From: Exiguobacterium sp. s122
GTDB lineage: Bacteria > Bacillota > Bacilli > Exiguobacteriales > Exiguobacteriaceae
Direction: 5' to 3'
NCBI RefSeq assembly: GCF_018618475.1
Contig: NZ_JACSMD010000001.1
Location: 372,001-436,000 of the forward strand
DNA: 64,000 bases
The position numbers were made by a program, and so were the translations under genes. Shown here piece by piece: positions 1 through 64,000 of the stretch (the first letter of the stretch is position 1; each line of letters starts with the position of its first letter). The notes under the pieces were generated by a model. That model made no database searches. It was not told the origin of the DNA and was given only the letters and a program-made list of their open reading frames with translations.

Positions 1-33
1 AGTAGCAGTCTGGTCATTATGAGAATCAATGAA

Positions 34-94
34 ATTTCTCTATTTTTTATAAGCGTTTTCACAAAAGTGTTACAATAAGAAAAAATAGAGAAAT
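34..94. repeat. 15-bp inverted repeat around the ROK gene promoter
   Basis: Positions 34-48 and 80-94 are exact reverse complements (one arm reads aaaaaatagagaaat). They are separated by 31 bases that hold the cre-like box and the -10 element. The right arm ends one base before the GGGTGG ribosome binding site. Such a frame around a promoter could be an operator pair for autoregulation by the ROK protein, or a hairpin in the leader. The arms are AT-rich, so chance cannot be excluded. Confidence 0.5.
48..76 (+). promoter_or_regulatory. Promoter of the ROK repressor gene with cre-like box
   Basis: TATAAGCGTTTTCA at 48-61 matches the CcpA cre consensus TGWAARCGYTWNCW at 13 of 14 positions. An extended -10, TGTTACAAT, lies at 68-76. 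No good -35 is seen, which fits an extended -10 promoter. The cre-like box sits where the -35 would be, so binding there should block transcription. Whether CcpA or another LacI-family protein binds is not decidable from sequence. Confidence 0.55.
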
Positions 95-107
95 GGGTGG
101 AACAGTT

Positions 108-1259
108 ATGGGGAAGACGACACCACGGAACTCGAAATGGATGCGGACGTATAACCGCTCGCTCATCCTTCGGCTCATCCGGCTCCATCAGCCGGTGTCC
201 CGGGTCGAGCTCGCCAAAGAGACGAGTTTGACGAAACCGACGATCTCGAACATCGTCAACGAATTGAAAGAAGAAGGACTTATCGTCGAGCGTGAACTCG
301 GCGTCTCAAGCGGTGGGCGCCGTCCGATTATGCTTGAACTCGCTGCGAGTGACCGTTTCGTCATCGGAATTGACGCCACACAACGAAAACTTCATGGTGT
401 CTTAACGAACATTCATGGCGAACTATTACATGAGGCGTGGCATGATGAACGGTTTGACACGAACGATGAATTCATTGAGGCGGTTGTCGCCCTCTACATA
501 ACATTAGCGCGTGCTACAACAGGGGATGTCATTGGGCTCGGGGTCTCGGTACACGGAATGGTCGAGGCACGCGAAGGGGTCGTCTTGTTTGCGCCGCGCT
601 TCCATTTGCATGACATTCCACTGAAGCGAGAGCTCGAGACAAGGCTCAAACAGAACGTCTTCGTCGAGAACGATGTACGTACGCTCGCGCTCGGGGAGCT
701 TTATTTTGGAGAAGCGATTGGGATTGATGAATTTTTTTACGTGTATGCGGGCTACGGGATTGGTGGCGCATACGTTCACGGAGGAGAGTTGATTGATGGG
801 AAACACCATATCGCCGGTGAGATTGGCCATATGCGGATCATGCTGGATGGGCCCATCTGCTCATGTGGCAACCGTGGGTGCTTAGAAGCTGTCGCCGGGG
901 AACGGGCGCTTCTGAATGAGGCACTTCAGTTGAATGACGAACTCACGCTCGAGACGCTCCGCGACAAGGTGAAGAATGATGTGCAGATTCGTGCTTTATA
1001 TGAGCGGGCTGGGGAATATATCGGCATCGCTACGCTCAACATGATCCATCTGTTAAACCCGAATCGGATTCTCCTTGGCGGGCCGCTCTTTAGTTATGCA
1101 CCACATGTCGTAGAAAACATTCAGGAACGCGTAGCTCAAACCGCACTCACCATTGATGCGAGACAGACTGATATTCGCGTTGTTGCTTGGAACGCCGATC
1201 ACGGCGCACTTGGAGCGGCGGCCCTGATTACAAACCAACTGTTTCGTGAAATCCAATGA
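108..1259 (+). CDS. ROK-family transcriptional repressor (XylR/NagC type)
   Basis: Predicted cytoplasmic sugar-responsive repressor of 383 residues. An N-terminal winged helix-turn-helix (about 15-62) is followed by a ROK sugar-kinase-like fold. The zinc signature of the family is present (C251, C253, C258 in CSCGNRGCLE). The kinase phosphate loop DxGxT reads GIDATQ, so the protein should bind sugar but not phosphorylate it. An ATG at 93 is in frame, but the one at 108 has GGGTGG seven bases before it and is preferred. It lies directly upstream of, and in the same direction as, the galactoside operon, which it probably represses. The inducer is unknown; galactose or a galactoside is an inference from context. 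Confidence 0.85.
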   Translation: MGKTTPRNSKWMRTYNRSLILRLIRLHQPVSRVELAKETSLTKPTISNIVNELKEEGLIVERELGVSSGGRRPIMLELAASDRFVIGIDATQRKLHGVLTNIHGELLHEAWHDERFDTNDEFIEAVVALYITLARATTGDVIGLGVSVHGMVEAREGVVLFAPRFHLHDIPLKRELETRLKQNVFVENDVRTLALGELYFGEAIGIDEFFYVYAGYGIGGAYVHGGELIDGKHHIAGEIGHMRIMLDGPICSCGNRGCLEAVAGERALLNEALQLNDELTLETLRDKVKNDVQIRALYERAGEYIGIATLNMIHLLNPNRILLGGPLFSYAPHVVENIQERVAQTALTIDARQTDIRVVAWNADHGALGAAALITNQLFREIQ

Positions 1260-1269
1260 TTTTTCATGT

Positions 1270-1299
1270 CGTCTTTCTCTCGTGGAAAGACGTTTTTTT
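1270..1299 (+). terminator. Rho-independent terminator of the ROK gene
   Basis: An 8-bp perfect stem, CGTCTTTC with GAAAGACG, is followed by seven T. It separates the regulator from the galactoside operon, which therefore needs its own promoter. Confidence 0.85.
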
Positions 1300-1310
1300 A
1301 TTTCTTTTTA

Positions 1311-1348
1311 AGAAAGCGTTTACAAAAAGAAAAGCGATATGCTATATT
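1311..1348 (+). promoter_or_regulatory. Galactoside operon promoter overlapped by a cre box
   Basis: The -35 TTTACA (1319-1324) and extended -10 TGCTATATT (1340-1348) are 18 bases apart. AGAAAGCGTTTACA at 1311-1324 matches the cre consensus at 13 of 14 positions and covers the -35. This arrangement predicts glucose (CcpA) repression by blocking RNA polymerase. Confidence 0.75.
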
Positions 1349-1358
1349 GTGATTGTAG

Positions 1359-1383
1359 TTAGATAATAAATTTAATTTACTAA
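1359..1383 (+). promoter_or_regulatory. 25-bp imperfect palindrome, candidate ROK operator
   Basis: This AT-rich palindrome has outer half-sites TTAG and CTAA, and most positions match its own reverse complement. It lies about ten bases after the -10, at or just past the transcription start. XylR-type ROK repressors bind palindromes of similar layout (TTAG...CTAA ends), so it is a good candidate operator for the upstream regulator. The assignment is an inference. Confidence 0.5.
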
Positions 1384-1425
1384 GTAAGGGGTGACACTCT
1401 CGGGAACACGTCTGGAGGGGTAATG

Positions 1426-1872
1426 ATGCAAAAAGAGACACCATTGAAAGATCAGTTTCACGACATATTCGGCCGTTACGGCGCGACTCGCATCTTCAGT
1501 CGGGACGAATCCATGTTTAGCGAAATGGAAGCGCTAACAGGAGGTGAGACCGATATCGTTATCACACGCTCGCGGCGAGACGGCATCTTCCGGCTCTATG
1601 ACGAGGCGACCCGGGACATTCGCTTGTTCCGCGTATCGAACTTATCACGCGATGCGAAAACAGACGAGCCAGACGGGTTGTTCGAGTTGTTGCTCTGGCG
1701 CTTGAAGGAGCAAGACGCGTTGCCGTTCGGGGCGGACCTCTATGTCGTCGGGCCATACATAGAAGAGCCGAAACTGGATATTGAACTGATTGCTTATACA
1801 TTGACGAGGCTCGGCGACAAGCCGATGCCGGCAACACTCATTCGGGAACTATGCCACCGACTCGTGGCGTGA
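1426..1872 (+). CDS. Small protein resembling a degenerate galactokinase N-terminal half
   Basis: A 148-residue protein with no family I can name firmly. By eye it aligns with the N-terminal 140 residues of the galK product of the same operon: LKDQFHDIFG against LHDQFETVFG, a GG followed by a strand-like stretch with RDGIFRLY against DDLIRVY, and DIRLFRVSN against VGLVTFPVSD. All catalytic motifs are missing: there is no counterpart of the galactokinase signature GRINLIGEHTDYNGG or of the ATP loop GAGLSSSAS. It is the first gene of the operon. Of two adjacent ATGs (1423, 1426) the second is better spaced from GGAGGGG. A role as a galactose sensor or GalK regulator is speculation; it could also be unrelated. 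Confidence 0.55.
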   Translation: MQKETPLKDQFHDIFGRYGATRIFSRDESMFSEMEALTGGETDIVITRSRRDGIFRLYDEATRDIRLFRVSNLSRDAKTDEPDGLFELLLWRLKEQDALPFGADLYVVGPYIEEPKLDIELIAYTLTRLGDKPMPATLIRELCHRLVA

Positions 1873-1896
1873 CTACACATTCAAAGGAGAATGAAC

Positions 1897-3198
1897 ATGA
1901 AGAAATCGACTATCGCACTCGCATCATCTGTACTCGTCCTCTCGTCGCTACTCGCAGCCTGTGGTGACAAAGAACAGGCGGCCGCTACGACAGAAGACGG
2001 CAAGCCGATCATCAACTGGTGGGGCTGGGCACCGCAACCTGAAGTCGGGGAGGCGCTTGCCCAAGCGTTCAACGAATCGCAAGACGACTATGTCGTTAAA
2101 TTCAAGCGACTTGAAGACTATGAGCAACAGCTGCAAGTCGCGATGCTCGGTGGCGACGGCCCGGACGTCATCGGTCTTAAAGAACCGATGATTCCACAAT
2201 ATAAAGATCGTCTCGTCCCAGCGAAAGAGTACATGGACAAAGCAGCTGGCGAAGGCTGGAAAGAAAAGTTCATCGAACTCGGTGTCGAACAGACGACGGT
2301 AGACGGGGAACAGATGGCCATACCGGTCGGGTTTACCGGGCAAGCGTACCTTATGTACAACAAGACAATTCTTGACAAGTACGGGGTGACGCCGCCGAAG
2401 ACTTACGATGAAACCGTCGCGGCGGTCGAGAAAATTAATGCATCGGGCGACAAAATCATCCCGCTTCAACTTGGCGCGAAAGATGCTTGGGTCGGCACGG
2501 ACGTATTTAACGTGTTGAGCCATCAAGTTGCACCGGGTTACATCCAGAAAGTACTTGAAGGCGAAGCAAAGTGGACAGATGCCGAGATGGTCGAGACAGC
2601 TGAACTTTGGCAGAGCCTCTTCGCGGATAAAGTATTCCAAGAAGGTGCTTTAGGCCTCGCGACATACATGGACGGAATGAATAATTTCTTCGACAAAAAA
2701 GTAGGGATGTGGGTTATCGGCTCATGGGAAGCCCATTCGATGACGACAGTCGAGAAACGTGATAAGTGGAACAACTTCGAAGACGAGATTGGCTTCGTCC
2801 CACTCCCTAACCTCGCTGGCGGCACAGAGCAACCGGTCATCGCTTCGATTGACATGGCACTCGGCGTGAACAAAGAGTCGAAACAACAAGACGGCGCGGC
2901 CGCGTTCATCGCCTACATGACGCAAGGCGAAGGCCAGTCGCTCTACATGGAGAAGTTTGAAATGGCACCAGCCATCAACGACATCGAAGTCGACTACGAA
3001 GACAAGTTCACAAATGACGTCGAACGCGAATCGTATGAAATCTTGAACGAGACAGTGAAGAACGCTGTCGCAGGCCGCGGCATCCGTGACCCGCGCGTCT
3101 ATGACACGCTCGGAAAAGAGCTTCAAAACATCGCTGCCGGCCAAGACGCAAAAGAAGCGCTCGAGCGCATCCAAGCGATCGCCGATCAAGGTAAATAA
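1897..3198 (+). CDS. Sugar ABC transporter substrate-binding lipoprotein
   Basis: Extracellular binding protein (family 1, MalE-like) of 433 residues, anchored as a lipoprotein. The signal peptide has a basic start (MKK), a hydrophobic core and a lipobox LAAC with the lipidated Cys at 22. An in-frame ATG at 1891 sits one base from the AGGAG, so 1897, seven bases away, is the likely start. It precedes the two permeases of the same importer and two galactosidases. The substrate is therefore probably an alpha- or beta-galactoside oligosaccharide, by inference. A hairpin after the gene may keep its transcript at higher level than those of the permeases. Confidence 0.92.
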   Translation: MKKSTIALASSVLVLSSLLAACGDKEQAAATTEDGKPIINWWGWAPQPEVGEALAQAFNESQDDYVVKFKRLEDYEQQLQVAMLGGDGPDVIGLKEPMIPQYKDRLVPAKEYMDKAAGEGWKEKFIELGVEQTTVDGEQMAIPVGFTGQAYLMYNKTILDKYGVTPPKTYDETVAAVEKINASGDKIIPLQLGAKDAWVGTDVFNVLSHQVAPGYIQKVLEGEAKWTDAEMVETAELWQSLFADKVFQEGALGLATYMDGMNNFFDKKVGMWVIGSWEAHSMTTVEKRDKWNNFEDEIGFVPLPNLAGGTEQPVIASIDMALGVNKESKQQDGAAAFIAYMTQGEGQSLYMEKFEMAPAINDIEVDYEDKFTNDVERESYEILNETVKNAVAGRGIRDPRVYDTLGKELQNIAAGQDAKEALERIQAIADQGK

Positions 3199-3204
3199 TA
3201 TTCC

Positions 3205-3234
3205 GAGCGCCAGTAGCCAGTCTCGCTGGCGCTC
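3205..3234 (+). terminator. Intra-operon hairpin after the binding-protein gene
   Basis: GAGCGCCAG pairs perfectly with CTGGCGCTC across a 12-base loop, followed by only a short T stretch (gatcttttg). It looks like a partial terminator or 3' stabiliser rather than a full stop, since the permease gene begins 29 bases later. Such hairpins are common after binding-protein genes. Confidence 0.65.
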
Positions 3235-3262
3235 GATCTTTTGAAGAGAGTGAGGGATTCAT

Positions 3263-4219
3263 ATGCAACAAGCGACCGATTTGAAGGAGGGCGGGCAACC
3301 GACCCCGTTGATCCTGCCGCCGAAACAACCCGACCCGATGCGGAAAAAGGTACAGATGAAGAAAAACCTTGTCGGCTGGGCGTTTGTCGCCCCGACGGTC
3401 CTGTTCGTCATGGCTTTCATCTATTACGGGATTTTCTACAACGCGTACCATTCACTTTTCTCATGGGACGGAATCTCGTTTGAGAAAGTATTTATCGGCT
3501 TTGAGAACTTTGCGCGTATGTTCCGTGATCCGGAATTTTATAGTGCGTTGAAGAACACAGGGATTTTCACAGTATTGACCGTGACGATTCAAGCAGGCAT
3601 CGGACTCGTCTTGGCATACCTTCTCCACACGAAAGGGGTCGGCCGGACGTTCTTCAAATCGGTGTTCTTCTTCCCGGTCGTCTTGAGTCCGGTCGTCCTT
3701 GGTGCGGCGTTCTCTCAGATTTATGACTTCCAGTTCGGTTACATCAACGAATTCTTGCGTGCGGTCGGTCTCGGCTCGCTCGCACAAAACTGGCTCGGCG
3801 ATCAGGACGTCGCCCTCTACTCGATCATCTTGATTAACATTTTCCAATGGACGGGTTCATCGATGATTATGTACTACATGGCGATGCTCGCAATCGAGCG
3901 CGAAGTGTTCGAGGCGGCCAATATCGACGGCGCCGGCTTTTGGCGCACGCTTTGGAGCGTCGTGTTCCCGAACTTAAAAGGGACGACGTTCACGCTGACG
4001 ATCCTCGGGGTCATCGGCGGACTGAAGACGTTCGACATCGTCTGGATCTCGACGCAAGGCGGCCCGGGTAACTCGACCGAGGTCATCTCGACATACTTGT
4101 TCCGGAAATCGATGCTCCACCAAGAAGTCGGTTACGCGAGCGCCATTGCGGTCATCTTGCTCATCATCGCGCTCAGCATCACGTATTTCCAGACACGCGT
4201 ACAGAAGAAAATGGACTAA
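3263..4219 (+). CDS. Sugar ABC transporter permease, MalF type
   Basis: Integral membrane permease of 318 residues with a long polar N-terminus (about 1-35) and six likely membrane segments. The ATPase-docking EAA loop reads EAANIDGAGFWRTLW in the second half. GGPGNSTEVIS near the C-terminus is typical of CUT1 permeases. It pairs with the following MalG-type permease. No ATP-binding subunit is encoded in the operon, so a shared MsmX-type ATPase is expected elsewhere in the genome. Confidence 0.92.
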   Translation: MQQATDLKEGGQPTPLILPPKQPDPMRKKVQMKKNLVGWAFVAPTVLFVMAFIYYGIFYNAYHSLFSWDGISFEKVFIGFENFARMFRDPEFYSALKNTGIFTVLTVTIQAGIGLVLAYLLHTKGVGRTFFKSVFFFPVVLSPVVLGAAFSQIYDFQFGYINEFLRAVGLGSLAQNWLGDQDVALYSIILINIFQWTGSSMIMYYMAMLAIEREVFEAANIDGAGFWRTLWSVVFPNLKGTTFTLTILGVIGGLKTFDIVWISTQGGPGNSTEVISTYLFRKSMLHQEVGYASAIAVILLIIALSITYFQTRVQKKMD

Positions 4220-4231
4220 GGAGGCCCACAC

Positions 4232-5017
4232 ATGGAAATTCAAACGAAAAAAGGCAGATGGTTGACGAATATTGGCCTCTCGCTCATGGCTGTCATCTGG
4301 CTGTTCCCGATCTTCGTCATGTTCAAAGAGAGCCTCCGGGTGAACGGGTTCAGCAACTATATCGCGACGCTACAGAACCCGAACTTCCCACAGTTCGTCT
4401 TCAACAGTTTCTTCGTCGCTTTCTTTATGATCACCATCTCGATCACGTTCCTCGCCTTCGCAGCGTTCGGTTTCTCGAAGCTTGAGTTCGCCGGGAAACG
4501 GCTGTTGTTTAATCTCGTCCTCGCTGGCCTTATGCTTCCGGTCGCGTCGCTCATCGTGCCACTCTTCTTTACATTGCGGACGCTCGACGGATTGAACAGC
4601 TACTGGGGACTCATTGGCGCCGAAGTTGCATTCTTCCTCCCGTTCGGTTTAATGCTCATCAAGAGCTACTTCGACGAGTTACCGAACGAATTGATGGAAG
4701 CAGCCCATATCGATGGGGCGTCGACGTTCCAAATCTTCTACAAAATCATGATGCCGCTCGCCAAACCCGCACTCGCCACGGCGACGATTTACGCCTTCCT
4801 CAACTCATGGAACGAGTACTTAATGGTCCTCACGTTCATGACGGATCCGGCGAAACAGACGGTGACGATGGCGCCGACGTTCTTCACAGAAGCGCTCGGT
4901 GGAGACCCAGGGAAACTCTACGCCTCGCTCGTCTTAATCAGCTTGCCGACGATGGTGTTCTATATCTTCTTCCAACGCTTCCTACAGAAAGGCATGACGT
5001 CAGGGGCGGTCAAATAA
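4232..5017 (+). CDS. Sugar ABC transporter permease, MalG type
   Basis: Second permease of the importer, 261 residues, with six predicted membrane segments. The EAA loop reads MEAAHIDGASTFQIFYKI, the ATPase contact site. AAGGAGG precedes the start, and the gene lies 12 bases after the first permease. It completes the membrane part of a CUT1-type importer whose binding protein is at 1897-3198. Confidence 0.92.
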   Translation: MEIQTKKGRWLTNIGLSLMAVIWLFPIFVMFKESLRVNGFSNYIATLQNPNFPQFVFNSFFVAFFMITISITFLAFAAFGFSKLEFAGKRLLFNLVLAGLMLPVASLIVPLFFTLRTLDGLNSYWGLIGAEVAFFLPFGLMLIKSYFDELPNELMEAAHIDGASTFQIFYKIMMPLAKPALATATIYAFLNSWNEYLMVLTFMTDPAKQTVTMAPTFFTEALGGDPGKLYASLVLISLPTMVFYIFFQRFLQKGMTSGAVK

Positions 5018-5035
5018 TCGATTGAGGTGAATGCA

Positions 5036-7024
5036 ATGTATTTAGGAGTAGACTACTATCCAGAACAGACGGACCGTGCCCTTTGGGATGAGGACGTCCG
5101 TTTGATGAAAGAGCTCGGTGTCAACGTCATCCGGATGGCCGAGTTCGCATGGACGATGATGGAACCGGCCGACGGGGAGTTCGACTTCTCGTTTTGGGAC
5201 GAGGTCGTCGACAAGTTCGGCGAACATTTCGACATCATCCTCGGCACGCCGACGGCGACGCCGCCCGCATGGATGATCGAGGCGCACCCGGACATCTTGC
5301 CAGTGACGGCGGACGGGGTCCGCATCAGTTTCGGTGCCCGTCGCCACTATACGGTGAACAGCCCGGTGTACCGCGAGTACTGCAAACGCATCACCGAGAA
5401 GATGGCCGAACGATACGGTAAACACCCGCGCGTCATCGGCTGGCAGACGGATAACGAATACGGCCATGAGAAATCGGACCGCTCGTACGGCGACGTCGAC
5501 AAAGTCGCGTTCCAGACGTGGTTACAGGAGCGCTATGAGACGCTCGATGCGTTGAACGCCGCCTGGGGGACCGTCTTCTGGAGCCATACGTATACGGCAT
5601 GGACACAGATTCCGGTCCCTCGCACCGTGTTCCAAGAACACAACCCGTCGCTCCTCGTCGATTTCGACCGTTTCTGTTCGGACGCATACCGCTCGTTCAA
5701 CAAGCTCCAAGTTGACACGCTCCGCCCGCTCATCCATGACGATGCGTTCATCACGCACAATCTCGTCTATAGCGACATGGCGATCAACCAGCAACAGATG
5801 GCCCAAGACCTCGATTACGTCTCGTTCGACAACTATCCGGTCTGGGGCGGGTTGCCGGAACCGAACCGCTTCGAGAAGACGGCGCACGACCACGACCTGT
5901 GCCGTTCATCAAAACAAGGGAAAGGCTTCTGGGTGATGGAGCAGCTCAGTGGCGCCCAAGGGTGGAGCCGCATCGGGTACTTACCGCGCCCGGGGCATAT
6001 CCGACTTTGGACACACCAAGCCGTCGCCCGCGGTGCCGAGGCAATCGTCTATTTCCGTTTCCGGGCTGCTGACTTTGGGACCGAGGAGTTTTGCCACGGC
6101 ATCATCGACCATGATGGGAAGCCGAAACGGAAGTTCAAGGAAGTCCAGCACGTCATGTCAGAACTGCATGCGCACGGCGACATGATTAACGCTGCCGAAT
6201 ACAAGGCCGATGTCGCCGTCTACTTCGATCAAGAGAACTTGTGGGCGTGGACACATCAGCCACACTCGGACGCGTTCAACTTCAAACAAGAGTTCGTCCG
6301 CTTCTACGGGGCGGCCGTCCGCCAAGGCGTCAACACGGACATCGTCTTTCCGGGTGACGCGCTCGACCGCTATAAGCTCGTCGTCGTTCCACTCTATTTC
6401 CTCGGAAATGAGACGTTCGATGCGACGCTCCTCGACTATTTAGAGAACGGCGGCAACGTCATTTTCACGTATCGGACCGGCGTCAAAGACCCGCTCAACC
6501 GGTGCCATAACTTGACGTTACCGGGCAAATTCGCCAAATATGCCGGCATCGAGGTCGACGAGTACGAGAGCCTCCAAGCCGTCCAATCGAATGAGGTCCA
6601 GCTTGGCGACCAAGTGTCGACGGCGAACATTTGGTGCGACTTGATCACCCCACATGGTGCGGAAGTGCTCGCGACGTACGGCCAAGCGTTCTACAAAGGG
6701 ACGGCCGCCATCACGCGCCATACGCACAAAGGGGACGTGACCTACATCGGCTCATCGGTCGACGACGCGATGCTCGATACGATTTATAACGAGGCGCTCA
6801 CCCGCGCTGGTATCGACGCAAATCGACTCCCGGACGACGTTGAGAAAGTCGACCGCTTCGGCGACGGCTATACGGTTCGCTTCTATTTGAACCATTCGAC
6901 GGAATTGACGTCATCGGTCGAGGTGACCGGGGACTGGAAGACGCTCGACGGCAATCACGTCTCAGGGGAGCTTGAGCTGAAGCCGCTCGACGTCGTCATC
7001 TTGAAGCAGGAGGTGGGCGTATGA
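5036..7024 (+). CDS. Beta-galactosidase, glycoside hydrolase family 42
   Basis: Cytoplasmic beta-galactosidase of 662 residues; no signal peptide. It starts MYLGVDYYPEQ, typical of GH42. The acid/base Glu is E141 in TDNEYGH and the nucleophile is E302 in WVMEQLSG. An (alpha/beta)8 catalytic domain, a trimerisation domain (from about 390) and a short C-terminal beta domain fit the length of the family. A GTG at 5027 is in frame, but it overlaps the GAGGTGA ribosome site, so ATG 5036 is chosen. It would cleave imported beta-galactosides to galactose for the Leloir genes downstream. The stop overlaps the start of the alpha-galactosidase gene. Confidence 0.94.
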   Translation: MYLGVDYYPEQTDRALWDEDVRLMKELGVNVIRMAEFAWTMMEPADGEFDFSFWDEVVDKFGEHFDIILGTPTATPPAWMIEAHPDILPVTADGVRISFGARRHYTVNSPVYREYCKRITEKMAERYGKHPRVIGWQTDNEYGHEKSDRSYGDVDKVAFQTWLQERYETLDALNAAWGTVFWSHTYTAWTQIPVPRTVFQEHNPSLLVDFDRFCSDAYRSFNKLQVDTLRPLIHDDAFITHNLVYSDMAINQQQMAQDLDYVSFDNYPVWGGLPEPNRFEKTAHDHDLCRSSKQGKGFWVMEQLSGAQGWSRIGYLPRPGHIRLWTHQAVARGAEAIVYFRFRAADFGTEEFCHGIIDHDGKPKRKFKEVQHVMSELHAHGDMINAAEYKADVAVYFDQENLWAWTHQPHSDAFNFKQEFVRFYGAAVRQGVNTDIVFPGDALDRYKLVVVPLYFLGNETFDATLLDYLENGGNVIFTYRTGVKDPLNRCHNLTLPGKFAKYAGIEVDEYESLQAVQSNEVQLGDQVSTANIWCDLITPHGAEVLATYGQAFYKGTAAITRHTHKGDVTYIGSSVDDAMLDTIYNEALTRAGIDANRLPDDVEKVDRFGDGYTVRFYLNHSTELTSSVEVTGDWKTLDGNHVSGELELKPLDVVILKQEVGV

Positions 7025-9087
7025 TTTACCGCTTCGACGACCGCTTCGTGATCGAAGGCACGAACGTCGCCTACGTGTTCGACGTCGACGCCCGTGGCCG
7101 ACTCGTCCATCAATACCTTGGTGGACGTTTACATGAATCGGACTACGTCGAGTTGCCGGACGCACGTGTCCTGCACTCGTCGTTCGAGACACCAGAAGGC
7201 GTCGCCGCGTACGAGTTCGCCTCGTTCGGTGACCTCGTCTACACCGAGCCGACGCTCAAGAGCGAGACTTCGGGTGAACGGTTACACGCCTTCACGCTTC
7301 AACATGCCCGCATCGACGGCGACACGCTCGAGCTCGACTTGGTCGACGCCATCCAACGGCTGACGGTGACGCTCCACTTCACGGTGTATGCCGCGTACGA
7401 CATCATCGCACGCAAGATGACGGTGAAGGCCGAAAACGAGACGACGCTCGAGAGCGCCCAATCGTTTAGCCTCGGCCTTATCGACCGCACGCTCCGCCTG
7501 AGCCACTTCAGTGGGCTATGGACGGGCGAGTTCCAGCTCCAGCAAGGCGAGTTGCTTTCGGGCAAAAAGACAATCGAGAGCCGCCGCGGGTTGACGAGTC
7601 ATCAAAACAACCCATGGTTTGCCCTCGACGACGCGGCGACAGAAGAACATGGCGAGGTCATCTACGGATTCCTCGGCCATTCGGGCAACTGGGCCATCCA
7701 CTTCGAGCGCGACCAGTTCGGCTTCACGCAAGTAACGGGCGGGATCAACCCGTTCGACTTCACGAAGACGCTACAGGCAGGCGATTCGTTCACGACGCCC
7801 TCGGCTTATATCGGCTATACAGAGCAAGGCTTCGGCGGCATGAGCCGGAACGCGCACGACTTCGAGCGCGACGTCATCATGCCCGAAGCGACGCGCGAGA
7901 CGCTCCGCCCGGTCCTTTACAACTCGTGGGAGGCGACGTATTTCGATGTCAGCGAGGACGGACAGAAACGGCTCGTCGATGAAGCGGCCGCCATCGGCTG
8001 CGAGCTGTTCGTCGTCGACGACGGCTGGTTCGGCGAACGGAACTCGGACGCGGCCGGTCTCGGAGATTGGCACGTCAATACGAAAAAATTCCCAAACGGG
8101 CTCGACCCGCTCATCCGCTATGTGGAAGAGAAAGGTCTCCAGTTTGGCCTCTGGGTCGAACCGGAGATGGTCAACCCGGATAGCGACTTGTATCGGACCC
8201 ACCCGGACTGGATTTATCACACGGAAGGACGCTCGTCGACGACGTCGCGCAACCAGTTCGTCTTGAACTTGGCGCTCCCGGAAGTCGAGGCGCACGTGAC
8301 CGGTCTATTGGATGATTTGCTGTCGAAGCACGCGATCCGTTACATCAAATGGGATATGAACCGCGCCTTCTCCGAGCCGGACAGTCCGCATTTAAATAAA
8401 GCGAAAGAACTGTGGCTTCGTCATACGGATGCCGTCTATCGCATCCTTGATACGCTACGGGAACGACATCCAGGCGTCGCCTTCGAGTCATGTGCCGGCG
8501 GTGGAGGACGGATTGACCTCGGTGTGCTCACGCGCGTCGAACAAGTGTGGACGAGCGACAACACGGATGCGCTCGACCGGCTCACGATTCAAGAAGGCTT
8601 CTCGTACGCTTATAACGCCAAGATGATGAGCTGTTGGGTAACGGACGCGCCGAACTGGCTAAACGCTCGCGCCTTGCCGCTCGCCTACCGATTCGTCAGC
8701 GCGATGCAAGGTACGCTCGGCATCGGTGGCAATCTTCTCGAATGGAGCAAGGACGACCTGGCCGAATCGAAGCGCTGGATCGAGACGTACAAGTCGATCC
8801 GCCCGCTCGTGCAACACGGGACGAGCTACCGGCTCGCCTCACTAAAAACGGACGGCTTCCACGCGATGGGTTACACGGACGGGGAGGACTACGTCGCCCT
8901 CGTCAACGCTGATCGACGCCATTATGGTAAAAACAAGCTCCGCGTCAAACTCGCCGGGCTCGACCCGGAGAAGACGTATACGTATGACGGTAAAGCGTTA
9001 AGTGGCCGTTACTTGATGCAACAAGGGATCACACTCACACAACACATAGACTATGACGCTTATTGCCTGGTGATTCGCCCGGCGTAA
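7021..9087 (+). CDS. Alpha-galactosidase, glycoside hydrolase family 36
   Basis: Cytoplasmic alpha-galactosidase of 688 residues, the usual length for the bacterial GH36 (AgaA/RafA-like) group. Motifs: VDDGWFGERN, YIKWDMNR with the nucleophile D445, CAGGGGRIDLG, and the acid/base Asp in TSDNTD at about 512-515. An N-terminal beta-sandwich, the central barrel and a C-terminal beta domain are expected. The ATG overlaps the stop of the GH42 gene (ATGA) and has a strong AGGAGGTG, so translation is probably coupled. It would hydrolyse melibiose- or raffinose-type oligosaccharides. Having both galactosidases in one operon indicates use of mixed plant galactosides. Confidence 0.94.
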   Translation: MIYRFDDRFVIEGTNVAYVFDVDARGRLVHQYLGGRLHESDYVELPDARVLHSSFETPEGVAAYEFASFGDLVYTEPTLKSETSGERLHAFTLQHARIDGDTLELDLVDAIQRLTVTLHFTVYAAYDIIARKMTVKAENETTLESAQSFSLGLIDRTLRLSHFSGLWTGEFQLQQGELLSGKKTIESRRGLTSHQNNPWFALDDAATEEHGEVIYGFLGHSGNWAIHFERDQFGFTQVTGGINPFDFTKTLQAGDSFTTPSAYIGYTEQGFGGMSRNAHDFERDVIMPEATRETLRPVLYNSWEATYFDVSEDGQKRLVDEAAAIGCELFVVDDGWFGERNSDAAGLGDWHVNTKKFPNGLDPLIRYVEEKGLQFGLWVEPEMVNPDSDLYRTHPDWIYHTEGRSSTTSRNQFVLNLALPEVEAHVTGLLDDLLSKHAIRYIKWDMNRAFSEPDSPHLNKAKELWLRHTDAVYRILDTLRERHPGVAFESCAGGGGRIDLGVLTRVEQVWTSDNTDALDRLTIQEGFSYAYNAKMMSCWVTDAPNWLNARALPLAYRFVSAMQGTLGIGGNLLEWSKDDLAESKRWIETYKSIRPLVQHGTSYRLASLKTDGFHAMGYTDGEDYVALVNADRRHYGKNKLRVKLAGLDPEKTYTYDGKALSGRYLMQQGITLTQHIDYDAYCLVIRPA

Positions 9088-9109
9088 GCGATGGAAGGGA
9101 TGGAGCCGT

Positions 9110-10294
9110 ATGCTTTCATTTGATTTACAACGCCTGCACGACCAATTCGAGACCGTGTTCGGGGCGGCGCATGAGCGAACGTTCTTCGCACCGGGCCGCA
9201 TCAACTTGATCGGCGAACACACGGATTATAACGGAGGACACGTCTTCCCGTGCGCGATCACGTTCGGCACGTACGGACTCGTCCGGAAACGAGAGGACGA
9301 CTTAATCCGCGTCTACTCGCTAAACTTCGAGGACGTCGGGCTCGTCACGTTCCCGGTTTCGGATGACGCCTACGCGGCGGCACACGACTGGGCCAACTAC
9401 GTGAAAGGGGTCGTCACGTTCTTGAAGCGGGACGGACACGACGTCGGCGGGTTTGACTTCCTCCTCGCCGGCAATATCCCGAACGGGGCTGGCCTGTCTT
9501 CTTCGGCCTCGCTCGAACTCGTCACGGCGTTCATGATCAATGACGTATATGGGCTCGGCCTCGACAAGCTCGACCTGGTTCGTCTCGGCCAACGTGTCGA
9601 GAACGACTTTATCGGTGTCAACTCCGGCATCATGGACCAGTTTGCGATCGGAATGGGAAAGGCGGACCACGCCATCCTGCTCGATTGCGATACGCTCCAT
9701 CACGACTATGCACCCATCAAACTCGACGGCTATGACATTGTCATCATGAACACGAATAAGCGTCGCGAGCTCGCTGACTCGAAATATAATGAGCGCCGCG
9801 CCGAGTGTGACCAGTCGCTCGAACGATTGAAAGCACACTTCGAAGTCAACGCGCTCGGTCAACTGTCGGTCGCCGAGTTCGAGACTGTGGCGGATACGCT
9901 CCCGGAGACGCTCCGGAAACGGGCGCGCCACGCTGTCTCGGAGAACGAACGGACGAAGCTCGCCTTCACTGCGCTCGAAGAAGGACGGCTCGAGGCGTTC
10001 GGTGCGTTGATGAACGCCTCGCACACGTCGCTACGAGACGACTATGAAGTGACCGGGATTGAGCTCGATACGCTCGTCACAGCGACGCAACAGTGTGACG
10101 GCGTCATCGGTGCTCGCATGACCGGAGCGGGCTTTGGCGGCTGTGCCATCGCCATCGTTGAAAAGTCAGCGACGGAAGCCGTCATCGAGACCGTATCGAC
10201 CGTGTATGAGGCGGAAATCGGTTACGCGCCGACTTGTTATATCGCGTCTGTCGGAGACGGCGCGCATGAACTTGTAGAGGAGGAAGTGAAATGA
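9110..10294 (+). CDS. galK: Galactokinase
   Basis: Phosphorylates alpha-D-galactose at C1 with ATP, the first Leloir step after mutarotation. It has 394 residues with all GHMP-kinase motifs: the galactose-binding signature GRINLIGEHTDYNGG (29-43), the ATP loop GAGLSSSAS (126-134), the catalytic Asp in NSGIMDQF (about D176) and the C-terminal GAGFGGC. It lies 22 bases after the alpha-galactosidase and overlaps galE by four bases. Confidence 0.97.
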   Translation: MLSFDLQRLHDQFETVFGAAHERTFFAPGRINLIGEHTDYNGGHVFPCAITFGTYGLVRKREDDLIRVYSLNFEDVGLVTFPVSDDAYAAAHDWANYVKGVVTFLKRDGHDVGGFDFLLAGNIPNGAGLSSSASLELVTAFMINDVYGLGLDKLDLVRLGQRVENDFIGVNSGIMDQFAIGMGKADHAILLDCDTLHHDYAPIKLDGYDIVIMNTNKRRELADSKYNERRAECDQSLERLKAHFEVNALGQLSVAEFETVADTLPETLRKRARHAVSENERTKLAFTALEEGRLEAFGALMNASHTSLRDDYEVTGIELDTLVTATQQCDGVIGARMTGAGFGGCAIAIVEKSATEAVIETVSTVYEAEIGYAPTCYIASVGDGAHELVEEEVK

Positions 10295-11292
10295 GTGTAC
10301 TCGTCGTCGGCGGGGCCGGCTATATCGGCTCCCACGCGGTCCGCGCCTTGCTTGCGCGAGGACGCGACGTCATCATCATCGACAATTTACAGACCGGCCA
10401 CATCGAATCGGTGCCGGACCAGGTGAAGTTCTATGAAGGCGATATCCGCGACCGAGCGTTTATGGACGAGACGTTCCGCCATGAGTCAATCACGGACGTG
10501 CTTCATTTCGCGGCCAACTCACTCGTCGGCGAATCGATGGAAGAACCGCTTCAGTATTACGACAACAACGTCTTTGGCACGCAAGTGTTGCTTGAGACGA
10601 TGCGCAAGCACGGCGTCGGTCGGATTGTCTTCTCCTCGACGGCCGCGACATACGGCGATCAGGATGAGATGCCAATCCGTGAAACGGCCGAGACGAACCC
10701 GACGAACACGTACGGGGCGACGAAGCTCGCGATGGAGACGATGATGAAGTGGTGCGACCGCGCCTTCGGTATTCGTTTCGTCGCATTGCGCTACTTTAAC
10801 GTCGCCGGTGCGCACCCGTCCGGTGAGATCGGCGAGGACCATACGCCAGAGACACACCTCATCCCGCTCGTGCTCGAAGTCGCGAACAACCAGCGTGAGG
10901 CGATCACCGTTTTCGGAGACGATTACGCGACGGCGGACGGTACGTGCATCCGCGACTACATCCATGTCACTGACCTCGTGGACGCGCACGTGCTCGCTCT
11001 TGACTATTTGGAAGCGGGTGGTGTAAGCGATGTGTTCAATCTCGGGACGGAGACCGGCTTCTCGGTGCTCGACATCATCGAGGCAGCCCGTCGTGCGACC
11101 GGTCACGCCATACCCGTCAACATGGGCGAACGGCGACCCGGCGACCCGGCGATGTTGATCGCGTCCCCGGACAAGGCGAAGCGCGTCCTCGGCTGGAAGC
11201 CGGAACGCTCGACGATCGAGACGATTTTGGCGGACGCCTGGAACTGGCACGCGGCGCGTCCGAACGGCTACAAGGAAGGGGTGAGACGATGA
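10291..11292 (+). CDS. galE: UDP-glucose 4-epimerase
   Basis: Interconverts UDP-galactose and UDP-glucose with bound NAD. It is a 333-residue extended short-chain dehydrogenase: the Rossmann motif GGAGYIG at 7-13, the catalytic Ser/Thr in FSSTAATYG (about 114-122) and YxxxK at Y141/K145 (YGATK). It overlaps galK (ATGA) with AGGAGGAAG before it, and overlaps galT in turn. The UDP-sugars made here may also feed the exopolysaccharide genes downstream in the window. Confidence 0.97.
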   Translation: MSVLVVGGAGYIGSHAVRALLARGRDVIIIDNLQTGHIESVPDQVKFYEGDIRDRAFMDETFRHESITDVLHFAANSLVGESMEEPLQYYDNNVFGTQVLLETMRKHGVGRIVFSSTAATYGDQDEMPIRETAETNPTNTYGATKLAMETMMKWCDRAFGIRFVALRYFNVAGAHPSGEIGEDHTPETHLIPLVLEVANNQREAITVFGDDYATADGTCIRDYIHVTDLVDAHVLALDYLEAGGVSDVFNLGTETGFSVLDIIEAARRATGHAIPVNMGERRPGDPAMLIASPDKAKRVLGWKPERSTIETILADAWNWHAARPNGYKEGVRR

Positions 11293-12803
11293 TTGATGCA
11301 ACGATTGAAGGTCTCGTGAATGCGGCGATTGACGCCGGACTCATCACGGAGCAGGACCGCATCTATTCGCGAAACCGGGTTTTAGCGAAATTGCATAAGC
11401 TCGACTTCGAGGTCCCGACGTTCGTTCCAGTCGAGCCGATTCCGGATTTATTGGAGACGCTCGCCGATGCGGCGGTGCAATCTGGATTGATTGAAGACTT
11501 GCTTGAAGAGAAGGACCGGTTCACAGCTGAGGTCATGGGCGTGTTTGTCTCAAAGCCTTCTGAGGTGACGCGTACGTTCGAGGCGCTCCGGGCGACGGAC
11601 GTGACGGCGGCGACGGATTTCTTTTATAGAATGAGTCAAGCGTCGAACTATATCCAAACGAAGCGAATTGCCAACAACATCAGCTATAAGACACCGACGC
11701 GTTACGGTACCCTCGACATCACGATCAACTTGTCGAAGCCGGAGAAAGATCCGCGTGAAATCGCGCGGGCTCGTCTGCAACCGACACCGGAGACGAACTA
11801 TCCGGTCGGGTTGCTCGCCATCGAGAACGAAGGCTATAGCGGCCATTTAAACCATCCGGCCCGGGCGAATCATCGCATCATCCCGCTCACGCTCGGCGGC
11901 GAGGCGTGGTCGTTCCAATACTCGCCCTACCTGTATTACAACGAGCACTCGATCTTGTTGTCGAACAAGGTGCGCGACATGGTCATCGACCGTTCGGCGT
12001 TCGAACGGCTGCTTGACTTCACGACCCAGTTCCCGCACTACTTCGCGGGATCGAACGCGGACTTGCCAATCGTCGGCGGCTCGATTTTGACGCACGACCA
12101 TTACCAGGCCGGCCGCTACCGGTTTGCGATGGACGACGCCAAAGTCGTCGAGACGTTCCGCTCGGACCGCTACGACCAAGTCGAGATTGAGACGCTGTTC
12201 TGGCCGCTATCGGTCGTTCGGCTCCGTTCACGACAAAAAGAGCAACTCGTCATGCTCGCGAACCAATTGCTCGGCCATTGGCGCGACTATACTGACGGCG
12301 ACATCGTCCCGTATTCGGGTGAGACGCGCCACAACACGGTGACGCCGATTGCGCGGCGCCGGGACGGGCGCTATGAGCTCGATCTCGTCCTCCGAAACAA
12401 CCGGACGAGCGAAGAACATCCGGACGGCATCTTCCACCCGCATGCCGACGTCCATCACATTAAGCGCGAGAATATCGGCTTGATTGAAGTGATGGGACTT
12501 GCCGTGCTCCCGGCCCGTCTGAAAGCCGAACTCGAACAAGTCGTCCGCTACGTGGACGGAGAAGACGTCATCGTTGCCGATATGCACAAGGCGTGGGCCG
12601 ATTCGCTCAAAGCGCAGTCTGGTGACGCACGTCATATCGTCGAACAAGCCGTCGGTGACAAGTTCGTCAAGTGTCTTGAGGACGCTGGTGTGTTCAAGCA
12701 GACGGCCGACGGACAAGCCCGTTTCGCCGCCTTCATGCATGCATTCTTAAGTCACGTCGATAAAGTGGAGTACGGGACGACGACTACGGGAAGTAACAGG
12801 TAA
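11289..12803 (+). CDS. galT: UDP-glucose--hexose-1-phosphate uridylyltransferase, class II
   Basis: Transfers UMP from UDP-glucose to galactose-1-phosphate. At 504 residues it belongs to the long class II family of Firmicutes, not to the class I enzyme of about 350 residues. The active-site region reads GGSILTHDHYQAG, with the HxH pair thought to carry the uridylyl intermediate. GAAGGGGTGAG precedes an ATG that overlaps the galE stop by four bases, so galKET is translationally coupled. Confidence 0.95.
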   Translation: MIDATIEGLVNAAIDAGLITEQDRIYSRNRVLAKLHKLDFEVPTFVPVEPIPDLLETLADAAVQSGLIEDLLEEKDRFTAEVMGVFVSKPSEVTRTFEALRATDVTAATDFFYRMSQASNYIQTKRIANNISYKTPTRYGTLDITINLSKPEKDPREIARARLQPTPETNYPVGLLAIENEGYSGHLNHPARANHRIIPLTLGGEAWSFQYSPYLYYNEHSILLSNKVRDMVIDRSAFERLLDFTTQFPHYFAGSNADLPIVGGSILTHDHYQAGRYRFAMDDAKVVETFRSDRYDQVEIETLFWPLSVVRLRSRQKEQLVMLANQLLGHWRDYTDGDIVPYSGETRHNTVTPIARRRDGRYELDLVLRNNRTSEEHPDGIFHPHADVHHIKRENIGLIEVMGLAVLPARLKAELEQVVRYVDGEDVIVADMHKAWADSLKAQSGDARHIVEQAVGDKFVKCLEDAGVFKQTADGQARFAAFMHAFLSHVDKVEYGTTTTGSNR

Positions 12804-12825
12804 ACGAATCGAAGTAGGTGAGCGA

Positions 12826-13788
12826 GTGAGACAAGCAACGATTGAAAACGCGAACGGCATGCGCCTGTCGGCCATCGACTATGGCTGCGCCATGACCGAA
12901 TTGACGGCTCCGGACCGGGACGGGAACTATGAATCCGTCATTTTGAGATATGCGGAGCCGGAACAATACTTAGAGAACCCAGTCTATATTGGGTCTGTCG
13001 TCGGGCGCATCGCCGGACGAATCCGCAACGCCGAGATTGACGGGGTGGCCTTGACCCCAAGCGAGGCCCCGCATCATATCCACGGCGGCGAGGAAGGTAT
13101 CACGGCCCGATATTGGGACATGGACGTTGACGGACAAGCGATTGTCTTTACGTACTTAAGTCCGGATGGGGAGGAGGGTTACCCGGGAAACGTCCGTTTC
13201 AAAGTTATCTATGAACTGACGGACACGGACGAACTCGTCGTCACGATGACGGCCGATACGGACGAACGGACGTGGGTCAATTTGAACCACCACAACTATT
13301 TCAACCTCGGCGGACGGCCAACGATTCATGATCATGTGCTGACGCTACCAGCCGATCACGTCGCCGAGCTCGATGACGAGTCGCTGCCGACGGGTAAGTT
13401 GCTCGAGGTGGCGGACACACCGTTCGACTTCCGAAATGGGAAGGACGTCGGTGCGGCGATCACGTCGAATCATGAAGCCATCACGCATGCTGGTGGCCTC
13501 GACCATCCATTTCTTTTAAAGGATGGGGCGATTCGCCTGCATGACCCGGTAAGTGGACGCGTCATGGACGTCGAGACGAACCAGCCGGTCATGGTCGTTT
13601 ATACGGCTAACTTCTTAAGTGAAGAGACCCCGGTGACGCTCGAGGGGCGGCAAAAACATAGCGCGATTTGTTTAGAAGCCCAGGCGTTCCCAGACGCGCC
13701 GAACCATCCGGACGTGGCGACGTCAATCGAGTTGAATCCGGGCGAGTTGTATCTTTCGCGGACGGTATATCGGTTCCACGCAGAATAA
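12826..13788 (+). CDS. galM: Aldose 1-epimerase (galactose mutarotase)
   Basis: Converts beta- to alpha-galactose, the substrate of galactokinase. It has 320 residues and a GTG start four bases after AGGTGA. Active-site residues are visible: the His pair region HHIHGG (about 83-88), the His of NLNHHNYFNLGG, and the catalytic Glu in CLEAQAFPDAPNHP near the C-terminus. It is the last gene of the operon, followed by a strong terminator. A decayed 116-bp copy of its 3' end lies at 19944-20059. Confidence 0.95.
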   Translation: MRQATIENANGMRLSAIDYGCAMTELTAPDRDGNYESVILRYAEPEQYLENPVYIGSVVGRIAGRIRNAEIDGVALTPSEAPHHIHGGEEGITARYWDMDVDGQAIVFTYLSPDGEEGYPGNVRFKVIYELTDTDELVVTMTADTDERTWVNLNHHNYFNLGGRPTIHDHVLTLPADHVAELDDESLPTGKLLEVADTPFDFRNGKDVGAAITSNHEAITHAGGLDHPFLLKDGAIRLHDPVSGRVMDVETNQPVMVVYTANFLSEETPVTLEGRQKHSAICLEAQAFPDAPNHPDVATSIELNPGELYLSRTVYRFHAE

Positions 13789-13790
13789 TC

Positions 13791-13829
13791 AAATCCCCAT
13801 CACCGTAAAGTCGGCGATGGGGATTTTTT
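13791..13829. terminator. Bidirectional terminator between galM and the facing ABC operon
   Basis: AAATCCCCATC at 13791-13801 pairs with GATGGGGATTT at 13816-13826, with a further CCG/CGG pairing inside, followed by a T run on the plus strand. It ends the galactoside operon. On the minus strand it also lies just past the end of the second importer's last permease gene. Confidence 0.9.
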
Positions 13830-13842
13830 GTCGGAAATCGGT

Positions 13843-14673
13843 TTACTTGATCCCGGAGTTTGTGACGCCTTTGACGAAATACTTGTTCGCCCAAAGGAAA
13901 ATCAACAGGGCCGGGACGGTCGCAACGACGGTCGAGGCCATCATCGCGGCCGGATTGACGAAGTTCGACCCTTGGACGAGCGTCGCGACCCCGAGCGTGA
14001 GCGTCTTCATCTCGTCATTGTTCGTGACGAGAGACGGCCACAAGAAATCATTGTAGATGGCGAGGAACGTGACGACACCGAGCGTCGTGACCACGGGCTT
14101 AATCGATGGAAAAATGACTTTCGTCAGCACTTGCCACTGGGTGGCCCCGTCGAGATACGCCGCTTCCTCCAATTCTTGCGGGAAAGAACGAAGGAAATTG
14201 TAAATCAAGAACACACCGAGCGTCCCGGCCGAATATGGCAAGATGAGCGGATAATACGTATCGAGCAAATTGACGCCCTTGAACAGATAGAAGGCGGGGA
14301 ACAAGGTCACGATCCCCGGTACCGTCAAGGCGATGATGACGATGGCGAGCACAATCTTTTTACCGGGGATGTTCAACCGCGCTAGCGCATAAGCGGCCAA
14401 CACATCAACGAAAATGACGAGCGCCGTCCCGACGAGCGTCACGAGCGCCGTATTGAACGTCCATCTCAGCATATTGGAGTCGGCCGAAGCGGAAAAGATG
14501 GCCCGGTAGTTCTCGAGTGTCCATTCGTTCGGGAAAAGCCCCGCGCTCGAGAGTGACTCGCTTAAGGTTTTAAAGGACGTGAACACCATCCAAACGAGCG
14601 GGAACAAAAACAGAATTGCTAAGATTGATGTGATGACGACAAGGAGGACGGATTTCATGCGTTTCTTTTTCAT
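13843..14673 (-). CDS. Sugar ABC transporter permease, MalG type (second importer)
   Basis: Integral membrane permease of 276 residues with about six membrane segments and an EAA loop (EEAAYLDGATQWQVL). Its ATG overlaps the stop of the upstream MalF-type permease (ATGA), so the two are coupled. It is the last gene of a three-gene operon facing the galactoside operon. The substrate is unknown; by neighbourhood a galactoside or another plant oligosaccharide is likely. Confidence 0.92.
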   Translation of the reverse strand: MKKKRMKSVLLVVITSILAILFLFPLVWMVFTSFKTLSESLSSAGLFPNEWTLENYRAIFSASADSNMLRWTFNTALVTLVGTALVIFVDVLAAYALARLNIPGKKIVLAIVIIALTVPGIVTLFPAFYLFKGVNLLDTYYPLILPYSAGTLGVFLIYNFLRSFPQELEEAAYLDGATQWQVLTKVIFPSIKPVVTTLGVVTFLAIYNDFLWPSLVTNNDEMKTLTLGVATLVQGSNFVNPAAMMASTVVATVPALLIFLWANKYFVKGVTNSGIK

Positions 14674-15686
14674 GTGATTTTCCGCTCCTTTTTCTCGACG
14701 GTCGTGGCGGGCTGTTGACTGACGTTCGTCGGTCCCGCGTTCAGCGCCCGCTTCAATCGTTGTTTCGGTTCGCGGCGTTGTCCCGTCTCTTCACGTTTGT
14801 TCCGATAGGATGCCCAGTACTGAAGGCCGGTGATGAGCATCATAATGATTCCCATTAAGAGAGCCATGGCCGAGCCGATTCCGAGTTGATTATTGCCGAA
14901 GACCGTAGCATGAATCCCCATGATTAACGAACTTGTGGATTGCCCCGGTCCCCCGCGCGTGATTAACAGCGATTGTCCGTATAGATTGAACGAGGCGATA
15001 ACCGTCGTGATCATGACAAAGATGGAGATGTTCCGGATGTCCGGTAGTGTGATGTAGCGGAACTTGTTCCAAGCCGAGGCACCGTCTAAATCTGCCGCTT
15101 CATACAAGTTCACGTCGACTTCATCGAGCGCGTTCACGAAGAGGAGCATGTTGAATCCGACCGTCCACCATACCGTCGCGACGACGATGACGAACCAGGC
15201 GTACGGTTGATCGCCTGTCCAATTAATGGCCGAAGAGATTAAACCGGTCTTGAGCAGAATGTTATTGATGAATCCGCCGTTCGCCCCGAAGAGCCATAAA
15301 TAGAGGGCGGAGACGGCCGTGACCGAGATGGCATACGATAGAAAGAATACGGTTCGAAAAAACGTCTTCAGTCGATTCGGTAAGTGATCAATCAATAAGG
15401 CAAGCCCTAAACTGATCAACACGAGCGGTGGGACACTTAAGGCGATGAAGAGTAAAGTATTTTTCAACGTATTCATGAAGACGTCATGATAGAGCGTCGT
15501 TGGAGTCAAGATGGCCACATAGTTTTGGAGGCCGATGAAACCGTTGTTGCCGACAGACAGGCGAAAATCGTGCAAGCTTATCCAAATCCCGTAAAGGAGG
15601 GGCGTCAGCCAAAAGATTAGAAAACTAATTAAAAACGGGATGACAAACACAAAGCCGAACCATTTCGTGCGTTTCGTCATATACAT
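14670..15686 (-). CDS. Sugar ABC transporter permease, MalF type (second importer)
   Basis: Membrane permease of 338 residues with about six membrane segments and an EAA loop (YEAADLDGASAWNKFRYI). GGPGQSTSSLIMGI near the C-terminus is typical of CUT1 permeases. After the last membrane segment a polar tail of about 50 residues, rich in Arg, Lys and Gln, is unusually long; its role is unknown. AAAGGAGG lies eight bases before the ATG. A strong hairpin separates the gene from the binding-protein gene upstream. Confidence 0.9.
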   Translation of the reverse strand: MYMTKRTKWFGFVFVIPFLISFLIFWLTPLLYGIWISLHDFRLSVGNNGFIGLQNYVAILTPTTLYHDVFMNTLKNTLLFIALSVPPLVLISLGLALLIDHLPNRLKTFFRTVFFLSYAISVTAVSALYLWLFGANGGFINNILLKTGLISSAINWTGDQPYAWFVIVVATVWWTVGFNMLLFVNALDEVDVNLYEAADLDGASAWNKFRYITLPDIRNISIFVMITTVIASFNLYGQSLLITRGGPGQSTSSLIMGIHATVFGNNQLGIGSAMALLMGIIMMLITGLQYWASYRNKREETGQRREPKQRLKRALNAGPTNVSQQPATTVEKKERKIT

Positions 15687-15707
15687 GAGGAGAGCCTCCT
15701 TTCTAAA

Positions 15708-15738
15708 TAGACAGTGTAGGTCGAACCTACACTGTCTA
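15708..15738 (-). terminator. Hairpin between binding-protein and permease genes
   Basis: A perfect 14-bp stem (TAGACAGTGTAGGT with ACCTACACTGTCTA) has a three-base loop and lies just after the binding-protein stop codon. There is no long T run, and the permease ribosome site follows at once. This suggests an mRNA stabiliser or partial terminator, as after the binding-protein gene of the first importer. Confidence 0.7.
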
Positions 15739-15744
15739 GATGGA

Positions 15745-17007
15745 TTATTCCGGCTGGGTGTCCGCTACTTGTTTCGAGGCTTTTGTCGCTTTCTCGAGTT
15801 CCTTCATCAAGTCTTCTTTCGTCAAGTTCGGTTCGTTCGTGAGTTTCGTGAACACGACTTCGTTCATATAGCGCATTTGTTCGTCGAATTGATAGACGCG
15901 TGGGGCAGGGGTGTACATCTCCAACTGCTCTTGGTTCACGTTCGCCAAGTCATATTTCTCCGGATCTTCTGAAATGTAGTCCAACGTCTCAAGGTGGGTC
16001 ACTGTTTGACCTGACTCCGCCCAATTGGCCAAGTTTTCAGGAGTATACATAAACGTCAAAAACTCGGCGATACCGTCTTTGATCGCGTCATCGTCAACGC
16101 TCGCCGCGACCGCGATCGTATGCGCGTTCCCTGTCGTGGCCGGTGTTTCGAACAGCGTCGGCATCTTGCCAATGCCTAATGAGTCGCCATACTTCTCTTT
16201 CACAGCTTGATAGTACCACGGACCGGTCATCGTGACGGCGGTCTGTTTCGCCCCGTCGTCGGCCGATTTCATGAACGCCTGGAACTCCCCGTCGAGCCCT
16301 AACTTCTCAGGAGAGACGTTGTCTTCAAAAATCATCGAATGATACTGCATCAAAGCGTCCGCATAGGCGTCGTCCGTAAAATTCAAATAGCCTTCTTTCG
16401 CCAAATCGATATTGTTTTGTGCGGCAGCGACCGTGAAGTAGAACGTCGTCAAGCCTGTCGACGGGAGGCCGAACGCGTATAGATTTGAATTTTCCGATTG
16501 GAGCGTCTCGCCGAGTTGTTTCAATTGTTCATAGTCGGTCGGTGCCTCTTGGACCAATTCTTCGTTATAGAACATCGTCAAAGGATGAATGTCGAGCGGG
16601 ACGCCAAACATCTGCTCTTCAATCAGGCCGGACTGGATGCCCGCTTCATTGAAGTCGTCTTCAGAAATGCCGGCCGCCTCCATGAACGGTCCTGCCTCTT
16701 GAATCAATTGATCTTTTTGATACGTCTCGAGGTTTGTCTCATGCATCACGACTAAATGATAGTCACCTGATTTGAACTTCGTGTAGTGCTCTTTTTCTTG
16801 CGATTGAACGATGGTATATTCATCTTGGCTCTCATTGAAATCGTTGACGATTTTCGTCATATAATCGCCGTCACCACCTGTAAATCCGTTAATGAATTTG
16901 ATTTCCGTCTTCCCACTGTCGCCCCCGGATCCCCCAGGGGTGCATCCCGCGAGCGTCGCCAAGACGAATCCGGCCGCGAGAAAAGAATATCGAGATTTTT
17001 TAGACAT
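15745..17007 (-). CDS. Sugar ABC transporter substrate-binding lipoprotein (second importer)
   Basis: Lipoprotein of 420 residues, a family 1 extracellular solute-binding protein. The signal peptide MSKKSRYSFLAAGF is followed by the lipobox LAGC (Cys 22) and a Gly/Ser-rich linker (TPGGSGGDSG). The frame is open for 24 more codons upstream, but the ATG at 17007 has AAAGGAGG seven bases before it. It heads an operon with two permeases and no ATPase. A perfect cre box lies just upstream, so carbon catabolite control is expected. Confidence 0.92.
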   Translation of the reverse strand: MSKKSRYSFLAAGFVLATLAGCTPGGSGGDSGKTEIKFINGFTGGDGDYMTKIVNDFNESQDEYTIVQSQEKEHYTKFKSGDYHLVVMHETNLETYQKDQLIQEAGPFMEAAGISEDDFNEAGIQSGLIEEQMFGVPLDIHPLTMFYNEELVQEAPTDYEQLKQLGETLQSENSNLYAFGLPSTGLTTFYFTVAAAQNNIDLAKEGYLNFTDDAYADALMQYHSMIFEDNVSPEKLGLDGEFQAFMKSADDGAKQTAVTMTGPWYYQAVKEKYGDSLGIGKMPTLFETPATTGNAHTIAVAASVDDDAIKDGIAEFLTFMYTPENLANWAESGQTVTHLETLDYISEDPEKYDLANVNQEQLEMYTPAPRVYQFDEQMRYMNEVVFTKLTNEPNLTKEDLMKELEKATKASKQVADTQPE

Positions 17008-17024
17008 GTTTGTGCCTCCTTTTA

Positions 17025-17038
17025 AGTAAGCGCTTACA
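17025..17038 (-). promoter_or_regulatory. Perfect cre box before the second importer
   Basis: On the minus strand TGTAAGCGCTTACT matches the consensus TGWAARCGYTWNCW at all 14 positions, with a symmetric core GTAAGCGCTTAC. It ends 18 bases before the start codon, just before the ribosome binding site. It is therefore probably downstream of the promoter and would act as a roadblock. No convincing -35/-10 pair was found upstream. A dedicated LacI-family regulator is an alternative to CcpA. Confidence 0.75.
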
Positions 17039-17181
17039 ATTTCGTGTTCGACGTTACGTTTACATATGAGCACCCCCAATCCTCACGTTCAAAAAAATAA
17101 ACCTCACTTTACACATCAGAAACACATTCAAGTGTGGTTTTCCCTAAATCGTCACATTTCGAAACATTTCATATTAAGAAT

Positions 17182-17215
17182 AAAAAACATGCCCTCTGAT
17201 TCGTGGGGGCATGTT
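17182..17215 (-). terminator. Terminator of the PD-(D/E)XK gene
   Basis: On the minus strand AACATGCCC pairs with GGGCATGTT across about 12 bases, followed by a T run (TTTTTTA). It lies just past the stop at 17233. Confidence 0.8.
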
Positions 17216-17232
17216 GTTGGGTTAGGTTTCTT

Positions 17233-18558
17233 TTATACACGTACATGATACAAATCGGTCAACACGTCGGTCACGATTGCATTGAACGCGTGGAAGGCGG
17301 GAGCATGAAAGAGTGTCGTCATCGCGTCTTTCACGTTAGCTGCATTCGTCCAATCCGAAACGTCGAGGGTCTCGGTATAGATTCGGGTGAACTTTTTCCC
17401 TTCTTGTTTACCAGATTTCCAGAACGAGATGTCTTTGGCTTCGAGCGCCTCGAGGAGTGGGAGCCGTTCCGTATAGTCAATCGGACCGACTTCGACATAC
17501 AGTTTGAGCCGCTTGCTGCCTTTTCGTTCAAACCAGATGATAAGACCATAGTTGAGCCAGTAGCGTTTCAAACGATGCATCTGTTCTAACGATGACAGCC
17601 ACTCATTCATCACAAAGTTTGGCACACGTGTATGTGCGGCATACGTCGTGATGTGTTGTTCGCTTACGAACTCGAGAAACGCTTGTCGCAGGATATTGCC
17701 ACCGGTTTTGAAAATGTAGTCGATTGTTTGTCGTTTTCGATTGTAGATGAGGAGGAGATGGCGTTTCGTCTCCGTGTCAAACGTCTCAAGCGTTTTAATC
17801 GCTTGTTTTAACTCGATTTGTTTCTGTTTTGCAGGGTTTGCATTTGCATATAGTAAATGAATCGCCGACGCATAGTCCTGATAAAGCTGTAGTGCGGTCT
17901 CCATCGTTGCCTCGTCATCGACGAGCCGCTCTTCGAGGAGTGCGACATAGTACGACAGAAAGTCGTGAATGTTATCGGCGATGGTCGCCCGATTCAACTC
18001 GAGTTCTTGCGTAATAATACGCAATACGTCCTCATAGTCGAGGAACCAATAATCCTCATGAGACGGTGCATCGCTCGAGAGCGTTAAATAGACCGGCAAG
18101 ATGGTACGACCGGGGAAGGTCGCATGGACGTGGTCGTAATAGTGACGAAGCTGCCCATCTGATTCGGTCGAATGAAACTTGTTTTCGATCAACAGCATCA
18201 AGTTCAGTGATGGAATATCAATCAACAAGTCGATGGACCCGCTTCCGGTCCACCACTCGCGATGGACAATCGCACCGGAAAGCGAGGCGTGCAAGAACGG
18301 AAGATAGTCAAGAGATGCAATCTTTTCCTCGTTCTCCGGCTTCGTGATTAAGTTCATCAATACTTTCCGTAAAAAGAAGCTACCGAGTCGATGGTTCTCG
18401 TTCGGGTCGAACAGCCAAGCAAGAACGTTTGAGTGACGGATCTCGTACTGATCGACGCGGAGCACTTTGAGCGGATTGAATTGATGGAACTGTTGATGCA
18501 GTTGATTGAACTCGGTTGAGTTTTCAAGTTGTAAGATTGTGTCGAGCGAGTAGGTCAT
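17233..18558 (-). CDS. PD-(D/E)XK nuclease superfamily protein
   Basis: A 441-residue cytoplasmic protein resembling the PDDEXK_4 family of uncharacterised nuclease-fold proteins. The fold signature is visible: E39 and the RHSNVLAWLFDP segment (41-52), D110 in GSIDLLID, then E125-x-K127 in LIENKFHS, and a QxxxY pair (Q136, Y140). These would form a metal-dependent nuclease site. ATG 18558 is chosen because AAAGGAGT precedes it; the frame is open 49 codons further. It is a single gene, divergent from the transglutaminase-like gene and ended by its own terminator. No methylase, helicase or phage gene is beside it, so a defence role is only a possibility. Confidence 0.75.
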   Translation of the reverse strand: MTYSLDTILQLENSTEFNQLHQQFHQFNPLKVLRVDQYEIRHSNVLAWLFDPNENHRLGSFFLRKVLMNLITKPENEEKIASLDYLPFLHASLSGAIVHREWWTGSGSIDLLIDIPSLNLMLLIENKFHSTESDGQLRHYYDHVHATFPGRTILPVYLTLSSDAPSHEDYWFLDYEDVLRIITQELELNRATIADNIHDFLSYYVALLEERLVDDEATMETALQLYQDYASAIHLLYANANPAKQKQIELKQAIKTLETFDTETKRHLLLIYNRKRQTIDYIFKTGGNILRQAFLEFVSEQHITTYAAHTRVPNFVMNEWLSSLEQMHRLKRYWLNYGLIIWFERKGSKRLKLYVEVGPIDYTERLPLLEALEAKDISFWKSGKQEGKKFTRIYTETLDVSDWTNAANVKDAMTTLFHAPAFHAFNAIVTDVLTDLYHVRV

Positions 18559-18668
18559 GTAGGACTCCTTTATTCGTGATGTCTCAATTAAATCAAAGAT
18601 TGAGTATGAAGATGTGTAAAATAAATTACAAGGTGGATATTTGAGGGAATCATCTTTAATTAATGGGT

Positions 18669-18674
18669 TATAAT
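18669..18674 (+). promoter_or_regulatory. -10 element of the transglutaminase-like gene
   Basis: A consensus TATAAT lies 33 bases before the chosen start codon. No good -35 at 16-18 bases is seen; TTGAGG lies 22 bases upstream. Promoter assignment is tentative. Confidence 0.4.
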
Positions 18675-18707
18675 GGGAATAATAACACGTATAGAAGGAG
18701 CGCATTC

Positions 18708-19886
18708 ATGGGTTACTTACTAGCCATTCTCGTTTTGATTTCACTTGCATTAAGCTATTGGCTTTACCGGACGTTCATTCGCCAATGGACGGTACAGCGG
18801 GCGTTACGGCAAGAATTATCGAAGATTGAGGCTCTATTGCGTCACCATGAACATAACCCGGCCAAGCAGTTCGAGTTGCTCAATCCCATCTATCGCTCTG
18901 TCCTCTTTCGCGTCCATCCAAAGTTAAAGATGGAACGAGGGAAGCTCGAGGAATTCGTCAGTGACGAACTGAACCGTTTGATTACAAGCAAGCGCTCTTC
19001 GCTCTGGTCTTCTGTGACGGTTTTCGGTCGTGGTGTGCTGACGGTATTCATGTTAGGGATTGGCGTTACGAGCGGATATGTCGCCTATACGCAGACCGAT
19101 CTGACCGCGCGCTTTGGTCCGGTGGCGGTTGAGAGCGAGGCGAAGCCATTACTCGGTGAGACGTATGCGTTGCCGAGTCAAATCGCTTCACCTGAGGAGC
19201 TCGGGATGGCACTCGCCTATCACATGAGCCGTTTCGATGAGGCGTTCAGTATCCGTTACATCGGGAAGACGAAAGATTTTGAGGAGACGATGGATGCCGC
19301 GTGGGACTGGCTCGAGGTGAACCATATCTACGTCTTCCGCTTGTCGCGCGGCGGGGAGAGTCAATATCGGAATCACGGCGGCTATATCGACCTCGACATG
19401 ACGATGGCGTACGACATGACGACAGAACAGTCCCATCAGATTGCGGCGCGCGTCGAGCGTATCGTGCAAGATATGCCGATCGGGTTGAACGATTTTGAGA
19501 AAGTGAAGTACGTGAACGACTTCGTTGTCTTGAACACGGCGTATAACTTGGAGAGCGTTGCGAGCCCGTACACGCCGTACTCGATATTGTTCAACGGGCA
19601 AGGCGTCTGTGAAGGGTATGCGTTGACGACGTTGCTTCTATTAGAAGCGGCCGGTGTCGAAACGCGCTACATCTCAGGAGAAGTCGAAACCGGTCTTCAC
19701 GCGTGGAACCTTGTCAAACTCGATGGGGAATGGTACCACTTGGACACGACGTGGAACGATCCGGTGCCGAATCAGCCAGGAAAAGTCCGATACGACTATT
19801 TCTTAGTGTCCGATGCGACATTGCGAGCGGACCATACGTGGGAGGAAGGGAAGTATCCAGTGACGGCGGTGGTCGATTTCCAATAA
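18708..19886 (+). CDS. Membrane-anchored transglutaminase-like protein
   Basis: A 392-residue protein with an N-terminal membrane segment (about 2-20), a second one near 105-125 (VFGRGVLTVFMLGIGVTSG) and a C-terminal transglutaminase-like (papain-fold) domain outside the cell. The catalytic triad is recognisable: Cys in GVCEGYALTTLLLLEAAG, His in LHAWNLVKL and Asp in HLDTTWNDP. The family is usually protease- or amidase-like in bacteria; the substrate here is unknown, perhaps wall peptides. AGAAGGAG precedes ATG 18708, whereas the in-frame ATG at 18663 has none. It is a single gene with no clear terminator after it. Confidence 0.82.
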   Translation: MGYLLAILVLISLALSYWLYRTFIRQWTVQRALRQELSKIEALLRHHEHNPAKQFELLNPIYRSVLFRVHPKLKMERGKLEEFVSDELNRLITSKRSSLWSSVTVFGRGVLTVFMLGIGVTSGYVAYTQTDLTARFGPVAVESEAKPLLGETYALPSQIASPEELGMALAYHMSRFDEAFSIRYIGKTKDFEETMDAAWDWLEVNHIYVFRLSRGGESQYRNHGGYIDLDMTMAYDMTTEQSHQIAARVERIVQDMPIGLNDFEKVKYVNDFVVLNTAYNLESVASPYTPYSILFNGQGVCEGYALTTLLLLEAAGVETRYISGEVETGLHAWNLVKLDGEWYHLDTTWNDPVPNQPGKVRYDYFLVSDATLRADHTWEEGKYPVTAVVDFQ

Positions 19887-19943
19887 AAAATACATAGCCC
19901 GAGCAAGGCAGGTCTATGGTCCGATACTAGAATCTAAATGTCG

Positions 19944-20059
19944 ATACGGCGAACTTCTTAAGTGAAGAGACGCCGGTGACACTCGAAGGATAGCAAAAGC
20001 ATAGGGCGAGTTGTTTAGAAGCCAAAGCGTTACCGAATTTACCGAATCATCCGGACGTG
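19944..20059 (+). pseudogene. Decayed partial copy of the galM 3' end
   Basis: These 116 bases align without gaps to galM 13601-13716 at 96 of 116 positions (83 percent by hand count). The copied codons cover the NFLSEETPVTLEG to NHPDV part of the protein. The reading frame is kept but has a TAG at 19991-19993 where galM has CGG. Similarity stops abruptly on both sides, so only a fragment remains, with no start or ribosome site. The 303-base gap between the flanking genes otherwise holds only the promoter of the SH3b gene. It is a relic of a second galM gene or of a duplication. Confidence 0.85.
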
Positions 20060-20105
20060 TTAAATGAACGCTTGGCCGTATTTTGTGTTTGAAAAACGAA
20101 TTCCC

Positions 20106-20134
20106 TTGATTCTGAAAAAGTCGTCCGATACACT
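20106..20134 (+). promoter_or_regulatory. Probable promoter of the SH3b gene
   Basis: TTGATT (20106-20111) and TACACT (20129-20134) are 17 bases apart. A second candidate, the extended -10 TGATAAAAT at 20145-20153, lies closer to the gene. A short hairpin (GTCCGA/TCGGAC) overlaps the first -10. Confidence 0.45.
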
Positions 20135-20188
20135 TCGGACTTCTTGATAAAATGAATGGAGACAAATCGGAAGTCGAGGGAGATTACT

Positions 20189-20950
20189 ATGAAAAAGTAT
20201 TTGGTATTTTGCATAATTGTTGCGCTCTGTTTGACGGATGTGCCGTCTCATACGAGCCTGCCATTCCATGAAGCTGGTGTCGTCGAGGCGTCAGGGAACA
20301 AGCAGTTTAACAAAGCCGGAAAAATTTATGCTTCAAGGAGTCAAAAAGCAAAAGTCGTCGCCACTGTGAAAAAAGGTCAAACGGTCACACTCCTCGAAAC
20401 AGTCGGTAGCTGGAGCAAAGTTCGCTATGGCAAAAAGACAGGTTGGACGGCAAATCGGGATTTGAGTGCTGTAAAGCAACGAGTTAAAGTGAGTCGACTT
20501 GCCCCGAGTGTATTCTTCGAAAAGGTGAAAAGTAATCCGCTTTTCGTCGAAGCGAAAAAATTGAATCGAGACGAACCGATCTCTTACAAGTATCAACTCG
20601 GGACGGGGGACAAACTTCACATCTTCTTGCATGACGATGGGCGGATGTCGATTTCCAATTGGTTTATTGATGCATATAAACCAGGCGTGACCCCGAAAAT
20701 GCGTGACGTACTCATGGAAAAACATTATGAGTCTTTGAACTTGACCGGTGAATTGCTATATGGCGCCGGAACACAAGAAGCCATTGATTACGCTACGGTG
20801 ATGAAGGAGCATGTTGTAAAGCTCGAGAAAGAAATTCAAGCTGACTGGCATAAGCGGATGCGAATCTATAAGCAAGGGACGTTCCAAGTGAACGGAGATA
20901 CATTCGAGTATTACATGCTTGGCCCAAGTATTGAAGTTGTATTCGAGTAG
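20189..20950 (+). CDS. Secreted protein with one SH3b domain
   Basis: A 253-residue protein with a signal-peptide-like start (MKKYLVFCIIVALCLTDV). One bacterial SH3 domain follows (about 40-95; AGKIYASRSQKAKVVATV, then TVTLLETVGSWSKVRYG and KTGWTANRDL), which usually binds cell-wall peptides. The C-terminal 150 residues match nothing I recognise; GDKLHIFLHDDGRMSISNW may be part of a small beta domain. GAGGGAG lies six bases before ATG 20189. It follows the galM relic, and a large hairpin lies about 100 bases downstream. Possible wall-associated function; the enzyme activity, if any, is unknown. Confidence 0.7.
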   Translation: MKKYLVFCIIVALCLTDVPSHTSLPFHEAGVVEASGNKQFNKAGKIYASRSQKAKVVATVKKGQTVTLLETVGSWSKVRYGKKTGWTANRDLSAVKQRVKVSRLAPSVFFEKVKSNPLFVEAKKLNRDEPISYKYQLGTGDKLHIFLHDDGRMSISNWFIDAYKPGVTPKMRDVLMEKHYESLNLTGELLYGAGTQEAIDYATVMKEHVVKLEKEIQADWHKRMRIYKQGTFQVNGDTFEYYMLGPSIEVVFE

Positions 20951-21047
20951 AAAATTGGATTGAGCATGTAGGTTGACTTAGCGATATGAGACGTATCCAC
21001 AGTTTGGCATGCCATTTTAATTCGATTGAATATATGTTTTCCACTAT

Positions 21048-21104
21048 AAAAAACACCTCCGATTAGCACTTTAAAAAAAGTGAACTACTTCGAAGGTGTT
21101 TTTA
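21048..21104. terminator. Bidirectional terminator between the SH3b gene and nanE
   Basis: AAAAACACCTCCGA pairs with TCGAAGGTGTTTTT (13 of 14), enclosing a smaller hairpin (CACTTT/AAAGTG). T runs on both strands let it serve the SH3b gene and the nanE operon. Confidence 0.75.
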
Positions 21105-21163
21105 TGTTGTCTCACAAATTAAGGGTTAGCTTATCGTGAGACCTGGAAAAAAGCACGTTTTGT

Positions 21164-21856
21164 TCATTTTGGGGTGACCGAAGAAGACATCGCTTCTTCA
21201 AACCGTGCCGTAATCTGTTGCGGCCGCGTGATGGCCCCTCCGACGACGACGGCGTGTGTGCCGAGGTCCATGCACCGTTTCGCCATCTCAGGTGTCAAGA
21301 TGTTGCCTTCGGCGACGACCGGTTGCGTGACGCGATCGAGTACGTCCTTCAAAAACTTGAAGTCGTCGTGGAAGAGGCGTGAGCCGCTCGTCTCGTTTGT
21401 ATAACCATGGAGCGTCGTCGAGATGTAGTCGAAGCCGAGTCGGTCTGCTTCGATACAGTCCTCAAGCGTCGCACAGTCAGCCATCAACAGTTGATTCGGA
21501 TAAATCGAACGAATGGCATGTACAAATTCTTGGAGCGTCATGTTGCCAGGGCGAATGCGGTGTGTCGCATCAAGGGCGATGACATCGACACCGACCTCCA
21601 TTAATTCTTCGACCTCCTTCATCGTCGCTGTGATGAACACGTCACTGTCCGCATAGTCGCGCTTGACGATCCCGATAATCGGGACATTCACTTGTCGTTT
21701 GATTTCACGGATGTCTTTCGCCGAGTTGGCACGAATCCCTTTGGCACCGCCTTGGACAGCCGCGATGGCCATCCGACCCATAATGTAGTCGCTATGGAGC
21801 GGTTCATCTTCGAGTGCCTGACAAGAGACAATCAATCCGGTTGGTAAATCGGTCAT
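21164..21856 (-). CDS. nanE: N-acetylmannosamine-6-phosphate 2-epimerase
   Basis: Converts ManNAc-6-phosphate to GlcNAc-6-phosphate in the cytoplasm. It has 230 residues with a TIM-barrel fold. Family features: an N-terminal [23 protein letters not shown]-like [23 protein letters not shown] and [10 protein letters not shown]. It is the last gene of the PTS-rpiR-nanE operon; two bases separate its start from the upstream stop. No nanK or nanA is here. Since a PTS would deliver the sugar already phosphorylated, ManNAc kinase is not needed. Confidence 0.93.
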
Positions 21857-21858
21857 GT

Positions 21859-22665
21859 TTAATCACTTCTTTCTTTAAGGCGGTCGAGCGCTTTCAAGGT
21901 TTGTAAATAGTGCGCTTTCAATTCTTCATTCGTTTCCATTAACGTTTTCGTTACCGCGTCCGCCGTGAAGAGGAGCGGGAGTTGTGTGTTAATCAAGAAC
22001 GCCTCGCCCGATGCACCGGCCGTCAACAGTCGATGATCGACGAGTTCAGCGAGCGGTGAGTGCTGATAGCCGACGAAGGCGATGGTTGTACACCCTGATT
22101 CTTTTGCGAGTTGGACCGCTTGAACGACTTCGCGGCTCTCGCCACTGTTTGAGAAGGCGATAATTAAATCGTCTTTCGTCGCAATTGAGGCGTCCATGAC
22201 CATACTGTGGCTGTCGAACGCCGTCGTCGCGAGCAGTCCCATCCGCCGCAAGCGATACTCCATCTCTTGGGCGACGAGACCGGCGTTACCGAGTCCATAC
22301 AAATGGATCGAACGACTCCGTCGAATATGGTCGCAGATGGCTAACAGTTCGTCTTGGTCGATCAAGTGAGCGGTCGTCTGAATCAATTCGATGTACGACC
22401 GCTGCATCGGTTCGAGCGATGTCGCCGTCTGGGGCAAGGTTGTTTCCGTCAATGTCTTTTGCATCATGAGTTTCAGTGCCGAATAGCTCCCGACCCCAAT
22501 CGTTTTACAGAATCGGGTCACGGTCCCAGGTGACGTCTGGATGGCTTGTGCCAACTCGGTGATCGTCAACTCGATGGCATCGTTCATATTTGTCATGAGG
22601 TAATCGGCAATCTTCTTCTCACTATCCGTCATCTCTGGATAGACGTCTTTCATTTGTTCCCACAC
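21859..22665 (-). CDS. MurR/RpiR-family transcriptional regulator
   Basis: A 268-residue regulator: an N-terminal HTH_6 domain (about 1-75; [23 protein letters not shown]) and a C-terminal SIS sugar-phosphate-binding domain (about 110-240; [24 protein letters not shown]). A GTG start at 22665 is chosen because GGAGGG lies seven bases before it. It lies between the PTS gene and nanE and most likely senses ManNAc-6-P or GlcNAc-6-P to control this operon. AT-rich palindromes in the PTS promoter are candidate binding sites. Confidence 0.88.
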
Positions 22666-22689
22666 GGCTGTTCCCTCCAACACAATTCG

Positions 22690-24231
22690 TTATTCGCCCC
22701 GGCCTAACGCCTCCTGGACTTCATTCTTAATAATTGTAACAGAAGGACCGTAAATTACTTGAATCCCATTTCCTTTTTGCACAACCCCATGAGCGCCCGT
22801 CGCCTTTAACAAATCCTCGCGGACGTGTTGGTGGTCGTTGACAGTAACGCGGAGGCGTGTCGCACAGCAATCGACCGTGTCGATATTCTCATCTCCACCG
22901 AGCGCGGCGATGATGGCCGTCGTACGGTCCGATGCGTCGACGTCTGCGGCTTTTGTTGCTGTCTCGTCAGAGCGTCCCGGCGTCATGAAGTTGAACTTCG
23001 TGATGAGGAAACGGAACGTCACGTAGTAGAGCAAGAACCAGAAGGCACCGATGACCGGCACGAGCATCCAGTTCGTCTTGTCATTCCCTTGCAAAATCCC
23101 GAATAAGATAAAGTCGATGAACCCACCTGAGAACGTTTGACCAATTGTGATCTCAAAGATGTGAGCCATCATGAAGGCGAGTCCGTCAAAGATGGCATGG
23201 ACCAAGTAGAGGACCGGTGCCACGAATAAGAAGGCGAATTCGAGCGGCTCCGTGATTCCCGTCAAGAACGACGTGAGCGCCGCCGAGAACAAGAGACCGA
23301 ACACGACTTTCTTCTGCTCGGGCTTCGCGCAGTGGTACATGGCAAGTGCGGCACCGAGGAGACCGAACATCATCGTAATGAAACGACCTGACATAAAACG
23401 AGACGTCCCTTCATAGAACTGCGTCGTGCTCGGGTCAGCGAGCTGGGCGAAGAAAATCTTTTGCGTCCCTTCGATCAATGTCCCGTCGATGACCATCGAG
23501 CCCCCGAGGCCGGTTGTCCAAAACGGGATATAGAAGATGTGGTGTAATCCAAACGGGCCGAGCATACGTAAGACGAATCCGTAAATGAACGTCCCGATAT
23601 AGCCTGTTTTGTCAACGAGTCCACCAAGCGAGAAGATACCGCTTTGGACTGTCGGCCAGATGAAGTAAAGCCCGATTCCGACACCGATGGCGACGAATGA
23701 CGTGATGATCGGCACGAAGCGCGATCCGCTGAAGAAGCCGAGGAACTGCGGGAGCACTTGCTTGTTGTAACGGTTATGCAAGAGCGCCGTCACAATCCCA
23801 ATCAAAATCCCACCGAAAACACCGGTCTCGAGCGTTTGAATTCCGAGTGCCATCCCTTGTCCGGCACTAGCGAGATCTGTCTCCATCAACTCGCCAGTGA
23901 TTTGAAGCATGGCGTTGATGGTCGCGTTCATAATCAGATAACCGAGCATGGCGGCAAGGCCGGCCGTTCCTTTATCCGACTTGGCGAGCCCGACCGCGAC
24001 CCCGATTGCAAAGAGAACCGCTAAGTTGGCGAAAACGATTGACCCGGCGGCGGCCATGATAGTGAACAAATGCTGGAGCCAGGTAATGTCGAGGAATGGA
24101 TACGCCTGGACTGTGTTCGGATTCGAAAGTGCGCCCCCGATTCCGAGCAGAAGCCCCGCTGCCGGCAAAACCGCGATGGGCAACATAAATGATTTCCCGA
24201 ATTGTTGTGCCCGTTCGAATAGACGTGACAT
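22690..24231 (-). CDS. PTS sugar transporter subunit IICB, glucose family
   Basis: Membrane permease and phosphotransferase of 513 residues. The IIC domain (about 1-400, roughly ten membrane segments) has the family motif GITEPLEFAF. The C-terminal IIB domain (about 435-510) has the phosphorylation site CATRLRV (Cys near 455). There is no IIA domain, so a separate IIA (Crr-type) must donate phosphate. ATG 24231 is chosen, nine bases after AGGAGG. Genes for an RpiR regulator and NanE follow, which points to N-acetylmannosamine or a related amino sugar as substrate. A glucose- or maltose-type substrate remains possible. Confidence 0.87.
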   Translation of the reverse strand: MSRLFERAQQFGKSFMLPIAVLPAAGLLLGIGGALSNPNTVQAYPFLDITWLQHLFTIMAAAGSIVFANLAVLFAIGVAVGLAKSDKGTAGLAAMLGYLIMNATINAMLQITGELMETDLASAGQGMALGIQTLETGVFGGILIGIVTALLHNRYNKQVLPQFLGFFSGSRFVPIITSFVAIGVGIGLYFIWPTVQSGIFSLGGLVDKTGYIGTFIYGFVLRMLGPFGLHHIFYIPFWTTGLGGSMVIDGTLIEGTQKIFFAQLADPSTTQFYEGTSRFMSGRFITMMFGLLGAALAMYHCAKPEQKKVVFGLLFSAALTSFLTGITEPLEFAFLFVAPVLYLVHAIFDGLAFMMAHIFEITIGQTFSGGFIDFILFGILQGNDKTNWMLVPVIGAFWFLLYYVTFRFLITKFNFMTPGRSDETATKAADVDASDRTTAIIAALGGDENIDTVDCCATRLRVTVNDHQHVREDLLKATGAHGVVQKGNGIQVIYGPSVTIIKNEVQEALGRGE

Positions 24232-24262
24232 GAGAAAAATCCTCCTTAAAATTATTTTCATC

Positions 24263-24303
24263 TGAATCATAATATGAAAAATATTTTTATGCAAGCGTTT
24301 ACG
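24263..24303 (-). promoter_or_regulatory. PTS-rpiR-nanE promoter with cre-like box and palindrome
   Basis: On the minus strand TTGCAT and TATGAT are exactly 17 bases apart. The spacer holds the symmetric AAAAATATTTTT (24277-24288), a candidate RpiR operator. The -35 is overlapped by a cre-like box at 24290-24303 matching 12 of 14 positions. Both sugar-specific and catabolite control are suggested. Confidence 0.65.
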
Positions 24304-24321
24304 ATGAAAATCTTTTTAAGG

Positions 24322-24355
24322 AAAAATCGAACCAGACATCGGGACCGGTTCGATT
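24322..24355 (-). terminator. Terminator of the histidine-rich protein gene
   Basis: On the minus strand AATCGAACC pairs with GGTTCGATT, followed by a T run. It insulates the PTS promoter just downstream. Confidence 0.8.
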
Positions 24356-24398
24356 CGCATGCTTATAAGGTTTTGGGAAAACGTGTGCAACAAAGTCT

Positions 24399-24740
24399 TC
24401 ATTCAATCTTTAACACTTCGACCGGACCGTGGTCGTCACAATGCTCGTCATGGACGTGGTGCAGGCGCCCGTTGACGAGATAATCCATGTGATCGCCGTG
24501 CGGGACGAGTTCATGCCCGCAGTCCTCATCGTGCTTACAGCCGCATTCCATCGGGGCACAGACGTCCGGATTCATTTCTGAGACCGGGATGACGCATTCA
24601 TCCCAATGGCCGTCATGCTCATGGTGTAAATGCCCATCGTGCACGTAGTCGATATGGTCACCGTGTCGAATCTTCGTATGACCGCAAGCTAAGCTATGTT
24701 GGTGCTTGTGGTCGGTATGTGCATGATGCTCGTTACTCAT
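24399..24740 (-). CDS. Histidine-rich metal-binding protein with two repeated modules
   Basis: A 113-residue protein with 24 His and 7 Cys. Two modules of about 31 residues repeat the pattern CGHxxxxHGDHxDYxxxGxLHHxH: residues 19-49 and 74-104. An N-terminal His run (5-15) and a Cys cluster (C61, C66, C68, C74) add further ligands. No signal peptide or membrane segment is seen. It is probably a cytoplasmic zinc, nickel or copper binder used for storage, delivery or detoxification; the metal cannot be told. ATG 24740 has AGGAGG seven bases before it. It is a single gene with its own terminator. No metal transporter lies nearby. Confidence 0.75.
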   Translation of the reverse strand: MSNEHHAHTDHKHQHSLACGHTKIRHGDHIDYVHDGHLHHEHDGHWDECVIPVSEMNPDVCAPMECGCKHDEDCGHELVPHGDHMDYLVNGRLHHVHDEHCDDHGPVEVLKIE

Positions 24741-24826
24741 CACGTTTCCTCCTTTAAAACTCGGCTCACGACGGATGTAGTAATGATTTACCTGCTGGGA
24801 AGTTACTTAAAACGTGATGTACGACG

Positions 24827-24858
24827 AAACAGCTTCAACCAATCGGTCGAAGCTGTTT
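24827..24858 (-). terminator. Hairpin after the GH1 gene
   Basis: AAACAGCTTCAACC pairs with GGTCGAAGCTGTTT at 13 of 14 positions across a four-base loop, just past the GH1 stop. The T run on the minus strand is short (TTT), so termination may be partial. Confidence 0.6.
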
Positions 24859-24861
24859 TTC

Positions 24862-26349
<1,488 letters not shown>

Positions 26350-28257
26350 TTATTCGTTGATGACAAATAGTGCTTCGCCTGTTTGAACGCGAGTGCCGTG
26401 CTTCTCGGCGATCTGTTTTCGATTCGTGACGATGACCGGTGTCGTAAGGGCGCGGCCTGAGCGAATGATTGCGTCGAGGTCGAACTCGATTAACAATTGC
26501 CCCTTCTCGACGAACTCGCCTTGCGTGACGTGTGCTTTAAAATGTTTCCCTTCGAGTTGGACCGTGTCCATGCCGATATGGATGAGCACTTCCGCGCCCG
26601 TATCGGTCGTAATGCCGATGGCGTGATGGGTCGGGAAGAGCGCCGAGACCGTCCCTGAGACTGGGGCGACGAGTCGACCTTCCGTCGGTTCGATGGCCAC
26701 GCCTTGTCCAAGGGAACCGGATGAGAACGCGACGTCTGAGATCGATGAAAGTTTGACGACGTCCCCGGCAAGCGGGCTGAGCACTTGCTCTTGGCCGATT
26801 TTTGTCGCCGATACTTCTTCACGGACCGGTGTGACTTCTGGTTGCGGTGTCGCGACGACCGCTTTGTTGACGCCACCGAACAAGTACGTCAAGACGAAAC
26901 CGACGACGAAGGCGACGGCCGTCCCGATGAGTGAGCCGTAGAAGCCGGTCGTGATGCCTTCAGGCGAGATGTTCGACGGGTAGCCGAAAACCCCGAGCCC
27001 CCCGATGATGTACACTTGCGTACCCATAACACCCATGATCCCACCACCGACAGCACCACCGATACAGCTCATAATGAACGGTTTTTTAAGTGGGAGGGTG
27101 ACCCCGTAAATCGCGGGCTCGGTGACACCGAAGATACCTGAGATGAAGGCCGGGATACTGAGCGTTTTGATCTTTTGATTTTTGATGCGGAGGAAGACCG
27201 CGAGTACGGCACCGATTTGTGCGAACGAAGCCGCGAAGACGAGTGCGAGCACTGGATCCGCCCCGAGAGACGTCAAGTTGTTGATGGCGACCGGAACGAG
27301 GCCCCAGTGAAGACCGAAGATGACGAACACTTGCCAGAGACCGCCGAGGAAGAGACCAGCGATGAGCGGGCTCAAGTTATAGACGGCGACCGTGGCGCTA
27401 CCGAGCAACATTCCAGCCCACGTCGCGATTGGTCCGATCAAGATGAATGTGAGCGGCACGGTGATGAGTAACGTAAGGAGTGGAACGATGAACATTTTGA
27501 TGACGTCTGGAATAATCGTCTTCAAGAACTTCTCAAGCTTCGCGGCGAAGAACGCTGCGATGATGATCGGGATGACCGAGGTCGAGTACGTCATCAAGAT
27601 GACCGGGACACCGAGGAACGTGATGTGAATCGGTGACTCGAACATCGTACCGGCGAAGACGGTGTAGAGCGGATCACCGGCCGTGAGCGTCGAGAGCGTC
27701 GGATAGACGAGCGCTGCCCCGATGGCCATCCCGATAAACGGACTGCCGCCGAACTTCTTAATCGCCGTGTAGCCGAGGAAGATCGGGAAGAAGTAGAAGA
27801 GCGAGTCGCCGATGGCGTTCAACAGTTGATATGTGCCCGATTCGGCAGATAACCAACCGAGAGCGACGAAGAGGGCGTTAAACCCTTTGATCATCCCGGT
27901 CGCGGCCAAGACGCCGAGGACAGGGGTAAAGATGCTAGAGATGATGTCGATGAAACGGCTGAAGAGTGATCCTTTCGGTCCGTCCTCGTCTTCGATTGGC
28001 GATTGGTTTTGGAAGCCGCCGACTTCGACGACTGCTTTATACACGTCCGGGACGTGGTTGCCGATGACGACCTGATATTGACCGCCGCTCTTCATGACGG
28101 TGACGACACCGTCCATGTTTTTAATGGCTTCTGTGTTAGCCTTGCTTTCATCTTTCAGTTTAAAACGCAAACGGGTAATACAGTGGACGACGCTGTTGAC
28201 GTTCTCTTTGCCGCCGACTTGCTGGATAATGTCGCGTGCGAGCTGTTCATATTTCAT
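26350..28257 (-). CDS. bglP: PTS beta-glucoside transporter subunit IIBCA
   Basis: Imports and phosphorylates beta-glucosides; all three domains are in one chain of 635 residues. IIB is N-terminal with the phosphorylated C26 in HCITRLRFKLKD. IIC spans about 105-460 with roughly ten membrane segments and the motif FGVTEPAIYGV. IIA is C-terminal with the active His in VLIHIGMDTVQLEG (about 560). It is first in an operon with the GH1 hydrolase. Expression should depend on the antiterminator site and terminator in its leader and on a cre box over its -35. The IIA domain might also serve the IIA-less PTS gene nearby, by inference. Confidence 0.95.
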   Translation of the reverse strand: MKYEQLARDIIQQVGGKENVNSVVHCITRLRFKLKDESKANTEAIKNMDGVVTVMKSGGQYQVVIGNHVPDVYKAVVEVGGFQNQSPIEDEDGPKGSLFSRFIDIISSIFTPVLGVLAATGMIKGFNALFVALGWLSAESGTYQLLNAIGDSLFYFFPIFLGYTAIKKFGGSPFIGMAIGAALVYPTLSTLTAGDPLYTVFAGTMFESPIHITFLGVPVILMTYSTSVIPIIIAAFFAAKLEKFLKTIIPDVIKMFIVPLLTLLITVPLTFILIGPIATWAGMLLGSATVAVYNLSPLIAGLFLGGLWQVFVIFGLHWGLVPVAINNLTSLGADPVLALVFAASFAQIGAVLAVFLRIKNQKIKTLSIPAFISGIFGVTEPAIYGVTLPLKKPFIMSCIGGAVGGGIMGVMGTQVYIIGGLGVFGYPSNISPEGITTGFYGSLIGTAVAFVVGFVLTYLFGGVNKAVVATPQPEVTPVREEVSATKIGQEQVLSPLAGDVVKLSSISDVAFSSGSLGQGVAIEPTEGRLVAPVSGTVSALFPTHHAIGITTDTGAEVLIHIGMDTVQLEGKHFKAHVTQGEFVEKGQLLIEFDLDAIIRSGRALTTPVIVTNRKQIAEKHGTRVQTGEALFVINE

Positions 28258-28302
28258 GTCCGTTCCCTTCCTTTACGTTGGATTTTAGGTTTGCGTCAAA
28301 TA

Positions 28303-28367
28303 AAAAACCTGACCCGTGTCAGATGAGAGTCGTGAAATCACGTCTATCATCTGACTCGAGTCAGGTT
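28303..28367 (-). terminator. Leader terminator of the bglP operon
   Basis: On the minus strand AACCTGAC...GTCAGATGA pairs with TCATCTGAC...GTCAGGTT (about 20 pairs with two mismatches) and is followed by a T run before the bglP ribosome site. Its upstream edge overlaps the antiterminator RNA site, the classic arrangement for BglG/LicT control. Confidence 0.9.
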
Positions 28368-28390
28368 ATGCCCACTAAAGGTAACATTCC
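28363..28390 (-). promoter_or_regulatory. Ribonucleic antiterminator (RAT) site, LicT/BglG type
   Basis: On the minus strand GGAATGTTAC is followed by a short loop, GTGGGCATAACC and then the terminator. This resembles the RAT consensus (GGATTGTTAC...GCAGGCAAAACC). When a BglG/LicT-family protein binds the RNA, the overlapping terminator cannot form and bglP is transcribed. No such antiterminator gene lies in this window, so it must be encoded elsewhere. Confidence 0.85.
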
Positions 28391-28427
28391 TGCGCAGGAG
28401 ACCGTTCAGTTGTTATTTGATACTTGA

Positions 28428-28465
28428 AATGTAGCATGCGTCAAAATAAAATGTCAACGCTTACA
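28428..28465 (-). promoter_or_regulatory. bglP promoter with overlapping cre box
   Basis: On the minus strand a perfect -35 TTGACA (28452-28457) is 18 bases from the extended -10 TGCTACATT. TGTAAGCGTTGACA at 28452-28465 matches the cre consensus at 13 of 14 positions and covers the -35. The 343-base gap between bglP and the next plus-strand gene holds this promoter, the RAT site and the leader terminator; the remaining 130 bases show nothing else clear. Confidence 0.8.
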
Positions 28466-28599
28466 TTTACAAATTTTCAGATTTCTTTTATTGGACATAT
28501 CCCCAAAATTTCTCTCTTCTATAGATGGGGGCATTTTTTGATTCGGAAACTTTTTAATGATTCATCCGTATACATAAAAAGAAAAAGGAGGGCATGACT

Positions 28600-29055
28600 T
28601 TGAGACGCGAACAACATATCCGCCAACTCGTCGACTATGCGCGACGAGGAAAGGCAAAAACATTCATTTTGGCAGTCGGTTCGTTCATTTTGACCGGCAC
28701 ACTCCTTCGAACGGTGGAACTTTCGGCTCCTATCGTCTTTAGTATCGGCTTCCTCGGCATCATCCCGCTTCTCGTTCGGGAATGGAAGCTTGGGACGATT
28801 CGGCGTTCCTTTAACGACGACGCGATGTATCAACGGCTCATCCGCTTACCGTTCTGGATGACACTGTTCGGACTATGTCTTTTGTACGTCATCCTCGGCT
28901 GGGTTGAATTCGGTACACCGGCCCGTTCTGTCTTTCTGACCATTGCTGCGCTCTGCCTCGGGATGTTTCTCTTTCAGCGGACGTTTGACCGTGTCATCTT
29001 GAAACTTGAACCCGACTATATCACCGACCGCGAATTGCACCGCGAAGTCAAATAG
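28600..29055 (+). CDS. Small membrane protein of unknown function
   Basis: A 151-residue protein with four probable membrane segments (about 22-40, 46-64, 83-104 and 111-128) and a basic N-terminus (LRREQHIRQL). I do not recognise the family. An ATG at 28594 lies one base after GGAGG, too close; the TTG at 28600, seven bases away, is the likelier start. It is followed after 14 bases by the phosphotransferase-like gene and is probably co-transcribed with it. Confidence 0.6.
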   Translation: MRREQHIRQLVDYARRGKAKTFILAVGSFILTGTLLRTVELSAPIVFSIGFLGIIPLLVREWKLGTIRRSFNDDAMYQRLIRLPFWMTLFGLCLLYVILGWVEFGTPARSVFLTIAALCLGMFLFQRTFDRVILKLEPDYITDRELHREVK

Positions 29056-29069
29056 AGAGGGGGATTAAC

Positions 29070-30026
29070 ATGGAAAAGGAGTTATGGGACCGTCTAGCGG
29101 TTCAAACTTCCCGCCGCTATGACCTCGACGTCTCGACGTTGACGTTTCTGGCAGAAGAGACGAACTGGCTCTACACGGTGTCAAATCAAAACGGTGTCCG
29201 CTATTTGCTCAAGCTCTATCCGGAAGGATGGAAAACAGCGACGACTGTCGACATGGAAACGCACGTATTACATCACATTCGTGAAGACGGGCATGTCGAA
29301 GTACCGAGCATTTACGAAGCAAAAGACGGGAGCAGAATTCAAACCTTTACGATTGGCAAGAACCGGGTGATTCAAGCGATGGTGTACACGTGGCTTGAAG
29401 GGGATGTGCTCGACGAGCGGGAGACAGACGAGCGGTTTCGCCAACTCGGTGAAGTCACGGCGCGCTTACATGAGGTGACGGCACGTCATCCGGTGAAGGC
29501 GGCGAACACGCTTCCGCGTTGGGACACCGTCTTTTATTTTCCAGATGAAGTAATCCTTTACGATAAGACGGAGCTGGCGATGCCCGATTCGTTTTTAGGC
29601 GTGATGCATACAGTCGTCCCATGCTTAAACGAGCGGCTGCGTTCGTTTTATTCGGGAGCGGACGCAGAGCTGAGACTGCTTCACGGGGACTTGAACCCAT
29701 GGAACGTGTTAGTGGACGGGGAGAAGATGCACGTGATTGACTTTGAGGACTGCTTATACGGCCTCCCGGTCCACGATATCGCCATCGCCTTATACTATTA
29801 CCGCTATGACGACCGCTTCGACTTCAATCATGTGAAACAGCTCTTCTTTGAAGGGTACGGGCGCGTTCGTCCGCTTCCAAGCGTCACCGATGACACGTTA
29901 GAGCTGTTCATGATTGCCCGCCGCGTCAACTTCATGAATTACGTGCTTCAAACGGCAGAGGCGTATGCTTACATCGAAACGAGTTTACCGTACGTGGAAG
30001 CGTTCCTCGACAAACAGATGACGTGA
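29070..30026 (+). CDS. Aminoglycoside phosphotransferase-family kinase (SrkA/homoserine kinase type)
   Basis: A 318-residue cytoplasmic kinase-fold protein of the APH superfamily. The catalytic loop is LLHGDLNPWNVLVD (H205, D207, N212) and the metal-binding Asp is in VIDFEDCLYG (about 224). The family includes stress kinases, choline and homoserine kinases and antibiotic kinases; the sequence does not tell which. It follows a small membrane protein, and a terminator lies right after its stop. Resistance is not implied by context. Confidence 0.8.
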   Translation: MEKELWDRLAVQTSRRYDLDVSTLTFLAEETNWLYTVSNQNGVRYLLKLYPEGWKTATTVDMETHVLHHIREDGHVEVPSIYEAKDGSRIQTFTIGKNRVIQAMVYTWLEGDVLDERETDERFRQLGEVTARLHEVTARHPVKAANTLPRWDTVFYFPDEVILYDKTELAMPDSFLGVMHTVVPCLNERLRSFYSGADAELRLLHGDLNPWNVLVDGEKMHVIDFEDCLYGLPVHDIAIALYYYRYDDRFDFNHVKQLFFEGYGRVRPLPSVTDDTLELFMIARRVNFMNYVLQTAEAYAYIETSLPYVEAFLDKQMT

Positions 30027-30056
30027 AAAAACATCAGGGACACCTGATGTTTTTTC
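30027..30056. terminator. Bidirectional terminator
   Basis: AAAAAACATCAGG pairs with CCTGATGTTTTTT across a five-base loop, with T and A runs on both sides. It lies between the stops of two converging genes. Confidence 0.92.
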
Positions 30057-30704
30057 TTACAAAAATTTTTCGTTCGTCTCGCGCGTTCGAATCGGTTTAG
30101 CAGGCGATCCGATTGCGATGACGTTATTTGGAATGTCATGGACGACAGTCGCACCGGCACCGATGACGCTCTCTGATCCGATGGTGACTTGATGAATGAC
30201 GGTCGCACCGATACCGACAAACGAGTGGCCCATGACGTGTACGTTACCCCCGAGATGGGTTCCGGGTCCGACGGATGCGAAAGCGTCGACTCGACAATCG
30301 TGATCAACGGACGCCATCGTATTGATGATACAGTGCGGACCGATGGTTGTACTCGGGTTGATGACCGCACCTGCCATCACCACAGCCCCCGCTCCGATTG
30401 TGACGTCTCGCCCGATGCATGCGCTTGGGTGAATAGCATGCACGAACTCGAACTCAGGTGCTTGTTCAAGAATGATCCGAGACACGAGGGCCCGGCTATC
30501 GTTATTTCCGATGCCAATAATGCCACGGTTAACGGCGTAGTCTGAGCGAATCGGTCCGAGGACAGGATAACCAAAATAGGTTGTTCCCATCAATTCGGGC
30601 CGGTCGTCGTAAATGCCGATGATGTGATGACGCTCCATTTGTTCGACGATGTCGATGACTACTTTCGTATGACCACCTGCTCCAAATAATACGATGTCTT
30701 CCAT
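30057..30704 (-). CDS. NeuD/PglD-like sugar O- or N-acyltransferase
   Basis: A 215-residue acyltransferase. An N-terminal Rossmann-like sugar-nucleotide-binding part (DIVLFGAGGHTKVVIDI) is followed by a left-handed beta-helix of hexapeptide repeats (about 85-205; IGRDVTIGAGAVVMAGAVI, IGPHCIINTMASVDHDC). The conserved His in NTMASVDHDCRV is the likely catalytic base. PglD and NeuD use acetyl-CoA to modify UDP-sugars or sialic acid. ATG 30704 is better spaced from GAGGG than the ATG at 30710. It is divergent from the polysaccharide genes that follow and probably modifies one of their sugars. Confidence 0.85.
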   Translation of the reverse strand: MEDIVLFGAGGHTKVVIDIVEQMERHHIIGIYDDRPELMGTTYFGYPVLGPIRSDYAVNRGIIGIGNNDSRALVSRIILEQAPEFEFVHAIHPSACIGRDVTIGAGAVVMAGAVINPSTTIGPHCIINTMASVDHDCRVDAFASVGPGTHLGGNVHVMGHSFVGIGATVIHQVTIGSESVIGAGATVVHDIPNNVIAIGSPAKPIRTRETNEKFL

Positions 30705-30918
30705 TTCCATCCCTCATTCCTATGACGGCCTCTCTTTTCATGTCTGTCTATTACCGCTATTCGAGATTTTAAACAGAATTCCTGTTACTGAATACGTATG
30801 GATGAGCTTTTGAAAAGACACCGGAACGTTGCAAAAAGATTCTTAATTCGGCTGTTTGATTGTCGTTTGATCTGGCTATTTTTTCATCGTAGTTATCGAA
30901 AGAGGGGAGTGGGCATGC

Positions 30919-31764
30919 ATGCCGCTGAAGCTCATGTATATTACCAATCAACCAAAAATTGCCGTCCTCGCCGAACAACAAGGAGTCGACTGGATCTTTG
31001 TCGACTTAGAGCTCCTCGGAAAAGTCGAGCGACAAGGTCACCTCGATACAGTCATCTCGCGTCATGCACGGGAAGACGTCAGCCTCGTCCGCGCAGCACT
31101 CCAATCCGCGTCACTCCTCGTACGGGTTAACCCGATTCATGAAATGTCCCGCGAAGAGATTGACGATGTCATTCAACGTGGCGCGGACATCATCATGCTC
31201 CCTTATTATAAGACCGTGAAAGAAGTCGAAACGTTCCTCCAAATCGTCGCGGGTCGCGTCAAAGTGTGCCTATTGTGTGAGACGAAAGAAGCGGTAGCCT
31301 GCATGCCAGACGTACTCGGTCTATCTGAAATTCATTACATTCATATCGGTTTGAACGACCTTCATCTAAGTTACGGACAGACATTCCTCTTTGAGCCGCT
31401 CGCAGACGGCTTGATTGAACAAATCACCTCGATGATTGCACGAACGCCAATCGAATTCGGTTTTGGTGGGATTGGTCGAATCGGGGAAGGGAACGTTCCG
31501 GCTGAGCGTATTTTGGGAGAGCACGTTCGGCTCGGATCGACGCTTGCCATCTTGTCCCGAAGCTTTTGCCATATTGGTGCGCATCGGACGGTCAGTGAAA
31601 CCGAGGCTCAATTGTTTCAAGAAGGGGTATGGAGAATTAGGGCGTATGAACAACAGCTCGCCGTCGCGACGGCCGATTGGCTCGAACAAAATCGGCTCCA
31701 ATTGGTGGCCGATGTCCAAACCGTCGTCACGAATCTCCAGGCAGGGAAAGGAATGTTGTCATGA
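30919..31764 (+). CDS. HpcH/HpaI aldolase/citrate lyase-family protein
   Basis: A 281-residue TIM-barrel protein. Family marks: DWIFVDLELLGK near the start, the metal-binding Glu in CLLCETKEAV and IHIGLNDLHLSYG (the usual GPNDLS loop with changes). Members reversibly condense pyruvate-type enolates with aldehydes. A C-terminal extension of about 40 residues is rich in Gln and Val. Its stop overlaps the start of a 2-hydroxyacid dehydrogenase gene (ATGA), so the two probably act in one pathway. It lies just ahead of the glycosyltransferases; a role in making an acidic or acyl decoration is an inference. No clear promoter was found in the 215 bases upstream. Confidence 0.8.
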   Translation: MPLKLMYITNQPKIAVLAEQQGVDWIFVDLELLGKVERQGHLDTVISRHAREDVSLVRAALQSASLLVRVNPIHEMSREEIDDVIQRGADIIMLPYYKTVKEVETFLQIVAGRVKVCLLCETKEAVACMPDVLGLSEIHYIHIGLNDLHLSYGQTFLFEPLADGLIEQITSMIARTPIEFGFGGIGRIGEGNVPAERILGEHVRLGSTLAILSRSFCHIGAHRTVSETEAQLFQEGVWRIRAYEQQLAVATADWLEQNRLQLVADVQTVVTNLQAGKGMLS

Positions 31765-32666
31765 ACGTATTGTGTACTGCGTTTCGTTTTAGTGAGGAAG
31801 AACGTCAACAGATTGAACGAACCGGCGTGACGCTTCATCTGTTAGAGCGTGAGGAAGACGTCGCCACGTATGATGTCTCGGAGATAGAGGGCATCATCTG
31901 CAACAATCTGTTTCTTTATCGAGACGTGGACGATTTTCCTCATCTTCGGTTCGTTCAAGTCGTGAGTGCGGGACTGGATCGTGTCCCGGTCGAACGATTA
32001 AAAGCGAGGCAAATCGAGCTCCATAACGCCGGTGACGCGTATGCGGTCCCGATGGCGGAATGGGTCGTCTGGCAGTTGCTCGACTTTTACAAGCGTGGCC
32101 CCGTCTTCCGCGCGCAACAGCAGGAAAAACGGTGGGAAAAACAACGTCGTTTGATTGAATTGACGGACCGGACCGTCACCGTTCTCGGTGTCGGCCATGT
32201 CGGTGAGGCGGTCGCAACTCGACTCCGCGCGTTCGGCATGTATGTAATTGGTGTCGGCCGAAGAGCGCGCGATGTGCCGTTCGTTGACGAGTACGTCCAG
32301 TTTGATCGACTTGACGACGTGCTCGAGCGAAGTGATGTTATTGTAATCGCCTTACCATTGACGGAACAGACCCATTACTTATTCGATAAGACCCGGTTCG
32401 AACGAGTAAAAGAAGGCGCAATTTTGTTGAACGTAGCGCGTGGTGCCATAGTCGATGAAACCGCCCTCCTATATGCACTTGAGACGAAAAAAGTGGCGGG
32501 TGCGGCGCTAGACGTCTTTGAGACAGAACCGTTACCCCGCAATCATCCGTTTTGGACCCATCCCGCCGTTCAACTCACCCCACATAATTCGTATGTATCC
32601 GATCGCGTAAACAGACGGCTCTTTCGGACCATTTTACGTAATCTAACACGGCAAACGACAAGTTGA
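31761..32666 (+). CDS. D-isomer-specific 2-hydroxyacid dehydrogenase
   Basis: An NAD(P)-dependent dehydrogenase of 301 residues. The nucleotide loop is VLGVGHVGEAV (about 140-150), the substrate Arg is in NVARGAIVDE, a Glu lies in DVFETEPLP and the catalytic His in LTPHNS. It would reduce a 2-keto acid to a D-2-hydroxyacid, or the reverse. The frame is open 28 codons upstream, but the ATG at 31761 overlaps the aldolase stop and follows AAAGGAA. It could act on the product of the aldolase; the substrate is unknown. A terminator whose stem includes the stop codon follows. Confidence 0.87.
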   Translation: MNVLCTAFRFSEEERQQIERTGVTLHLLEREEDVATYDVSEIEGIICNNLFLYRDVDDFPHLRFVQVVSAGLDRVPVERLKARQIELHNAGDAYAVPMAEWVVWQLLDFYKRGPVFRAQQQEKRWEKQRRLIELTDRTVTVLGVGHVGEAVATRLRAFGMYVIGVGRRARDVPFVDEYVQFDRLDDVLERSDVIVIALPLTEQTHYLFDKTRFERVKEGAILLNVARGAIVDETALLYALETKKVAGAALDVFETEPLPRNHPFWTHPAVQLTPHNSYVSDRVNRRLFRTILRNLTRQTTS

Positions 32667-32688
32667 CCTTCCAGGTCGACTTGTTTTT
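32658..32688 (+). terminator. Terminator after the dehydrogenase gene
   Basis: ACAAGTTGACCT pairs with AGGTCGACTTGT (one mismatch) over a three-base loop and is followed by five T. It separates the aldolase-dehydrogenase pair from the glycosyltransferase operon. Confidence 0.85.
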
Positions 32689-32818
32689 ATATTTCACGAA
32701 AAAAATATCTATGACTCATTCGAATTGGGAGTTACGACGAAATCGTTCCGGGAAGAACGAGGATAGAATTAACGGATTTCCTACATCATGACGCGACATC
32801 CAAGAAGGAGTGAACCCG

Positions 32819-33871
32819 ATGGCCAACTTAACGACGCTCGTTAGCTTAATCGTTCCGATTTACAACACGAGCACGTACTTGCATCAATGCCTCGATAGCC
32901 TCGTTCATCAGACATACCCACACCTTGAGATTATCTGTATCAATGACGGAAGCACAGACAATAGCCTAGATATTGCGATGACGTACGTTAACGACCCGCG
33001 TGTTCAAGTCGTCGATCAACTCAATCGCGGTTGTACAGCGTGTCGGGCGCGTGGGCTCGATATGGCCAACGGAAAATATGTCATGTTCATCGACAGTGAC
33101 GATTGGCTCGACCTCGAAGCGATTCGAGTGCTCGTCGAGCATGCGGACCGAGAAGAAGCCGACGCGGTCATGGGCACATATGTCCGAGAGTACGGGAATC
33201 GGGCATTACCGAAACAAATCTTTCCGACGAACTATTTGTCATTCGATGAGGTGGAGACAAGACGTTACGTGCATCGTCGCCTATTTGGACTCATCGGCGA
33301 GGAGCTGGCGCATCCGGAAACGATTGATGCCCTTAATTCAAACTGTATCACGCTCTATCGCCGGTCACTACTTGAAGGGGTACCGATAGGGGGACCGCAC
33401 GGGACGTTCGTCGACTTATATTTTCAAATCCATGTCCTCGAGAAATGTAAACGGTTCGTCTATGTCGATTATCCTGTCTATCACTATCGGAAGACGAACA
33501 TGAACTCGGAATCGACCGTGTACAAACAAGACCTCGTCGCGTCGCGCCTCAACTTCTTCCATTTCATGATGGACTATATCGAACGACACGAGTTGGATGA
33601 GGAATATCGCCAGGCGTTATCGAATCGAATCGCGCTCAGCATGATTGGAATCGGATTGAACGAGTTGGCATCTTCTAAATCCGTGTGGGCTCAGGCGAAA
33701 GCGCTCCGTGATGTGCTACAGCAAGACGACTATCGACGTGCCTATGCCCAGTTCGATTTGTCCCATCTCGATTTGAAATGGAAGACGTTTTTTGCGCTCT
33801 GTAAACATGAACAGACGTTACCCCTCATCTTCTTATTGCGTGGCGTCGATTTCATGCGCCGTCGCGTGTAA
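32819..33871 (+). CDS. Family 2 glycosyltransferase
   Basis: A 350-residue GT2 enzyme of the GT-A fold, cytoplasmic face. Signature: VSLIVPIYNTSTYLHQCLDSL, the nucleotide-binding INDGSTDNS, and the DxD-type FIDSDDW at about 92-98. It starts the main run of polysaccharide genes. AAGAAGGAG lies eight bases before ATG 32819. The sugar donor and acceptor are unknown. Confidence 0.9.
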   Translation: MANLTTLVSLIVPIYNTSTYLHQCLDSLVHQTYPHLEIICINDGSTDNSLDIAMTYVNDPRVQVVDQLNRGCTACRARGLDMANGKYVMFIDSDDWLDLEAIRVLVEHADREEADAVMGTYVREYGNRALPKQIFPTNYLSFDEVETRRYVHRRLFGLIGEELAHPETIDALNSNCITLYRRSLLEGVPIGGPHGTFVDLYFQIHVLEKCKRFVYVDYPVYHYRKTNMNSESTVYKQDLVASRLNFFHFMMDYIERHELDEEYRQALSNRIALSMIGIGLNELASSKSVWAQAKALRDVLQQDDYRRAYAQFDLSHLDLKWKTFFALCKHEQTLPLIFLLRGVDFMRRRV

Positions 33872-33885
33872 GGGAGGGATGGATG

Positions 33886-35043
33886 ATGAAACGGATGCTG
33901 ATGGTGGCTTCGGTCGTGTCGATGATTGAAAGCTTCAATCGTGACAACATTCGCTTACTCCAAGAGATGGGCTATGACGTCCACGTTGCGACGAATTTTG
34001 AATGGGGCAGCATGTATTCAAACGAAAAAATTGAAAACATTCGACGCGATTTAACTCGACAAGGCGTGACGCTCTTTCAAATCGATTTTGAACGTGACAT
34101 TAAGAAGATGAACGGACATGTTCGTGCCTACCAACAGTTGAAAACGATCATGACGAAACAACGCTACGACTTTATTCACTGCCATTCCCCGATTGGCGGT
34201 GTGATCGGCCGCCTCGTTTCAAGACAGACCCATACGCCCTGCATGTATACAGCACACGGGTTCCACTTCTTTAAAGGCAGCCCCTCACTCAATTGGATGC
34301 TGTATTACCCGATTGAACGGACACTCGCCCGCTTCACAGACACAATCATTACAATCAATGAAGAAGATTATGAACGGGCCCAGTCGTTCAAGACGTCCCA
34401 CACATATCGCATCCCAGGTATCGGGGTCGATACGAAACGAATCGAGGCGGTGACGATTGACCGTCAAGCGAAACGTCGAGCACTTGGGGTCGATACGGAT
34501 ACCGACTTTGTCTTATTGTCTGTCGGCGAGCTGAATGAGAATAAAAACCATGAAACCATCATTCGGGCGATTGCCGCCTTACAGGAACCGACGCTTCGGT
34601 ATTGGATTGCCGGTACGGGGAACTATCGAGCGCAGCTCGAGCACTTGATTCGTGAGCTCGGTCTGAGTGGCCAAGTTCAATTACTCGGTTATCGGGATGA
34701 TGTCATTGAAGTGATGAAAGCGGCGGATTGCTTTGTTTTTCCGTCAAAACGTGAGGGATTAGGGATGGCCGCGCTTGAAGCGATGGCAGCCGGGCTGCCT
34801 TTGATCACATCAAACGTCCACGGCATCAACGATTATTCGATTGAAGGGGTCACCGGCTACAAACGGGCGCCGATTGACATCTTAGGCTTCGCTAAGGCAA
34901 TCCGAACGATGCAACGGGATTTCGACTTGTCTCATCAAATGGGTCTTCACAATAGTGAGGTAGTTAAAGCGTTTGATGTCAATCGTTCGAAAGAAGAGAT
35001 GCGACGTATCTACTCAGAGTTCGGTCAATTCAAGGCGACATGA
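33886..35043 (+). CDS. Family 4 glycosyltransferase
   Basis: A 385-residue GT4 enzyme (GT-B fold), similar to EpsD/CapM types. The N-terminal acceptor domain includes HCHSPIGGVIGRL and TAHGFHFFKG. The C-terminal donor domain has the E-x7-E signature FPSKREGLGMAALEAMAAGLPLI (split here for length: FPSKREGLGMAALEA, then MAAGLPLI). Two adjacent ATGs exist (33883, 33886); the second is seven bases from GGAGG. It lies 14 bases after the GT2 gene. Confidence 0.9.
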   Translation: MKRMLMVASVVSMIESFNRDNIRLLQEMGYDVHVATNFEWGSMYSNEKIENIRRDLTRQGVTLFQIDFERDIKKMNGHVRAYQQLKTIMTKQRYDFIHCHSPIGGVIGRLVSRQTHTPCMYTAHGFHFFKGSPSLNWMLYYPIERTLARFTDTIITINEEDYERAQSFKTSHTYRIPGIGVDTKRIEAVTIDRQAKRRALGVDTDTDFVLLSVGELNENKNHETIIRAIAALQEPTLRYWIAGTGNYRAQLEHLIRELGLSGQVQLLGYRDDVIEVMKAADCFVFPSKREGLGMAALEAMAAGLPLITSNVHGINDYSIEGVTGYKRAPIDILGFAKAIRTMQRDFDLSHQMGLHNSEVVKAFDVNRSKEEMRRIYSEFGQFKAT

Positions 35044-35171
35044 TAGTTCATGAAAAAATGGTCGTTATATCTTTCAGATTCGCACACTGGCCGGGGTAAG
35101 AAGAAAGAACAGAGCTAGACCGCCTCGCTAAACGTTCGGGGATACTGGTTCATTTGAAGGAGGGTTAACAC

Positions 35172-35948
35172 GTGAAAAGTCAAACGATGTTATTGACGGA
35201 GATTTTCGACATTTTCAAAAAAAGCAAATGGCTGATTGCATTAACCGTTTTAATAGGTGGTGGCGCCGCCTATTATGTGAGCCAATCGATTGTAGAACCA
35301 ACGTACGAGGCATCAACACAAATTCTCATCGTTCCGAAACAGGAAGCCGGTACAAATGTGGTCGACAGTGCTCAAATTTCATCTTCTTTATCTTTAATTA
35401 ACACCTATCGTGTCATCATGCGCAGTCCGGCCATTTTAAACGAAGTGCAAGAACGGGTGCCGGAAGCCCCAGCTGACATCAGTGAAATCTTACTCGTCGA
35501 GAGCGAAGAGGACTCCCAAGTCATCAATATCGTCGTCGAGTACTCAGATGCAGCGGTAGCCGCCGAAATCGCTAACGTCATCACAAACGTGTTCGCCACC
35601 GAAATTCCCGAGTTGATGAATATCGATAACGTTCGGATTTTGTCAGAGGCACAAGTGCCGGAAGGTCCGGTCTCACCGAACGTCGTCATCAATACGGCAC
35701 TCGGAATCATCGCCGGATTTGTCATCGGGGGCGCACTCGCACTTGTCCGATTCACGTTCGATAAACGGATTCATAACGAGACAGAGGCGATGCAATTGTT
35801 ATCGCTCCCGGTCATCGGATCGGTCCCGGTCATTGAGAAACGGGATATGAAACCGAAAGTGGTAAAGCCAAAAAAAGATTCAACCATCCCACCGGAAGGA
35901 GATGAGCCGCATGTTCCACCTACCAAAGAAACCCGACAGTCTTCGTGA
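35172..35948 (+). CDS. Polysaccharide co-polymerase, Wzz/CapA type BY-kinase modulator
   Basis: A 258-residue membrane protein that sets chain length and activates the BY-kinase. Membrane segment 1 is at about 20-38 (LIALTVLIGGGAAYYV), an extracellular Wzz domain follows, and membrane segment 2 is at about 175-197. The segment just before it has the Pro-containing AQVPEGPVSPNVV typical of the family. A cytoplasmic tail rich in Lys and Pro follows. A GTG start is used, with AGGAGGG before it. The end overlaps the kinase gene by 38 bases. In Firmicutes the modulator and kinase are separate proteins, as here. Confidence 0.9.
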   Translation: MKSQTMLLTEIFDIFKKSKWLIALTVLIGGGAAYYVSQSIVEPTYEASTQILIVPKQEAGTNVVDSAQISSSLSLINTYRVIMRSPAILNEVQERVPEAPADISEILLVESEEDSQVINIVVEYSDAAVAAEIANVITNVFATEIPELMNIDNVRILSEAQVPEGPVSPNVVINTALGIIAGFVIGGALALVRFTFDKRIHNETEAMQLLSLPVIGSVPVIEKRDMKPKVVKPKKDSTIPPEGDEPHVPPTKETRQSS

Positions 35949-36615
35949 CACCGAACGCCATTTGATTACGCTGACGAATCCGAAGTCACCAATCGCCGAA
36001 CAGTATCGGACCATTCGGACAAATCTGCAATTTACGGCGCTTGGAGCGGAATTAAAGACGATTGTTGTGACGTCCGCTTCTCCTGGAGAAGGTAAATCGA
36101 CGACGGCATCGAACCTCGCCATTGTCTACGCCCAACTCGGTAAGCGTGTTTTATTAATGGATTGCGATATGCGTAAACCGACGATTCATCAAACGTTTCA
36201 ACTGATGGGCACGCAAGGGTTATCGACGGTGCTGGCCAAACGCTCCTCCGTGGAACGGGCGATTCAGACGAGTCAAGTGCCGAAGCTTCATGTTTTGTCA
36301 GCCGGACCGATTCCACCGAATCCGTCCGAACTATTGGCTTCACCGATGATGCGACAACTGTTAAATGATGTGAAAGACTTGTATGACCTCGTCATCTTAG
36401 ATGCGCCACCGCTCATGCAAGTAGCTGACAGTCGGCTCCTTGCGAGCGAGGCGGACGGCACGATTCTCGTCGTCAGCTGTGACAACTCAAACCGTGATCT
36501 CGTGTTACAGGCGAAAGAACAGCTTGTTTTGTCTGGTGCGAACGTTCTCGGCCTCGTCATGAACCGACGTGAGCGGACAAGTACCGATTCTTATTATAGT
36601 TACACCCATGGGTGA
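35911..36615 (+). CDS. Tyrosine-protein kinase (BY-kinase), CpsD/CapB/YwqD type
   Basis: A 234-residue cytoplasmic autokinase controlling polysaccharide synthesis and export. Walker A is SPGEGKST (57-64), Walker A' is LLMDCDMRKP and Walker B is LVILDAPP. The C-terminal tail STDSYYSYTHG carries the tyrosine cluster that is autophosphorylated. ATG 35911 (nine bases after GGAAGGAG) is preferred to the ATG at 35902. The matching PHP-type phosphatase (CapC/YwqE) is not in the window, although it usually follows the kinase gene. Confidence 0.93.
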   Translation: MFHLPKKPDSLRDTERHLITLTNPKSPIAEQYRTIRTNLQFTALGAELKTIVVTSASPGEGKSTTASNLAIVYAQLGKRVLLMDCDMRKPTIHQTFQLMGTQGLSTVLAKRSSVERAIQTSQVPKLHVLSAGPIPPNPSELLASPMMRQLLNDVKDLYDLVILDAPPLMQVADSRLLASEADGTILVVSCDNSNRDLVLQAKEQLVLSGANVLGLVMNRRERTSTDSYYSYTHG

Positions 36616-36637
36616 TGAGGAAAGGAGGGGGTGAGGG

Positions 36638-37909
36638 ATGCGAATCTTGCACATTAATGCGATTCATGAACAGAAGAGTACTGGCCGAATCTGTAAAGAG
36701 ATGTCCGAGGTAGCACGGAGCCAAGGACATGAGAGTCTCGTCGCCTATGCGACAGGACCGGACACTGTATTGGGATATCGGATTGGTTCACACGCCGATC
36801 AAAAACGGCACGCCCTCCTTTCTCGGTTGAGCGGAAAACAAGGATATTTCTCTAAAACAGCAACGGAGGACCTCATCCGGTTTATGGAAAGTTATGAGCC
36901 AGACGTCGTGCATTTACACAATCTACATTCAAACTACCTTCACCTAGAAACGTTGCTTACGTGGTTAGCGGTCCACGATATACCGACTGTGTTGACGCTC
37001 CACGACTGTTGGTTTTATACCGGGAAATGCATGCACTACACACAGGCAGGTTGCGATCGCTGGCTCGAGGGATGCGGTTCATGCCCGCAACTGAAGGAAG
37101 ACAACCCGAGTTGGTTTTTTGACCGAACGGCCGAAATGTGGCGAGACAAAAAACGTTGGTTCGAGGCGATCCCCCGTCTTGCCGTCATCGGAGTTTCAGA
37201 TTGGATCACCATCGAGGCGAGATTCTCCTTCTTACAGCGCGCCATGATTTTACGTCGTATTTATAATTGGGTCGACCCGGACGTGTTCCATCCTCGCGAC
37301 ACACGGCCGACACGTAAAGAGATAGGGATAGAGAATACGTTCGTCCTATTAGGTGTCGCAAGTTCGTGGGATGATTCGAAAGGGTTAGCGGACTGGATTG
37401 ACCTCGCGAGACGCTTGCCAGATGATCGCGTTCTCCTCGTCGGGGCGATGCCGAACCGATCCTTGCCTAGTAATGTACACGTCATTCCTGCGACTTCAGA
37501 CGTCGAGGAACTCGCCACCTACTACGCACTCGCCGACGTCTTCTTGAACTTATCCGAAGAAGAGTCGTTTGGAAAAGTGACCGTAGAAGCACTCGCCTCT
37601 GGGACACCTGCCATCGTCTATGACGCAACTGCCAACCCAGAGCTCGTCCCGGACCGCTGTGGTCGTGTCGTCACCCCACACGATCTCGATGCTTTAGTCC
37701 AGGCGGTGACATCGATTCGTCAAGCCGGCGGTGAGGCGTTTCGTGAGGCATGTGTCGCCCATGCGCACGGAACGTTTTCCATGCTGGATCGGGTGAGCGA
37801 TTATTTGAACGTCTATACGCAACTTCAGGAAATGAAAGGAAGGGATTCACAATGGCGCGTCCACTCGTCTCCATCATCATTCCCGTCTATAACGGATCAG
37901 ACTATTTAG
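36638..37909 (+). CDS. Family 4 glycosyltransferase with Cys-rich acceptor loop
   Basis: A 423-residue GT4 enzyme. HLHNLHSNYLHLE and LTLHDCWFYTGKCMHY are typical of WcaC-like colanic acid and O-antigen transferases. A Cys-rich stretch (CMHYTQAGCDRWLEGCGSC) follows. The donor-site signature is SEEESFGKVTVEALASGTP. The last 19 residues are encoded inside the next gene, an overlap of 58 bases, and look like a read-on tail rather than a fold element. AAGGAGGGGG precedes the ATG. The sugar specificity is unknown. Confidence 0.88.
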   Translation: MRILHINAIHEQKSTGRICKEMSEVARSQGHESLVAYATGPDTVLGYRIGSHADQKRHALLSRLSGKQGYFSKTATEDLIRFMESYEPDVVHLHNLHSNYLHLETLLTWLAVHDIPTVLTLHDCWFYTGKCMHYTQAGCDRWLEGCGSCPQLKEDNPSWFFDRTAEMWRDKKRWFEAIPRLAVIGVSDWITIEARFSFLQRAMILRRIYNWVDPDVFHPRDTRPTRKEIGIENTFVLLGVASSWDDSKGLADWIDLARRLPDDRVLLVGAMPNRSLPSNVHVIPATSDVEELATYYALADVFLNLSEEESFGKVTVEALASGTPAIVYDATANPELVPDRCGRVVTPHDLDALVQAVTSIRQAGGEAFREACVAHAHGTFSMLDRVSDYLNVYTQLQEMKGRDSQWRVHSSPSSFPSITDQTI

Positions 37910-38787
37910 AAGAAACGATTCATAGCGCGCTCGCCCAAACGTATGACCGCGTGGAAGTGCTCGTCATCAACGATGGATCGACCGATGGTGGGGTGACGGC
38001 AGCGATTGCAAAACGATTTGGAGACCGAATCCGCTACTTCGAGAAACCGAACGGCGGGGTGTCGACCGCCCTCAACCTGGGGATTCGTGAAATGAACGGA
38101 GACTGGTTCTCGTGGCTCAGCCATGATGATCTCTATTTACCGGAGAAGATTGCGACTCAAGTCGGTCATATCGAACGACTCGGGGATTGTGCTTCTACGA
38201 CCATCTTATCGTGTGGGACCGGATTGATTGATGGAGAAGGACGTCCGATTCATCGGCCAAGGAAACGCGTGAAAGGAGCTTTCACAAGTGTGGAGATGTT
38301 TGATCATCTTTTGCTTGAGTCGTGTCTAAGTGGGTGCGCGCTCCTCATTCCCCGTCAAGCACTCGAAAACGTCGGTGGGTTCCCGACGACGTATCGCTAC
38401 ATCCAAGATTGGATGTGCTGGGTAGATATGACGCTCGCCGGCTATATGTTCTTTGTCACGACCGAGCAGCACGTCTTATCTCGCGTCCATGCCAAACAGC
38501 AAACGAAACGGATTGCCGAACTAGCACCGGTTGAAACAGCACGCTTCTTTGAACGATTGCTGACCCGATTGACTAGTGAGGAAAATCCGTCCCGTCATCA
38601 CCTTCGGACCACGTTCCGAGCCCTTTATCGCTCGACAGACCGTTCGGCACAAGAAGAGTTGTTCGTTCGTTTTCACGGAACGCGCTACGTGTCGAAAATG
38701 GAACAGTCCCGTTGGCGTGTCTCATCAGATATCTATCATCGACTCATTACCGCTTACCGGGGGGTTATGAATCTTCGGTATCGTTAA
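37852..38787 (+). CDS. Family 2 glycosyltransferase
   Basis: A 311-residue GT2 enzyme starting MARPLVSIIIPVYNGSDYLEE... with INDGSTDGG (nucleotide site) and SHDDLYLPEK in place of the usual DxD (SxDD form). The frame is open 34 codons upstream inside the previous gene, but ATG 37852 follows AAAGGAAGGGA and begins the domain. It overlaps the preceding glycosyltransferase gene by 58 bases. Confidence 0.88.
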   Translation: MARPLVSIIIPVYNGSDYLEETIHSALAQTYDRVEVLVINDGSTDGGVTAAIAKRFGDRIRYFEKPNGGVSTALNLGIREMNGDWFSWLSHDDLYLPEKIATQVGHIERLGDCASTTILSCGTGLIDGEGRPIHRPRKRVKGAFTSVEMFDHLLLESCLSGCALLIPRQALENVGGFPTTYRYIQDWMCWVDMTLAGYMFFVTTEQHVLSRVHAKQQTKRIAELAPVETARFFERLLTRLTSEENPSRHHLRTTFRALYRSTDRSAQEELFVRFHGTRYVSKMEQSRWRVSSDIYHRLITAYRGVMNLRYR

Positions 38788-38808
38788 ACGTAGAGAGGAG
38801 GAGATCGT

Positions 38809-39867
38809 ATGGTGATTTACTTAATCAATATGATGCTACTCATCGCCTGGGCGTTTCTCCTATTACGCGATGATGGGATTCGCCATGGCAAAGCGTTATT
38901 CGTCAGCATCGCCACGCTACAATGGATTGTCCTATCGGGTTTTCGCCACGTCAGTGTTGGGGCGGACACGTTGCAATACAAATGGATGTTTGACGAGACG
39001 AAAGCCATCTCGTGGAATCGTCTGGGCGATCATTTCATGGCAATTTTATTCGGGGAGGCGGAAGGTCGCGATCCTGGTTACTACATCTTGCAAAAAACGA
39101 CCCAAATCGTGACAGATAACTACCAATGGTATCTCCTCATTGTCGCCGTCTTATTCCTCGTCCCGTTTGGCATTTGGATTTATCGAAACTCGACTGAGCC
39201 ATTACTTAGCTTCATCATCTTCTCGACCTTGTTCTATGCGTTCTTCGCGATTACCGGCATCCGACAAACGTTAGCGACGGCCATCGCCGTCTTGATTGGC
39301 TATTACTTCATTCAACAGCGCCGCTTTTGGCCATTCCTTGCGATTGTACTCCTTGCTGCGACAATCCATAAATCGGCACTCGTGTTCATTCCGTTTTACT
39401 TCTTGGCGACCAAAACAATTACGACGCGTTATCTCCTGTTTATGGGTGCTCTCATCCCTTTCTTGTTCGTGTTCCGGATTCAACTGTTCGAATTGTTTCG
39501 GACGATTAGCGGGTATGAGGAGTATGAATATTACGCTGGAGCGGGCACACTTAACTTCTCGCTCATGCTACTCGTTATTACAGGTGTCGCGATTTGGCGA
39601 CGTGAACAAATGATTGCCGCCAACCCGAACGTGACACATTATTTGAACGCGTTGCTCTTAGCCCTCTGTTTCTTGCCTCTCACGTTCATTAATCCATCGA
39701 TGATGCGAATCGTCCAATACTTCTCGATTTTCATCATGCTCCTCATCCCTGAACTGATTCGTTCCTTTGATCAGCGCGAACGACTGCTCGTCTATTACAC
39801 GGCTATCACGATGCTCATGCTGTTGTTCGCACGTTATCAGCCGGTATATCAATTCTTTTGGCAATAA
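38809..39867 (+). CDS. EpsG-family polysaccharide polymerase (Wzy-like)
   Basis: An integral membrane protein of 352 residues with about ten membrane segments. GFRHVSVGADTLQYKWMF in the first extracytoplasmic loop is the EpsG family mark, and FAITGIRQTLATAIAVLIGYYF is another. It probably joins repeat units outside the membrane. It is placed directly before the flippase gene, as expected for Wzx/Wzy systems. GAGGAGGAG precedes the ATG. Confidence 0.85.
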   Translation: MVIYLINMMLLIAWAFLLLRDDGIRHGKALFVSIATLQWIVLSGFRHVSVGADTLQYKWMFDETKAISWNRLGDHFMAILFGEAEGRDPGYYILQKTTQIVTDNYQWYLLIVAVLFLVPFGIWIYRNSTEPLLSFIIFSTLFYAFFAITGIRQTLATAIAVLIGYYFIQQRRFWPFLAIVLLAATIHKSALVFIPFYFLATKTITTRYLLFMGALIPFLFVFRIQLFELFRTISGYEEYEYYAGAGTLNFSLMLLVITGVAIWRREQMIAANPNVTHYLNALLLALCFLPLTFINPSMMRIVQYFSIFIMLLIPELIRSFDQRERLLVYYTAITMLMLLFARYQPVYQFFWQ

Positions 39868-39887
39868 AAAAGAGGGAGGGGAGTCAC

Positions 39888-41435
39888 GTGGCGACCAAAG
39901 TTCAAATCGAGGTCGATGAGGCAAAGAGTTCTCGTCAAATCAAAATTGGTGCGTTGATGTCCTATGTCGCCATCGGATTTAACGTCTTAGCTGGACTTCT
40001 TTACACCCCATGGATGATTGCTGAGATTGGTCAGGCAAGCTATGGCTTATACATGCTCTCCATTTCGCTCGTCAGTATGTTCGCACTCGATTTCGGGCTC
40101 GAGGCGGCCGTGTCTCGCTTCTTATCGAAGTATTATGCTCTCGGTGATCGAGACGGGGCGGCCAAATTTCTCGGTGTCGCGTTCAAGTTGTTCCTAGGTA
40201 TCGCCGGATTGATTGCGTGCGTCTTGATTGGCGTCTACGTCATGATTGAGAGCATTTATGCGAGCCTGTCACCAGCGGAAATCGACACCCTGAAAGTCCT
40301 TTACATCATGGTCGGATTTTATATCGTCGTCTTGTTCCCGACGAAACCGTTCAACGGGATTTTTGTCGCCAATGAACGCTTCGTCATCTTGAACTGGTTT
40401 AACTTGTCGGAGAAGGTATTGACCGTGCTGTTAATGGTTGGGGCCCTCTTACTTGGGTTTGGGCTTTATGCACTTGTCTTCGTGAATGCGATTGTTGGTC
40501 TTGCCATCATCGTCGGAAAGGGGCTCTACTTGTTCCGGAAGACGGACACCGTCGTCGAATGGCTCTATCAAAGTCGTGCCATGTATCGAGATATCTTCTC
40601 CTTCTCATCCTGGACGACGATTATCGCCTTGGCTCAACGATTCATCTTAAACATCACACCGACGATTCTCGGGGCGGTCGCCGGGAGCGCTTCGATTGCT
40701 TTATTCTCGATTGGGATGGTGATCGAAGGATACGTCTGGACAATTGCGTCGGCCATCGGATCGCTTTTCCTTCCGAAAGTGACGCGTATGACGACGAACA
40801 ACCGACATGATGCGCTTGAGGATTTGCTCATACGGGTCGGTCGGATTCAACTCTTTATCGTTGGATTGATTATCGTCGGGTTCATGACGATGGGGCAAGA
40901 GTTTATTCGGCTTTGGGTCGGCGAGTCGTTTAAAACGTCTTATCTCATCGCCCTTCTATTGATTGCACCCGGTTTGATTACGTTGACGCAAGAGATTGCG
41001 TATACGACGCTCATCGCCGTCAATCAAATCAAATTTCGGGCGTTCGCCTCTCTCCTCGTCGCAACGGTGAGTGTCATCTTATCCCTCATCTTATCGCCCC
41101 AATATGGAGCGGTTGGCGCAGCCGTTGCCATCTTGGTCGGAAACGTGGTGGGGACGGTCGTCTTTATGAATGTCGTGTACATGAAAGTATTGAACTTAAA
41201 CATGTGGCGCTTCTTCTTTGCCTGTCATTTGAAAATTGCACCAGCCTTGCTCTTCTTGGCGATTGTCGGCACCTTGATGCAGACGTACTTTCCCGTCGAC
41301 TCACTCGTCGCGTTTTTAGTAAAAGCGCTCATCATCGGTATCATGTATGGGACGTTCTTATGGCTCTTCACGTTCCGGGAGAGCGAGAAGCAGTTAGTCC
41401 TCGGTGTTATACGGCGCGTTTCAAAGACATCCTAA
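39888..41435 (+). CDS. Polysaccharide flippase (Wzx-like, MATE/MOP superfamily)
   Basis: A membrane protein of 515 residues with about 12-14 membrane segments. It would flip lipid-linked repeat units across the membrane. The start region KIGALMSYVAIGFNVLAGLLYTP and the FGLEAAVSRFLSKYYA segment fit Wzx-like transporters. A GTG start at 39888 with GGGAGGGGAG is chosen over ATG 39858, which lies inside the polymerase gene. A terminator overlaps its stop, so the first half of the cluster ends here. Confidence 0.88.
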   Translation: MATKVQIEVDEAKSSRQIKIGALMSYVAIGFNVLAGLLYTPWMIAEIGQASYGLYMLSISLVSMFALDFGLEAAVSRFLSKYYALGDRDGAAKFLGVAFKLFLGIAGLIACVLIGVYVMIESIYASLSPAEIDTLKVLYIMVGFYIVVLFPTKPFNGIFVANERFVILNWFNLSEKVLTVLLMVGALLLGFGLYALVFVNAIVGLAIIVGKGLYLFRKTDTVVEWLYQSRAMYRDIFSFSSWTTIIALAQRFILNITPTILGAVAGSASIALFSIGMVIEGYVWTIASAIGSLFLPKVTRMTTNNRHDALEDLLIRVGRIQLFIVGLIIVGFMTMGQEFIRLWVGESFKTSYLIALLLIAPGLITLTQEIAYTTLIAVNQIKFRAFASLLVATVSVILSLILSPQYGAVGAAVAILVGNVVGTVVFMNVVYMKVLNLNMWRFFFACHLKIAPALLFLAIVGTLMQTYFPVDSLVAFLVKALIIGIMYGTFLWLFTFRESEKQLVLGVIRRVSKTS

Positions 41436-41447
41436 AGGGTGTCTTTT
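41424..41447 (+). terminator. Terminator at the end of the flippase gene
   Basis: AAGACATCC pairs with GGGTGTCTT (one G-T) over a four-base loop, followed by TT and a C. The stop codon is in the loop. The T run is short, so read-through into capE is possible. Confidence 0.6.
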
Positions 41448-41514
41448 CCATTCACCGGTAAAAGTGGAATCGACCATCTTTCAAAAAAATGATACACATA
41501 TCCTTCCTATTTTC

Positions 41515-41543
41515 AAAAGAGTCGGGTATCACCGTAGTATCAT
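41515..41543 (+). promoter_or_regulatory. Possible promoter before capE
   Basis: A TTCAAA box and a TAGTAT box are 17 bases apart in the 188-base gap between the flippase gene and capE. Neither is close to consensus. The gap and the preceding terminator make a promoter likely, but this assignment is weak. Confidence 0.35.
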
Positions 41544-41623
41544 CATTTGTCTTTTAGAATTCCAATTCGTTCATCCATCACCTTACGTAACTTGAAGACA
41601 TCATGAAAAGGAGAGAATTGGCC

Positions 41624-42649
41624 ATGTTCAAAGATAAAACGTTACTCATCACAGGGGGAACGGGATCCTTCGGCAACGCCGTGATGCAACGCTTCCTCAA
41701 AACGGACATTAAAGAAATTCGCATCTTCTCCCGAGATGAAAAAAAGCAAGATGATATGCGCAAACTGTATCACGATGACAAGCTCAAGTTTTATATCGGG
41801 GACGTCCGTGATATCAATAGCGTACGAAACGCCATGTATGGCGTCGACTACGTCTTCCACGCTGCGGCGCTGAAGCAAGTCCCGTCTTGTGAGTTCTTCC
41901 CGCTCGAAGCGGTCAAGACGAACGTGCTCGGCACAGACAACGTGCTCAATGCGGCAATCGAACAACATGTGAATAAAGTGATTTGCCTCTCCACCGATAA
42001 AGCGGCATATCCAATCAATGCGATGGGCATCTCGAAAGCGATGATGGAGAAAGTGTTCGTCGCGAAGGCGAAAGCAGTCGCACCGAATCAGACACTCATT
42101 TGCGGCACGCGTTATGGGAACGTGATGGCCTCACGCGGCTCGGTCATCCCGCTCTTTGTCGAACAAATCAAACGAGGGGAACCCCTCACCGTCACGGATC
42201 CATTCATGACCCGCTTCTTGATGAGCTTAGAAGACGCGGTCGAGCTTGTCGTCTTCGCCTTTAACCATGCGCATGCTGGTGACATCATGGTCCAAAAATC
42301 ACCCGCTTCAACGATTGGGGTCCTCGCTCAAGCGCTCCTCGAGCTCTTCCATGCCTCTAACCCGATTAAAGTCATCGGTACACGGCATGGTGAGAAAGCG
42401 TATGAGACGTTATTAACACGAGAAGAGAACGTCGTCGCCGAAGACATGGGCGGATTTTATCGGGTCCCGGCCGACACGCGTGACTTGAACTACGACAAAT
42501 ACTTTAACGAAGGAAGTAAACAATTGACGGTCGAGGGAGAGTACAACTCGGCCAACACCGAACAGTTAAACGTCGAGCAAGTGAAACAGTTGTTGTTGAC
42601 ACTACCGTACATCCGTGAAGAACTCGCGAGCTGGGTGAAGGTGTCATGA
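41624..42649 (+). CDS. capE: UDP-N-acetylglucosamine 4,6-dehydratase/5-epimerase
   Basis: First enzyme of UDP-N-acetyl-L-fucosamine synthesis: removes water from UDP-GlcNAc and inverts C5. It has 341 residues, an SDR of the CapE/FnlA group: LLITGGTGSFGNAV (Rossmann), FSRDEKKQDDMRK, FHAAALKQVPSCE and LSTDKAAYPINAMGISK. The last replaces the usual YxxxK with MxxxK, as in CapE. Resemblance to staphylococcal CapE is strong along the whole length. The frame starts at 41603, but the ribosome site AAAAGGAG lies inside that, so ATG 41624 is used. capF and capG follow with overlaps. Confidence 0.93.
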   Translation: MFKDKTLLITGGTGSFGNAVMQRFLKTDIKEIRIFSRDEKKQDDMRKLYHDDKLKFYIGDVRDINSVRNAMYGVDYVFHAAALKQVPSCEFFPLEAVKTNVLGTDNVLNAAIEQHVNKVICLSTDKAAYPINAMGISKAMMEKVFVAKAKAVAPNQTLICGTRYGNVMASRGSVIPLFVEQIKRGEPLTVTDPFMTRFLMSLEDAVELVVFAFNHAHAGDIMVQKSPASTIGVLAQALLELFHASNPIKVIGTRHGEKAYETLLTREENVVAEDMGGFYRVPADTRDLNYDKYFNEGSKQLTVEGEYNSANTEQLNVEQVKQLLLTLPYIREELASWVKVS

Positions 42650-43797
42650 ACATTCTGATTACTGGAGCGAACGGCTTCGTCGGGAAGAATTTAGTGGCGA
42701 CACTAGAAGGTACCGGACATACGTTGCTGTGTTGCACAAGAGACACGCCACCGGACGTACTTGCGGCATATTGTGAAGAGGCAAATTTCGTCTATCATCT
42801 AGCCGGTGTCAATCGAACGGAACGAGAAGCGGAGTTCATCGAAGGGAACGTCACGTTCACGAAACGACTTGTTGCTATGTTGACGAAGGCAGAGAACTTA
42901 GCCCCGATCATGTTCGCATCTTCAATTCAAGCGACACGGGACAACCCATACGGGAACAGCAAACGAATGGCGGAAGAGCTATTGATGCGTGAGCAGTTGA
43001 CGACGGGTCGTCGGATTCATTTGTATCGTTTCCCGAACTTGTTCGGCAAGTGGGGGCGGCCCGGCTATAACAGTGTCGTCGCAACCTTTTGTGATCGTGT
43101 GGCACGCCATCTACCGCTCGACATTCATGAACCGGAGCGTTTGATGGAACTTGCCTACATCGATGACGTTATCGCTTCGCTCGTATCGCTACTTGACACG
43201 TTCGTCGAGCAAGAGGCACCGTTTCGGGAAGTTCCGACGCATTCACCAGTCTCTCTCGGCCACATTGCCGAGTTGCTCGTCTCGTTTCGAGAAAGCCGGA
43301 AGACGTTAGCCGTACCTCAGCTCGAGGACACGTTCACAAAACGGTTGTACAGCACGTATCTCAGTTATTTACCGGTCGATGATTTCGCTTATGACTTGAC
43401 GATGCACGAGGATAAGCGGGGCTCCTTCACCGAGTTTCTTCGCACACCTGATCGAGGTCAAGTTTCGATTAACGTCGCCAAGCCGGGCATCACGAAAGGG
43501 AATCACTGGCACCATACGAAAAACGAGAAATTTTTGGTCGTCAGTGGGGATGCCGTCATTCGATTCCGAAAAATCGGGACAGATGAAGTAATTAGTTATC
43601 ATGTCAGCGGAGATATGATGCGCGTCGTCGACATTCCGGTCGGCTATACGCACCACATTGAGAATGTCGGCACAACGGACCTTGTGACGGTCATGTGGGT
43701 GAATGAAGCGTTCGATGCAGCCAGCCCGGATACAACTTTCATGGAGGTGCAAAATGAAACGTCTGAAAGTGATGACCATCGTCGGAACGCGTCCTGA
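42646..43797 (+). CDS. capF: UDP-2-acetamido-2,6-dideoxyhexulose reductase/epimerase
   Basis: Second enzyme of the UDP-L-FucNAc pathway, 383 residues. The N-terminal SDR (about 1-245; ITGANGFVGKN, NPYGNSKRMAEEL with YxxxK) reduces C4. The C-terminal cupin (about 265-375; ITKGNHWHHTKNEKFLVVSG, with metal-binding His) epimerises C3. The product is UDP-6-deoxy-L-TalNAc. It overlaps capE by four bases (ATGA), and its 3' end overlaps capG by 44 bases. Confidence 0.93.
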   Translation: MNILITGANGFVGKNLVATLEGTGHTLLCCTRDTPPDVLAAYCEEANFVYHLAGVNRTEREAEFIEGNVTFTKRLVAMLTKAENLAPIMFASSIQATRDNPYGNSKRMAEELLMREQLTTGRRIHLYRFPNLFGKWGRPGYNSVVATFCDRVARHLPLDIHEPERLMELAYIDDVIASLVSLLDTFVEQEAPFREVPTHSPVSLGHIAELLVSFRESRKTLAVPQLEDTFTKRLYSTYLSYLPVDDFAYDLTMHEDKRGSFTEFLRTPDRGQVSINVAKPGITKGNHWHHTKNEKFLVVSGDAVIRFRKIGTDEVISYHVSGDMMRVVDIPVGYTHHIENVGTTDLVTVMWVNEAFDAASPDTTFMEVQNETSESDDHRRNAS

Positions 43798-44905
43798 AAT
43801 CATCAGATTGTCGGCCGTCATCCACAAACTTGAACAGTCCGAAGCGATTGATCATGTTCTCGTTCACACCGGTCAAAATTATGATTACGAGTTGAATGAG
43901 GTGTTCTTCAACGACTTTTGCTTACGTAAACCAGACCACTTCTTAAACGCCGCCACAGGGACCCCGGTCGAGACGATTGGTAACATCTTAATTCAAGTCG
44001 ACCCAGTGCTCGAAATGGAGCGTCCGGACGCCGTCTTGATTCTCGGTGATACGAATTCGTGTCTTTGTGCGATTGCGGCCAAACGCCGGAAGATTCCAAT
44101 TTTTCATATGGAGGCAGGTAACCGTTGTTTCGACCAACGCGTTCCCGAAGAGATAAATCGTAAAATCGTCGACCATACTGCTGATGTGAATTTGACGTAT
44201 AGCGATATCGCCCGAGAATATTTGCTTCGTGAGGGATTACCGGCGGAACGAATCATTAAGACGGGAAGTCCGATGTACGAAGTGCTCGCTTCAAAACGAG
44301 AAGCGATTGAACAGTCTGATGTGTTAGAACGTCTCGAATTGACATCTGAGCACTATTTCCTCGTCTCGGCCCATCGTGAAGAAAACGTCAATTCTGATAA
44401 GCAGTTCCTAGCACTCGTCGATAGCTTAAACGCGATCGCGGCCCAGTACGAGTTACCGGTCATCGTCAGCACTCATCCTCGAACGATGAAACGCATCAAC
44501 GAGTTGAACGTTACGTTCCATCCGCTTGTCCGCCTGTTAAAACCGCTTGGATTCATCGACTACAATCATCTGCAACTTCACGCAAGAGCAGTATTAAGCG
44601 ACAGTGGCACAATCAGTGAAGAATCGTCGATTCTCGGTTTACGAGGTCTGAACATCCGCGAGGCACATGAACGTCCCGAAGCGATGGAAGAAGGAGCGGT
44701 GCTCATGGTTGGGCTACAGAAAGAGCGGATTTTGCAAGGTCTCTCCATCTTGATGGAACAACCACAGCCTCGACTCGTCAATGACTACAGCATGCCAAAC
44801 GTTTCCGACAAAGTTGTCCGCATCCTCATTTCCTACACCGACTACATTCGGCGCGAAGTATGGAAAGGGACGACTGACCCACGTCAGACTGTAAAGGAGA
44901 GCTGA
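43754..44905 (+). CDS. capG: UDP-N-acetyl-L-talosamine 2-epimerase (UDP-L-FucNAc synthase)
   Basis: Third enzyme of the pathway, related to WecB/MnaA UDP-GlcNAc 2-epimerase, 383 residues. It starts MKRLKVMTIVGTRPEIIRLS and has HTGQNYDYELNEVFF, HMEAGNRCFDQRVPEEINR, and LLVSAHREENVNS-like FLVSAHREENVNS, with SDSGTISEESSILG in the UDP site. The frame is open upstream inside capF; ATG 43754 follows GGAGG by six bases. With capE and capF it should complete UDP-L-FucNAc. Confidence 0.92.
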   Translation: MKRLKVMTIVGTRPEIIRLSAVIHKLEQSEAIDHVLVHTGQNYDYELNEVFFNDFCLRKPDHFLNAATGTPVETIGNILIQVDPVLEMERPDAVLILGDTNSCLCAIAAKRRKIPIFHMEAGNRCFDQRVPEEINRKIVDHTADVNLTYSDIAREYLLREGLPAERIIKTGSPMYEVLASKREAIEQSDVLERLELTSEHYFLVSAHREENVNSDKQFLALVDSLNAIAAQYELPVIVSTHPRTMKRINELNVTFHPLVRLLKPLGFIDYNHLQLHARAVLSDSGTISEESSILGLRGLNIREAHERPEAMEEGAVLMVGLQKERILQGLSILMEQPQPRLVNDYSMPNVSDKVVRILISYTDYIRREVWKGTTDPRQTVKES

Positions 44906-44908
44906 GTG

Positions 44909-46039
44909 ATGAAACAAAAACTGGTCTTCATTAGTAATATTGCCTCCCCCTATCAAGTAAAGCTATGCTACGCGCTAGAAGAGTATTTTGAGGCAGAGTT
45001 TTGGTTTTACGAGCACCTCGACAGCAATCGACCTCACTGGTGGAAAATCCCGCTTGGCGATCGCTGCAAAGTATTGCCGTACTCAAAACGATTCCCGAAA
45101 TTGAGTTATTTCTCGCTCGGTCTGATTCCGGAACTCATTCGGTTTAAACCAGATATTTTACTCCTAGGCGGCTTCATGCCTGGCCATGCGGTCTTGACGA
45201 AGCTTGCGAAGCGACTGGGAATGAAAGTGGTTGTCATGAGCGAACCGCTACGGCCGCTTCAAAATGATGACGATCCCTCGACGTTGCTCATGAACCGACA
45301 AGACAATCCGACGAAGACGAAGTTACTCCATTGGATGTTCAAGGACGCTGACCTCTACTTCGGGATGGGGACGGTCGCTGTCGAACAGTTCAAGTCCGAG
45401 TTACGATTTGATCCTGAGAAAGTCGTGCACGCGACCTATGCGCAAGACATCGACGCCTATTTCGAGCATCCTTTGCGTCATAAGGAGCCAGGCGACACGT
45501 TCAAGTTGTTATTCGCCAATCGTCTCGTTGAACGTTATCAACCACTCCTTGTTTTAGAGGCGTATCGCAACTTATCAAAACGCTATTCACTCGAACTGTA
45601 TTTAAATCATTCCGGCCAACTGTTAGAAGCATGTAAAGCCTATATCAAGACGCATCAACTCGAACACGTTCACTTCTTAGACGAAATCAAGGCATGGGAT
45701 GAGATGCCTCGCGTTTACGAACAAGCAGATATTTTGATTCTTCCGGCGACGTATTCAAATGGGAATGGAACGATTATTGAAGCGCGCGCGTCAGGGATGG
45801 GCATCGTGATCAGCAATCAAATCAATAATGTTGCTCATCACTCGGTCAGTGAAGAAAACTGTTACTTCTGCGACGTGACGGTCGAATCGATTGAAGCGAG
45901 TATCGAGCAATATTTAAAGCATCCAGAACGACTCATCAAACACGGTCAATTGTCACGCGAACTTGTAAAGTTTCACCGAAACGACGTGACAGCAAAAGGG
46001 TATTACGACACGTTGCGGGAGAAAAAGCTCATCTTATAA
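44909..46039 (+). CDS. Family 4-like glycosyltransferase
   Basis: A 376-residue probable glycosyltransferase of the GT-B fold. The N-terminus FISNIASPYQVKLCYALEEYF and the donor-site pattern ILILPATYSNGNGTIIEA (E-x7-E-like) support this. It directly follows capG, so it may transfer FucNAc, though nothing in the sequence shows this. AAAGGAGA lies eight bases before ATG 44909; an in-frame GTG lies just upstream. Confidence 0.8.
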   Translation: MKQKLVFISNIASPYQVKLCYALEEYFEAEFWFYEHLDSNRPHWWKIPLGDRCKVLPYSKRFPKLSYFSLGLIPELIRFKPDILLLGGFMPGHAVLTKLAKRLGMKVVVMSEPLRPLQNDDDPSTLLMNRQDNPTKTKLLHWMFKDADLYFGMGTVAVEQFKSELRFDPEKVVHATYAQDIDAYFEHPLRHKEPGDTFKLLFANRLVERYQPLLVLEAYRNLSKRYSLELYLNHSGQLLEACKAYIKTHQLEHVHFLDEIKAWDEMPRVYEQADILILPATYSNGNGTIIEARASGMGIVISNQINNVAHHSVSEENCYFCDVTVESIEASIEQYLKHPERLIKHGQLSRELVKFHRNDVTAKGYYDTLREKKLIL

Positions 46040-46051
46040 AGGAGGTTGGTC

Positions 46052-46768
46052 ATGAAAGTCGCAATCATGCAGCCATACTTTTTTCCGTACATCGGGTACT
46101 ACCAGCTCATTCACGCAGTCGACACGTTCGTCATCTATGATGATGTCCATTTCATCAAAAAAGGTTGGATTCATCGCAACTATATTTTAGTGGATGAACA
46201 CAAAGTTCCGCTGACGATGTCGGTGAAAAAGATGAGTCAAAATCGTCTCATCCTCGAACATGAGCGGGCAAACATTGAAGATGTGATACGCCATCAATTG
46301 AAGCACCTCTATCATGGTTACAGGCGGACCTCGCAGTTTGAACGAGTCATGCCAGTCCTCGAGCAAGCGATTGAGTATGAGGATCGAAACGTCAGTCGGT
46401 ACTTAGCTCATAGTATCGAGACGATTGCTCGATATTTAGGGATTCGAACAAACATCATTTGTTCTTCCGATTTAGCCATCGGGAAAGCGCTGAGAGGCCA
46501 AGATCGTGTCCTCGCCATTTGTCAGGCGCTCGGCGCGACCGAATACATCAACGCCATCAATGGACGAGCACTCTATGATGCCGATGCGTTTGACGAAAGA
46601 GGCATCCGTCTATCTTTCATTGATACGGACATCGTGCCGTATGACCAAGGAATGGAAACGTTTGAACCGTACTTGTCTATCATCGATTTAATGATGCATT
46701 GTTCGAAAGAAGAGATGCAATTGATGCTCGACCGATACGCGCTTATATCAAACCGACAAGTCACCTAG
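46052..46768 (+). CDS. WbqC-family protein
   Basis: A 238-residue protein of the WbqC family, found in many O-antigen and capsule clusters. It starts MKVAIMQPYFFPYIGYYQLI, with DTFVIYDDVHFIKKGWIHRN and GRALYDADAFDERGI later. No catalytic mechanism is established in my knowledge. Its place directly before a VioA-like aminotransferase suggests work on the amino sugar, for example adding an acyl group, but this is inference. AAAGGAGG is six bases before ATG 46052. Confidence 0.82.
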   Translation: MKVAIMQPYFFPYIGYYQLIHAVDTFVIYDDVHFIKKGWIHRNYILVDEHKVPLTMSVKKMSQNRLILEHERANIEDVIRHQLKHLYHGYRRTSQFERVMPVLEQAIEYEDRNVSRYLAHSIETIARYLGIRTNIICSSDLAIGKALRGQDRVLAICQALGATEYINAINGRALYDADAFDERGIRLSFIDTDIVPYDQGMETFEPYLSIIDLMMHCSKEEMQLMLDRYALISNRQVT

Positions 46769-46778
46769 GAGGTATCCC

Positions 46779-47954
46779 ATGCTACACATTGCTGACATCC
46801 AGTCGAACGCGCTTCCGGTCCATGCTCCCTACTCAAAACCGAAACCTCCTTCAAGCGTCATCGCGGTCACAAAATCCGTCATGCCGACGTTTGAAGAATA
46901 TACGGCCGAAATTCAGGACATTTGGGAAACGCGCTGGCTGACGAATAATGGTTCGAAACATCAACAATTGGAAGCTTCGTTACAAGATTACTTGTGCGTT
47001 GAAAACGTCGTGTTGTTCACAAACGGGCACTTGGCTCTTGAAGCCGCGATTGAGGCACTTGATTTGACGGGAGAAGTCATCACGACTCCATTCACGTTTG
47101 CCTCAACGAGTCATGCGTTGATTCGAAAAGGGTTGAAGCCCGTCTACGGGGATATCCGCGCCGATGATTATACGCTTGATGCGACAAAAATCGAGCGATT
47201 GATCACGACGAAGACGTCGGCGATTCTCCCCGTTCACGTATATGGCAACGTATGTGATGTCGAAGCAATCGAAGCGATTGCGAAGCGATACAATCTTAAA
47301 GTCATTTATGATGCAGCCCATGCGTTCGGTGTGACCGTGAAGGGTCGCGGGATTGGTACGTACGGGGATGTCTCGATGTTTAGCTTTCATGCGACAAAAG
47401 TGTTCCATACGATTGAAGGTGGAGCGTTAACGTTTAACGATGCCGAATTGAGCGACCGGTTCAATCGCTTGAAAAACTTTGGGATTACAGGGCCGGAAAC
47501 GGTGCAAGAACCGGGCGGGAATGCCAAAATGAATGAATTTCAAGCGGCGATGGGTCTTTGTAACCTCCGTCATATTGATGACGTGTTGGACCGGCGCCGA
47601 CATGTAAGGCAGACGTATGATCGTTTGTTAGGATCAGTCGAAGGTGTGCGCTTATTAGTCAGACAGCCTGGTGTGGAGACAAACCATTCGTATTATCCGA
47701 TCGTGTTTACAGGTACCGTGAATCTTCGCGACGACGTACATGCACTACTTGAACGAGAAGGCATTTACAGTCGGAAATACTTCTATCCGCTCGTGACGGA
47801 TTATGCGTGGAACAAGAATCGATTTGCGAGCCGTGCCACACCGGTCGCGAGACATATTGCAGAACGGGTGTTGACGCTCCCTCTCTATCCGGAGCTGAGT
47901 GACGAAGACGTGCATCGAATTTGCGAAGTCGTAAGGAGAGGAGTGACGACATGA
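46779..47954 (+). CDS. DegT/DnrJ/EryC1/StrS-family sugar aminotransferase, VioA-like
   Basis: A PLP-dependent transaminase of 391 residues. The PLP lysine is K207 in [15 protein letters not shown]. Residues DAAHAFGV hold the ring-stacking region, and [16 protein letters not shown] near the start resembles VioA, which makes dTDP-4-amino-4,6-dideoxy-D-glucose (viosamine). rmlA and rmlB follow and would supply its keto-sugar substrate, which supports this reading. The 3-amino route is less likely because no ketoisomerase gene is seen. AGGAGG precedes the start; the stop overlaps rmlA by four bases. Confidence 0.88.
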
Positions 47955-48922
47955 AAGGAATCATTTTAGCAGGTGGGAACGGGACGAGACTTTATCCGAT
48001 GACGAAAGCGGTTTCCAAACAGCTCTTACCTATCTATGATAAGCCACTGATTTATTATCCAATGTCTGTCCTTATGCTTGCTGGCATCCGGGAGATTTTA
48101 CTCATCTCGACTCCAAAAGATATTGCCGGTTATGAACGGTTGTTCGGGGACGGTCATCAGCTCGGTATTCAAATCACGTATCAAGTCCAAACGAAGCCGG
48201 TCGGCCTCGCCGACGCGTTCATCCTCGGTGCCGACTTTATCGGTGACGACTCGGTCTGTTTGATTCTCGGGGACAACGTCTTCTATGGTCCAGACTTGAC
48301 CCGGTTCCTCCAACATGCGAAACAAAATGAGCATGGGGCGACCATTTTCGGTTATCCAGTGAAAGACGCGCGAGCGTTCGGTGTCGTTGAATTTGACGAC
48401 AAGCATCGCGTCGTCTCGATTGAAGAAAAGCCGGCGGTCCCGAAATCGAACTACGCGGTACCTGGTCTGTACTTCTATGACAATCAAGTCATCGAATTTG
48501 CAAAAGCCGTCATGCCTTCTCCGCGTGGGGAACTTGAGATTACGTCCATCAACAATATGTACCTTGAACGGGGTGAGCTAAACGTTGTCTTATTCGGCCG
48601 AGGCATGGCGTGGCTCGACACGGGAACACCAGAAGGGATGATTAAAGCATCGATTTTCGTACAAACCGTCCAAGAGCGGCAAGGCTATTACATCGCCTGC
48701 TTAGAAGAAATCGCATGGCGTCGTGGTTTCATCTCTCGTGAGGAACTCGCGGATATCGGAGCGACGTTGAAAATGACAGATTACGGCCAATATCTTCTAT
48801 CACTCGTCAAGGAAGGGGAAGAAGCAGATGCGAACGCTACTCGTGACTGGCGGAGCCGGGTTCATCGGTTCAAATTTCATAAGACACTTTCGGGAAAAAC
48901 ATCCGACGTACCGCATTCTTAA
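47951..48922 (+). CDS. rmlA: Glucose-1-phosphate thymidylyltransferase
   Basis: Makes dTDP-glucose from glucose-1-phosphate and dTTP. The nucleotidyltransferase signature [20 protein letters not shown] is at 3-22, followed by [24 protein letters not shown] and VEEKP-like [12 protein letters not shown]. The chain is 323 residues, about 30 longer than usual. After [10 protein letters not shown] the tail (Arg, His, Lys-rich) is encoded in the first 95 bases of rmlB in another frame and looks like loss of the normal stop. It overlaps the aminotransferase gene by ATGA. Confidence 0.94.
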
Positions 48923-49886
48923 CGTCGACGTGTTGACATATGCCGGGAACTTGGAAAATTTGGAGGGAATCCCGGAAGACGCGTTGTACCATTTCGAAAA
49001 AGTAGACATTCGGGACCGTGAGGCTGTCCGTCGCTTGTTCGAGACGTATGATGTGACAGAAGTCGTCCATTTCGCAGCCGAATCCCACGTCGACCGAAGC
49101 ATCACAGAACCGGAAGTATTTCTGACGACGAACGTGCTCGGTACCCAAGTGCTACTCGACGCTGCGATGCGGCATTGGAAAATCAATCCGGACGATAAAC
49201 ATAGCCGTCACTATCGTGAAGGTGTTTGTTTTGTCCACGTCTCGACCGATGAGGTGTATGGCTCACTCGGTACCGAAGGATTCTTCACGGAAGTGTCGCC
49301 GATTGCACCGAATAGCCCATACGCCGCATCGAAAGCAAGCTCTGATTTGCTCGTGCGTGCGTATTATGAAACGTACGGCTTCCCGGCGAAGACTACGCGG
49401 TGTAGCAACAACTACGGCCCCTATCAGTTCCCGGAAAAACTAATTCCGCTCATGATTCACAACTCGCTGTCTGGAAAAATGTTACCGGTATACGGGGATG
49501 GTCTGCAAATTCGAGATTGGCTTCATGTCAGCGACCATTGTGAGGCCATCGATCTCGTTCGGCAGAAAGGACGCGTTGGTGAGGTCTATAACATCGGCGG
49601 TCATAACGAGAAGACAAATTTAGCGCTCGTCAAACTGATTCTACGAAAGCTGAACCGTCCAGAAACGTCGATTCAATTCGTTCAAGATCGTCCGGGACAC
49701 GACCGCCGCTATGCGATTGATGCGAGCAAGATGGCGCAGGAACTCGGTTGGACGCCACGATACTCGTTTGAAGAAGGAATCGAAGAGACGATTGAGTGGT
49801 ATCTCAATCATCCTGACTGGGTCGAACGAATCGTCTCGGGTACGTATCAATCGTATTACGAAACGATGTACGCATCTGTCGAATAG
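48828..49886 (+). CDS. rmlB: dTDP-glucose 4,6-dehydratase
   Basis: Converts dTDP-glucose to dTDP-4-keto-6-deoxyglucose. An extended SDR of 352 residues: GGAGFIGSN (Rossmann), HVSTDEVYG with the catalytic Asp-Glu pair, and YAASKAS (YxxxK). rmlC and rmlD are absent, so the product is not directed to rhamnose here; the VioA-like aminotransferase is the natural user. The ATG lies within the end of rmlA. Confidence 0.95.
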
Positions 49887-49897
49887 GAGGGGCTGTC

Positions 49898-50551
49898 ATG
49901 TACGCGCGCTATGTGAAGTATCCGCAAGACGTTATGTTAGCTCTGCTCGCCCTTATCGTCCTTAGTCCGCTCTTGCTCGGAATCGCGCTTCTCGTTCGAA
50001 TCAAGTTGGGGCCTTCCATCTTGTTTCGGCAGGCACGTCCGGGGAAAGACGGTATAATTTTCTATCTGTACAAGTTTCGGACGATGACCGATGCGCGGGA
50101 TGCGTCTGGAGCGTTGTTACCGGACGAACAACGGTTAACGCGCTTTGGTAAGACGCTCCGCTCACTTAGTCTCGATGAACTGCCAAGTCTATTGAACATC
50201 TTGAAAGGAGACTTGGCGATTGTCGGTCCACGACCACTCCTTGTCGATTATTTGCCGTTTTACAACGAGGTACAAAAGCGCCGACATGAGGTGCGGCCCG
50301 GATTGACTGGGCTTGCTCAGGTGAGCGGACGAAATCGCTTGTCATGGAACGAACGTTTTGAACTAGACGTCCGCTACGTCGATCACATCTCGTGGCGAAA
50401 TGATTGGCGCATTATTTGGCTGACGATTGGAAAAGTACTGCGGCGGGATGGCATCACGTCCGCTACGGCTGCGACGATGGAACCGTTCACAGGGGAACGG
50501 CCAGTTTCTAAAAAAACGGCACAAAAGAAAAAAACGGCCTCTTTCCAGTAA
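49898..50551 (+). CDS. Initiating sugar transferase (polyisoprenyl-phosphate hexose-1-phosphate transferase)
   Basis: A 217-residue membrane-bound enzyme that puts the first sugar-1-phosphate on undecaprenyl phosphate. One hydrophobic N-terminal segment (about 12-34) is followed by the catalytic core: RQARPGKDG, FYLYKFRTMTDARD, LPSLLNILKGDLAIVGPRP and RPGLTGLAQVSGRN. It is the short, EpsL/WcaJ-core type. AGGAGGGG precedes the ATG. A basic tail rich in Lys (KKTAQKKKTASFQ) is encoded by the terminator region. Confidence 0.92.
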   Translation: MYARYVKYPQDVMLALLALIVLSPLLLGIALLVRIKLGPSILFRQARPGKDGIIFYLYKFRTMTDARDASGALLPDEQRLTRFGKTLRSLSLDELPSLLNILKGDLAIVGPRPLLVDYLPFYNEVQKRRHEVRPGLTGLAQVSGRNRLSWNERFELDVRYVDHISWRNDWRIIWLTIGKVLRRDGITSATAATMEPFTGERPVSKKTAQKKKTASFQ

Positions 50552-50565
50552 GAAAGGCCGTTTTC
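50531..50565. terminator. Bidirectional terminator after the polysaccharide cluster
   Basis: AAAACGGCC...TTTC pairs with GAAA...GGCCGTTTT with a small bulge. The stop of the sugar transferase is in the loop. It also lies just past the end of pgaD on the minus strand. Confidence 0.85.
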
Positions 50566-50586
50566 TTCATTCAATATTGTTCAGTT

Positions 50587-51051
50587 TTATTTAGGTAGTT
50601 CTTTCACCGGATTGTCTTCAAAGACGACGACTTTTTCAGTTTGGAGTCGGCGAATATCGGCTTCCTCCATTAAGCCTAAGTTGGTCAGCTCTTCGATTGT
50701 TGTTGGCGTCGGTGGCTGCCTTCGGTTCAACGAGCCATATCGCTTCTTGTTGTAAGTACGCCACACGAATAAGACGAGTGCGGATACAAGCAACGCAACC
50801 AATCCAAACGCGAGTAGCCCGCGGATATCCGCATTCGTGACGTTCAAGGCGGTCTTCACAGTCGCGATATAACGGTCATTGACTCCGATTAACGCACTGA
50901 CGAAGAACCACGTGACGACGAGCGTGTATCCCCAGAAAATAATGGTCAATATTACATCAAAAATCTTTCGAAAAACCGAATGTTTCGTTTTGACGAGTAC
51001 GCCTTCGTTTAAAGACTGCTCCGTCGTGTCCCCCGGTCTGGTGAGCTCCAT
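50587..51051 (-). CDS. pgaD: Poly-beta-1,6-N-acetylglucosamine synthase accessory protein PgaD
   Basis: A 154-residue membrane protein with two membrane segments (about 33-55 and 78-100) and a cytoplasmic C-terminus, the PgaD layout. In E. coli PgaD with PgaC forms the c-di-GMP-responsive synthase. Its ATG has GAAAGGAGG upstream and overlaps the end of pgaC by 43 bases. Identification rests mainly on size, topology and position after pgaC. Confidence 0.75.
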   Translation of the reverse strand: MELTRPGDTTEQSLNEGVLVKTKHSVFRKIFDVILTIIFWGYTLVVTWFFVSALIGVNDRYIATVKTALNVTNADIRGLLAFGLVALLVSALVLFVWRTYNKKRYGSLNRRQPPTPTTIEELTNLGLMEEADIRRLQTEKVVVFEDNPVKELPK

Positions 51052-52268
51052 GTGGCGTATCCTCCTTTCACTGTCGAGCGAATCGCTTTCGGTGTTGCCG
51101 CGATGACGACGAACGTGTTAAGCATCCAATAGATGACGGGATACCAAGCGGCCCATACATAGTAGCGGAAGACGTTGTCATAACGTGCGTCATTCCAAAG
51201 AGAAATCAAGAGTTGAATGTGACTGATTAAGACGAGGGCAAACGAGTTGTACGTGAACCAGACGAGCATCTGTTGAAGCGTGTTGGCTGTAACGAATAAA
51301 TAAATCGTGACGAGAAGCCACGCATATGCCCAAATGACGCTAATGACTTGTTCGAAGTAGACCGGCCAGATGCGTCGTTGGCGCCAGTCTTTGAAAATAT
51401 CAAAGTGACGGAGGACGACTTCTTGTCCGCCTTGTGACCAACGAACACGTTGATTCCAAATCCCAGAAAGTGACTCCGGTACGAGCATCCAACAGATGGC
51501 GCGTGGCTCATAGCGGATATCCCAAAACTTTTTTTGGAGTTTCCACGAAACCGCGATATCTTCGGTGATCATATCCCGGTCCCATAAGCCGACCGAAAGG
51601 AGTGCTTTCTTTCGGAACATGACGATGACGCCGGATACCGTCATGATTTTGCCCATGACGCGTTGTGTCCGTTTAATGGAGCCGATGATTGAAGCGTACT
51701 CGACAATTTGCATCCGACTGAGGAGCGTGTCACGATTACGAATGCGTGGGTTGCCGGTTACGGCTCCGACGCGCTCGCCTTTATCTAAGAAATGACGAAC
51801 GAGATGGTACGGCGCTTCTTCTGCTAAGAAGGCGTCCGAGTCGACACAAAGCAGATACTCTGAATGTGCCGCATGGGCAGCCATATGTAATGCGTTGGCC
51901 TTCCCTCGGTTTTCATGACAGTCGATGACGCGAAGACGTTCGTGTTTTTCTGCGAGTTGAATCAACAGTTCACCAGTCCGGTCAGAGCTTCCATCGTTTA
52001 CAGCAATGATTTCTAAATGTGGATAGGTGAGATGGTCTAAATAAGTGATGGTTTCTTCAATCGTATCTTGTTCGTTATAACACGGAACCAAAATACTAAT
52101 AAGCGGCCATTCCCGTTCGTTCAAATCAAGCGGTTTTTCATTTTCACGTGTAAAACTGAATAGGACGGCTCCAGAAATCCAAAACAGTGCCATAATAAAC
52201 GGATACCAGAATACGAATTGGGCCAGTGGTTCAATCCATGGTGCAAATTCCAATAAGTAAAATTTCAT
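51009..52268 (-). CDS. pgaC: Poly-beta-1,6-N-acetyl-D-glucosamine synthase
   Basis: A processive GT2 membrane synthase of 419 residues that polymerises GlcNAc from UDP-GlcNAc (PgaC/IcaA). One N-terminal membrane segment; catalytic motifs ISILVPCYNEQDT, DSDAF (DxD), TEDIAVSW (TED) and QRVRWSQGG (QxxRW); then three or more C-terminal membrane segments. ATG 52268 follows GGGAGG by six bases; the frame is open 38 codons upstream. No deacetylase (PgaB/IcaB) and no outer-membrane or IcaC partner is present here. Confidence 0.92.
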   Translation of the reverse strand: MKFYLLEFAPWIEPLAQFVFWYPFIMALFWISGAVLFSFTRENEKPLDLNEREWPLISILVPCYNEQDTIEETITYLDHLTYPHLEIIAVNDGSSDRTGELLIQLAEKHERLRVIDCHENRGKANALHMAAHAAHSEYLLCVDSDAFLAEEAPYHLVRHFLDKGERVGAVTGNPRIRNRDTLLSRMQIVEYASIIGSIKRTQRVMGKIMTVSGVIVMFRKKALLSVGLWDRDMITEDIAVSWKLQKKFWDIRYEPRAICWMLVPESLSGIWNQRVRWSQGGQEVVLRHFDIFKDWRQRRIWPVYFEQVISVIWAYAWLLVTIYLFVTANTLQQMLVWFTYNSFALVLISHIQLLISLWNDARYDNVFRYYVWAAWYPVIYWMLNTFVVIAATPKAIRSTVKGGYATWSSPDRGTRRSSL

Positions 52269-52396
52269 CACAAACCTCCCTGATTTTCTAAAAAATGAAA
52301 TGTTGATAGTGTAATACCACTTATTCTTTTTTGTTTCCCTTTTTATTGAAAATTTAAATCTGGAAAAAAAGCTGATTCGCATAAATCACGAAATTA

Positions 52397-52405
52397 TGTT
52401 ATAAA
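52397..52405 (+). promoter_or_regulatory. Extended -10 of the DsbA-like gene
   Basis: TGTTATAAA forms an extended -10 about 42 bases before the start codon. The surrounding sequence is very AT-rich. No convincing -35 is needed for this type. Confidence 0.45.
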
Positions 52406-52446
52406 TTTTATTGTGAATAATTGAACAATATGAGAGGAGAACGTTT

Positions 52447-53091
52447 ATGCGAGGCGTAAAACTTATGTGTTTAGCTACACTGTTATTTCTAGCAGCTTGT
52501 AATCCTACCGGGGCGGAAAAAGAAGAGGAAACGTATACATATGAGGCTTATGAACTCCCGCTCGCGGAAAAGGTAGCCCTCGGAGATGGGAAGGATGAGA
52601 TTGTCTTCATCTTTGACTACAGTTGTCCGTGGTGCAAGAAGTGGATGGAAAGTGTTTTACCGGAAATCGAATCACGCTGGATTGATACGGGAAAGGTGTC
52701 ATTTAAAGGACAACCGCTCGTCTTGTTAAACGAGCGATCTCAATTGCTCGCAAGTGTTGATTTGAACGTAGAAAGACACATGCCAACCCGTTACTATGAG
52801 GTTCAACGACAAATTGGAATGGATTCAGGAATGGACGATTTTGGGACCGAAGCCTATGTGCGTCGCCTCGCCAAAACGTTAGAAATTGATCCGAATCTGC
52901 TGCTCGTAGCGCACACGGATACCGGTATTCAAAACGCTAGACTGTATACAAGAGATTTGGGAGTCGCGTATGTGCCGACAGTTTATGTGAATGGCGTCAA
53001 ATTGCTTGATGCGTTCAGCTTAGAGGAGATGGAACGTGTGTTAAACGGAGAGATTAAAGCAGGAGATGTAGTCGATGTTCCGGCCGAATGA
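52447..53091 (+). CDS. DsbA-like thioredoxin-fold lipoprotein
   Basis: A 214-residue thiol oxidoreductase at the outer face of the membrane. Lipobox LAAC with the lipidated Cys at 18; redox motif CPWC at 60-63; the cis-Pro is in YVPTVYVNG. It resembles BdbD/DsbA (thioredoxin fold with helical insert). It would form or isomerise disulfides in exported proteins. AGAGGAGA precedes the ATG. It is a single gene divergent from pgaCD with its own terminator; no BdbC-like partner lies beside it. Confidence 0.87.
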   Translation: MRGVKLMCLATLLFLAACNPTGAEKEEETYTYEAYELPLAEKVALGDGKDEIVFIFDYSCPWCKKWMESVLPEIESRWIDTGKVSFKGQPLVLLNERSQLLASVDLNVERHMPTRYYEVQRQIGMDSGMDDFGTEAYVRRLAKTLEIDPNLLLVAHTDTGIQNARLYTRDLGVAYVPTVYVNGVKLLDAFSLEEMERVLNGEIKAGDVVDVPAE

Positions 53092-53103
53092 ATTAGGATA
53101 TCG

Positions 53104-53132
53104 AAAAAGCGCGATTGACTTCGCGCTTTTTT
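53104..53132 (+). terminator. Terminator of the DsbA-like gene
   Basis: AAAAAGCGCGA pairs with TCGCGCTTTTT over a six-base loop, ending in a T run. Confidence 0.92.
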
Positions 53133-53171
53133 CAGTTTGAACAGGAAAGCCATCAACATGAATCGAATTAA

Positions 53172-53205
53172 AATAAAAAAGCATCTGACATTCGTCAAAC
53201 GCTTT
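53172..53205 (-). terminator. Terminator of the small membrane protein gene
   Basis: On the minus strand AAAGCGTTTGAC pairs with GTCAGATGCTTT (two imperfect positions) over a four-base loop, then a T run. The stop codon at 53195-53197 lies in the stem. Confidence 0.75.
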
Positions 53206-53431
53206 TCTCTTGCTGGTTACGATCTTTTCGCCATTTCCATATAACGAGACCAATCACAAGGAAGAGTGGTGCGGCTACCCATGGACGGGCTTCTAAAATG
53301 GAGACAATTTCAAAAATGGAGAGCCAACCGCTCACCATAATTAAGATGAGAAGAAAGGTTTTCAGTCCCCCCCGGACCGGAAACCAATAGTAGATAAAGA
53401 GTGTAACTAAAAAGAAAGCAAGTAAGCCCAT
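53195..53431 (-). CDS. Small membrane protein of unknown function
   Basis: A 78-residue protein with two or three membrane segments (MGLLAFFLVTLFIYYWF, FLLILIMVSGWLSIFEIV, APLFLVIGLVIW) and a charged C-terminus (KWRKDRNQQEKSV). ATG 53431 with AAAGGA is preferred to the ATG at 53455, which lies only eight bases after a TATAAT (53464-53469, minus strand). I do not recognise the family. It is a single gene with its own terminator. Confidence 0.6.
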   Translation of the reverse strand: MGLLAFFLVTLFIYYWFPVRGGLKTFLLILIMVSGWLSIFEIVSILEARPWVAAPLFLVIGLVIWKWRKDRNQQEKSV

Positions 53432-53623
53432 GCGGTTAGTCCTTTCTAGCGTCATTTTGACCCATTATAGCATTTCCCCGCGTCAGCGCGCACTTTCGAG
53501 ACGGGCGACATCGAATCAAGTTTAAAAAATCAACCATCTGAGAACATTCAAACGCGTTATCACCTTCCCTTCATGGCCACTTTTCGCTACTGTTGAAGGG
53601 AGTATACCGAAGGAGGAACTAGC

Positions 53624-54865
53624 GTGAAATTTGGAATTATTGGTTTAGGCTACGTCGGTTTGGCCACATTATGCGGACTCGCAAAAGCGGGGCATGAGGT
53701 CATCGGCGTCGAGAAACATATACCAAAACTTGAGCAATTAAAAGGCGGCACGATCCCGTTCCACGAACCGGGCATGGCCGAGGTGCTCTCCGAATATCAA
53801 GACGCAATCACATGGACGGACGACATTGAGCTTACTTCAGTCGCTGACTACGTCATTCTTGCAGTCGGCACGCCGAGCCGTGAAGATGGCAGTTGCGATT
53901 TGTCCTACATCGAGTCGGCGCTCGCCGCATTCAAGACAGCGCAAAAAATCATCATCCGGAGTACAGTGCCCCCAGGGACGACGAACGTCTTGAAGATGAT
54001 GTATCCAGCGCACACGTTCGCCATTGTCCCGGAATTTTTGCAGGAAGGGCGCGCCTTGGCGGATGTGTTAAAGCCGCATCGCGTTGTCATTGGAAGCGAC
54101 AATCTTGAAATGTGCGAAGAGCTTGCGGGCATTTATGGACGACTCGGCGTCCCAATCGTTTGTACGTCACCGATTAACGCCGAGTTTATCAAGTACGCCT
54201 CAAACGCATTCCTCGCCACAAAAATTAGTTTTATTAACGATTTGTCTCGTCTTGCCGATCAGGCTGGGGCAGACATTACGACAATCGCTGACGGTATGGG
54301 ACTCGACCCACGAATCGGACGTTCGTTTTTAAACGCTGGGCTTGGGTATGGCGGCTCGTGTTTCCCGAAAGACATGGCGGCATTGTTACATGTCGCTCAA
54401 GAAAACCAGCTTGATTTGCCAGTTATTCGAGCAGCTACGGAAACAAATGCCTCCCAACTCCGCTACTTGTTATCGAAGCTCGACGTGACCCGCGGCATGC
54501 GCGTCGCGTTCCTCGGGCTCGCCTTTAAGCCAGGGACAGACGATATGCGTGATGCCCCATCTGTTGCGCTAGCGCAGCAGTTACTGTTACAAGAAGTCGA
54601 AGTCATCGGCTATGATCCGCTCGCGACGTGGGATTATCGCCAAGCCGACACGGTGGAAGAAGCGCTCGAAGGGGCTGACTATGCAATTCTTGTTACCGAA
54701 TGGGAAGAACTCGTCAACTTAAAACCGGAAGCGTTCGCCGGGATGCGCCAGCAACGCTTCATCGATGCTCGAAACGCTTGGAAGTTTGCCCGCGATCCTC
54801 GCGATGTCCAATACGAAGGGATCGGTCGGATGCAACCGAACGTGAAACCATCGACTTCTAAATAA
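53624..54865 (+). CDS. ugd: UDP-glucose 6-dehydrogenase
   Basis: Oxidises UDP-glucose to UDP-glucuronic acid with two NAD. A 413-residue protein: GLGYVGLATLCGLAKAG (NAD loop), RSTVPPGTT, PEFLQEGRA and the catalytic Cys C246 in GLGYGGSCFPKD. A GTG start follows AAGGAGG. It is a single gene with a strong terminator. UDP-glucuronate could enter the exopolysaccharide made by the upstream cluster or a teichuronic-type polymer. UDP-ManNAc dehydrogenase is a less likely alternative. Confidence 0.92.
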   Translation: MKFGIIGLGYVGLATLCGLAKAGHEVIGVEKHIPKLEQLKGGTIPFHEPGMAEVLSEYQDAITWTDDIELTSVADYVILAVGTPSREDGSCDLSYIESALAAFKTAQKIIIRSTVPPGTTNVLKMMYPAHTFAIVPEFLQEGRALADVLKPHRVVIGSDNLEMCEELAGIYGRLGVPIVCTSPINAEFIKYASNAFLATKISFINDLSRLADQAGADITTIADGMGLDPRIGRSFLNAGLGYGGSCFPKDMAALLHVAQENQLDLPVIRAATETNASQLRYLLSKLDVTRGMRVAFLGLAFKPGTDDMRDAPSVALAQQLLLQEVEVIGYDPLATWDYRQADTVEEALEGADYAILVTEWEELVNLKPEAFAGMRQQRFIDARNAWKFARDPRDVQYEGIGRMQPNVKPSTSK

Positions 54866-54900
54866 AACGAGACGAGGCCTAAGGTCTCGTCTCGTTTTAT
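54864..54900. terminator. Bidirectional terminator between ugd and the DinB gene
   Basis: A perfect 13-bp stem (AAAACGAGACGAG with CTCGTCTCGTTTT) over a nine-base loop lies between two converging stops. Confidence 0.93.
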
Positions 54901-54901
54901 A

Positions 54902-55369
54902 TTAAGATTGTTCTTTTGTCGGTCCCATGACAGCGGGTACCGGTAATCCAGCCTGACGGAGAAGTACGGTCATTTGTCCACGATGGTGTGTCTGATGATT
55001 CATCATCATCCGTAGAACAGCCCCGCGTGGCATGGCCGTCCCGTGCACATCAACTTCCTCAAGAAGATACGCGTCGCTAAATTGTTCAGCCGCTTCTGCC
55101 AACTCGCGCGCATACCGTTCATATTGATTGGCAATCGAAAGCGCATCGGTCGGTTGAGCGAGTGATTTCAAGGGCGATAGCCGAAAGCCGAGCAAGTTCG
55201 TGAAGTAACCAAGCGCCGTCGTCACATGCCAGCCAATCCAGCCAAGCGAGTTGTGGCCCGGGACGATTGCATGCATGAGCGTCTCGTCGGTGACGGCGCG
55301 GAGCACGTCGAGCGTGCCGGCCGATGATTTCGTCCAATCGGTGATCAAGTCTTGTTTCGTACGATACAT
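54902..55369 (-). CDS. DinB-family protein
   Basis: A 155-residue four-helix-bundle protein of the DinB/YfiT group. Metal-binding His are seen in GWIGWHVTTALGYF and in MMNHQTHHRGQMTVLLRQAG. Members include metal-dependent thiol transferases such as bacillithiol S-transferases; the exact activity is unknown here. AGGAGG precedes the ATG. Single gene. Confidence 0.85.
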   Translation of the reverse strand: MYRTKQDLITDWTKSSAGTLDVLRAVTDETLMHAIVPGHNSLGWIGWHVTTALGYFTNLLGFRLSPLKSLAQPTDALSIANQYERYARELAEAAEQFSDAYLLEEVDVHGTAMPRGAVLRMMMNHQTHHRGQMTVLLRQAGLPVPAVMGPTKEQS

Positions 55370-55494
55370 CCAATTCCTCCTTGTCCTATTCTACCGTCAG
55401 TATACGGGACAATTGTGCCTCTATGTGAATTTGACGATTGTTGGAACCTCCCACCCGTTTTCACGTAGAATAAAGAGACAGGAGGTCTCAATCT

Positions 55495-56223
55495 ATGTGG
55501 ATATTCGTCATCATGGCACTACTCATGTTCTTCCTCGGCTTTGCCGTCCATCGGCTCGGCTGGCATTTCCTCATCTCCGGCTACAACACGATGAAACGAG
55601 CGGACAAAGAACGGGTCGACATCAAGTCGGTCGCCCGGCTCATCGGCATCATGGCGTACGGCATCGGTGTCATCTTTCTCTTGATTGCCGCCATCGAGGC
55701 GCTTCGATTAAACATTCCGCTCGAACCGTTCTTCATCGGACTGCTGTTGTTCGTCGTCTTGACGCTTTGGCGTGCCCAAAAGTATGATGGCAACATCTTC
55801 GACGACTCTGGAAAGCTTCGGCCAGGCGGGAAGAAACGGCTCATCCCGCTCGCAATCGTCAGCGTGCTGTTGCTCACGGTCATCCCGGGTCTCTTCCTTT
55901 GGTTCTCACAGTCGACCGAGGTGACGCTCACCGAATCGGCACTCGTCATCGAGGGCGCCTACGGACAGACGGTGCCGTATGCCGACATCACGGCCGTCAC
56001 GTTGACGTCACTGCCGGGCCTCGAACGCAGGCAGAACGGGGCAGCGACGACGACGCGTTACACTGGCAACTTTCGAACCATCTATAAAGAAGACGTTCTC
56101 CTCTTTATCGATCGAGGCGTCGGTTCAGTCGTCCGCATCGACTGGAGCGGGAAACCGATCTATATGAACCTCGAGACGGAAGAGGCGACACGAACGTTGT
56201 ATGAAGAGGTGGTGAATCGATGA
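55495..56223 (+). CDS. DUF3784-like membrane protein
   Basis: A 242-residue membrane protein. The N-terminal part has the DUF3784 pattern (two membrane segments with LGWHFLISGYNTMKRADKERVD between), with a third and fourth segment at about 78-96 and 113-133. The C-terminal 100 residues form a soluble, beta-rich domain (VTLTESALVIEGAYGQTVPY, ITAVTLTSLPGLERR) of PH-like look. Function unknown. AGGAGGT precedes the ATG. The stop overlaps the next gene (ATGA). Confidence 0.75.
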   Translation: MWIFVIMALLMFFLGFAVHRLGWHFLISGYNTMKRADKERVDIKSVARLIGIMAYGIGVIFLLIAAIEALRLNIPLEPFFIGLLLFVVLTLWRAQKYDGNIFDDSGKLRPGGKKRLIPLAIVSVLLLTVIPGLFLWFSQSTEVTLTESALVIEGAYGQTVPYADITAVTLTSLPGLERRQNGAATTTRYTGNFRTIYKEDVLLFIDRGVGSVVRIDWSGKPIYMNLETEEATRTLYEEVVNR

Positions 56224-56480
56224 ATCCTTGGTATACACGCAACATGCCGTTCTTTTTTCTGACGTTCTTCTTCCCGCCGTTCGCCCTCCTCTTGCTCGTC
56301 TGGCGCTGGGACAAGTTCACGACGGATCGGGGGATCAAGCTGTTTTTCACGGTCGGGATGACCGTGTTCATCGTGTTCGGGTTGTTGCCGCGTGGGTCGC
56401 TCCCGATCGTCTTGCCGATCATTTTCGGCTTGATCGCGTTGAAGCTACTCCTAAATCTAGTCAAACGAAAAACCGGCTGA
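56220..56480 (+). CDS. Small membrane protein of unknown function
   Basis: An 86-residue protein with three hydrophobic segments (FFFLTFFFPPFALLLLVWRW, IKLFFTVGMTVFIVFGLL, LPIVLPIIFGLIALKLLLNL). Its ATG overlaps the stop of the DUF3784-like gene, so the two are coupled. I do not recognise the family. A double hairpin follows. Confidence 0.65.
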   Translation: MNPWYTRNMPFFFLTFFFPPFALLLLVWRWDKFTTDRGIKLFFTVGMTVFIVFGLLPRGSLPIVLPIIFGLIALKLLLNLVKRKTG

Positions 56481-56533
56481 CGCGTGGTCAGCCGGTATGC
56501 GAACAGGTCACTCAGACGAGTGGCCTGTTTTTT
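56472..56533 (+). terminator. Two tandem hairpins ending the DUF3784 operon
   Basis: The first hairpin (ACCGGCTGAC/GTCAGCCGGT, 56472-56496) has no T run. The second (AACAGGTCACTC/GAGTGGCCTGTT, 56502-56529, one mismatch) ends in TTTTTT and is the terminator. The stop codon of the facing EAL gene (56508) lies inside the second stem. Confidence 0.8.
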
Positions 56534-59210
56534 GTTGGACCCACGCCTCGAACGCATCTGCCTGGAGTGCCGGGGCATAGTAATAGCCTTGTCCGAGTTC
56601 GACCCCTTCGGCAAGAATGCGATTCAAGTCCTCCTCGGTCTCAATGCCTTCAGCGAGCGAGGTGAGTTTTTGTTCGCTTGCGAACCGGGAGACGGCGCGG
56701 AGGAACGATGTGCTGTCTTTCGCCTTGCCGCTTACGTACATGCGGTCGATTTTCACTTCTTGAATCGGCAAGTGCCAAATCGCTTCGAAAGAGGCGTACC
56801 CCGTACCGAAGTCGTCAATCGACAAGCAGAAACCGAGGTCGGCGATATCTTCGAGCCGGTCGAGTTCGCCCGTGTGCGACATGATGTCGGCCGACTCGGT
56901 CAACTCGATCTTCAATCGTTCCGGCAACCACGGATACGTCTCAATCTTCTCGTGTAGTTTTGTGACGATGGACGGGTCGACCGAGTGGGCGGACAAATTG
57001 TATGACAACGAGATATGAGAGAACGGCGTGTCGCGCCACATGACAAGTTGATTGATCACCTGGTCGAGAATCGAGTGAGACAACCAAAGGATTTGATCAG
57101 ATCGTTCGGCGATGCGGATGAACTCGTTCGGTGGAATCTGTCCAAGCTCGGCATGTTGCCACCGGGCGAGCGCTTCAGCACCGACGACTCGACCCGTTTT
57201 CAACTCGACTTGCGGCTGATAGGCGACGGTAATTTGGCCTTTCGAAATCGCGTCCGGTAGCGCCTGTTCAATCAAGCCAGCCCACTGAAGCTGGGCGAGG
57301 ATACTTGCGTCGTACCAGACGAACGGCGTCCGCGTCTCTTTGGCGTGTTGGAGCGCTTTCGTCGCTTCAAATAGACAGTCCGTGAAATTCGGCGTCGTGT
57401 GTGTCGCCCCGATTTGCACATGAACAGTCTGACGCTTTCCATTGATGAAGAGTTCTGTAGGGAATAGCTCCATCAATTCATGTTCGTCTTCCGCAGTGAA
57501 GCCTTGGACGTACAACATGAGCGTGTCATCCCGATAACGTCCGAACAAGTTCTGGGCATACTTCTCAAGCCGCTCTTCGACATGGCGGGCGAACTCAGTC
57601 ATGAGTAAATCTGCATACGTCGCATCATACCAATCGACCAGGTGATGGAAATCGTTCAGTTTGATGACGACGAAGGCGCCATTGATGTCTTGTTTCGCCC
57701 AAGCCTGCACGAAGCCGTATTCATTATAGAGGTCCGTCGCCATATCGAACCGGACGAGCCGGTCGACTTTTCGTTCCCGTTCGACACGCTCCGTCTCATC
57801 TTCAAGGATGAGATAATAGGTTAGTGCCTCCCCACGTTTGAGCGGGATAATCTTCATATTTAGAAATCGGACGTGTTCGCCTTTCAAATGCAAAATGAAC
57901 TGAGCGCTCGTTCCGTGTTCTGTCACCCCTTCGAACGCCTCGCGGAATAAGCGTCGGCCTGTGTCGGTAAAGAGTTGATTGATTTCATATAAGTTCCGAT
58001 TCCCGAAAAATTGACGGAATACATCGTTTCGTTCAAGGAAGTTATACCCGTCATCGACGAGAGCGATGGCGAGTCCGGTCTCGGAAAAGAGCGAGGACCA
58101 GCGCTCGTGATAACGGAGTAATTCGTTCGACTTCGTCTCAAGCGTATGGACGGTCGAATGCACACTGACGGCAATCTCGCGAAGTTCATCCTCAATCCCT
58201 CGGAAGTCATGGCTCACAGGGAAGGTCCCCTCGATTGGTTCCATGCTCGGATCGATGGCGAGCGCTCGAGCCTTCAAGTGGGCGAGATCGTGTGCATAAG
58301 CATTCCGCGTAATCCACAAGGCAGCGAGAAGGCTAGCTGACAGAAGAACGGTCAAGGCGAAAGCGACAACAGCCAGTGTTCCATACCGACTTCTTTCGGA
58401 AGCTAACGTCGTTTCGGTTGAAGTCCGAATTGAACGCAAGACCTCGTACGTATCTTCATAAAAATTGGTGCCGTTGACGTAGCGAGCCTCGAGTGTGGAT
58501 TCTGTCACAGCGAGGCGACCGAGCGTGAGCGCACTCTCGATTAAATCGGAGACGGCTTGCGTTTGTAATGACGGTTCGGAGGCGACGATGTCTTCAATCA
58601 ACCTGGCCTCGTTTGAGAGTGGGGCAATCTCTGTTTCGAGCGTTCCTGGATTCGGTGTCACGGCAAATAAGGTTGAAATGTTTTGAACGAACGTCATCTG
58701 CATACGCATGACAGCATCGGCGAGTTCATAGGCAGCGTTCTCTTGTGCGGTACGTTCAAGTCCTTGATAGAGCCAGCGTCGGTCGATCGATTCGATGACG
58801 TCGAACGGGACGGCGTCAAACCTGCCCTCATCTAACGTCTCTTCGAGGCGTTCCGAAAAAGCGAGTAACGCCTCACGCTCCCGTTCATTGACGCCAGTTT
58901 TGAAATCGTCTTGTAGTTGCTGGTTATATTGGAGCGCTCGTTCTCGATATGGTTCCGAGAAAAGGGCTGTAGGTTGATTTGAGTTCACCTCATACAATCG
59001 TGCTGCCTGATGCAAGACGAGATATGACTCGACACCAGCGAGGTCGTCCGCGTGATTCAAGTTTGTCACTGTCTGATCAACGACGCTGTGCTTTTCTTTC
59101 CAATAATAACTTAAACCGAGACCGAATAAGAGCACCCCGATGAGACAGACGACAGCAAGTCCCATCGTGTAAATTCGATACGGAATTTTAGCAAAACGGT
59201 GTTGATCCAT
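56508..59210 (-). CDS. Membrane GGDEF-EAL protein, probable c-di-GMP phosphodiesterase
   Basis: A 900-residue sensor protein. Membrane segments at about 14-34 and 279-300 flank an extracytoplasmic helical sensor region. A HAMP-like linker and a PAS-like domain (about 375-490) follow, then GGDEF (about 495-640) and EAL (about 655-890). The GGDEF active site reads RYRDD (in GRYRDDTLML), so cyclase activity should be lost. The EAL site is intact: AEALARW, NLSAHS, ELTES, DDFGTGYAS, KIDR, AEGIET. It should hydrolyse c-di-GMP, perhaps with the dead GGDEF as a GTP or c-di-GMP regulatory site. AAGGAGGTG precedes the ATG. Confidence 0.9.
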   Translation of the reverse strand: MDQHRFAKIPYRIYTMGLAVVCLIGVLLFGLGLSYYWKEKHSVVDQTVTNLNHADDLAGVESYLVLHQAARLYEVNSNQPTALFSEPYRERALQYNQQLQDDFKTGVNEREREALLAFSERLEETLDEGRFDAVPFDVIESIDRRWLYQGLERTAQENAAYELADAVMRMQMTFVQNISTLFAVTPNPGTLETEIAPLSNEARLIEDIVASEPSLQTQAVSDLIESALTLGRLAVTESTLEARYVNGTNFYEDTYEVLRSIRTSTETTLASERSRYGTLAVVAFALTVLLSASLLAALWITRNAYAHDLAHLKARALAIDPSMEPIEGTFPVSHDFRGIEDELREIAVSVHSTVHTLETKSNELLRYHERWSSLFSETGLAIALVDDGYNFLERNDVFRQFFGNRNLYEINQLFTDTGRRLFREAFEGVTEHGTSAQFILHLKGEHVRFLNMKIIPLKRGEALTYYLILEDETERVERERKVDRLVRFDMATDLYNEYGFVQAWAKQDINGAFVVIKLNDFHHLVDWYDATYADLLMTEFARHVEERLEKYAQNLFGRYRDDTLMLYVQGFTAEDEHELMELFPTELFINGKRQTVHVQIGATHTTPNFTDCLFEATKALQHAKETRTPFVWYDASILAQLQWAGLIEQALPDAISKGQITVAYQPQVELKTGRVVGAEALARWQHAELGQIPPNEFIRIAERSDQILWLSHSILDQVINQLVMWRDTPFSHISLSYNLSAHSVDPSIVTKLHEKIETYPWLPERLKIELTESADIMSHTGELDRLEDIADLGFCLSIDDFGTGYASFEAIWHLPIQEVKIDRMYVSGKAKDSTSFLRAVSRFASEQKLTSLAEGIETEEDLNRILAEGVELGQGYYYAPALQADAFEAWVQQKTGHSSE

Positions 59211-59284
59211 CTGACACCTCCTTTTTTTCTTCTTATTTTATAGTGCATTTCGCATCTCTGATATGAAATCCTGCTAAAACAAAA

Positions 59285-59310
59285 GAAAACCCGACTATGG
59301 TCGGGTTTTC
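59285..59310. terminator. Terminator of the NlpC/P60 hydrolase gene
   Basis: A perfect 11-bp stem (GAAAACCCGAC with GTCGGGTTTTC) over a four-base loop. On the minus strand it is just past the stop at 59326 and is followed by a T-rich stretch. Confidence 0.9.
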
Positions 59311-59325
59311 TAAGTGAGTCGAAAG

Positions 59326-61134
59326 TCATGGACGTTTATAGCCGAGAAGGCGCGATTGCCAATACGGCTCTTTGCTGATTTGGTTGTAACCAAGACCAGA
59401 CGTACCGGCATGGATAAACGTATCTGCATTGATCATGATTCCCATGTGCGATGGACCGGCCGTGTACGTGTTCTCGAAGAAGACGAGGTCACCCGCTTGT
59501 GGCGTGAACGATTTCGGTAATTGTGGTCCGAAATAGGCGGCGCCCCAATAGTTGGCGACGTTCGTTCGTGGGATGTTGACGCCTGCTTGGTTGAACGCAT
59601 AGAAGATGAGGCCCGAACAGTCGAACCCGCCATTGACTGGGCTAGAGGATGCCCAAACGTATGGAGTGCCGACGAAGCGCTGGGCGACGGCGATCGTGGC
59701 GAGACGAGTCGCTTGAGCAGATTGTCCACTCACTTGTGTCACATGCGCTTTTGCGATAAAGCCTTCGGCCACACGATAATGAGTTGCCGTTTCGCCGGTG
59801 ATATTCAACAAACCACCACGTAACGTCGAACCGACGATCGCGCTCGTATCACTGGCTTGCGCGCGGATGGCGACCGGGCTCGCCGTGAAGAACGTGTGCG
59901 CGTCATAAGAACCTGAGACCCACGTCGGATTCGTCGCGGTCCCTTTCGGCACTTGTTTGACAAAAGAAGCCGAGACGAAGCCGGTCGTGTTGCCGATGTA
60001 AATTTGATGCCAACCGTTTGATGTCTGGACAACACGAAGTGTTTGACCAGCGGTGACGCTACCGATGATGGCCGAACTCGTTGTCGCCGAGGCACGGACG
60101 TTTAAAGATGGTGTATTGACGACATAGTCGACGTTTGTATTACCAGCGCCGGCATCTCCGAGGTTTGGAGCGACAGGGGCACTTGGTGCGGTCGTCATTT
60201 GTTTCAAGAAGCCGGTGCTGACGTAGCCGGCTTTGCCGTTATACGTCACGTAAACCCATGAACCGCTTTGTTTCGTTGCCGTCACGGTCGTGCCGTTCGG
60301 AATCGTCGTGACAAGTGCGAAGCCGGTGCCTGCACCTTGGCGTACGTTCAAGTTCGCTGTCGTCACGTACGACGTATTGATGTTTTCTTCTTTAATTTGC
60401 GTCGGTTGAGACGGCGCCGGGGTTGCGGGTTGAGTTGGTGCTGGCGTTGACGCCGCTTTCGTTAAATATGTATTCGCAACGAAGCCCGTATGCGTACCAT
60501 ATTTGACATGCGACCAAGTACCTTCGACTTTCAAGACGGTGACGCTCTTTCCACTTGGAATGGTTGTCAAGATGCGCGCGCTCGTCGATTTTGAAGCGCG
60601 AAGGTTTAAGTTTGCTGTTGTTTTGGATGTGGTCGTAGCGTTCGGTGTGACAACCGGTGCAGTTGGAGCCGGTGTCGGAGTCGCTGGTGCTGGTGTTGCG
60701 CTTAAAAAGTCGCTATGCACCCAACCTGTGCGGCCAGAATACGTCACTTGTGTCCACACACCACTTGTCTTGAGCGGGGTAAGCGTTTGTCCGCGCGGAA
60801 TGGTGAGGAGGACGCTGTGCGTCGTCCCGGCTCCGCTCCGGAGGTTCAAGTTCGCCGTCGTCGTACGCGTTTTTGTCGCACTGTTGTTCGCAGGTGCGAG
60901 TGCCACGGCACCAGAGAGTCTCAGTGTCTGCCCGATGGCAATTCGGTCGGACGTCAAGTTGTTTACAGATTTCAAGGTCGCGAGCGGGATGTTGTGCTGT
61001 TGGCTGATCGACCAGAGCGTATCTCCGGCGCGGACGGTATGTGTGCTAGCGGCGGCAACGTCGTCGGCCTGAGCGAGGACGGTTACGGCGGCGATGGCGG
61101 CGAATGAGTACATGAGGCCGGACTTATGATCCAT
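59326..61134 (-). CDS. Secreted cell-wall hydrolase: LysM, SH3b repeats, NlpC/P60
   Basis: A 602-residue exported peptidoglycan endopeptidase. Signal peptide (about 1-29, ending VAAAS), one LysM (about 32-74; HTVRAGDTLWSISQQ), four clear SH3b domains (starts near 89, 172, 257, 337) joined by Pro/Thr/Ala linkers, a weaker fifth (about 410-465), and a C-terminal NlpC/P60 domain (about 475-600). The catalytic Cys is in GGFDCSGLIFYA, with His in PSHMGIMIN and DTFIHAGTS. It would cleave stem peptides during growth or separation. GAAGGAAGTG precedes the ATG. Confidence 0.93.
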   Translation of the reverse strand: MDHKSGLMYSFAAIAAVTVLAQADDVAAASTHTVRAGDTLWSISQQHNIPLATLKSVNNLTSDRIAIGQTLRLSGAVALAPANNSATKTRTTTANLNLRSGAGTTHSVLLTIPRGQTLTPLKTSGVWTQVTYSGRTGWVHSDFLSATPAPATPTPAPTAPVVTPNATTTSKTTANLNLRASKSTSARILTTIPSGKSVTVLKVEGTWSHVKYGTHTGFVANTYLTKAASTPAPTQPATPAPSQPTQIKEENINTSYVTTANLNVRQGAGTGFALVTTIPNGTTVTATKQSGSWVYVTYNGKAGYVSTGFLKQMTTAPSAPVAPNLGDAGAGNTNVDYVVNTPSLNVRASATTSSAIIGSVTAGQTLRVVQTSNGWHQIYIGNTTGFVSASFVKQVPKGTATNPTWVSGSYDAHTFFTASPVAIRAQASDTSAIVGSTLRGGLLNITGETATHYRVAEGFIAKAHVTQVSGQSAQATRLATIAVAQRFVGTPYVWASSSPVNGGFDCSGLIFYAFNQAGVNIPRTNVANYWGAAYFGPQLPKSFTPQAGDLVFFENTYTAGPSHMGIMINADTFIHAGTSGLGYNQISKEPYWQSRLLGYKRP

Positions 61135-61410
61135 GGAGTCACTTCCTTCTTCGATGGCGTAGGTTACGGTTCGATAAAATCAATACAGTTACATTGTAAG
61201 ATGTTTCGAAATCGGCAGGCAATGGGGGGAAGGGCTCAAACAGGTCAATTCTGTTGAAAAGAAGGTCAATAATTTTTGATAGGTAGAAATGGGATGAATT
61301 GGGTAAAAGGGGCGAATCAGAAATTGACTTTCTGTTGAATTTTGGAAACTTTTCTTATGTAGAATTCATGCTATCATAAATTAATGATGAAAAATGAGAG
61401 TAGGGGACTT
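61135..61410. promoter_or_regulatory. Divergent intergenic region between wall hydrolase and GAF-EAL gene
   Basis: 276 bases between divergent genes. TTACATTGTAA (61189-61199) is an 11-bp palindrome about 55 bases before the hydrolase gene and a possible operator. TGCTATCAT (61369-61377) is an extended -10 for the GAF-EAL gene, with transcription predicted to start near 61384. GGTCAAT occurs twice and ATTGACTTTCTGTTGAA once in the AT-rich middle; no function is assigned. Confidence 0.4.
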
Positions 61411-63243
61411 ATGACCGAGGGGAACTTTTCTGCACAATCGTATCGAAGACACCAAGAGAAACTGTTCGACCTCGTACGGATGCCGGACGTGAATGAAGCG
61501 ACGGTCCATCAGGCGATTGCGTATATGTGCCAAGTCGTCTCGGACATGCTCGACGTCGACACCGTCTCGATTTGGCATTTCGACGACACCTATGCGTCTA
61601 TACGGTGCCAAGTTGCGTACTCGAAAGAAGTCGGCCAATCCTATCCGGACTTAATCGTCTATCGGGATGACGCACCGGTCTACTTTGATGCGCTCCGTAC
61701 GAACCGGGTACTTCCGTTCGATGACGTGCGTAGCCATGAATGGGTGAAAGGGCTTTATCAACAATATTTTGTGGAAGGGCAACGGATTTATTCGATGCTT
61801 GATGCGCCCATCTACGCAAACAACAAAGCGAAGGGTGTCATCTGTTGTGAGACGTTCGCTCCACGACAGTGGACGTATATGGAAGAGCTGATGGTTAGCA
61901 CTTTGTCAGATTTCATCTCCATTTTATATTTACGACTCGAACGTCACTCGATTGAAGAGCATATTACACGCTTGGCGTACACAGATGAATTGACCGGACT
62001 CATGAACGAAAACGCGTTCGTCGAACGCATTGATGAAGTCCGAAAGCAATCGTCCGATCGTCTCGGCTCACTAATCTATTTAAAGGTCGATAAGTTTCGT
62101 GCCGTCGAGGATGCGCTCGGACTCGAAAAATCTGATACGCTCGTCAAAGAAGTGGCCGATCGCCTTCGGCAACACGTTGATAGAGCGATGCTAGCCCGCA
62201 TCTCACAGTCAGGATTCATGGTGTGGACACCTTATGGGGATCGAATTAAAGCGTACGGAATTGCTGATTTGCTCGCAGAGACGGTGACACGAGAGGCATA
62301 TAAAGTCGGAGAGTTAGATGTCGTCTTGACGATGAGCGCGTTCATCGCTATCGAAGACAAGACGTATTCGACGCTTGAGTTGATTCATGCCACGCGGCTC
62401 GCTGAAAGTGGAAACGTCCAGCGTGGGGTCGTCTCGTTTTACGAACCGGAGATGGGGGAAAAAGCGGCCGCTGCATTGAAGCTAGAGATGAATTTAAGAA
62501 AAGGAATTGCATTGAACGAATTTACGCTATTCTATCAACCGAAAATCGATGCGGCGACTGGACAGTTAAACGGGTTTGAAGGATTGATGCGCTGGGTGCA
62601 CCCTGAAAAGGGGCTCATCCCGCCACTTGATTTCATCCCACTAGCAGAATCAACGGGAATCATCATCGCGCTCGAAGAACAGATGCTTGCCATCGCCTGC
62701 AAACAGTTGAAAGCTTGGCATGATGCCGGGCGAACATATCGGCTTGCCCTTAACTTGTCGGCCCGTCACTTCTTGTCAGACGGGGTCGTTGAGAAGTTGA
62801 CGAAGATCGTCAAAGAGATCGGCGTCTGTCCGAACTACTTGACGTTTGAGATTACGGAAAGTGTCGGCATGGAGAATCAACAACATGTGATCGAGCGATT
62901 CGTTGATTTTCGAAACGTCGGATTCTCCATTTCGATTGACGATTTCGGTACCGGGTTCTCGGCGTTCGTTTATTTGAAACACTATCCGATTCAAGAAATC
63001 AAAATTGATCGTCAGTTCATTCAAGCGACCGAAAGCGATCCGACAGGAAACGTCATCGTCCAGTCGATTATTGAATTAGCTAAAGGGTTGAAACTCAGAA
63101 CGGTTTGCGAAGGAATTGAGACCGAGAGCCAACGCGAGACACTAAAGGCACTCGGTTGCGATGAGATGCAAGGCTACTTGTTCTCGCGTCCGCTTCCGAT
63201 TGAGGAGCTCGAAACGTGGATTGAGGCTTATGAAACGACATGA
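61411..63243 (+). CDS. Cytoplasmic GAF-GGDEF-EAL protein, probable c-di-GMP phosphodiesterase
   Basis: A 610-residue protein without membrane segments: GAF sensor domain (about 10-170), GGDEF (about 185-335) and EAL (about 355-600). The GGDEF motif is replaced by SQSGF (in RISQSGFMVW), so it cannot make c-di-GMP. In the EAL domain the motif is EGL (FEGLMRW), keeping the metal-binding Glu, with NLSARHF, EITES, DDFGTGFS, KIDRQF and CEGIET, so phosphodiesterase activity is likely. ATG 61411 is chosen after TAGGGGA; an ATG at 61384 would coincide with the predicted transcription start. Confidence 0.88.
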   Translation: MTEGNFSAQSYRRHQEKLFDLVRMPDVNEATVHQAIAYMCQVVSDMLDVDTVSIWHFDDTYASIRCQVAYSKEVGQSYPDLIVYRDDAPVYFDALRTNRVLPFDDVRSHEWVKGLYQQYFVEGQRIYSMLDAPIYANNKAKGVICCETFAPRQWTYMEELMVSTLSDFISILYLRLERHSIEEHITRLAYTDELTGLMNENAFVERIDEVRKQSSDRLGSLIYLKVDKFRAVEDALGLEKSDTLVKEVADRLRQHVDRAMLARISQSGFMVWTPYGDRIKAYGIADLLAETVTREAYKVGELDVVLTMSAFIAIEDKTYSTLELIHATRLAESGNVQRGVVSFYEPEMGEKAAAALKLEMNLRKGIALNEFTLFYQPKIDAATGQLNGFEGLMRWVHPEKGLIPPLDFIPLAESTGIIIALEEQMLAIACKQLKAWHDAGRTYRLALNLSARHFLSDGVVEKLTKIVKEIGVCPNYLTFEITESVGMENQQHVIERFVDFRNVGFSISIDDFGTGFSAFVYLKHYPIQEIKIDRQFIQATESDPTGNVIVQSIIELAKGLKLRTVCEGIETESQRETLKALGCDEMQGYLFSRPLPIEELETWIEAYETT

Positions 63244-63268
63244 AAGGGTTCGCCGCGGCGAACCCTTT
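63243..63268 (+). terminator. Palindromic hairpin after the GAF-EAL gene
   Basis: AAAGGGTTCGCC pairs with GGCGAACCCTTT, overlapping the stop codon. The core GGTTCGCCGCGGCGAACC recurs exactly at 63445-63462. On the plus strand it is followed by a weak T stretch (TTTCCTC). Confidence 0.75.
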
Positions 63269-63436
63269 CCTCATGAAGTCTATTCTAGTTTCGACAGGGT
63301 ACTACATTCTTCAATTCTATGAGCGAGAATTTTATACCGAGACGGGCGGGACCATTTCGATAAAGTATGCCTCGTTCTTAGGGTTTTATTTTGATGTAAC
63401 GGATGACGAGGAAAATAGAAAAACATCTCTTCCAAG

Positions 63437-63470
63437 ATAAAACAGGTTCGCCGCGGCGAACCTGTTTTAT
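63437..63470 (-). terminator. Palindromic hairpin after the histidine kinase gene
   Basis: A 34-base perfect palindrome (ATAAAACAGGTTCGCC and its complement) lies just past the stop at 63477 on the minus strand. It shares its 18-base core with the hairpin at 63243-63268. The 168 bases between the hairpins hold one open frame without a ribosome site and nothing else clear. Confidence 0.75.
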
Positions 63471-63476
63471 GTCTGC

Positions 63477-64000
63477 TTATTTTTTATCGTGGGGCAAGTT
63501 GATATGAATTGATGTACCAGTAGCTACTTCACTCGTCACGTCGACCGTTCCACCATGCGCTTCGATGATGTCGCGTGAGATGGCCATGCCAAGGCCACTG
63601 CCAATCGTATCATCCGTGTTCGTCCCGCGGTAATACCGTTCAAAGATATACGGCAAGTCCTGATCATTGATTCCTTGGCCGTCATCTGAAATCGTGATTG
63701 TCGATCCGCTGACGGCGACTTTAACGTGTACCGTCTCATCGTTATGCACGAGCGCATTATAGAGGAAGTTCAACAGTGCCCGTTTCATGAAGTGATGGTC
63801 GAGCGCCACCGTTGCGGCGTCATGGCTTGTAAATTCGAGCGAGCGGTCCGCGAAGCGCGGGTCATTCAACACGTCGATGACGAGTTCACGAACGAACCGT
63901 TCGAGACCGGCGTCTACTTTCTCGAGCGGGAAGTCTCCGTGCTGTAGCCGCATCGTCAAATTGAAGTCGTCGAGCAATTCTTTCATGTACCGCGCTTTCC
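63477..64000 (-). CDS. Sensor histidine kinase, C-terminal part (cut by the window end)
   Basis: The frame is open to the last base of the window, so the N-terminal sensor and most of the dimerisation domain are missing. The 174 visible residues hold the HATPase domain: N box NFLYNALVHND, G1 SDDGQGI, F box IFERYYRGTN, G2 GSGLGMAIS. The preceding ARYMKELLDDFN fits the end of the HisKA helices. The ATG at 63986 is internal, not the start. The partner regulator should lie beyond the window. Confidence 0.92.
   Translation of the reverse strand, partial: KARYMKELLDDFNLTMRLQHGDFPLEKVDAGLERFVRELVIDVLNDPRFADRSLEFTSHDAATVALDHHFMKRALLNFLYNALVHNDETVHVKVAVSGSTITISDDGQGINDQDLPYIFERYYRGTNTDDTIGSGLGMAISRDIIEAHGGTVDVTSEVATGTSIHINLPHDKK

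Follow-up and report, generated by a model that had tools for sequence, protein, structure and literature searches.

Chemical analysis has revealed hydroxy-acid and C-branched residues in bacterial polysaccharides, and to our knowledge the enzymes behind many of them are unassigned. The tetronate genes of V. cholerae O1 encode a carrier protein, a ligase, reductases and an acyltransferase, and we know of no aldolase among them. The residue in question is 3-deoxy-L-glycero-tetronic acid, carried on perosamine (PMC3441752). By analogy, a pyruvate aldolase and a hydroxyacid dehydrogenase could conceivably make such a 2,4-dihydroxy acid for a 4-amino sugar. Shewanellose from S. putrefaciens A6 is reported as 2-acetamido-2,6-dideoxy-4-C-(3'-carboxamide-2',2'-dihydroxypropyl)-D-galactose (PMC4052302); its pyruvamide-like C-4 branch could, again by analogy, be made by pyruvate aldol addition and amidation. 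For UDP-N,N'-diacetylbacillosamine (diNAcBac), the eps route of B. subtilis is given as EpsC-N-M-L (PMC10653937). Among the titles and abstract openings listed from the open-licence literature, none described an aldolase-dehydrogenase pair in polysaccharide synthesis, and the papers listed from that literature included no polysaccharide structure from Exiguobacterium.

The ALD-DH block and its locus in Exiguobacterium

The window, i.e., the whole 64,000-nucleotide stretch analysed here, encodes a NeuD-type acyltransferase (NeuD), an aldolase-like protein (ALD) and a D-2-hydroxyacid dehydrogenase (DH), and all three open reading frames were confirmed at the positions listed in Table 1. The DH frame as first called begins with TTG at 31677, but the start kept genus-wide is the ATG at 31761, which overlaps the ALD stop codon and is taken as the true start. 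This overlap of four bases is present in all 13 Exiguobacterium genomes with ALD (ATGA in 12, TTGA in G014) and, judging from the sequence, DH is translationally coupled to ALD, as the original prediction had claimed. NeuD points away from the pair, at a distance of 208 bp, and thus lies outside the ALD-DH operon.

Table 1. Features of the exopolysaccharide locus, with positions in the window
Feature	Position	Strand	Assignment	Family match, occurrence or remark
NeuD	30057..30710	minus	NeuD/PglD/EpsM-type left-handed beta-helix acyltransferase, 217 aa	TIGR03570, Pfam PglD_N
Intergenic region	30711..30918 (208 bp)		gap between the diverging genes of NeuD and ALD	presumably carries the promoters of both
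ALD	30919..31764	plus	divergent HpcH/HpaI (PEP/pyruvate superfamily) aldolase-like enzyme, 281 aa	PF03328
DH	31761..32666	plus	D-2-hydroxyacid dehydrogenase, 301 aa from ATG 31761	PF02826
GT2a	32810..33871	plus	family 2 glycosyltransferase	PF00535; fixed neighbour of ALD-DH, 13/13 genomes
GT4a	33883..35043	plus	group 1 glycosyltransferase	PF00534; fixed neighbour, 13/13 genomes
Wzz, tyrosine kinase	35172..36615	plus	Wzz-like chain-length protein and tyrosine-kinase-type ATPase	PF02706, PF13614; 13/13 genomes
GT4b, GT2b, EpsG	36638..39867	plus	glycosyltransferases and EpsG-family protein (presumed polymerase)	long locus version
Wzx	39858..41435	plus	Wzx-type flippase	PF01943; 13/13 genomes
FnlA, FnlB, FnlC, GT4c	41603..46039	plus	UDP-L-FucNAc route-type genes and GT4c	10/13 genomes
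WbqC, DegT, RmlA, RmlB	46046..49886	plus	WbqC-like protein, DegT aminotransferase, RmlA, RmlB	4-amino-sugar module
Phosphoglycosyltransferase	49898..50551	plus	Bac_transf phosphoglycosyltransferase, presumed repeat-unit starter	PF02397

Of 19 Exiguobacterium genomes, the same 13 have close homologues of NeuD, ALD and DH as a block, which argues against a chance arrangement, and in every one of the 13 the block belongs to an exopolysaccharide locus with ALD-DH at its head, so that the association with a polysaccharide cluster noted in the original prediction holds throughout. As these genomes represent a single genus, they do not count as independent cases. GT2a, GT4a, Wzz, the tyrosine kinase, Wzx and the phosphoglycosyltransferase were detected in all 12 ALD genomes besides the window. 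GT2a lies directly 3' of DH in 11 of the 13; in G011 and G014, which also lack GT4b, an ORF of 421 aa, judged by eye to be a group 1 glycosyltransferase, is found between the two. The phosphoglycosyltransferase shares 64-87% identity with its counterparts in the 12 other ALD genomes and 40-43% in five of the six ALD-less stretches, the sixth (L062) not being among the matches listed. In the NCBIfam scan, the FnlA- and FnlB-type models scored below their own equivalog cut-offs.

Three of the 13 genomes carry a reduced locus comprising NeuD, ALD, DH, two glycosyltransferases, a putative polymerase, Wzz, the tyrosine kinase, the flippase and the phosphoglycosyltransferase; GT4b and EpsG are absent, and GT2b is absent or represented by a partial match only. 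Beyond glycosyl transfer, chain-length control, polymerisation and export, only NeuD, ALD and DH were recognised in these three loci, with neither an acyl-CoA ligase nor a dedicated transferase for a free hydroxy acid among the genes. Moreover, no uncovered ORF of at least 60 aa was found between ALD and the phosphoglycosyltransferase gene, which leaves no room there for a carrier protein. A link of ALD and DH to the WbqC-DegT-RmlAB module was considered and rejected: WbqC is present in 16 of the 19 genomes, including all six without ALD, and is missing from three ALD genomes.

Families and residues of ALD, DH and NeuD

ALD matched PF03328 (HpcH_HpaI) with 37.9 bits (cut-off 25, E 1.6e-9) and no NCBIfam family at E 0.001, from which we conclude that it is a true but remote member of HpcH/HpaI; ALD represents a discrete, divergent family within the HpcH/HpaI-pyruvate superfamily. 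The AlphaFold2 model (pLDDT 89.7) had as its best Foldseek match HpaI (4b5w, E 2.1e-9, TMt 0.62) and is predicted to be a TIM barrel of the PEP/pyruvate superfamily, with pyruvate kinases matching too. In VIA-align, pyruvate kinases crowd the list for the better model (top 7ueh, Z 21.4, rmsd 3.0, 222 aligned), and the top row for the first model was SbnG (4tv5, Z 18.6, rmsd 2.5, 187 aligned), on a par with HpaI and pyruvate kinases; a search of the open-licence literature for the structure of SbnG brought up no paper on it. ALD thus shares with the class II pyruvate aldolases (E. coli HpaI and YfaU, and SwHKA) and with SbnG the Pfam match, the predicted TIM barrel and the metal-site Glu and Asp, whereas identity in the Foldseek alignments to HpcH/HpaI aldolases is about 13-16%, and the motifs DLE..(G/N)K.ERQ and EH.RLGS and the setting in glycan loci set ALD apart from the class II aldolases. 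R69, E121 and D147 do not vary within the family, E121 and D147 being unchanged in all eight rows of its alignment. The latter two line up with a Glu and an Asp present in HpaI, in YfaU and in a further HpcH/HpaI aldolase, which in HpaI and YfaU we take to be metal ligands. His45 of HpaI, presumably catalytic there, is not kept: in an alignment made by eye, the residue after DLE in the ALD family, which faces the His of DGEH in HpaI, is L, I, Y or T, and consequently classical HpaI chemistry may not hold.

DH matched PF02826 with E 2.3e-56. The Arg of NVARG, the Glu of ETEP and the His of TPHNS, which we assume to be the catalytic residues of D-2-hydroxyacid dehydrogenases, are kept in the seven full-length rows of an eight-row alignment, and GRR or GHR after strand 2 suggests a preference for NADPH. 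The identity of DH to the distant homologue in G409 (45%) exceeds that to the two other matches in the window genome itself (32-33%). A search of the phage collection with DH returned 42 records, of which the 10 listed point to general dehydrogenase similarity.

NeuD scored 208.4 bits against TIGR03570 (NeuD_NnaD; cut-off 160.8) and its alignment with perosamine N-acetyltransferase 4ea7 (E 2.8e-37) extends through VDHDC; the His of this motif, presumably catalytic, is shared by both, and the near-identical chains 4eaa and 4eab differ there. All 13 ALD genomes contain a remote PglF-SDR-LegC locus, and no NeuD homologue was detected in the 20-kb stretches around it; the score against the LegC model TIGR04181 was 379.6 bits (under the cut-off of 420). 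The 4,6-dehydratase, the aminotransferase, NeuD and the phosphoglycosyltransferase coexist in each of the 13 genomes and together would make up a full diNAcBac route like EpsC-N-M-L. The ALD-less genome G005 has a similar pair, located in a different locus that includes a NeuD as well; in the remaining five, strong matches in the DegT search adjoin WbqC or differ in type. As in B. subtilis (EpsC, EpsN, EpsM, EpsL) and Campylobacter (PglF-E-D-C), all four enzyme types are represented; unlike there, the Exiguobacterium genes are divided over two loci. UDP-diNAcBac is the presumed substrate of the phosphoglycosyltransferase. NeuD probably acetylates UDP-4-amino-4,6-dideoxy-GlcNAc and is better explained as an EpsM/PglD-type acetyltransferase of UDP-diacetylbacillosamine synthesis.

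Distant relatives of ALD

Distant relatives of ALD (41-47% identity) are likewise sited among glycan genes, with the partner genes exchanged. A DH partner was found in one Firmicute genome and one faecal contig, and the order phosphoglycosyltransferase-ALD-DH is seen in L052 and G409, the G409 ALD being split over two contig ends and its class sampled by that genome alone. In G460 and G467, ALD is accompanied by an IlvE-like class IV aminotransferase and a LysA-like decarboxylase, the latter also matching the FslC model below its cut-off; the G460 locus encodes PglF (42% over 621 aa) and the G467 locus FnlA (68%). Two roseobacter plasmids carry AsnB-ALD-NeuB within a NeuA/B/C locus. The roseobacter stretches searched, covering about 90 of the 141 kb of one plasmid and 41 kb of the other, had no DH homologue (E 0.001), and in the plasmid stretches L050, L051 and L099 no homologue of PglF, FnlA or RmlB was found. 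ALD was found in none of the 16 other genomes of the order of G460 and none of the 28 of its class (E 1e-20 and 1e-15, respectively). A scan of viral contigs with A2, A3 and the L052 protein as queries confirmed no relative, and the plasmid search with the roseobacter ALD gave as its only further match a weak partial one in Cupriavidus. The counts of true ALD relatives leave out weak matches, namely 12 of 25 matching genomes in one search (27.7 bits or less) and 33 of 37 in another (32.7 bits or less). The glycan contexts in which partners acting on 2-oxo acids or carboxylates (DH, an aminotransferase with a decarboxylase, or AsnB) take turns beside ALD suggest that ALD makes a 2-oxo-acid group that is tailored by the partner enzyme.

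Proposed module and competing explanations

With a probability of roughly 0.55, we propose that ALD and DH form a dedicated two-enzyme module of exopolysaccharide synthesis which yields a D-2-hydroxy-acid residue for the repeat unit. This proposal is based on which genes are present, how they are conserved and what surrounds them, together with the predicted fold and the residues kept; from these we infer the reaction, its direction, the cofactor, the acceptor and the attachment of the residue. ALD, as a metal-dependent pyruvate (or PEP) enolate enzyme, would extend a carbonyl acceptor by a 2-oxo-acid unit of three carbons, and DH, probably with NADPH, would reduce the 2-oxo group so introduced and give a D-2-hydroxy acid. 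The residue would then enter the repeat unit built by the phosphoglycosyltransferase, GT2a and GT4a and, in the long locus, by further glycosyltransferases. NeuD would have a separate job, finishing UDP-N,N'-diacetylbacillosamine, the presumed first sugar, together with the remote PglF and LegC enzymes. That the pair makes a hydroxy-acid residue had been put forward in the original prediction and gains support here.

In the same prediction, NeuD was the enzyme that would acylate a sugar, at N or O, with the free hydroxy acid made by ALD and DH. NeuD does accompany the pair in all 13 genomes, and the names of its structural matches identify NeuD-family enzymes as N-acyltransferases; however, its gene is transcribed away from ALD-DH, the remote PglF-LegC route, with no NeuD homologue in the surrounding 20-kb stretches, accounts for it, and the reduced loci show neither a CoA ligase nor space for a carrier protein, although either may lie elsewhere. 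We therefore regard this part of the prediction as improbable. Separate activation would not be needed if ALD joined pyruvate to a UDP-4-keto-6-deoxy-HexNAc, formed by PglF or FnlA, at its C-4 ketone, since the product would already be a sugar nucleotide, whose branch could be reduced by DH, aminated by the aminotransferase and decarboxylase, or amidated by AsnB. The presence of PglF in 13 of 13 ALD genomes and of PglF and FnlA in the G460 and G467 loci is in line with such C-branching, as is the position of AsnB next to ALD in the NeuA/B/C locus: in S. putrefaciens A6, shewanellose is reported to be accompanied by a derivative of 8-epilegionaminic acid (PMC4052302), and the plasmid-borne ALD-AsnB likewise stand beside NeuB, which belongs to nonulosonic acid genes. 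Contrarily, the Exiguobacterium ALD is adjoined by DH and not by AsnB, the roseobacter plasmid stretches are without a dehydratase homologue of the three types searched, pyruvate-derived C-4 branching is described with other enzymes (PMC4753412), and PF02719 was matched in 14 of 14 control genomes, so that 4,6-dehydratases are common and their co-presence with ALD is weak evidence. We consider C-branching unlikely, and equally speculative is the extension in which ALD stands for a whole family of C-branching pyruvate aldolases with swappable partners, working on nucleotide-linked 4-keto-6-deoxy sugars and leading to shewanellose-type branched sugars of higher carbon number in the surface polysaccharides of Firmicutes and marine alphaproteobacteria.

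A different enolate enzyme, e.g., a condensing enzyme like SbnG or a transferase that uses PEP, would fit the loss of His45 and the top VIA row of the first model, and the FslC-like decarboxylases beside ALD in G460 and G467 recall siderophore pathways. Yet SbnG is not among the best 50 VIA rows of the better model and profile scans recognised no siderophore genes in the Exiguobacterium locus. We rate this explanation as quite improbable. The lowest probability is given to catabolism or salvage, with DH oxidising a hydroxy acid, ALD releasing pyruvate and an aldehyde from the 2-oxo acid, and the position among glycan genes being incidental. Among characterised HpcH/HpaI aldolases, HpaI and YfaU, for example, are indeed catabolic; against this stand the loci in or beside glycan genes in all 13 genomes of the genus and in the distant relatives found, where the pair in L052 and G409 follows a phosphoglycosyltransferase gene, and a varying left flank, with PTS and beta-glucosidase genes in only five of the 13 genomes, the window among them. 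The outcome by which the original prediction would have fallen, such pairs lying mainly in catabolic loci, did not appear within the sequences searched.

A compact, recognisable enzyme family of glycan loci with exchangeable partners would offer a genetic handle on hydroxy-acid and C-branched residues and would help to predict from sequence which polymers carry them. If true, the proposal would add a glycan-building branch to the HpcH/HpaI superfamily, which is familiar mainly from catabolism.

Gene arrangement and distribution

The original prediction had proposed that an HpcH/HpaI aldolase-like gene (ALD) and a D-2-hydroxyacid dehydrogenase gene (DH) make a hydroxy acid decorating a sugar, and all its genes lie in the window where it placed them, including the NeuD/PglD/EpsM-type acyltransferase gene (NeuD). 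In the window sequence NeuD and ALD are separated by 208 bp. The first start codon in the DH open reading frame is a TTG at 31677; instead, the tabulated ATG is kept across the genus and overlaps the ALD stop codon (31762-31764). Of the 13 genomic overlaps, one reads TTGA and the other 12 read ATGA. An APH-family kinase gene lies directly left of NeuD; the corresponding stretches of the other 12 genomes with ALD hold no homologue.

Coordinates of features in the window
Feature	Position	Strand	Family or remark
APH-family kinase	29070-30026		
NeuD	30057-30710	minus	family scan NeuD_NnaD
ALD	30919-31764	plus	family scan HpcH_HpaI
DH	start ATG 31761		family scan 2-Hacid_dh_C
WbqC-like	46046-46768		with DegT-RmlA-RmlB
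PgaD-like and PgaC-like	50587-52382	minus	right edge of locus

Close ALD homologues were detected in 13 of the 19 Exiguobacterium genomes, and the same 13 hold close homologues of DH (at least 375.8 bits) and NeuD (at least 263.1 bits). The remaining DH matches in the genus are paralogues (≤111.7 bits), and among the six ALD-less genomes NeuD gave a moderate match only in G005 (113.3 bits, 35% identity; others ≤38.5 bits). In a class sample of 398 genomes strong ALD matches were restricted to these 13, with 12 more at ≤27.7 bits; a phylum sample of 398 genomes yielded four, in the window's genome and in G460, G467 and G409 from outside the genus (that of G409 split into two contig pieces), with 33 further matches at ≤32.7 bits. 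Within both samples, ALD forms a sparse family that stands apart.

The exopolysaccharide locus with and without ALD

Twenty-one locus genes of the window were compared by tblastn with the 12 other ALD genomes. NeuD, ALD, DH, the glycosyltransferase genes GT2a (family 2) and GT4a (group 1), Wzz, a tyrosine kinase, Wzx and a phosphoglycosyltransferase were present in all 12. Overall, the link to a polysaccharide is firmer than had been predicted. Nine additionally hold GT2b, EpsG, FnlA-B-C, GT4c, WbqC, DegT and RmlA-B, which are missing from the reduced loci of G017, G002 and G009; a partial GT2b match in G009 (30%) is located at the place of GT2a. Between GT4a and Wzz the reduced loci encode a protein of 392-403 aa, which we take for a putative polymerase; the G017 copy matched no Pfam or NCBIfam family. 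From ALD to the phosphoglycosyltransferase gene their intergenic gaps are at most 207 bp, and no uncovered open reading frame of at least 60 aa was found there. GT4b is missing from G011 and G014, where a 421-aa open reading frame separates DH from GT2a. The WbqC-like gene, found in 16 of the 19 genus genomes, possibly has a role in acyl or amino-acyl transfer.

All six ALD-less genomes have a WbqC homologue, surrounded by FnlA, FnlB, GT4c, DegT and RmlA-B homologues (L058-L063). In G005 and G006 the left locus end falls within the stretch (L058, L059) and starts with a 153-aa-type gene and Wzz; NeuD, ALD, DH, GT2a and GT4a are absent from both loci. The phosphoglycosyltransferase is 40-43% identical to that of the window in five of the six stretches, none being listed for L062. 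Accordingly, NeuD, ALD, DH, GT2a and GT4a behave, together with one phosphoglycosyltransferase type, as a separable module. Judged from flanking-gene identities, the split between genomes with and without ALD need not follow kinship: in ALD-less G004, gene w53624 and the PgaC-like gene are 94% and 92% identical to those of the window, whereas w53624 of the 12 ALD genomes reaches 71-85%.

NeuD and the remote PglF-LegC locus

The original prediction was sound overall, and its weaker part is the role of NeuD as transferase of the hydroxy acid: all 13 ALD genomes carry a PglF-SDR-LegC run elsewhere, and no NeuD homologue was found in the 20-kb stretches around it (E 0.001). The economical reading is that NeuD may be equivalent to EpsM of the B. 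subtilis diNAcBac route (EpsC, EpsN, EpsM, EpsL; PMC10653937). The PF02719 search covered G017, G002 and G009. In ALD-less G005 a PglF-LegC pair (48-49% identity) belongs to another locus, which encodes a phosphoglycosyltransferase and a NeuD of its own; in the other five ALD-less genomes strong DegT matches adjoin WbqC. G012 and G016 hold one extra DegT match of another type, also present in the window's genome.

In the latter, the SDR-family gene between PglF and LegC (L053 7614-8456; G000:C1 about 191,600) is 32-36% identical to its 12 counterparts, as compared to 70-84% for PglF and LegC. All 13 genomes encode, beside PglF-LegC, a protein whose HNH repeat is of the homing-endonuclease-associated kind (PF18780; L053 9614-10198). 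A further dehydratase-DegT pair of the window's genome (L064 10622-12800; G000:C1 about 627,000) perhaps belongs to a pseudaminic-type route.

Putative reaction of ALD and DH

Two predicted models of ALD, from 13 close rows (pLDDT 80.4) and from 12 rows including G460 and G467 (pLDDT 89.7), both form a barrel of strands alternating with helices. By Foldseek, the second matched HpaI best (4b5w, E 2.1e-9), and the first matched pyruvate kinase followed by HpcH. By VIA-align, SbnG was the best row for the first (4tv5, Z 18.6, rmsd 2.5, 187 aligned), a rank shared by HpaI and pyruvate kinases, and pyruvate kinases ranked top for the second (7ueh, Z 21.4, rmsd 3.0, 222 aligned). The safe statement is that ALD belongs to the PEP/pyruvate superfamily, and Pfam assigns it to HpcH/HpaI. 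In alignments with HpaI, YfaU and a further member of the family, E121 and D147 fall on Glu and Asp, and R69 matches HpaI R70 in our reading of the alignment; HpaI His45 is absent. Across eight diverse members the invariant positions include D29-L30-E31, K35, E37-R38-Q39, E201-H202 and R204 to S207.

Distant relatives of ALD have other partners. Two roseobacter records from a plasmid search encode a relative with 43.7% identity across 96% of ALD; the gene order is DegT-AsnB-ALD-NeuB, with NeuA, NeuC and NeuD nearby; most genes carry common accessions, and the records therefore count as one case. The roseobacter DegT is 49% identical to LegC of the window's genome, and no DH homologue was found in these stretches. 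A phage-collection search returned one unverified record (MT835705.1, L052; 44.6% identity) ending in phosphoglycosyltransferase-ALD-DH, with DH running off the end. It is labelled Bacteriophage sp., and by eye its open reading frames resemble bacterial chromosomal genes, among them RecA, MurA and CysS. G409 has phosphoglycosyltransferase-ALD at one contig end and ALD-DH at another, and in G460 and G467 two genes, for a class IV aminotransferase (IlvE-like) and a decarboxylase (LysA-like), lie only a few genes away from ALD. The glycan locus of G460 also contains phosphonate genes (L094 5668-9237), namely a cytidylyltransferase-PEP mutase fusion, a phosphonopyruvate decarboxylase and a class V aminotransferase. 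Counted as independent contexts, DH is the partner in three (the genus, L052 and G409), aminotransferase with decarboxylase in two and AsnB in one. Since the substrates of these partners are a 2-oxo acid, a derived amino acid or a carboxylate, the contexts, although few, are the main argument and suggest that ALD creates a 2-oxo-acid group.

No ligase was recognised in the reduced loci, and for this reason we take seriously that a sugar nucleotide may itself be the acceptor of the addition by ALD. The sugar shewanellose has a pyruvamide-like C-4 branch and co-occurs with an 8-epilegionaminic acid derivative (PMC4052302); it could be the product of a directly adding ALD with AsnB in a nonulosonate locus. 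PMC4753412 mentions C-4 branches of other systems, proposed as pyruvate-derived, and a yersiniose enzyme appears by title among its references. The best reading for Exiguobacterium is that ALD would form a 2-oxo-acid unit, which DH would then reduce, and that the reduced residue would be incorporated into the polymer. We found no published description of an ALD-DH enzyme module; as far as found, ALD-DH is an undescribed module in a locus of known kind.
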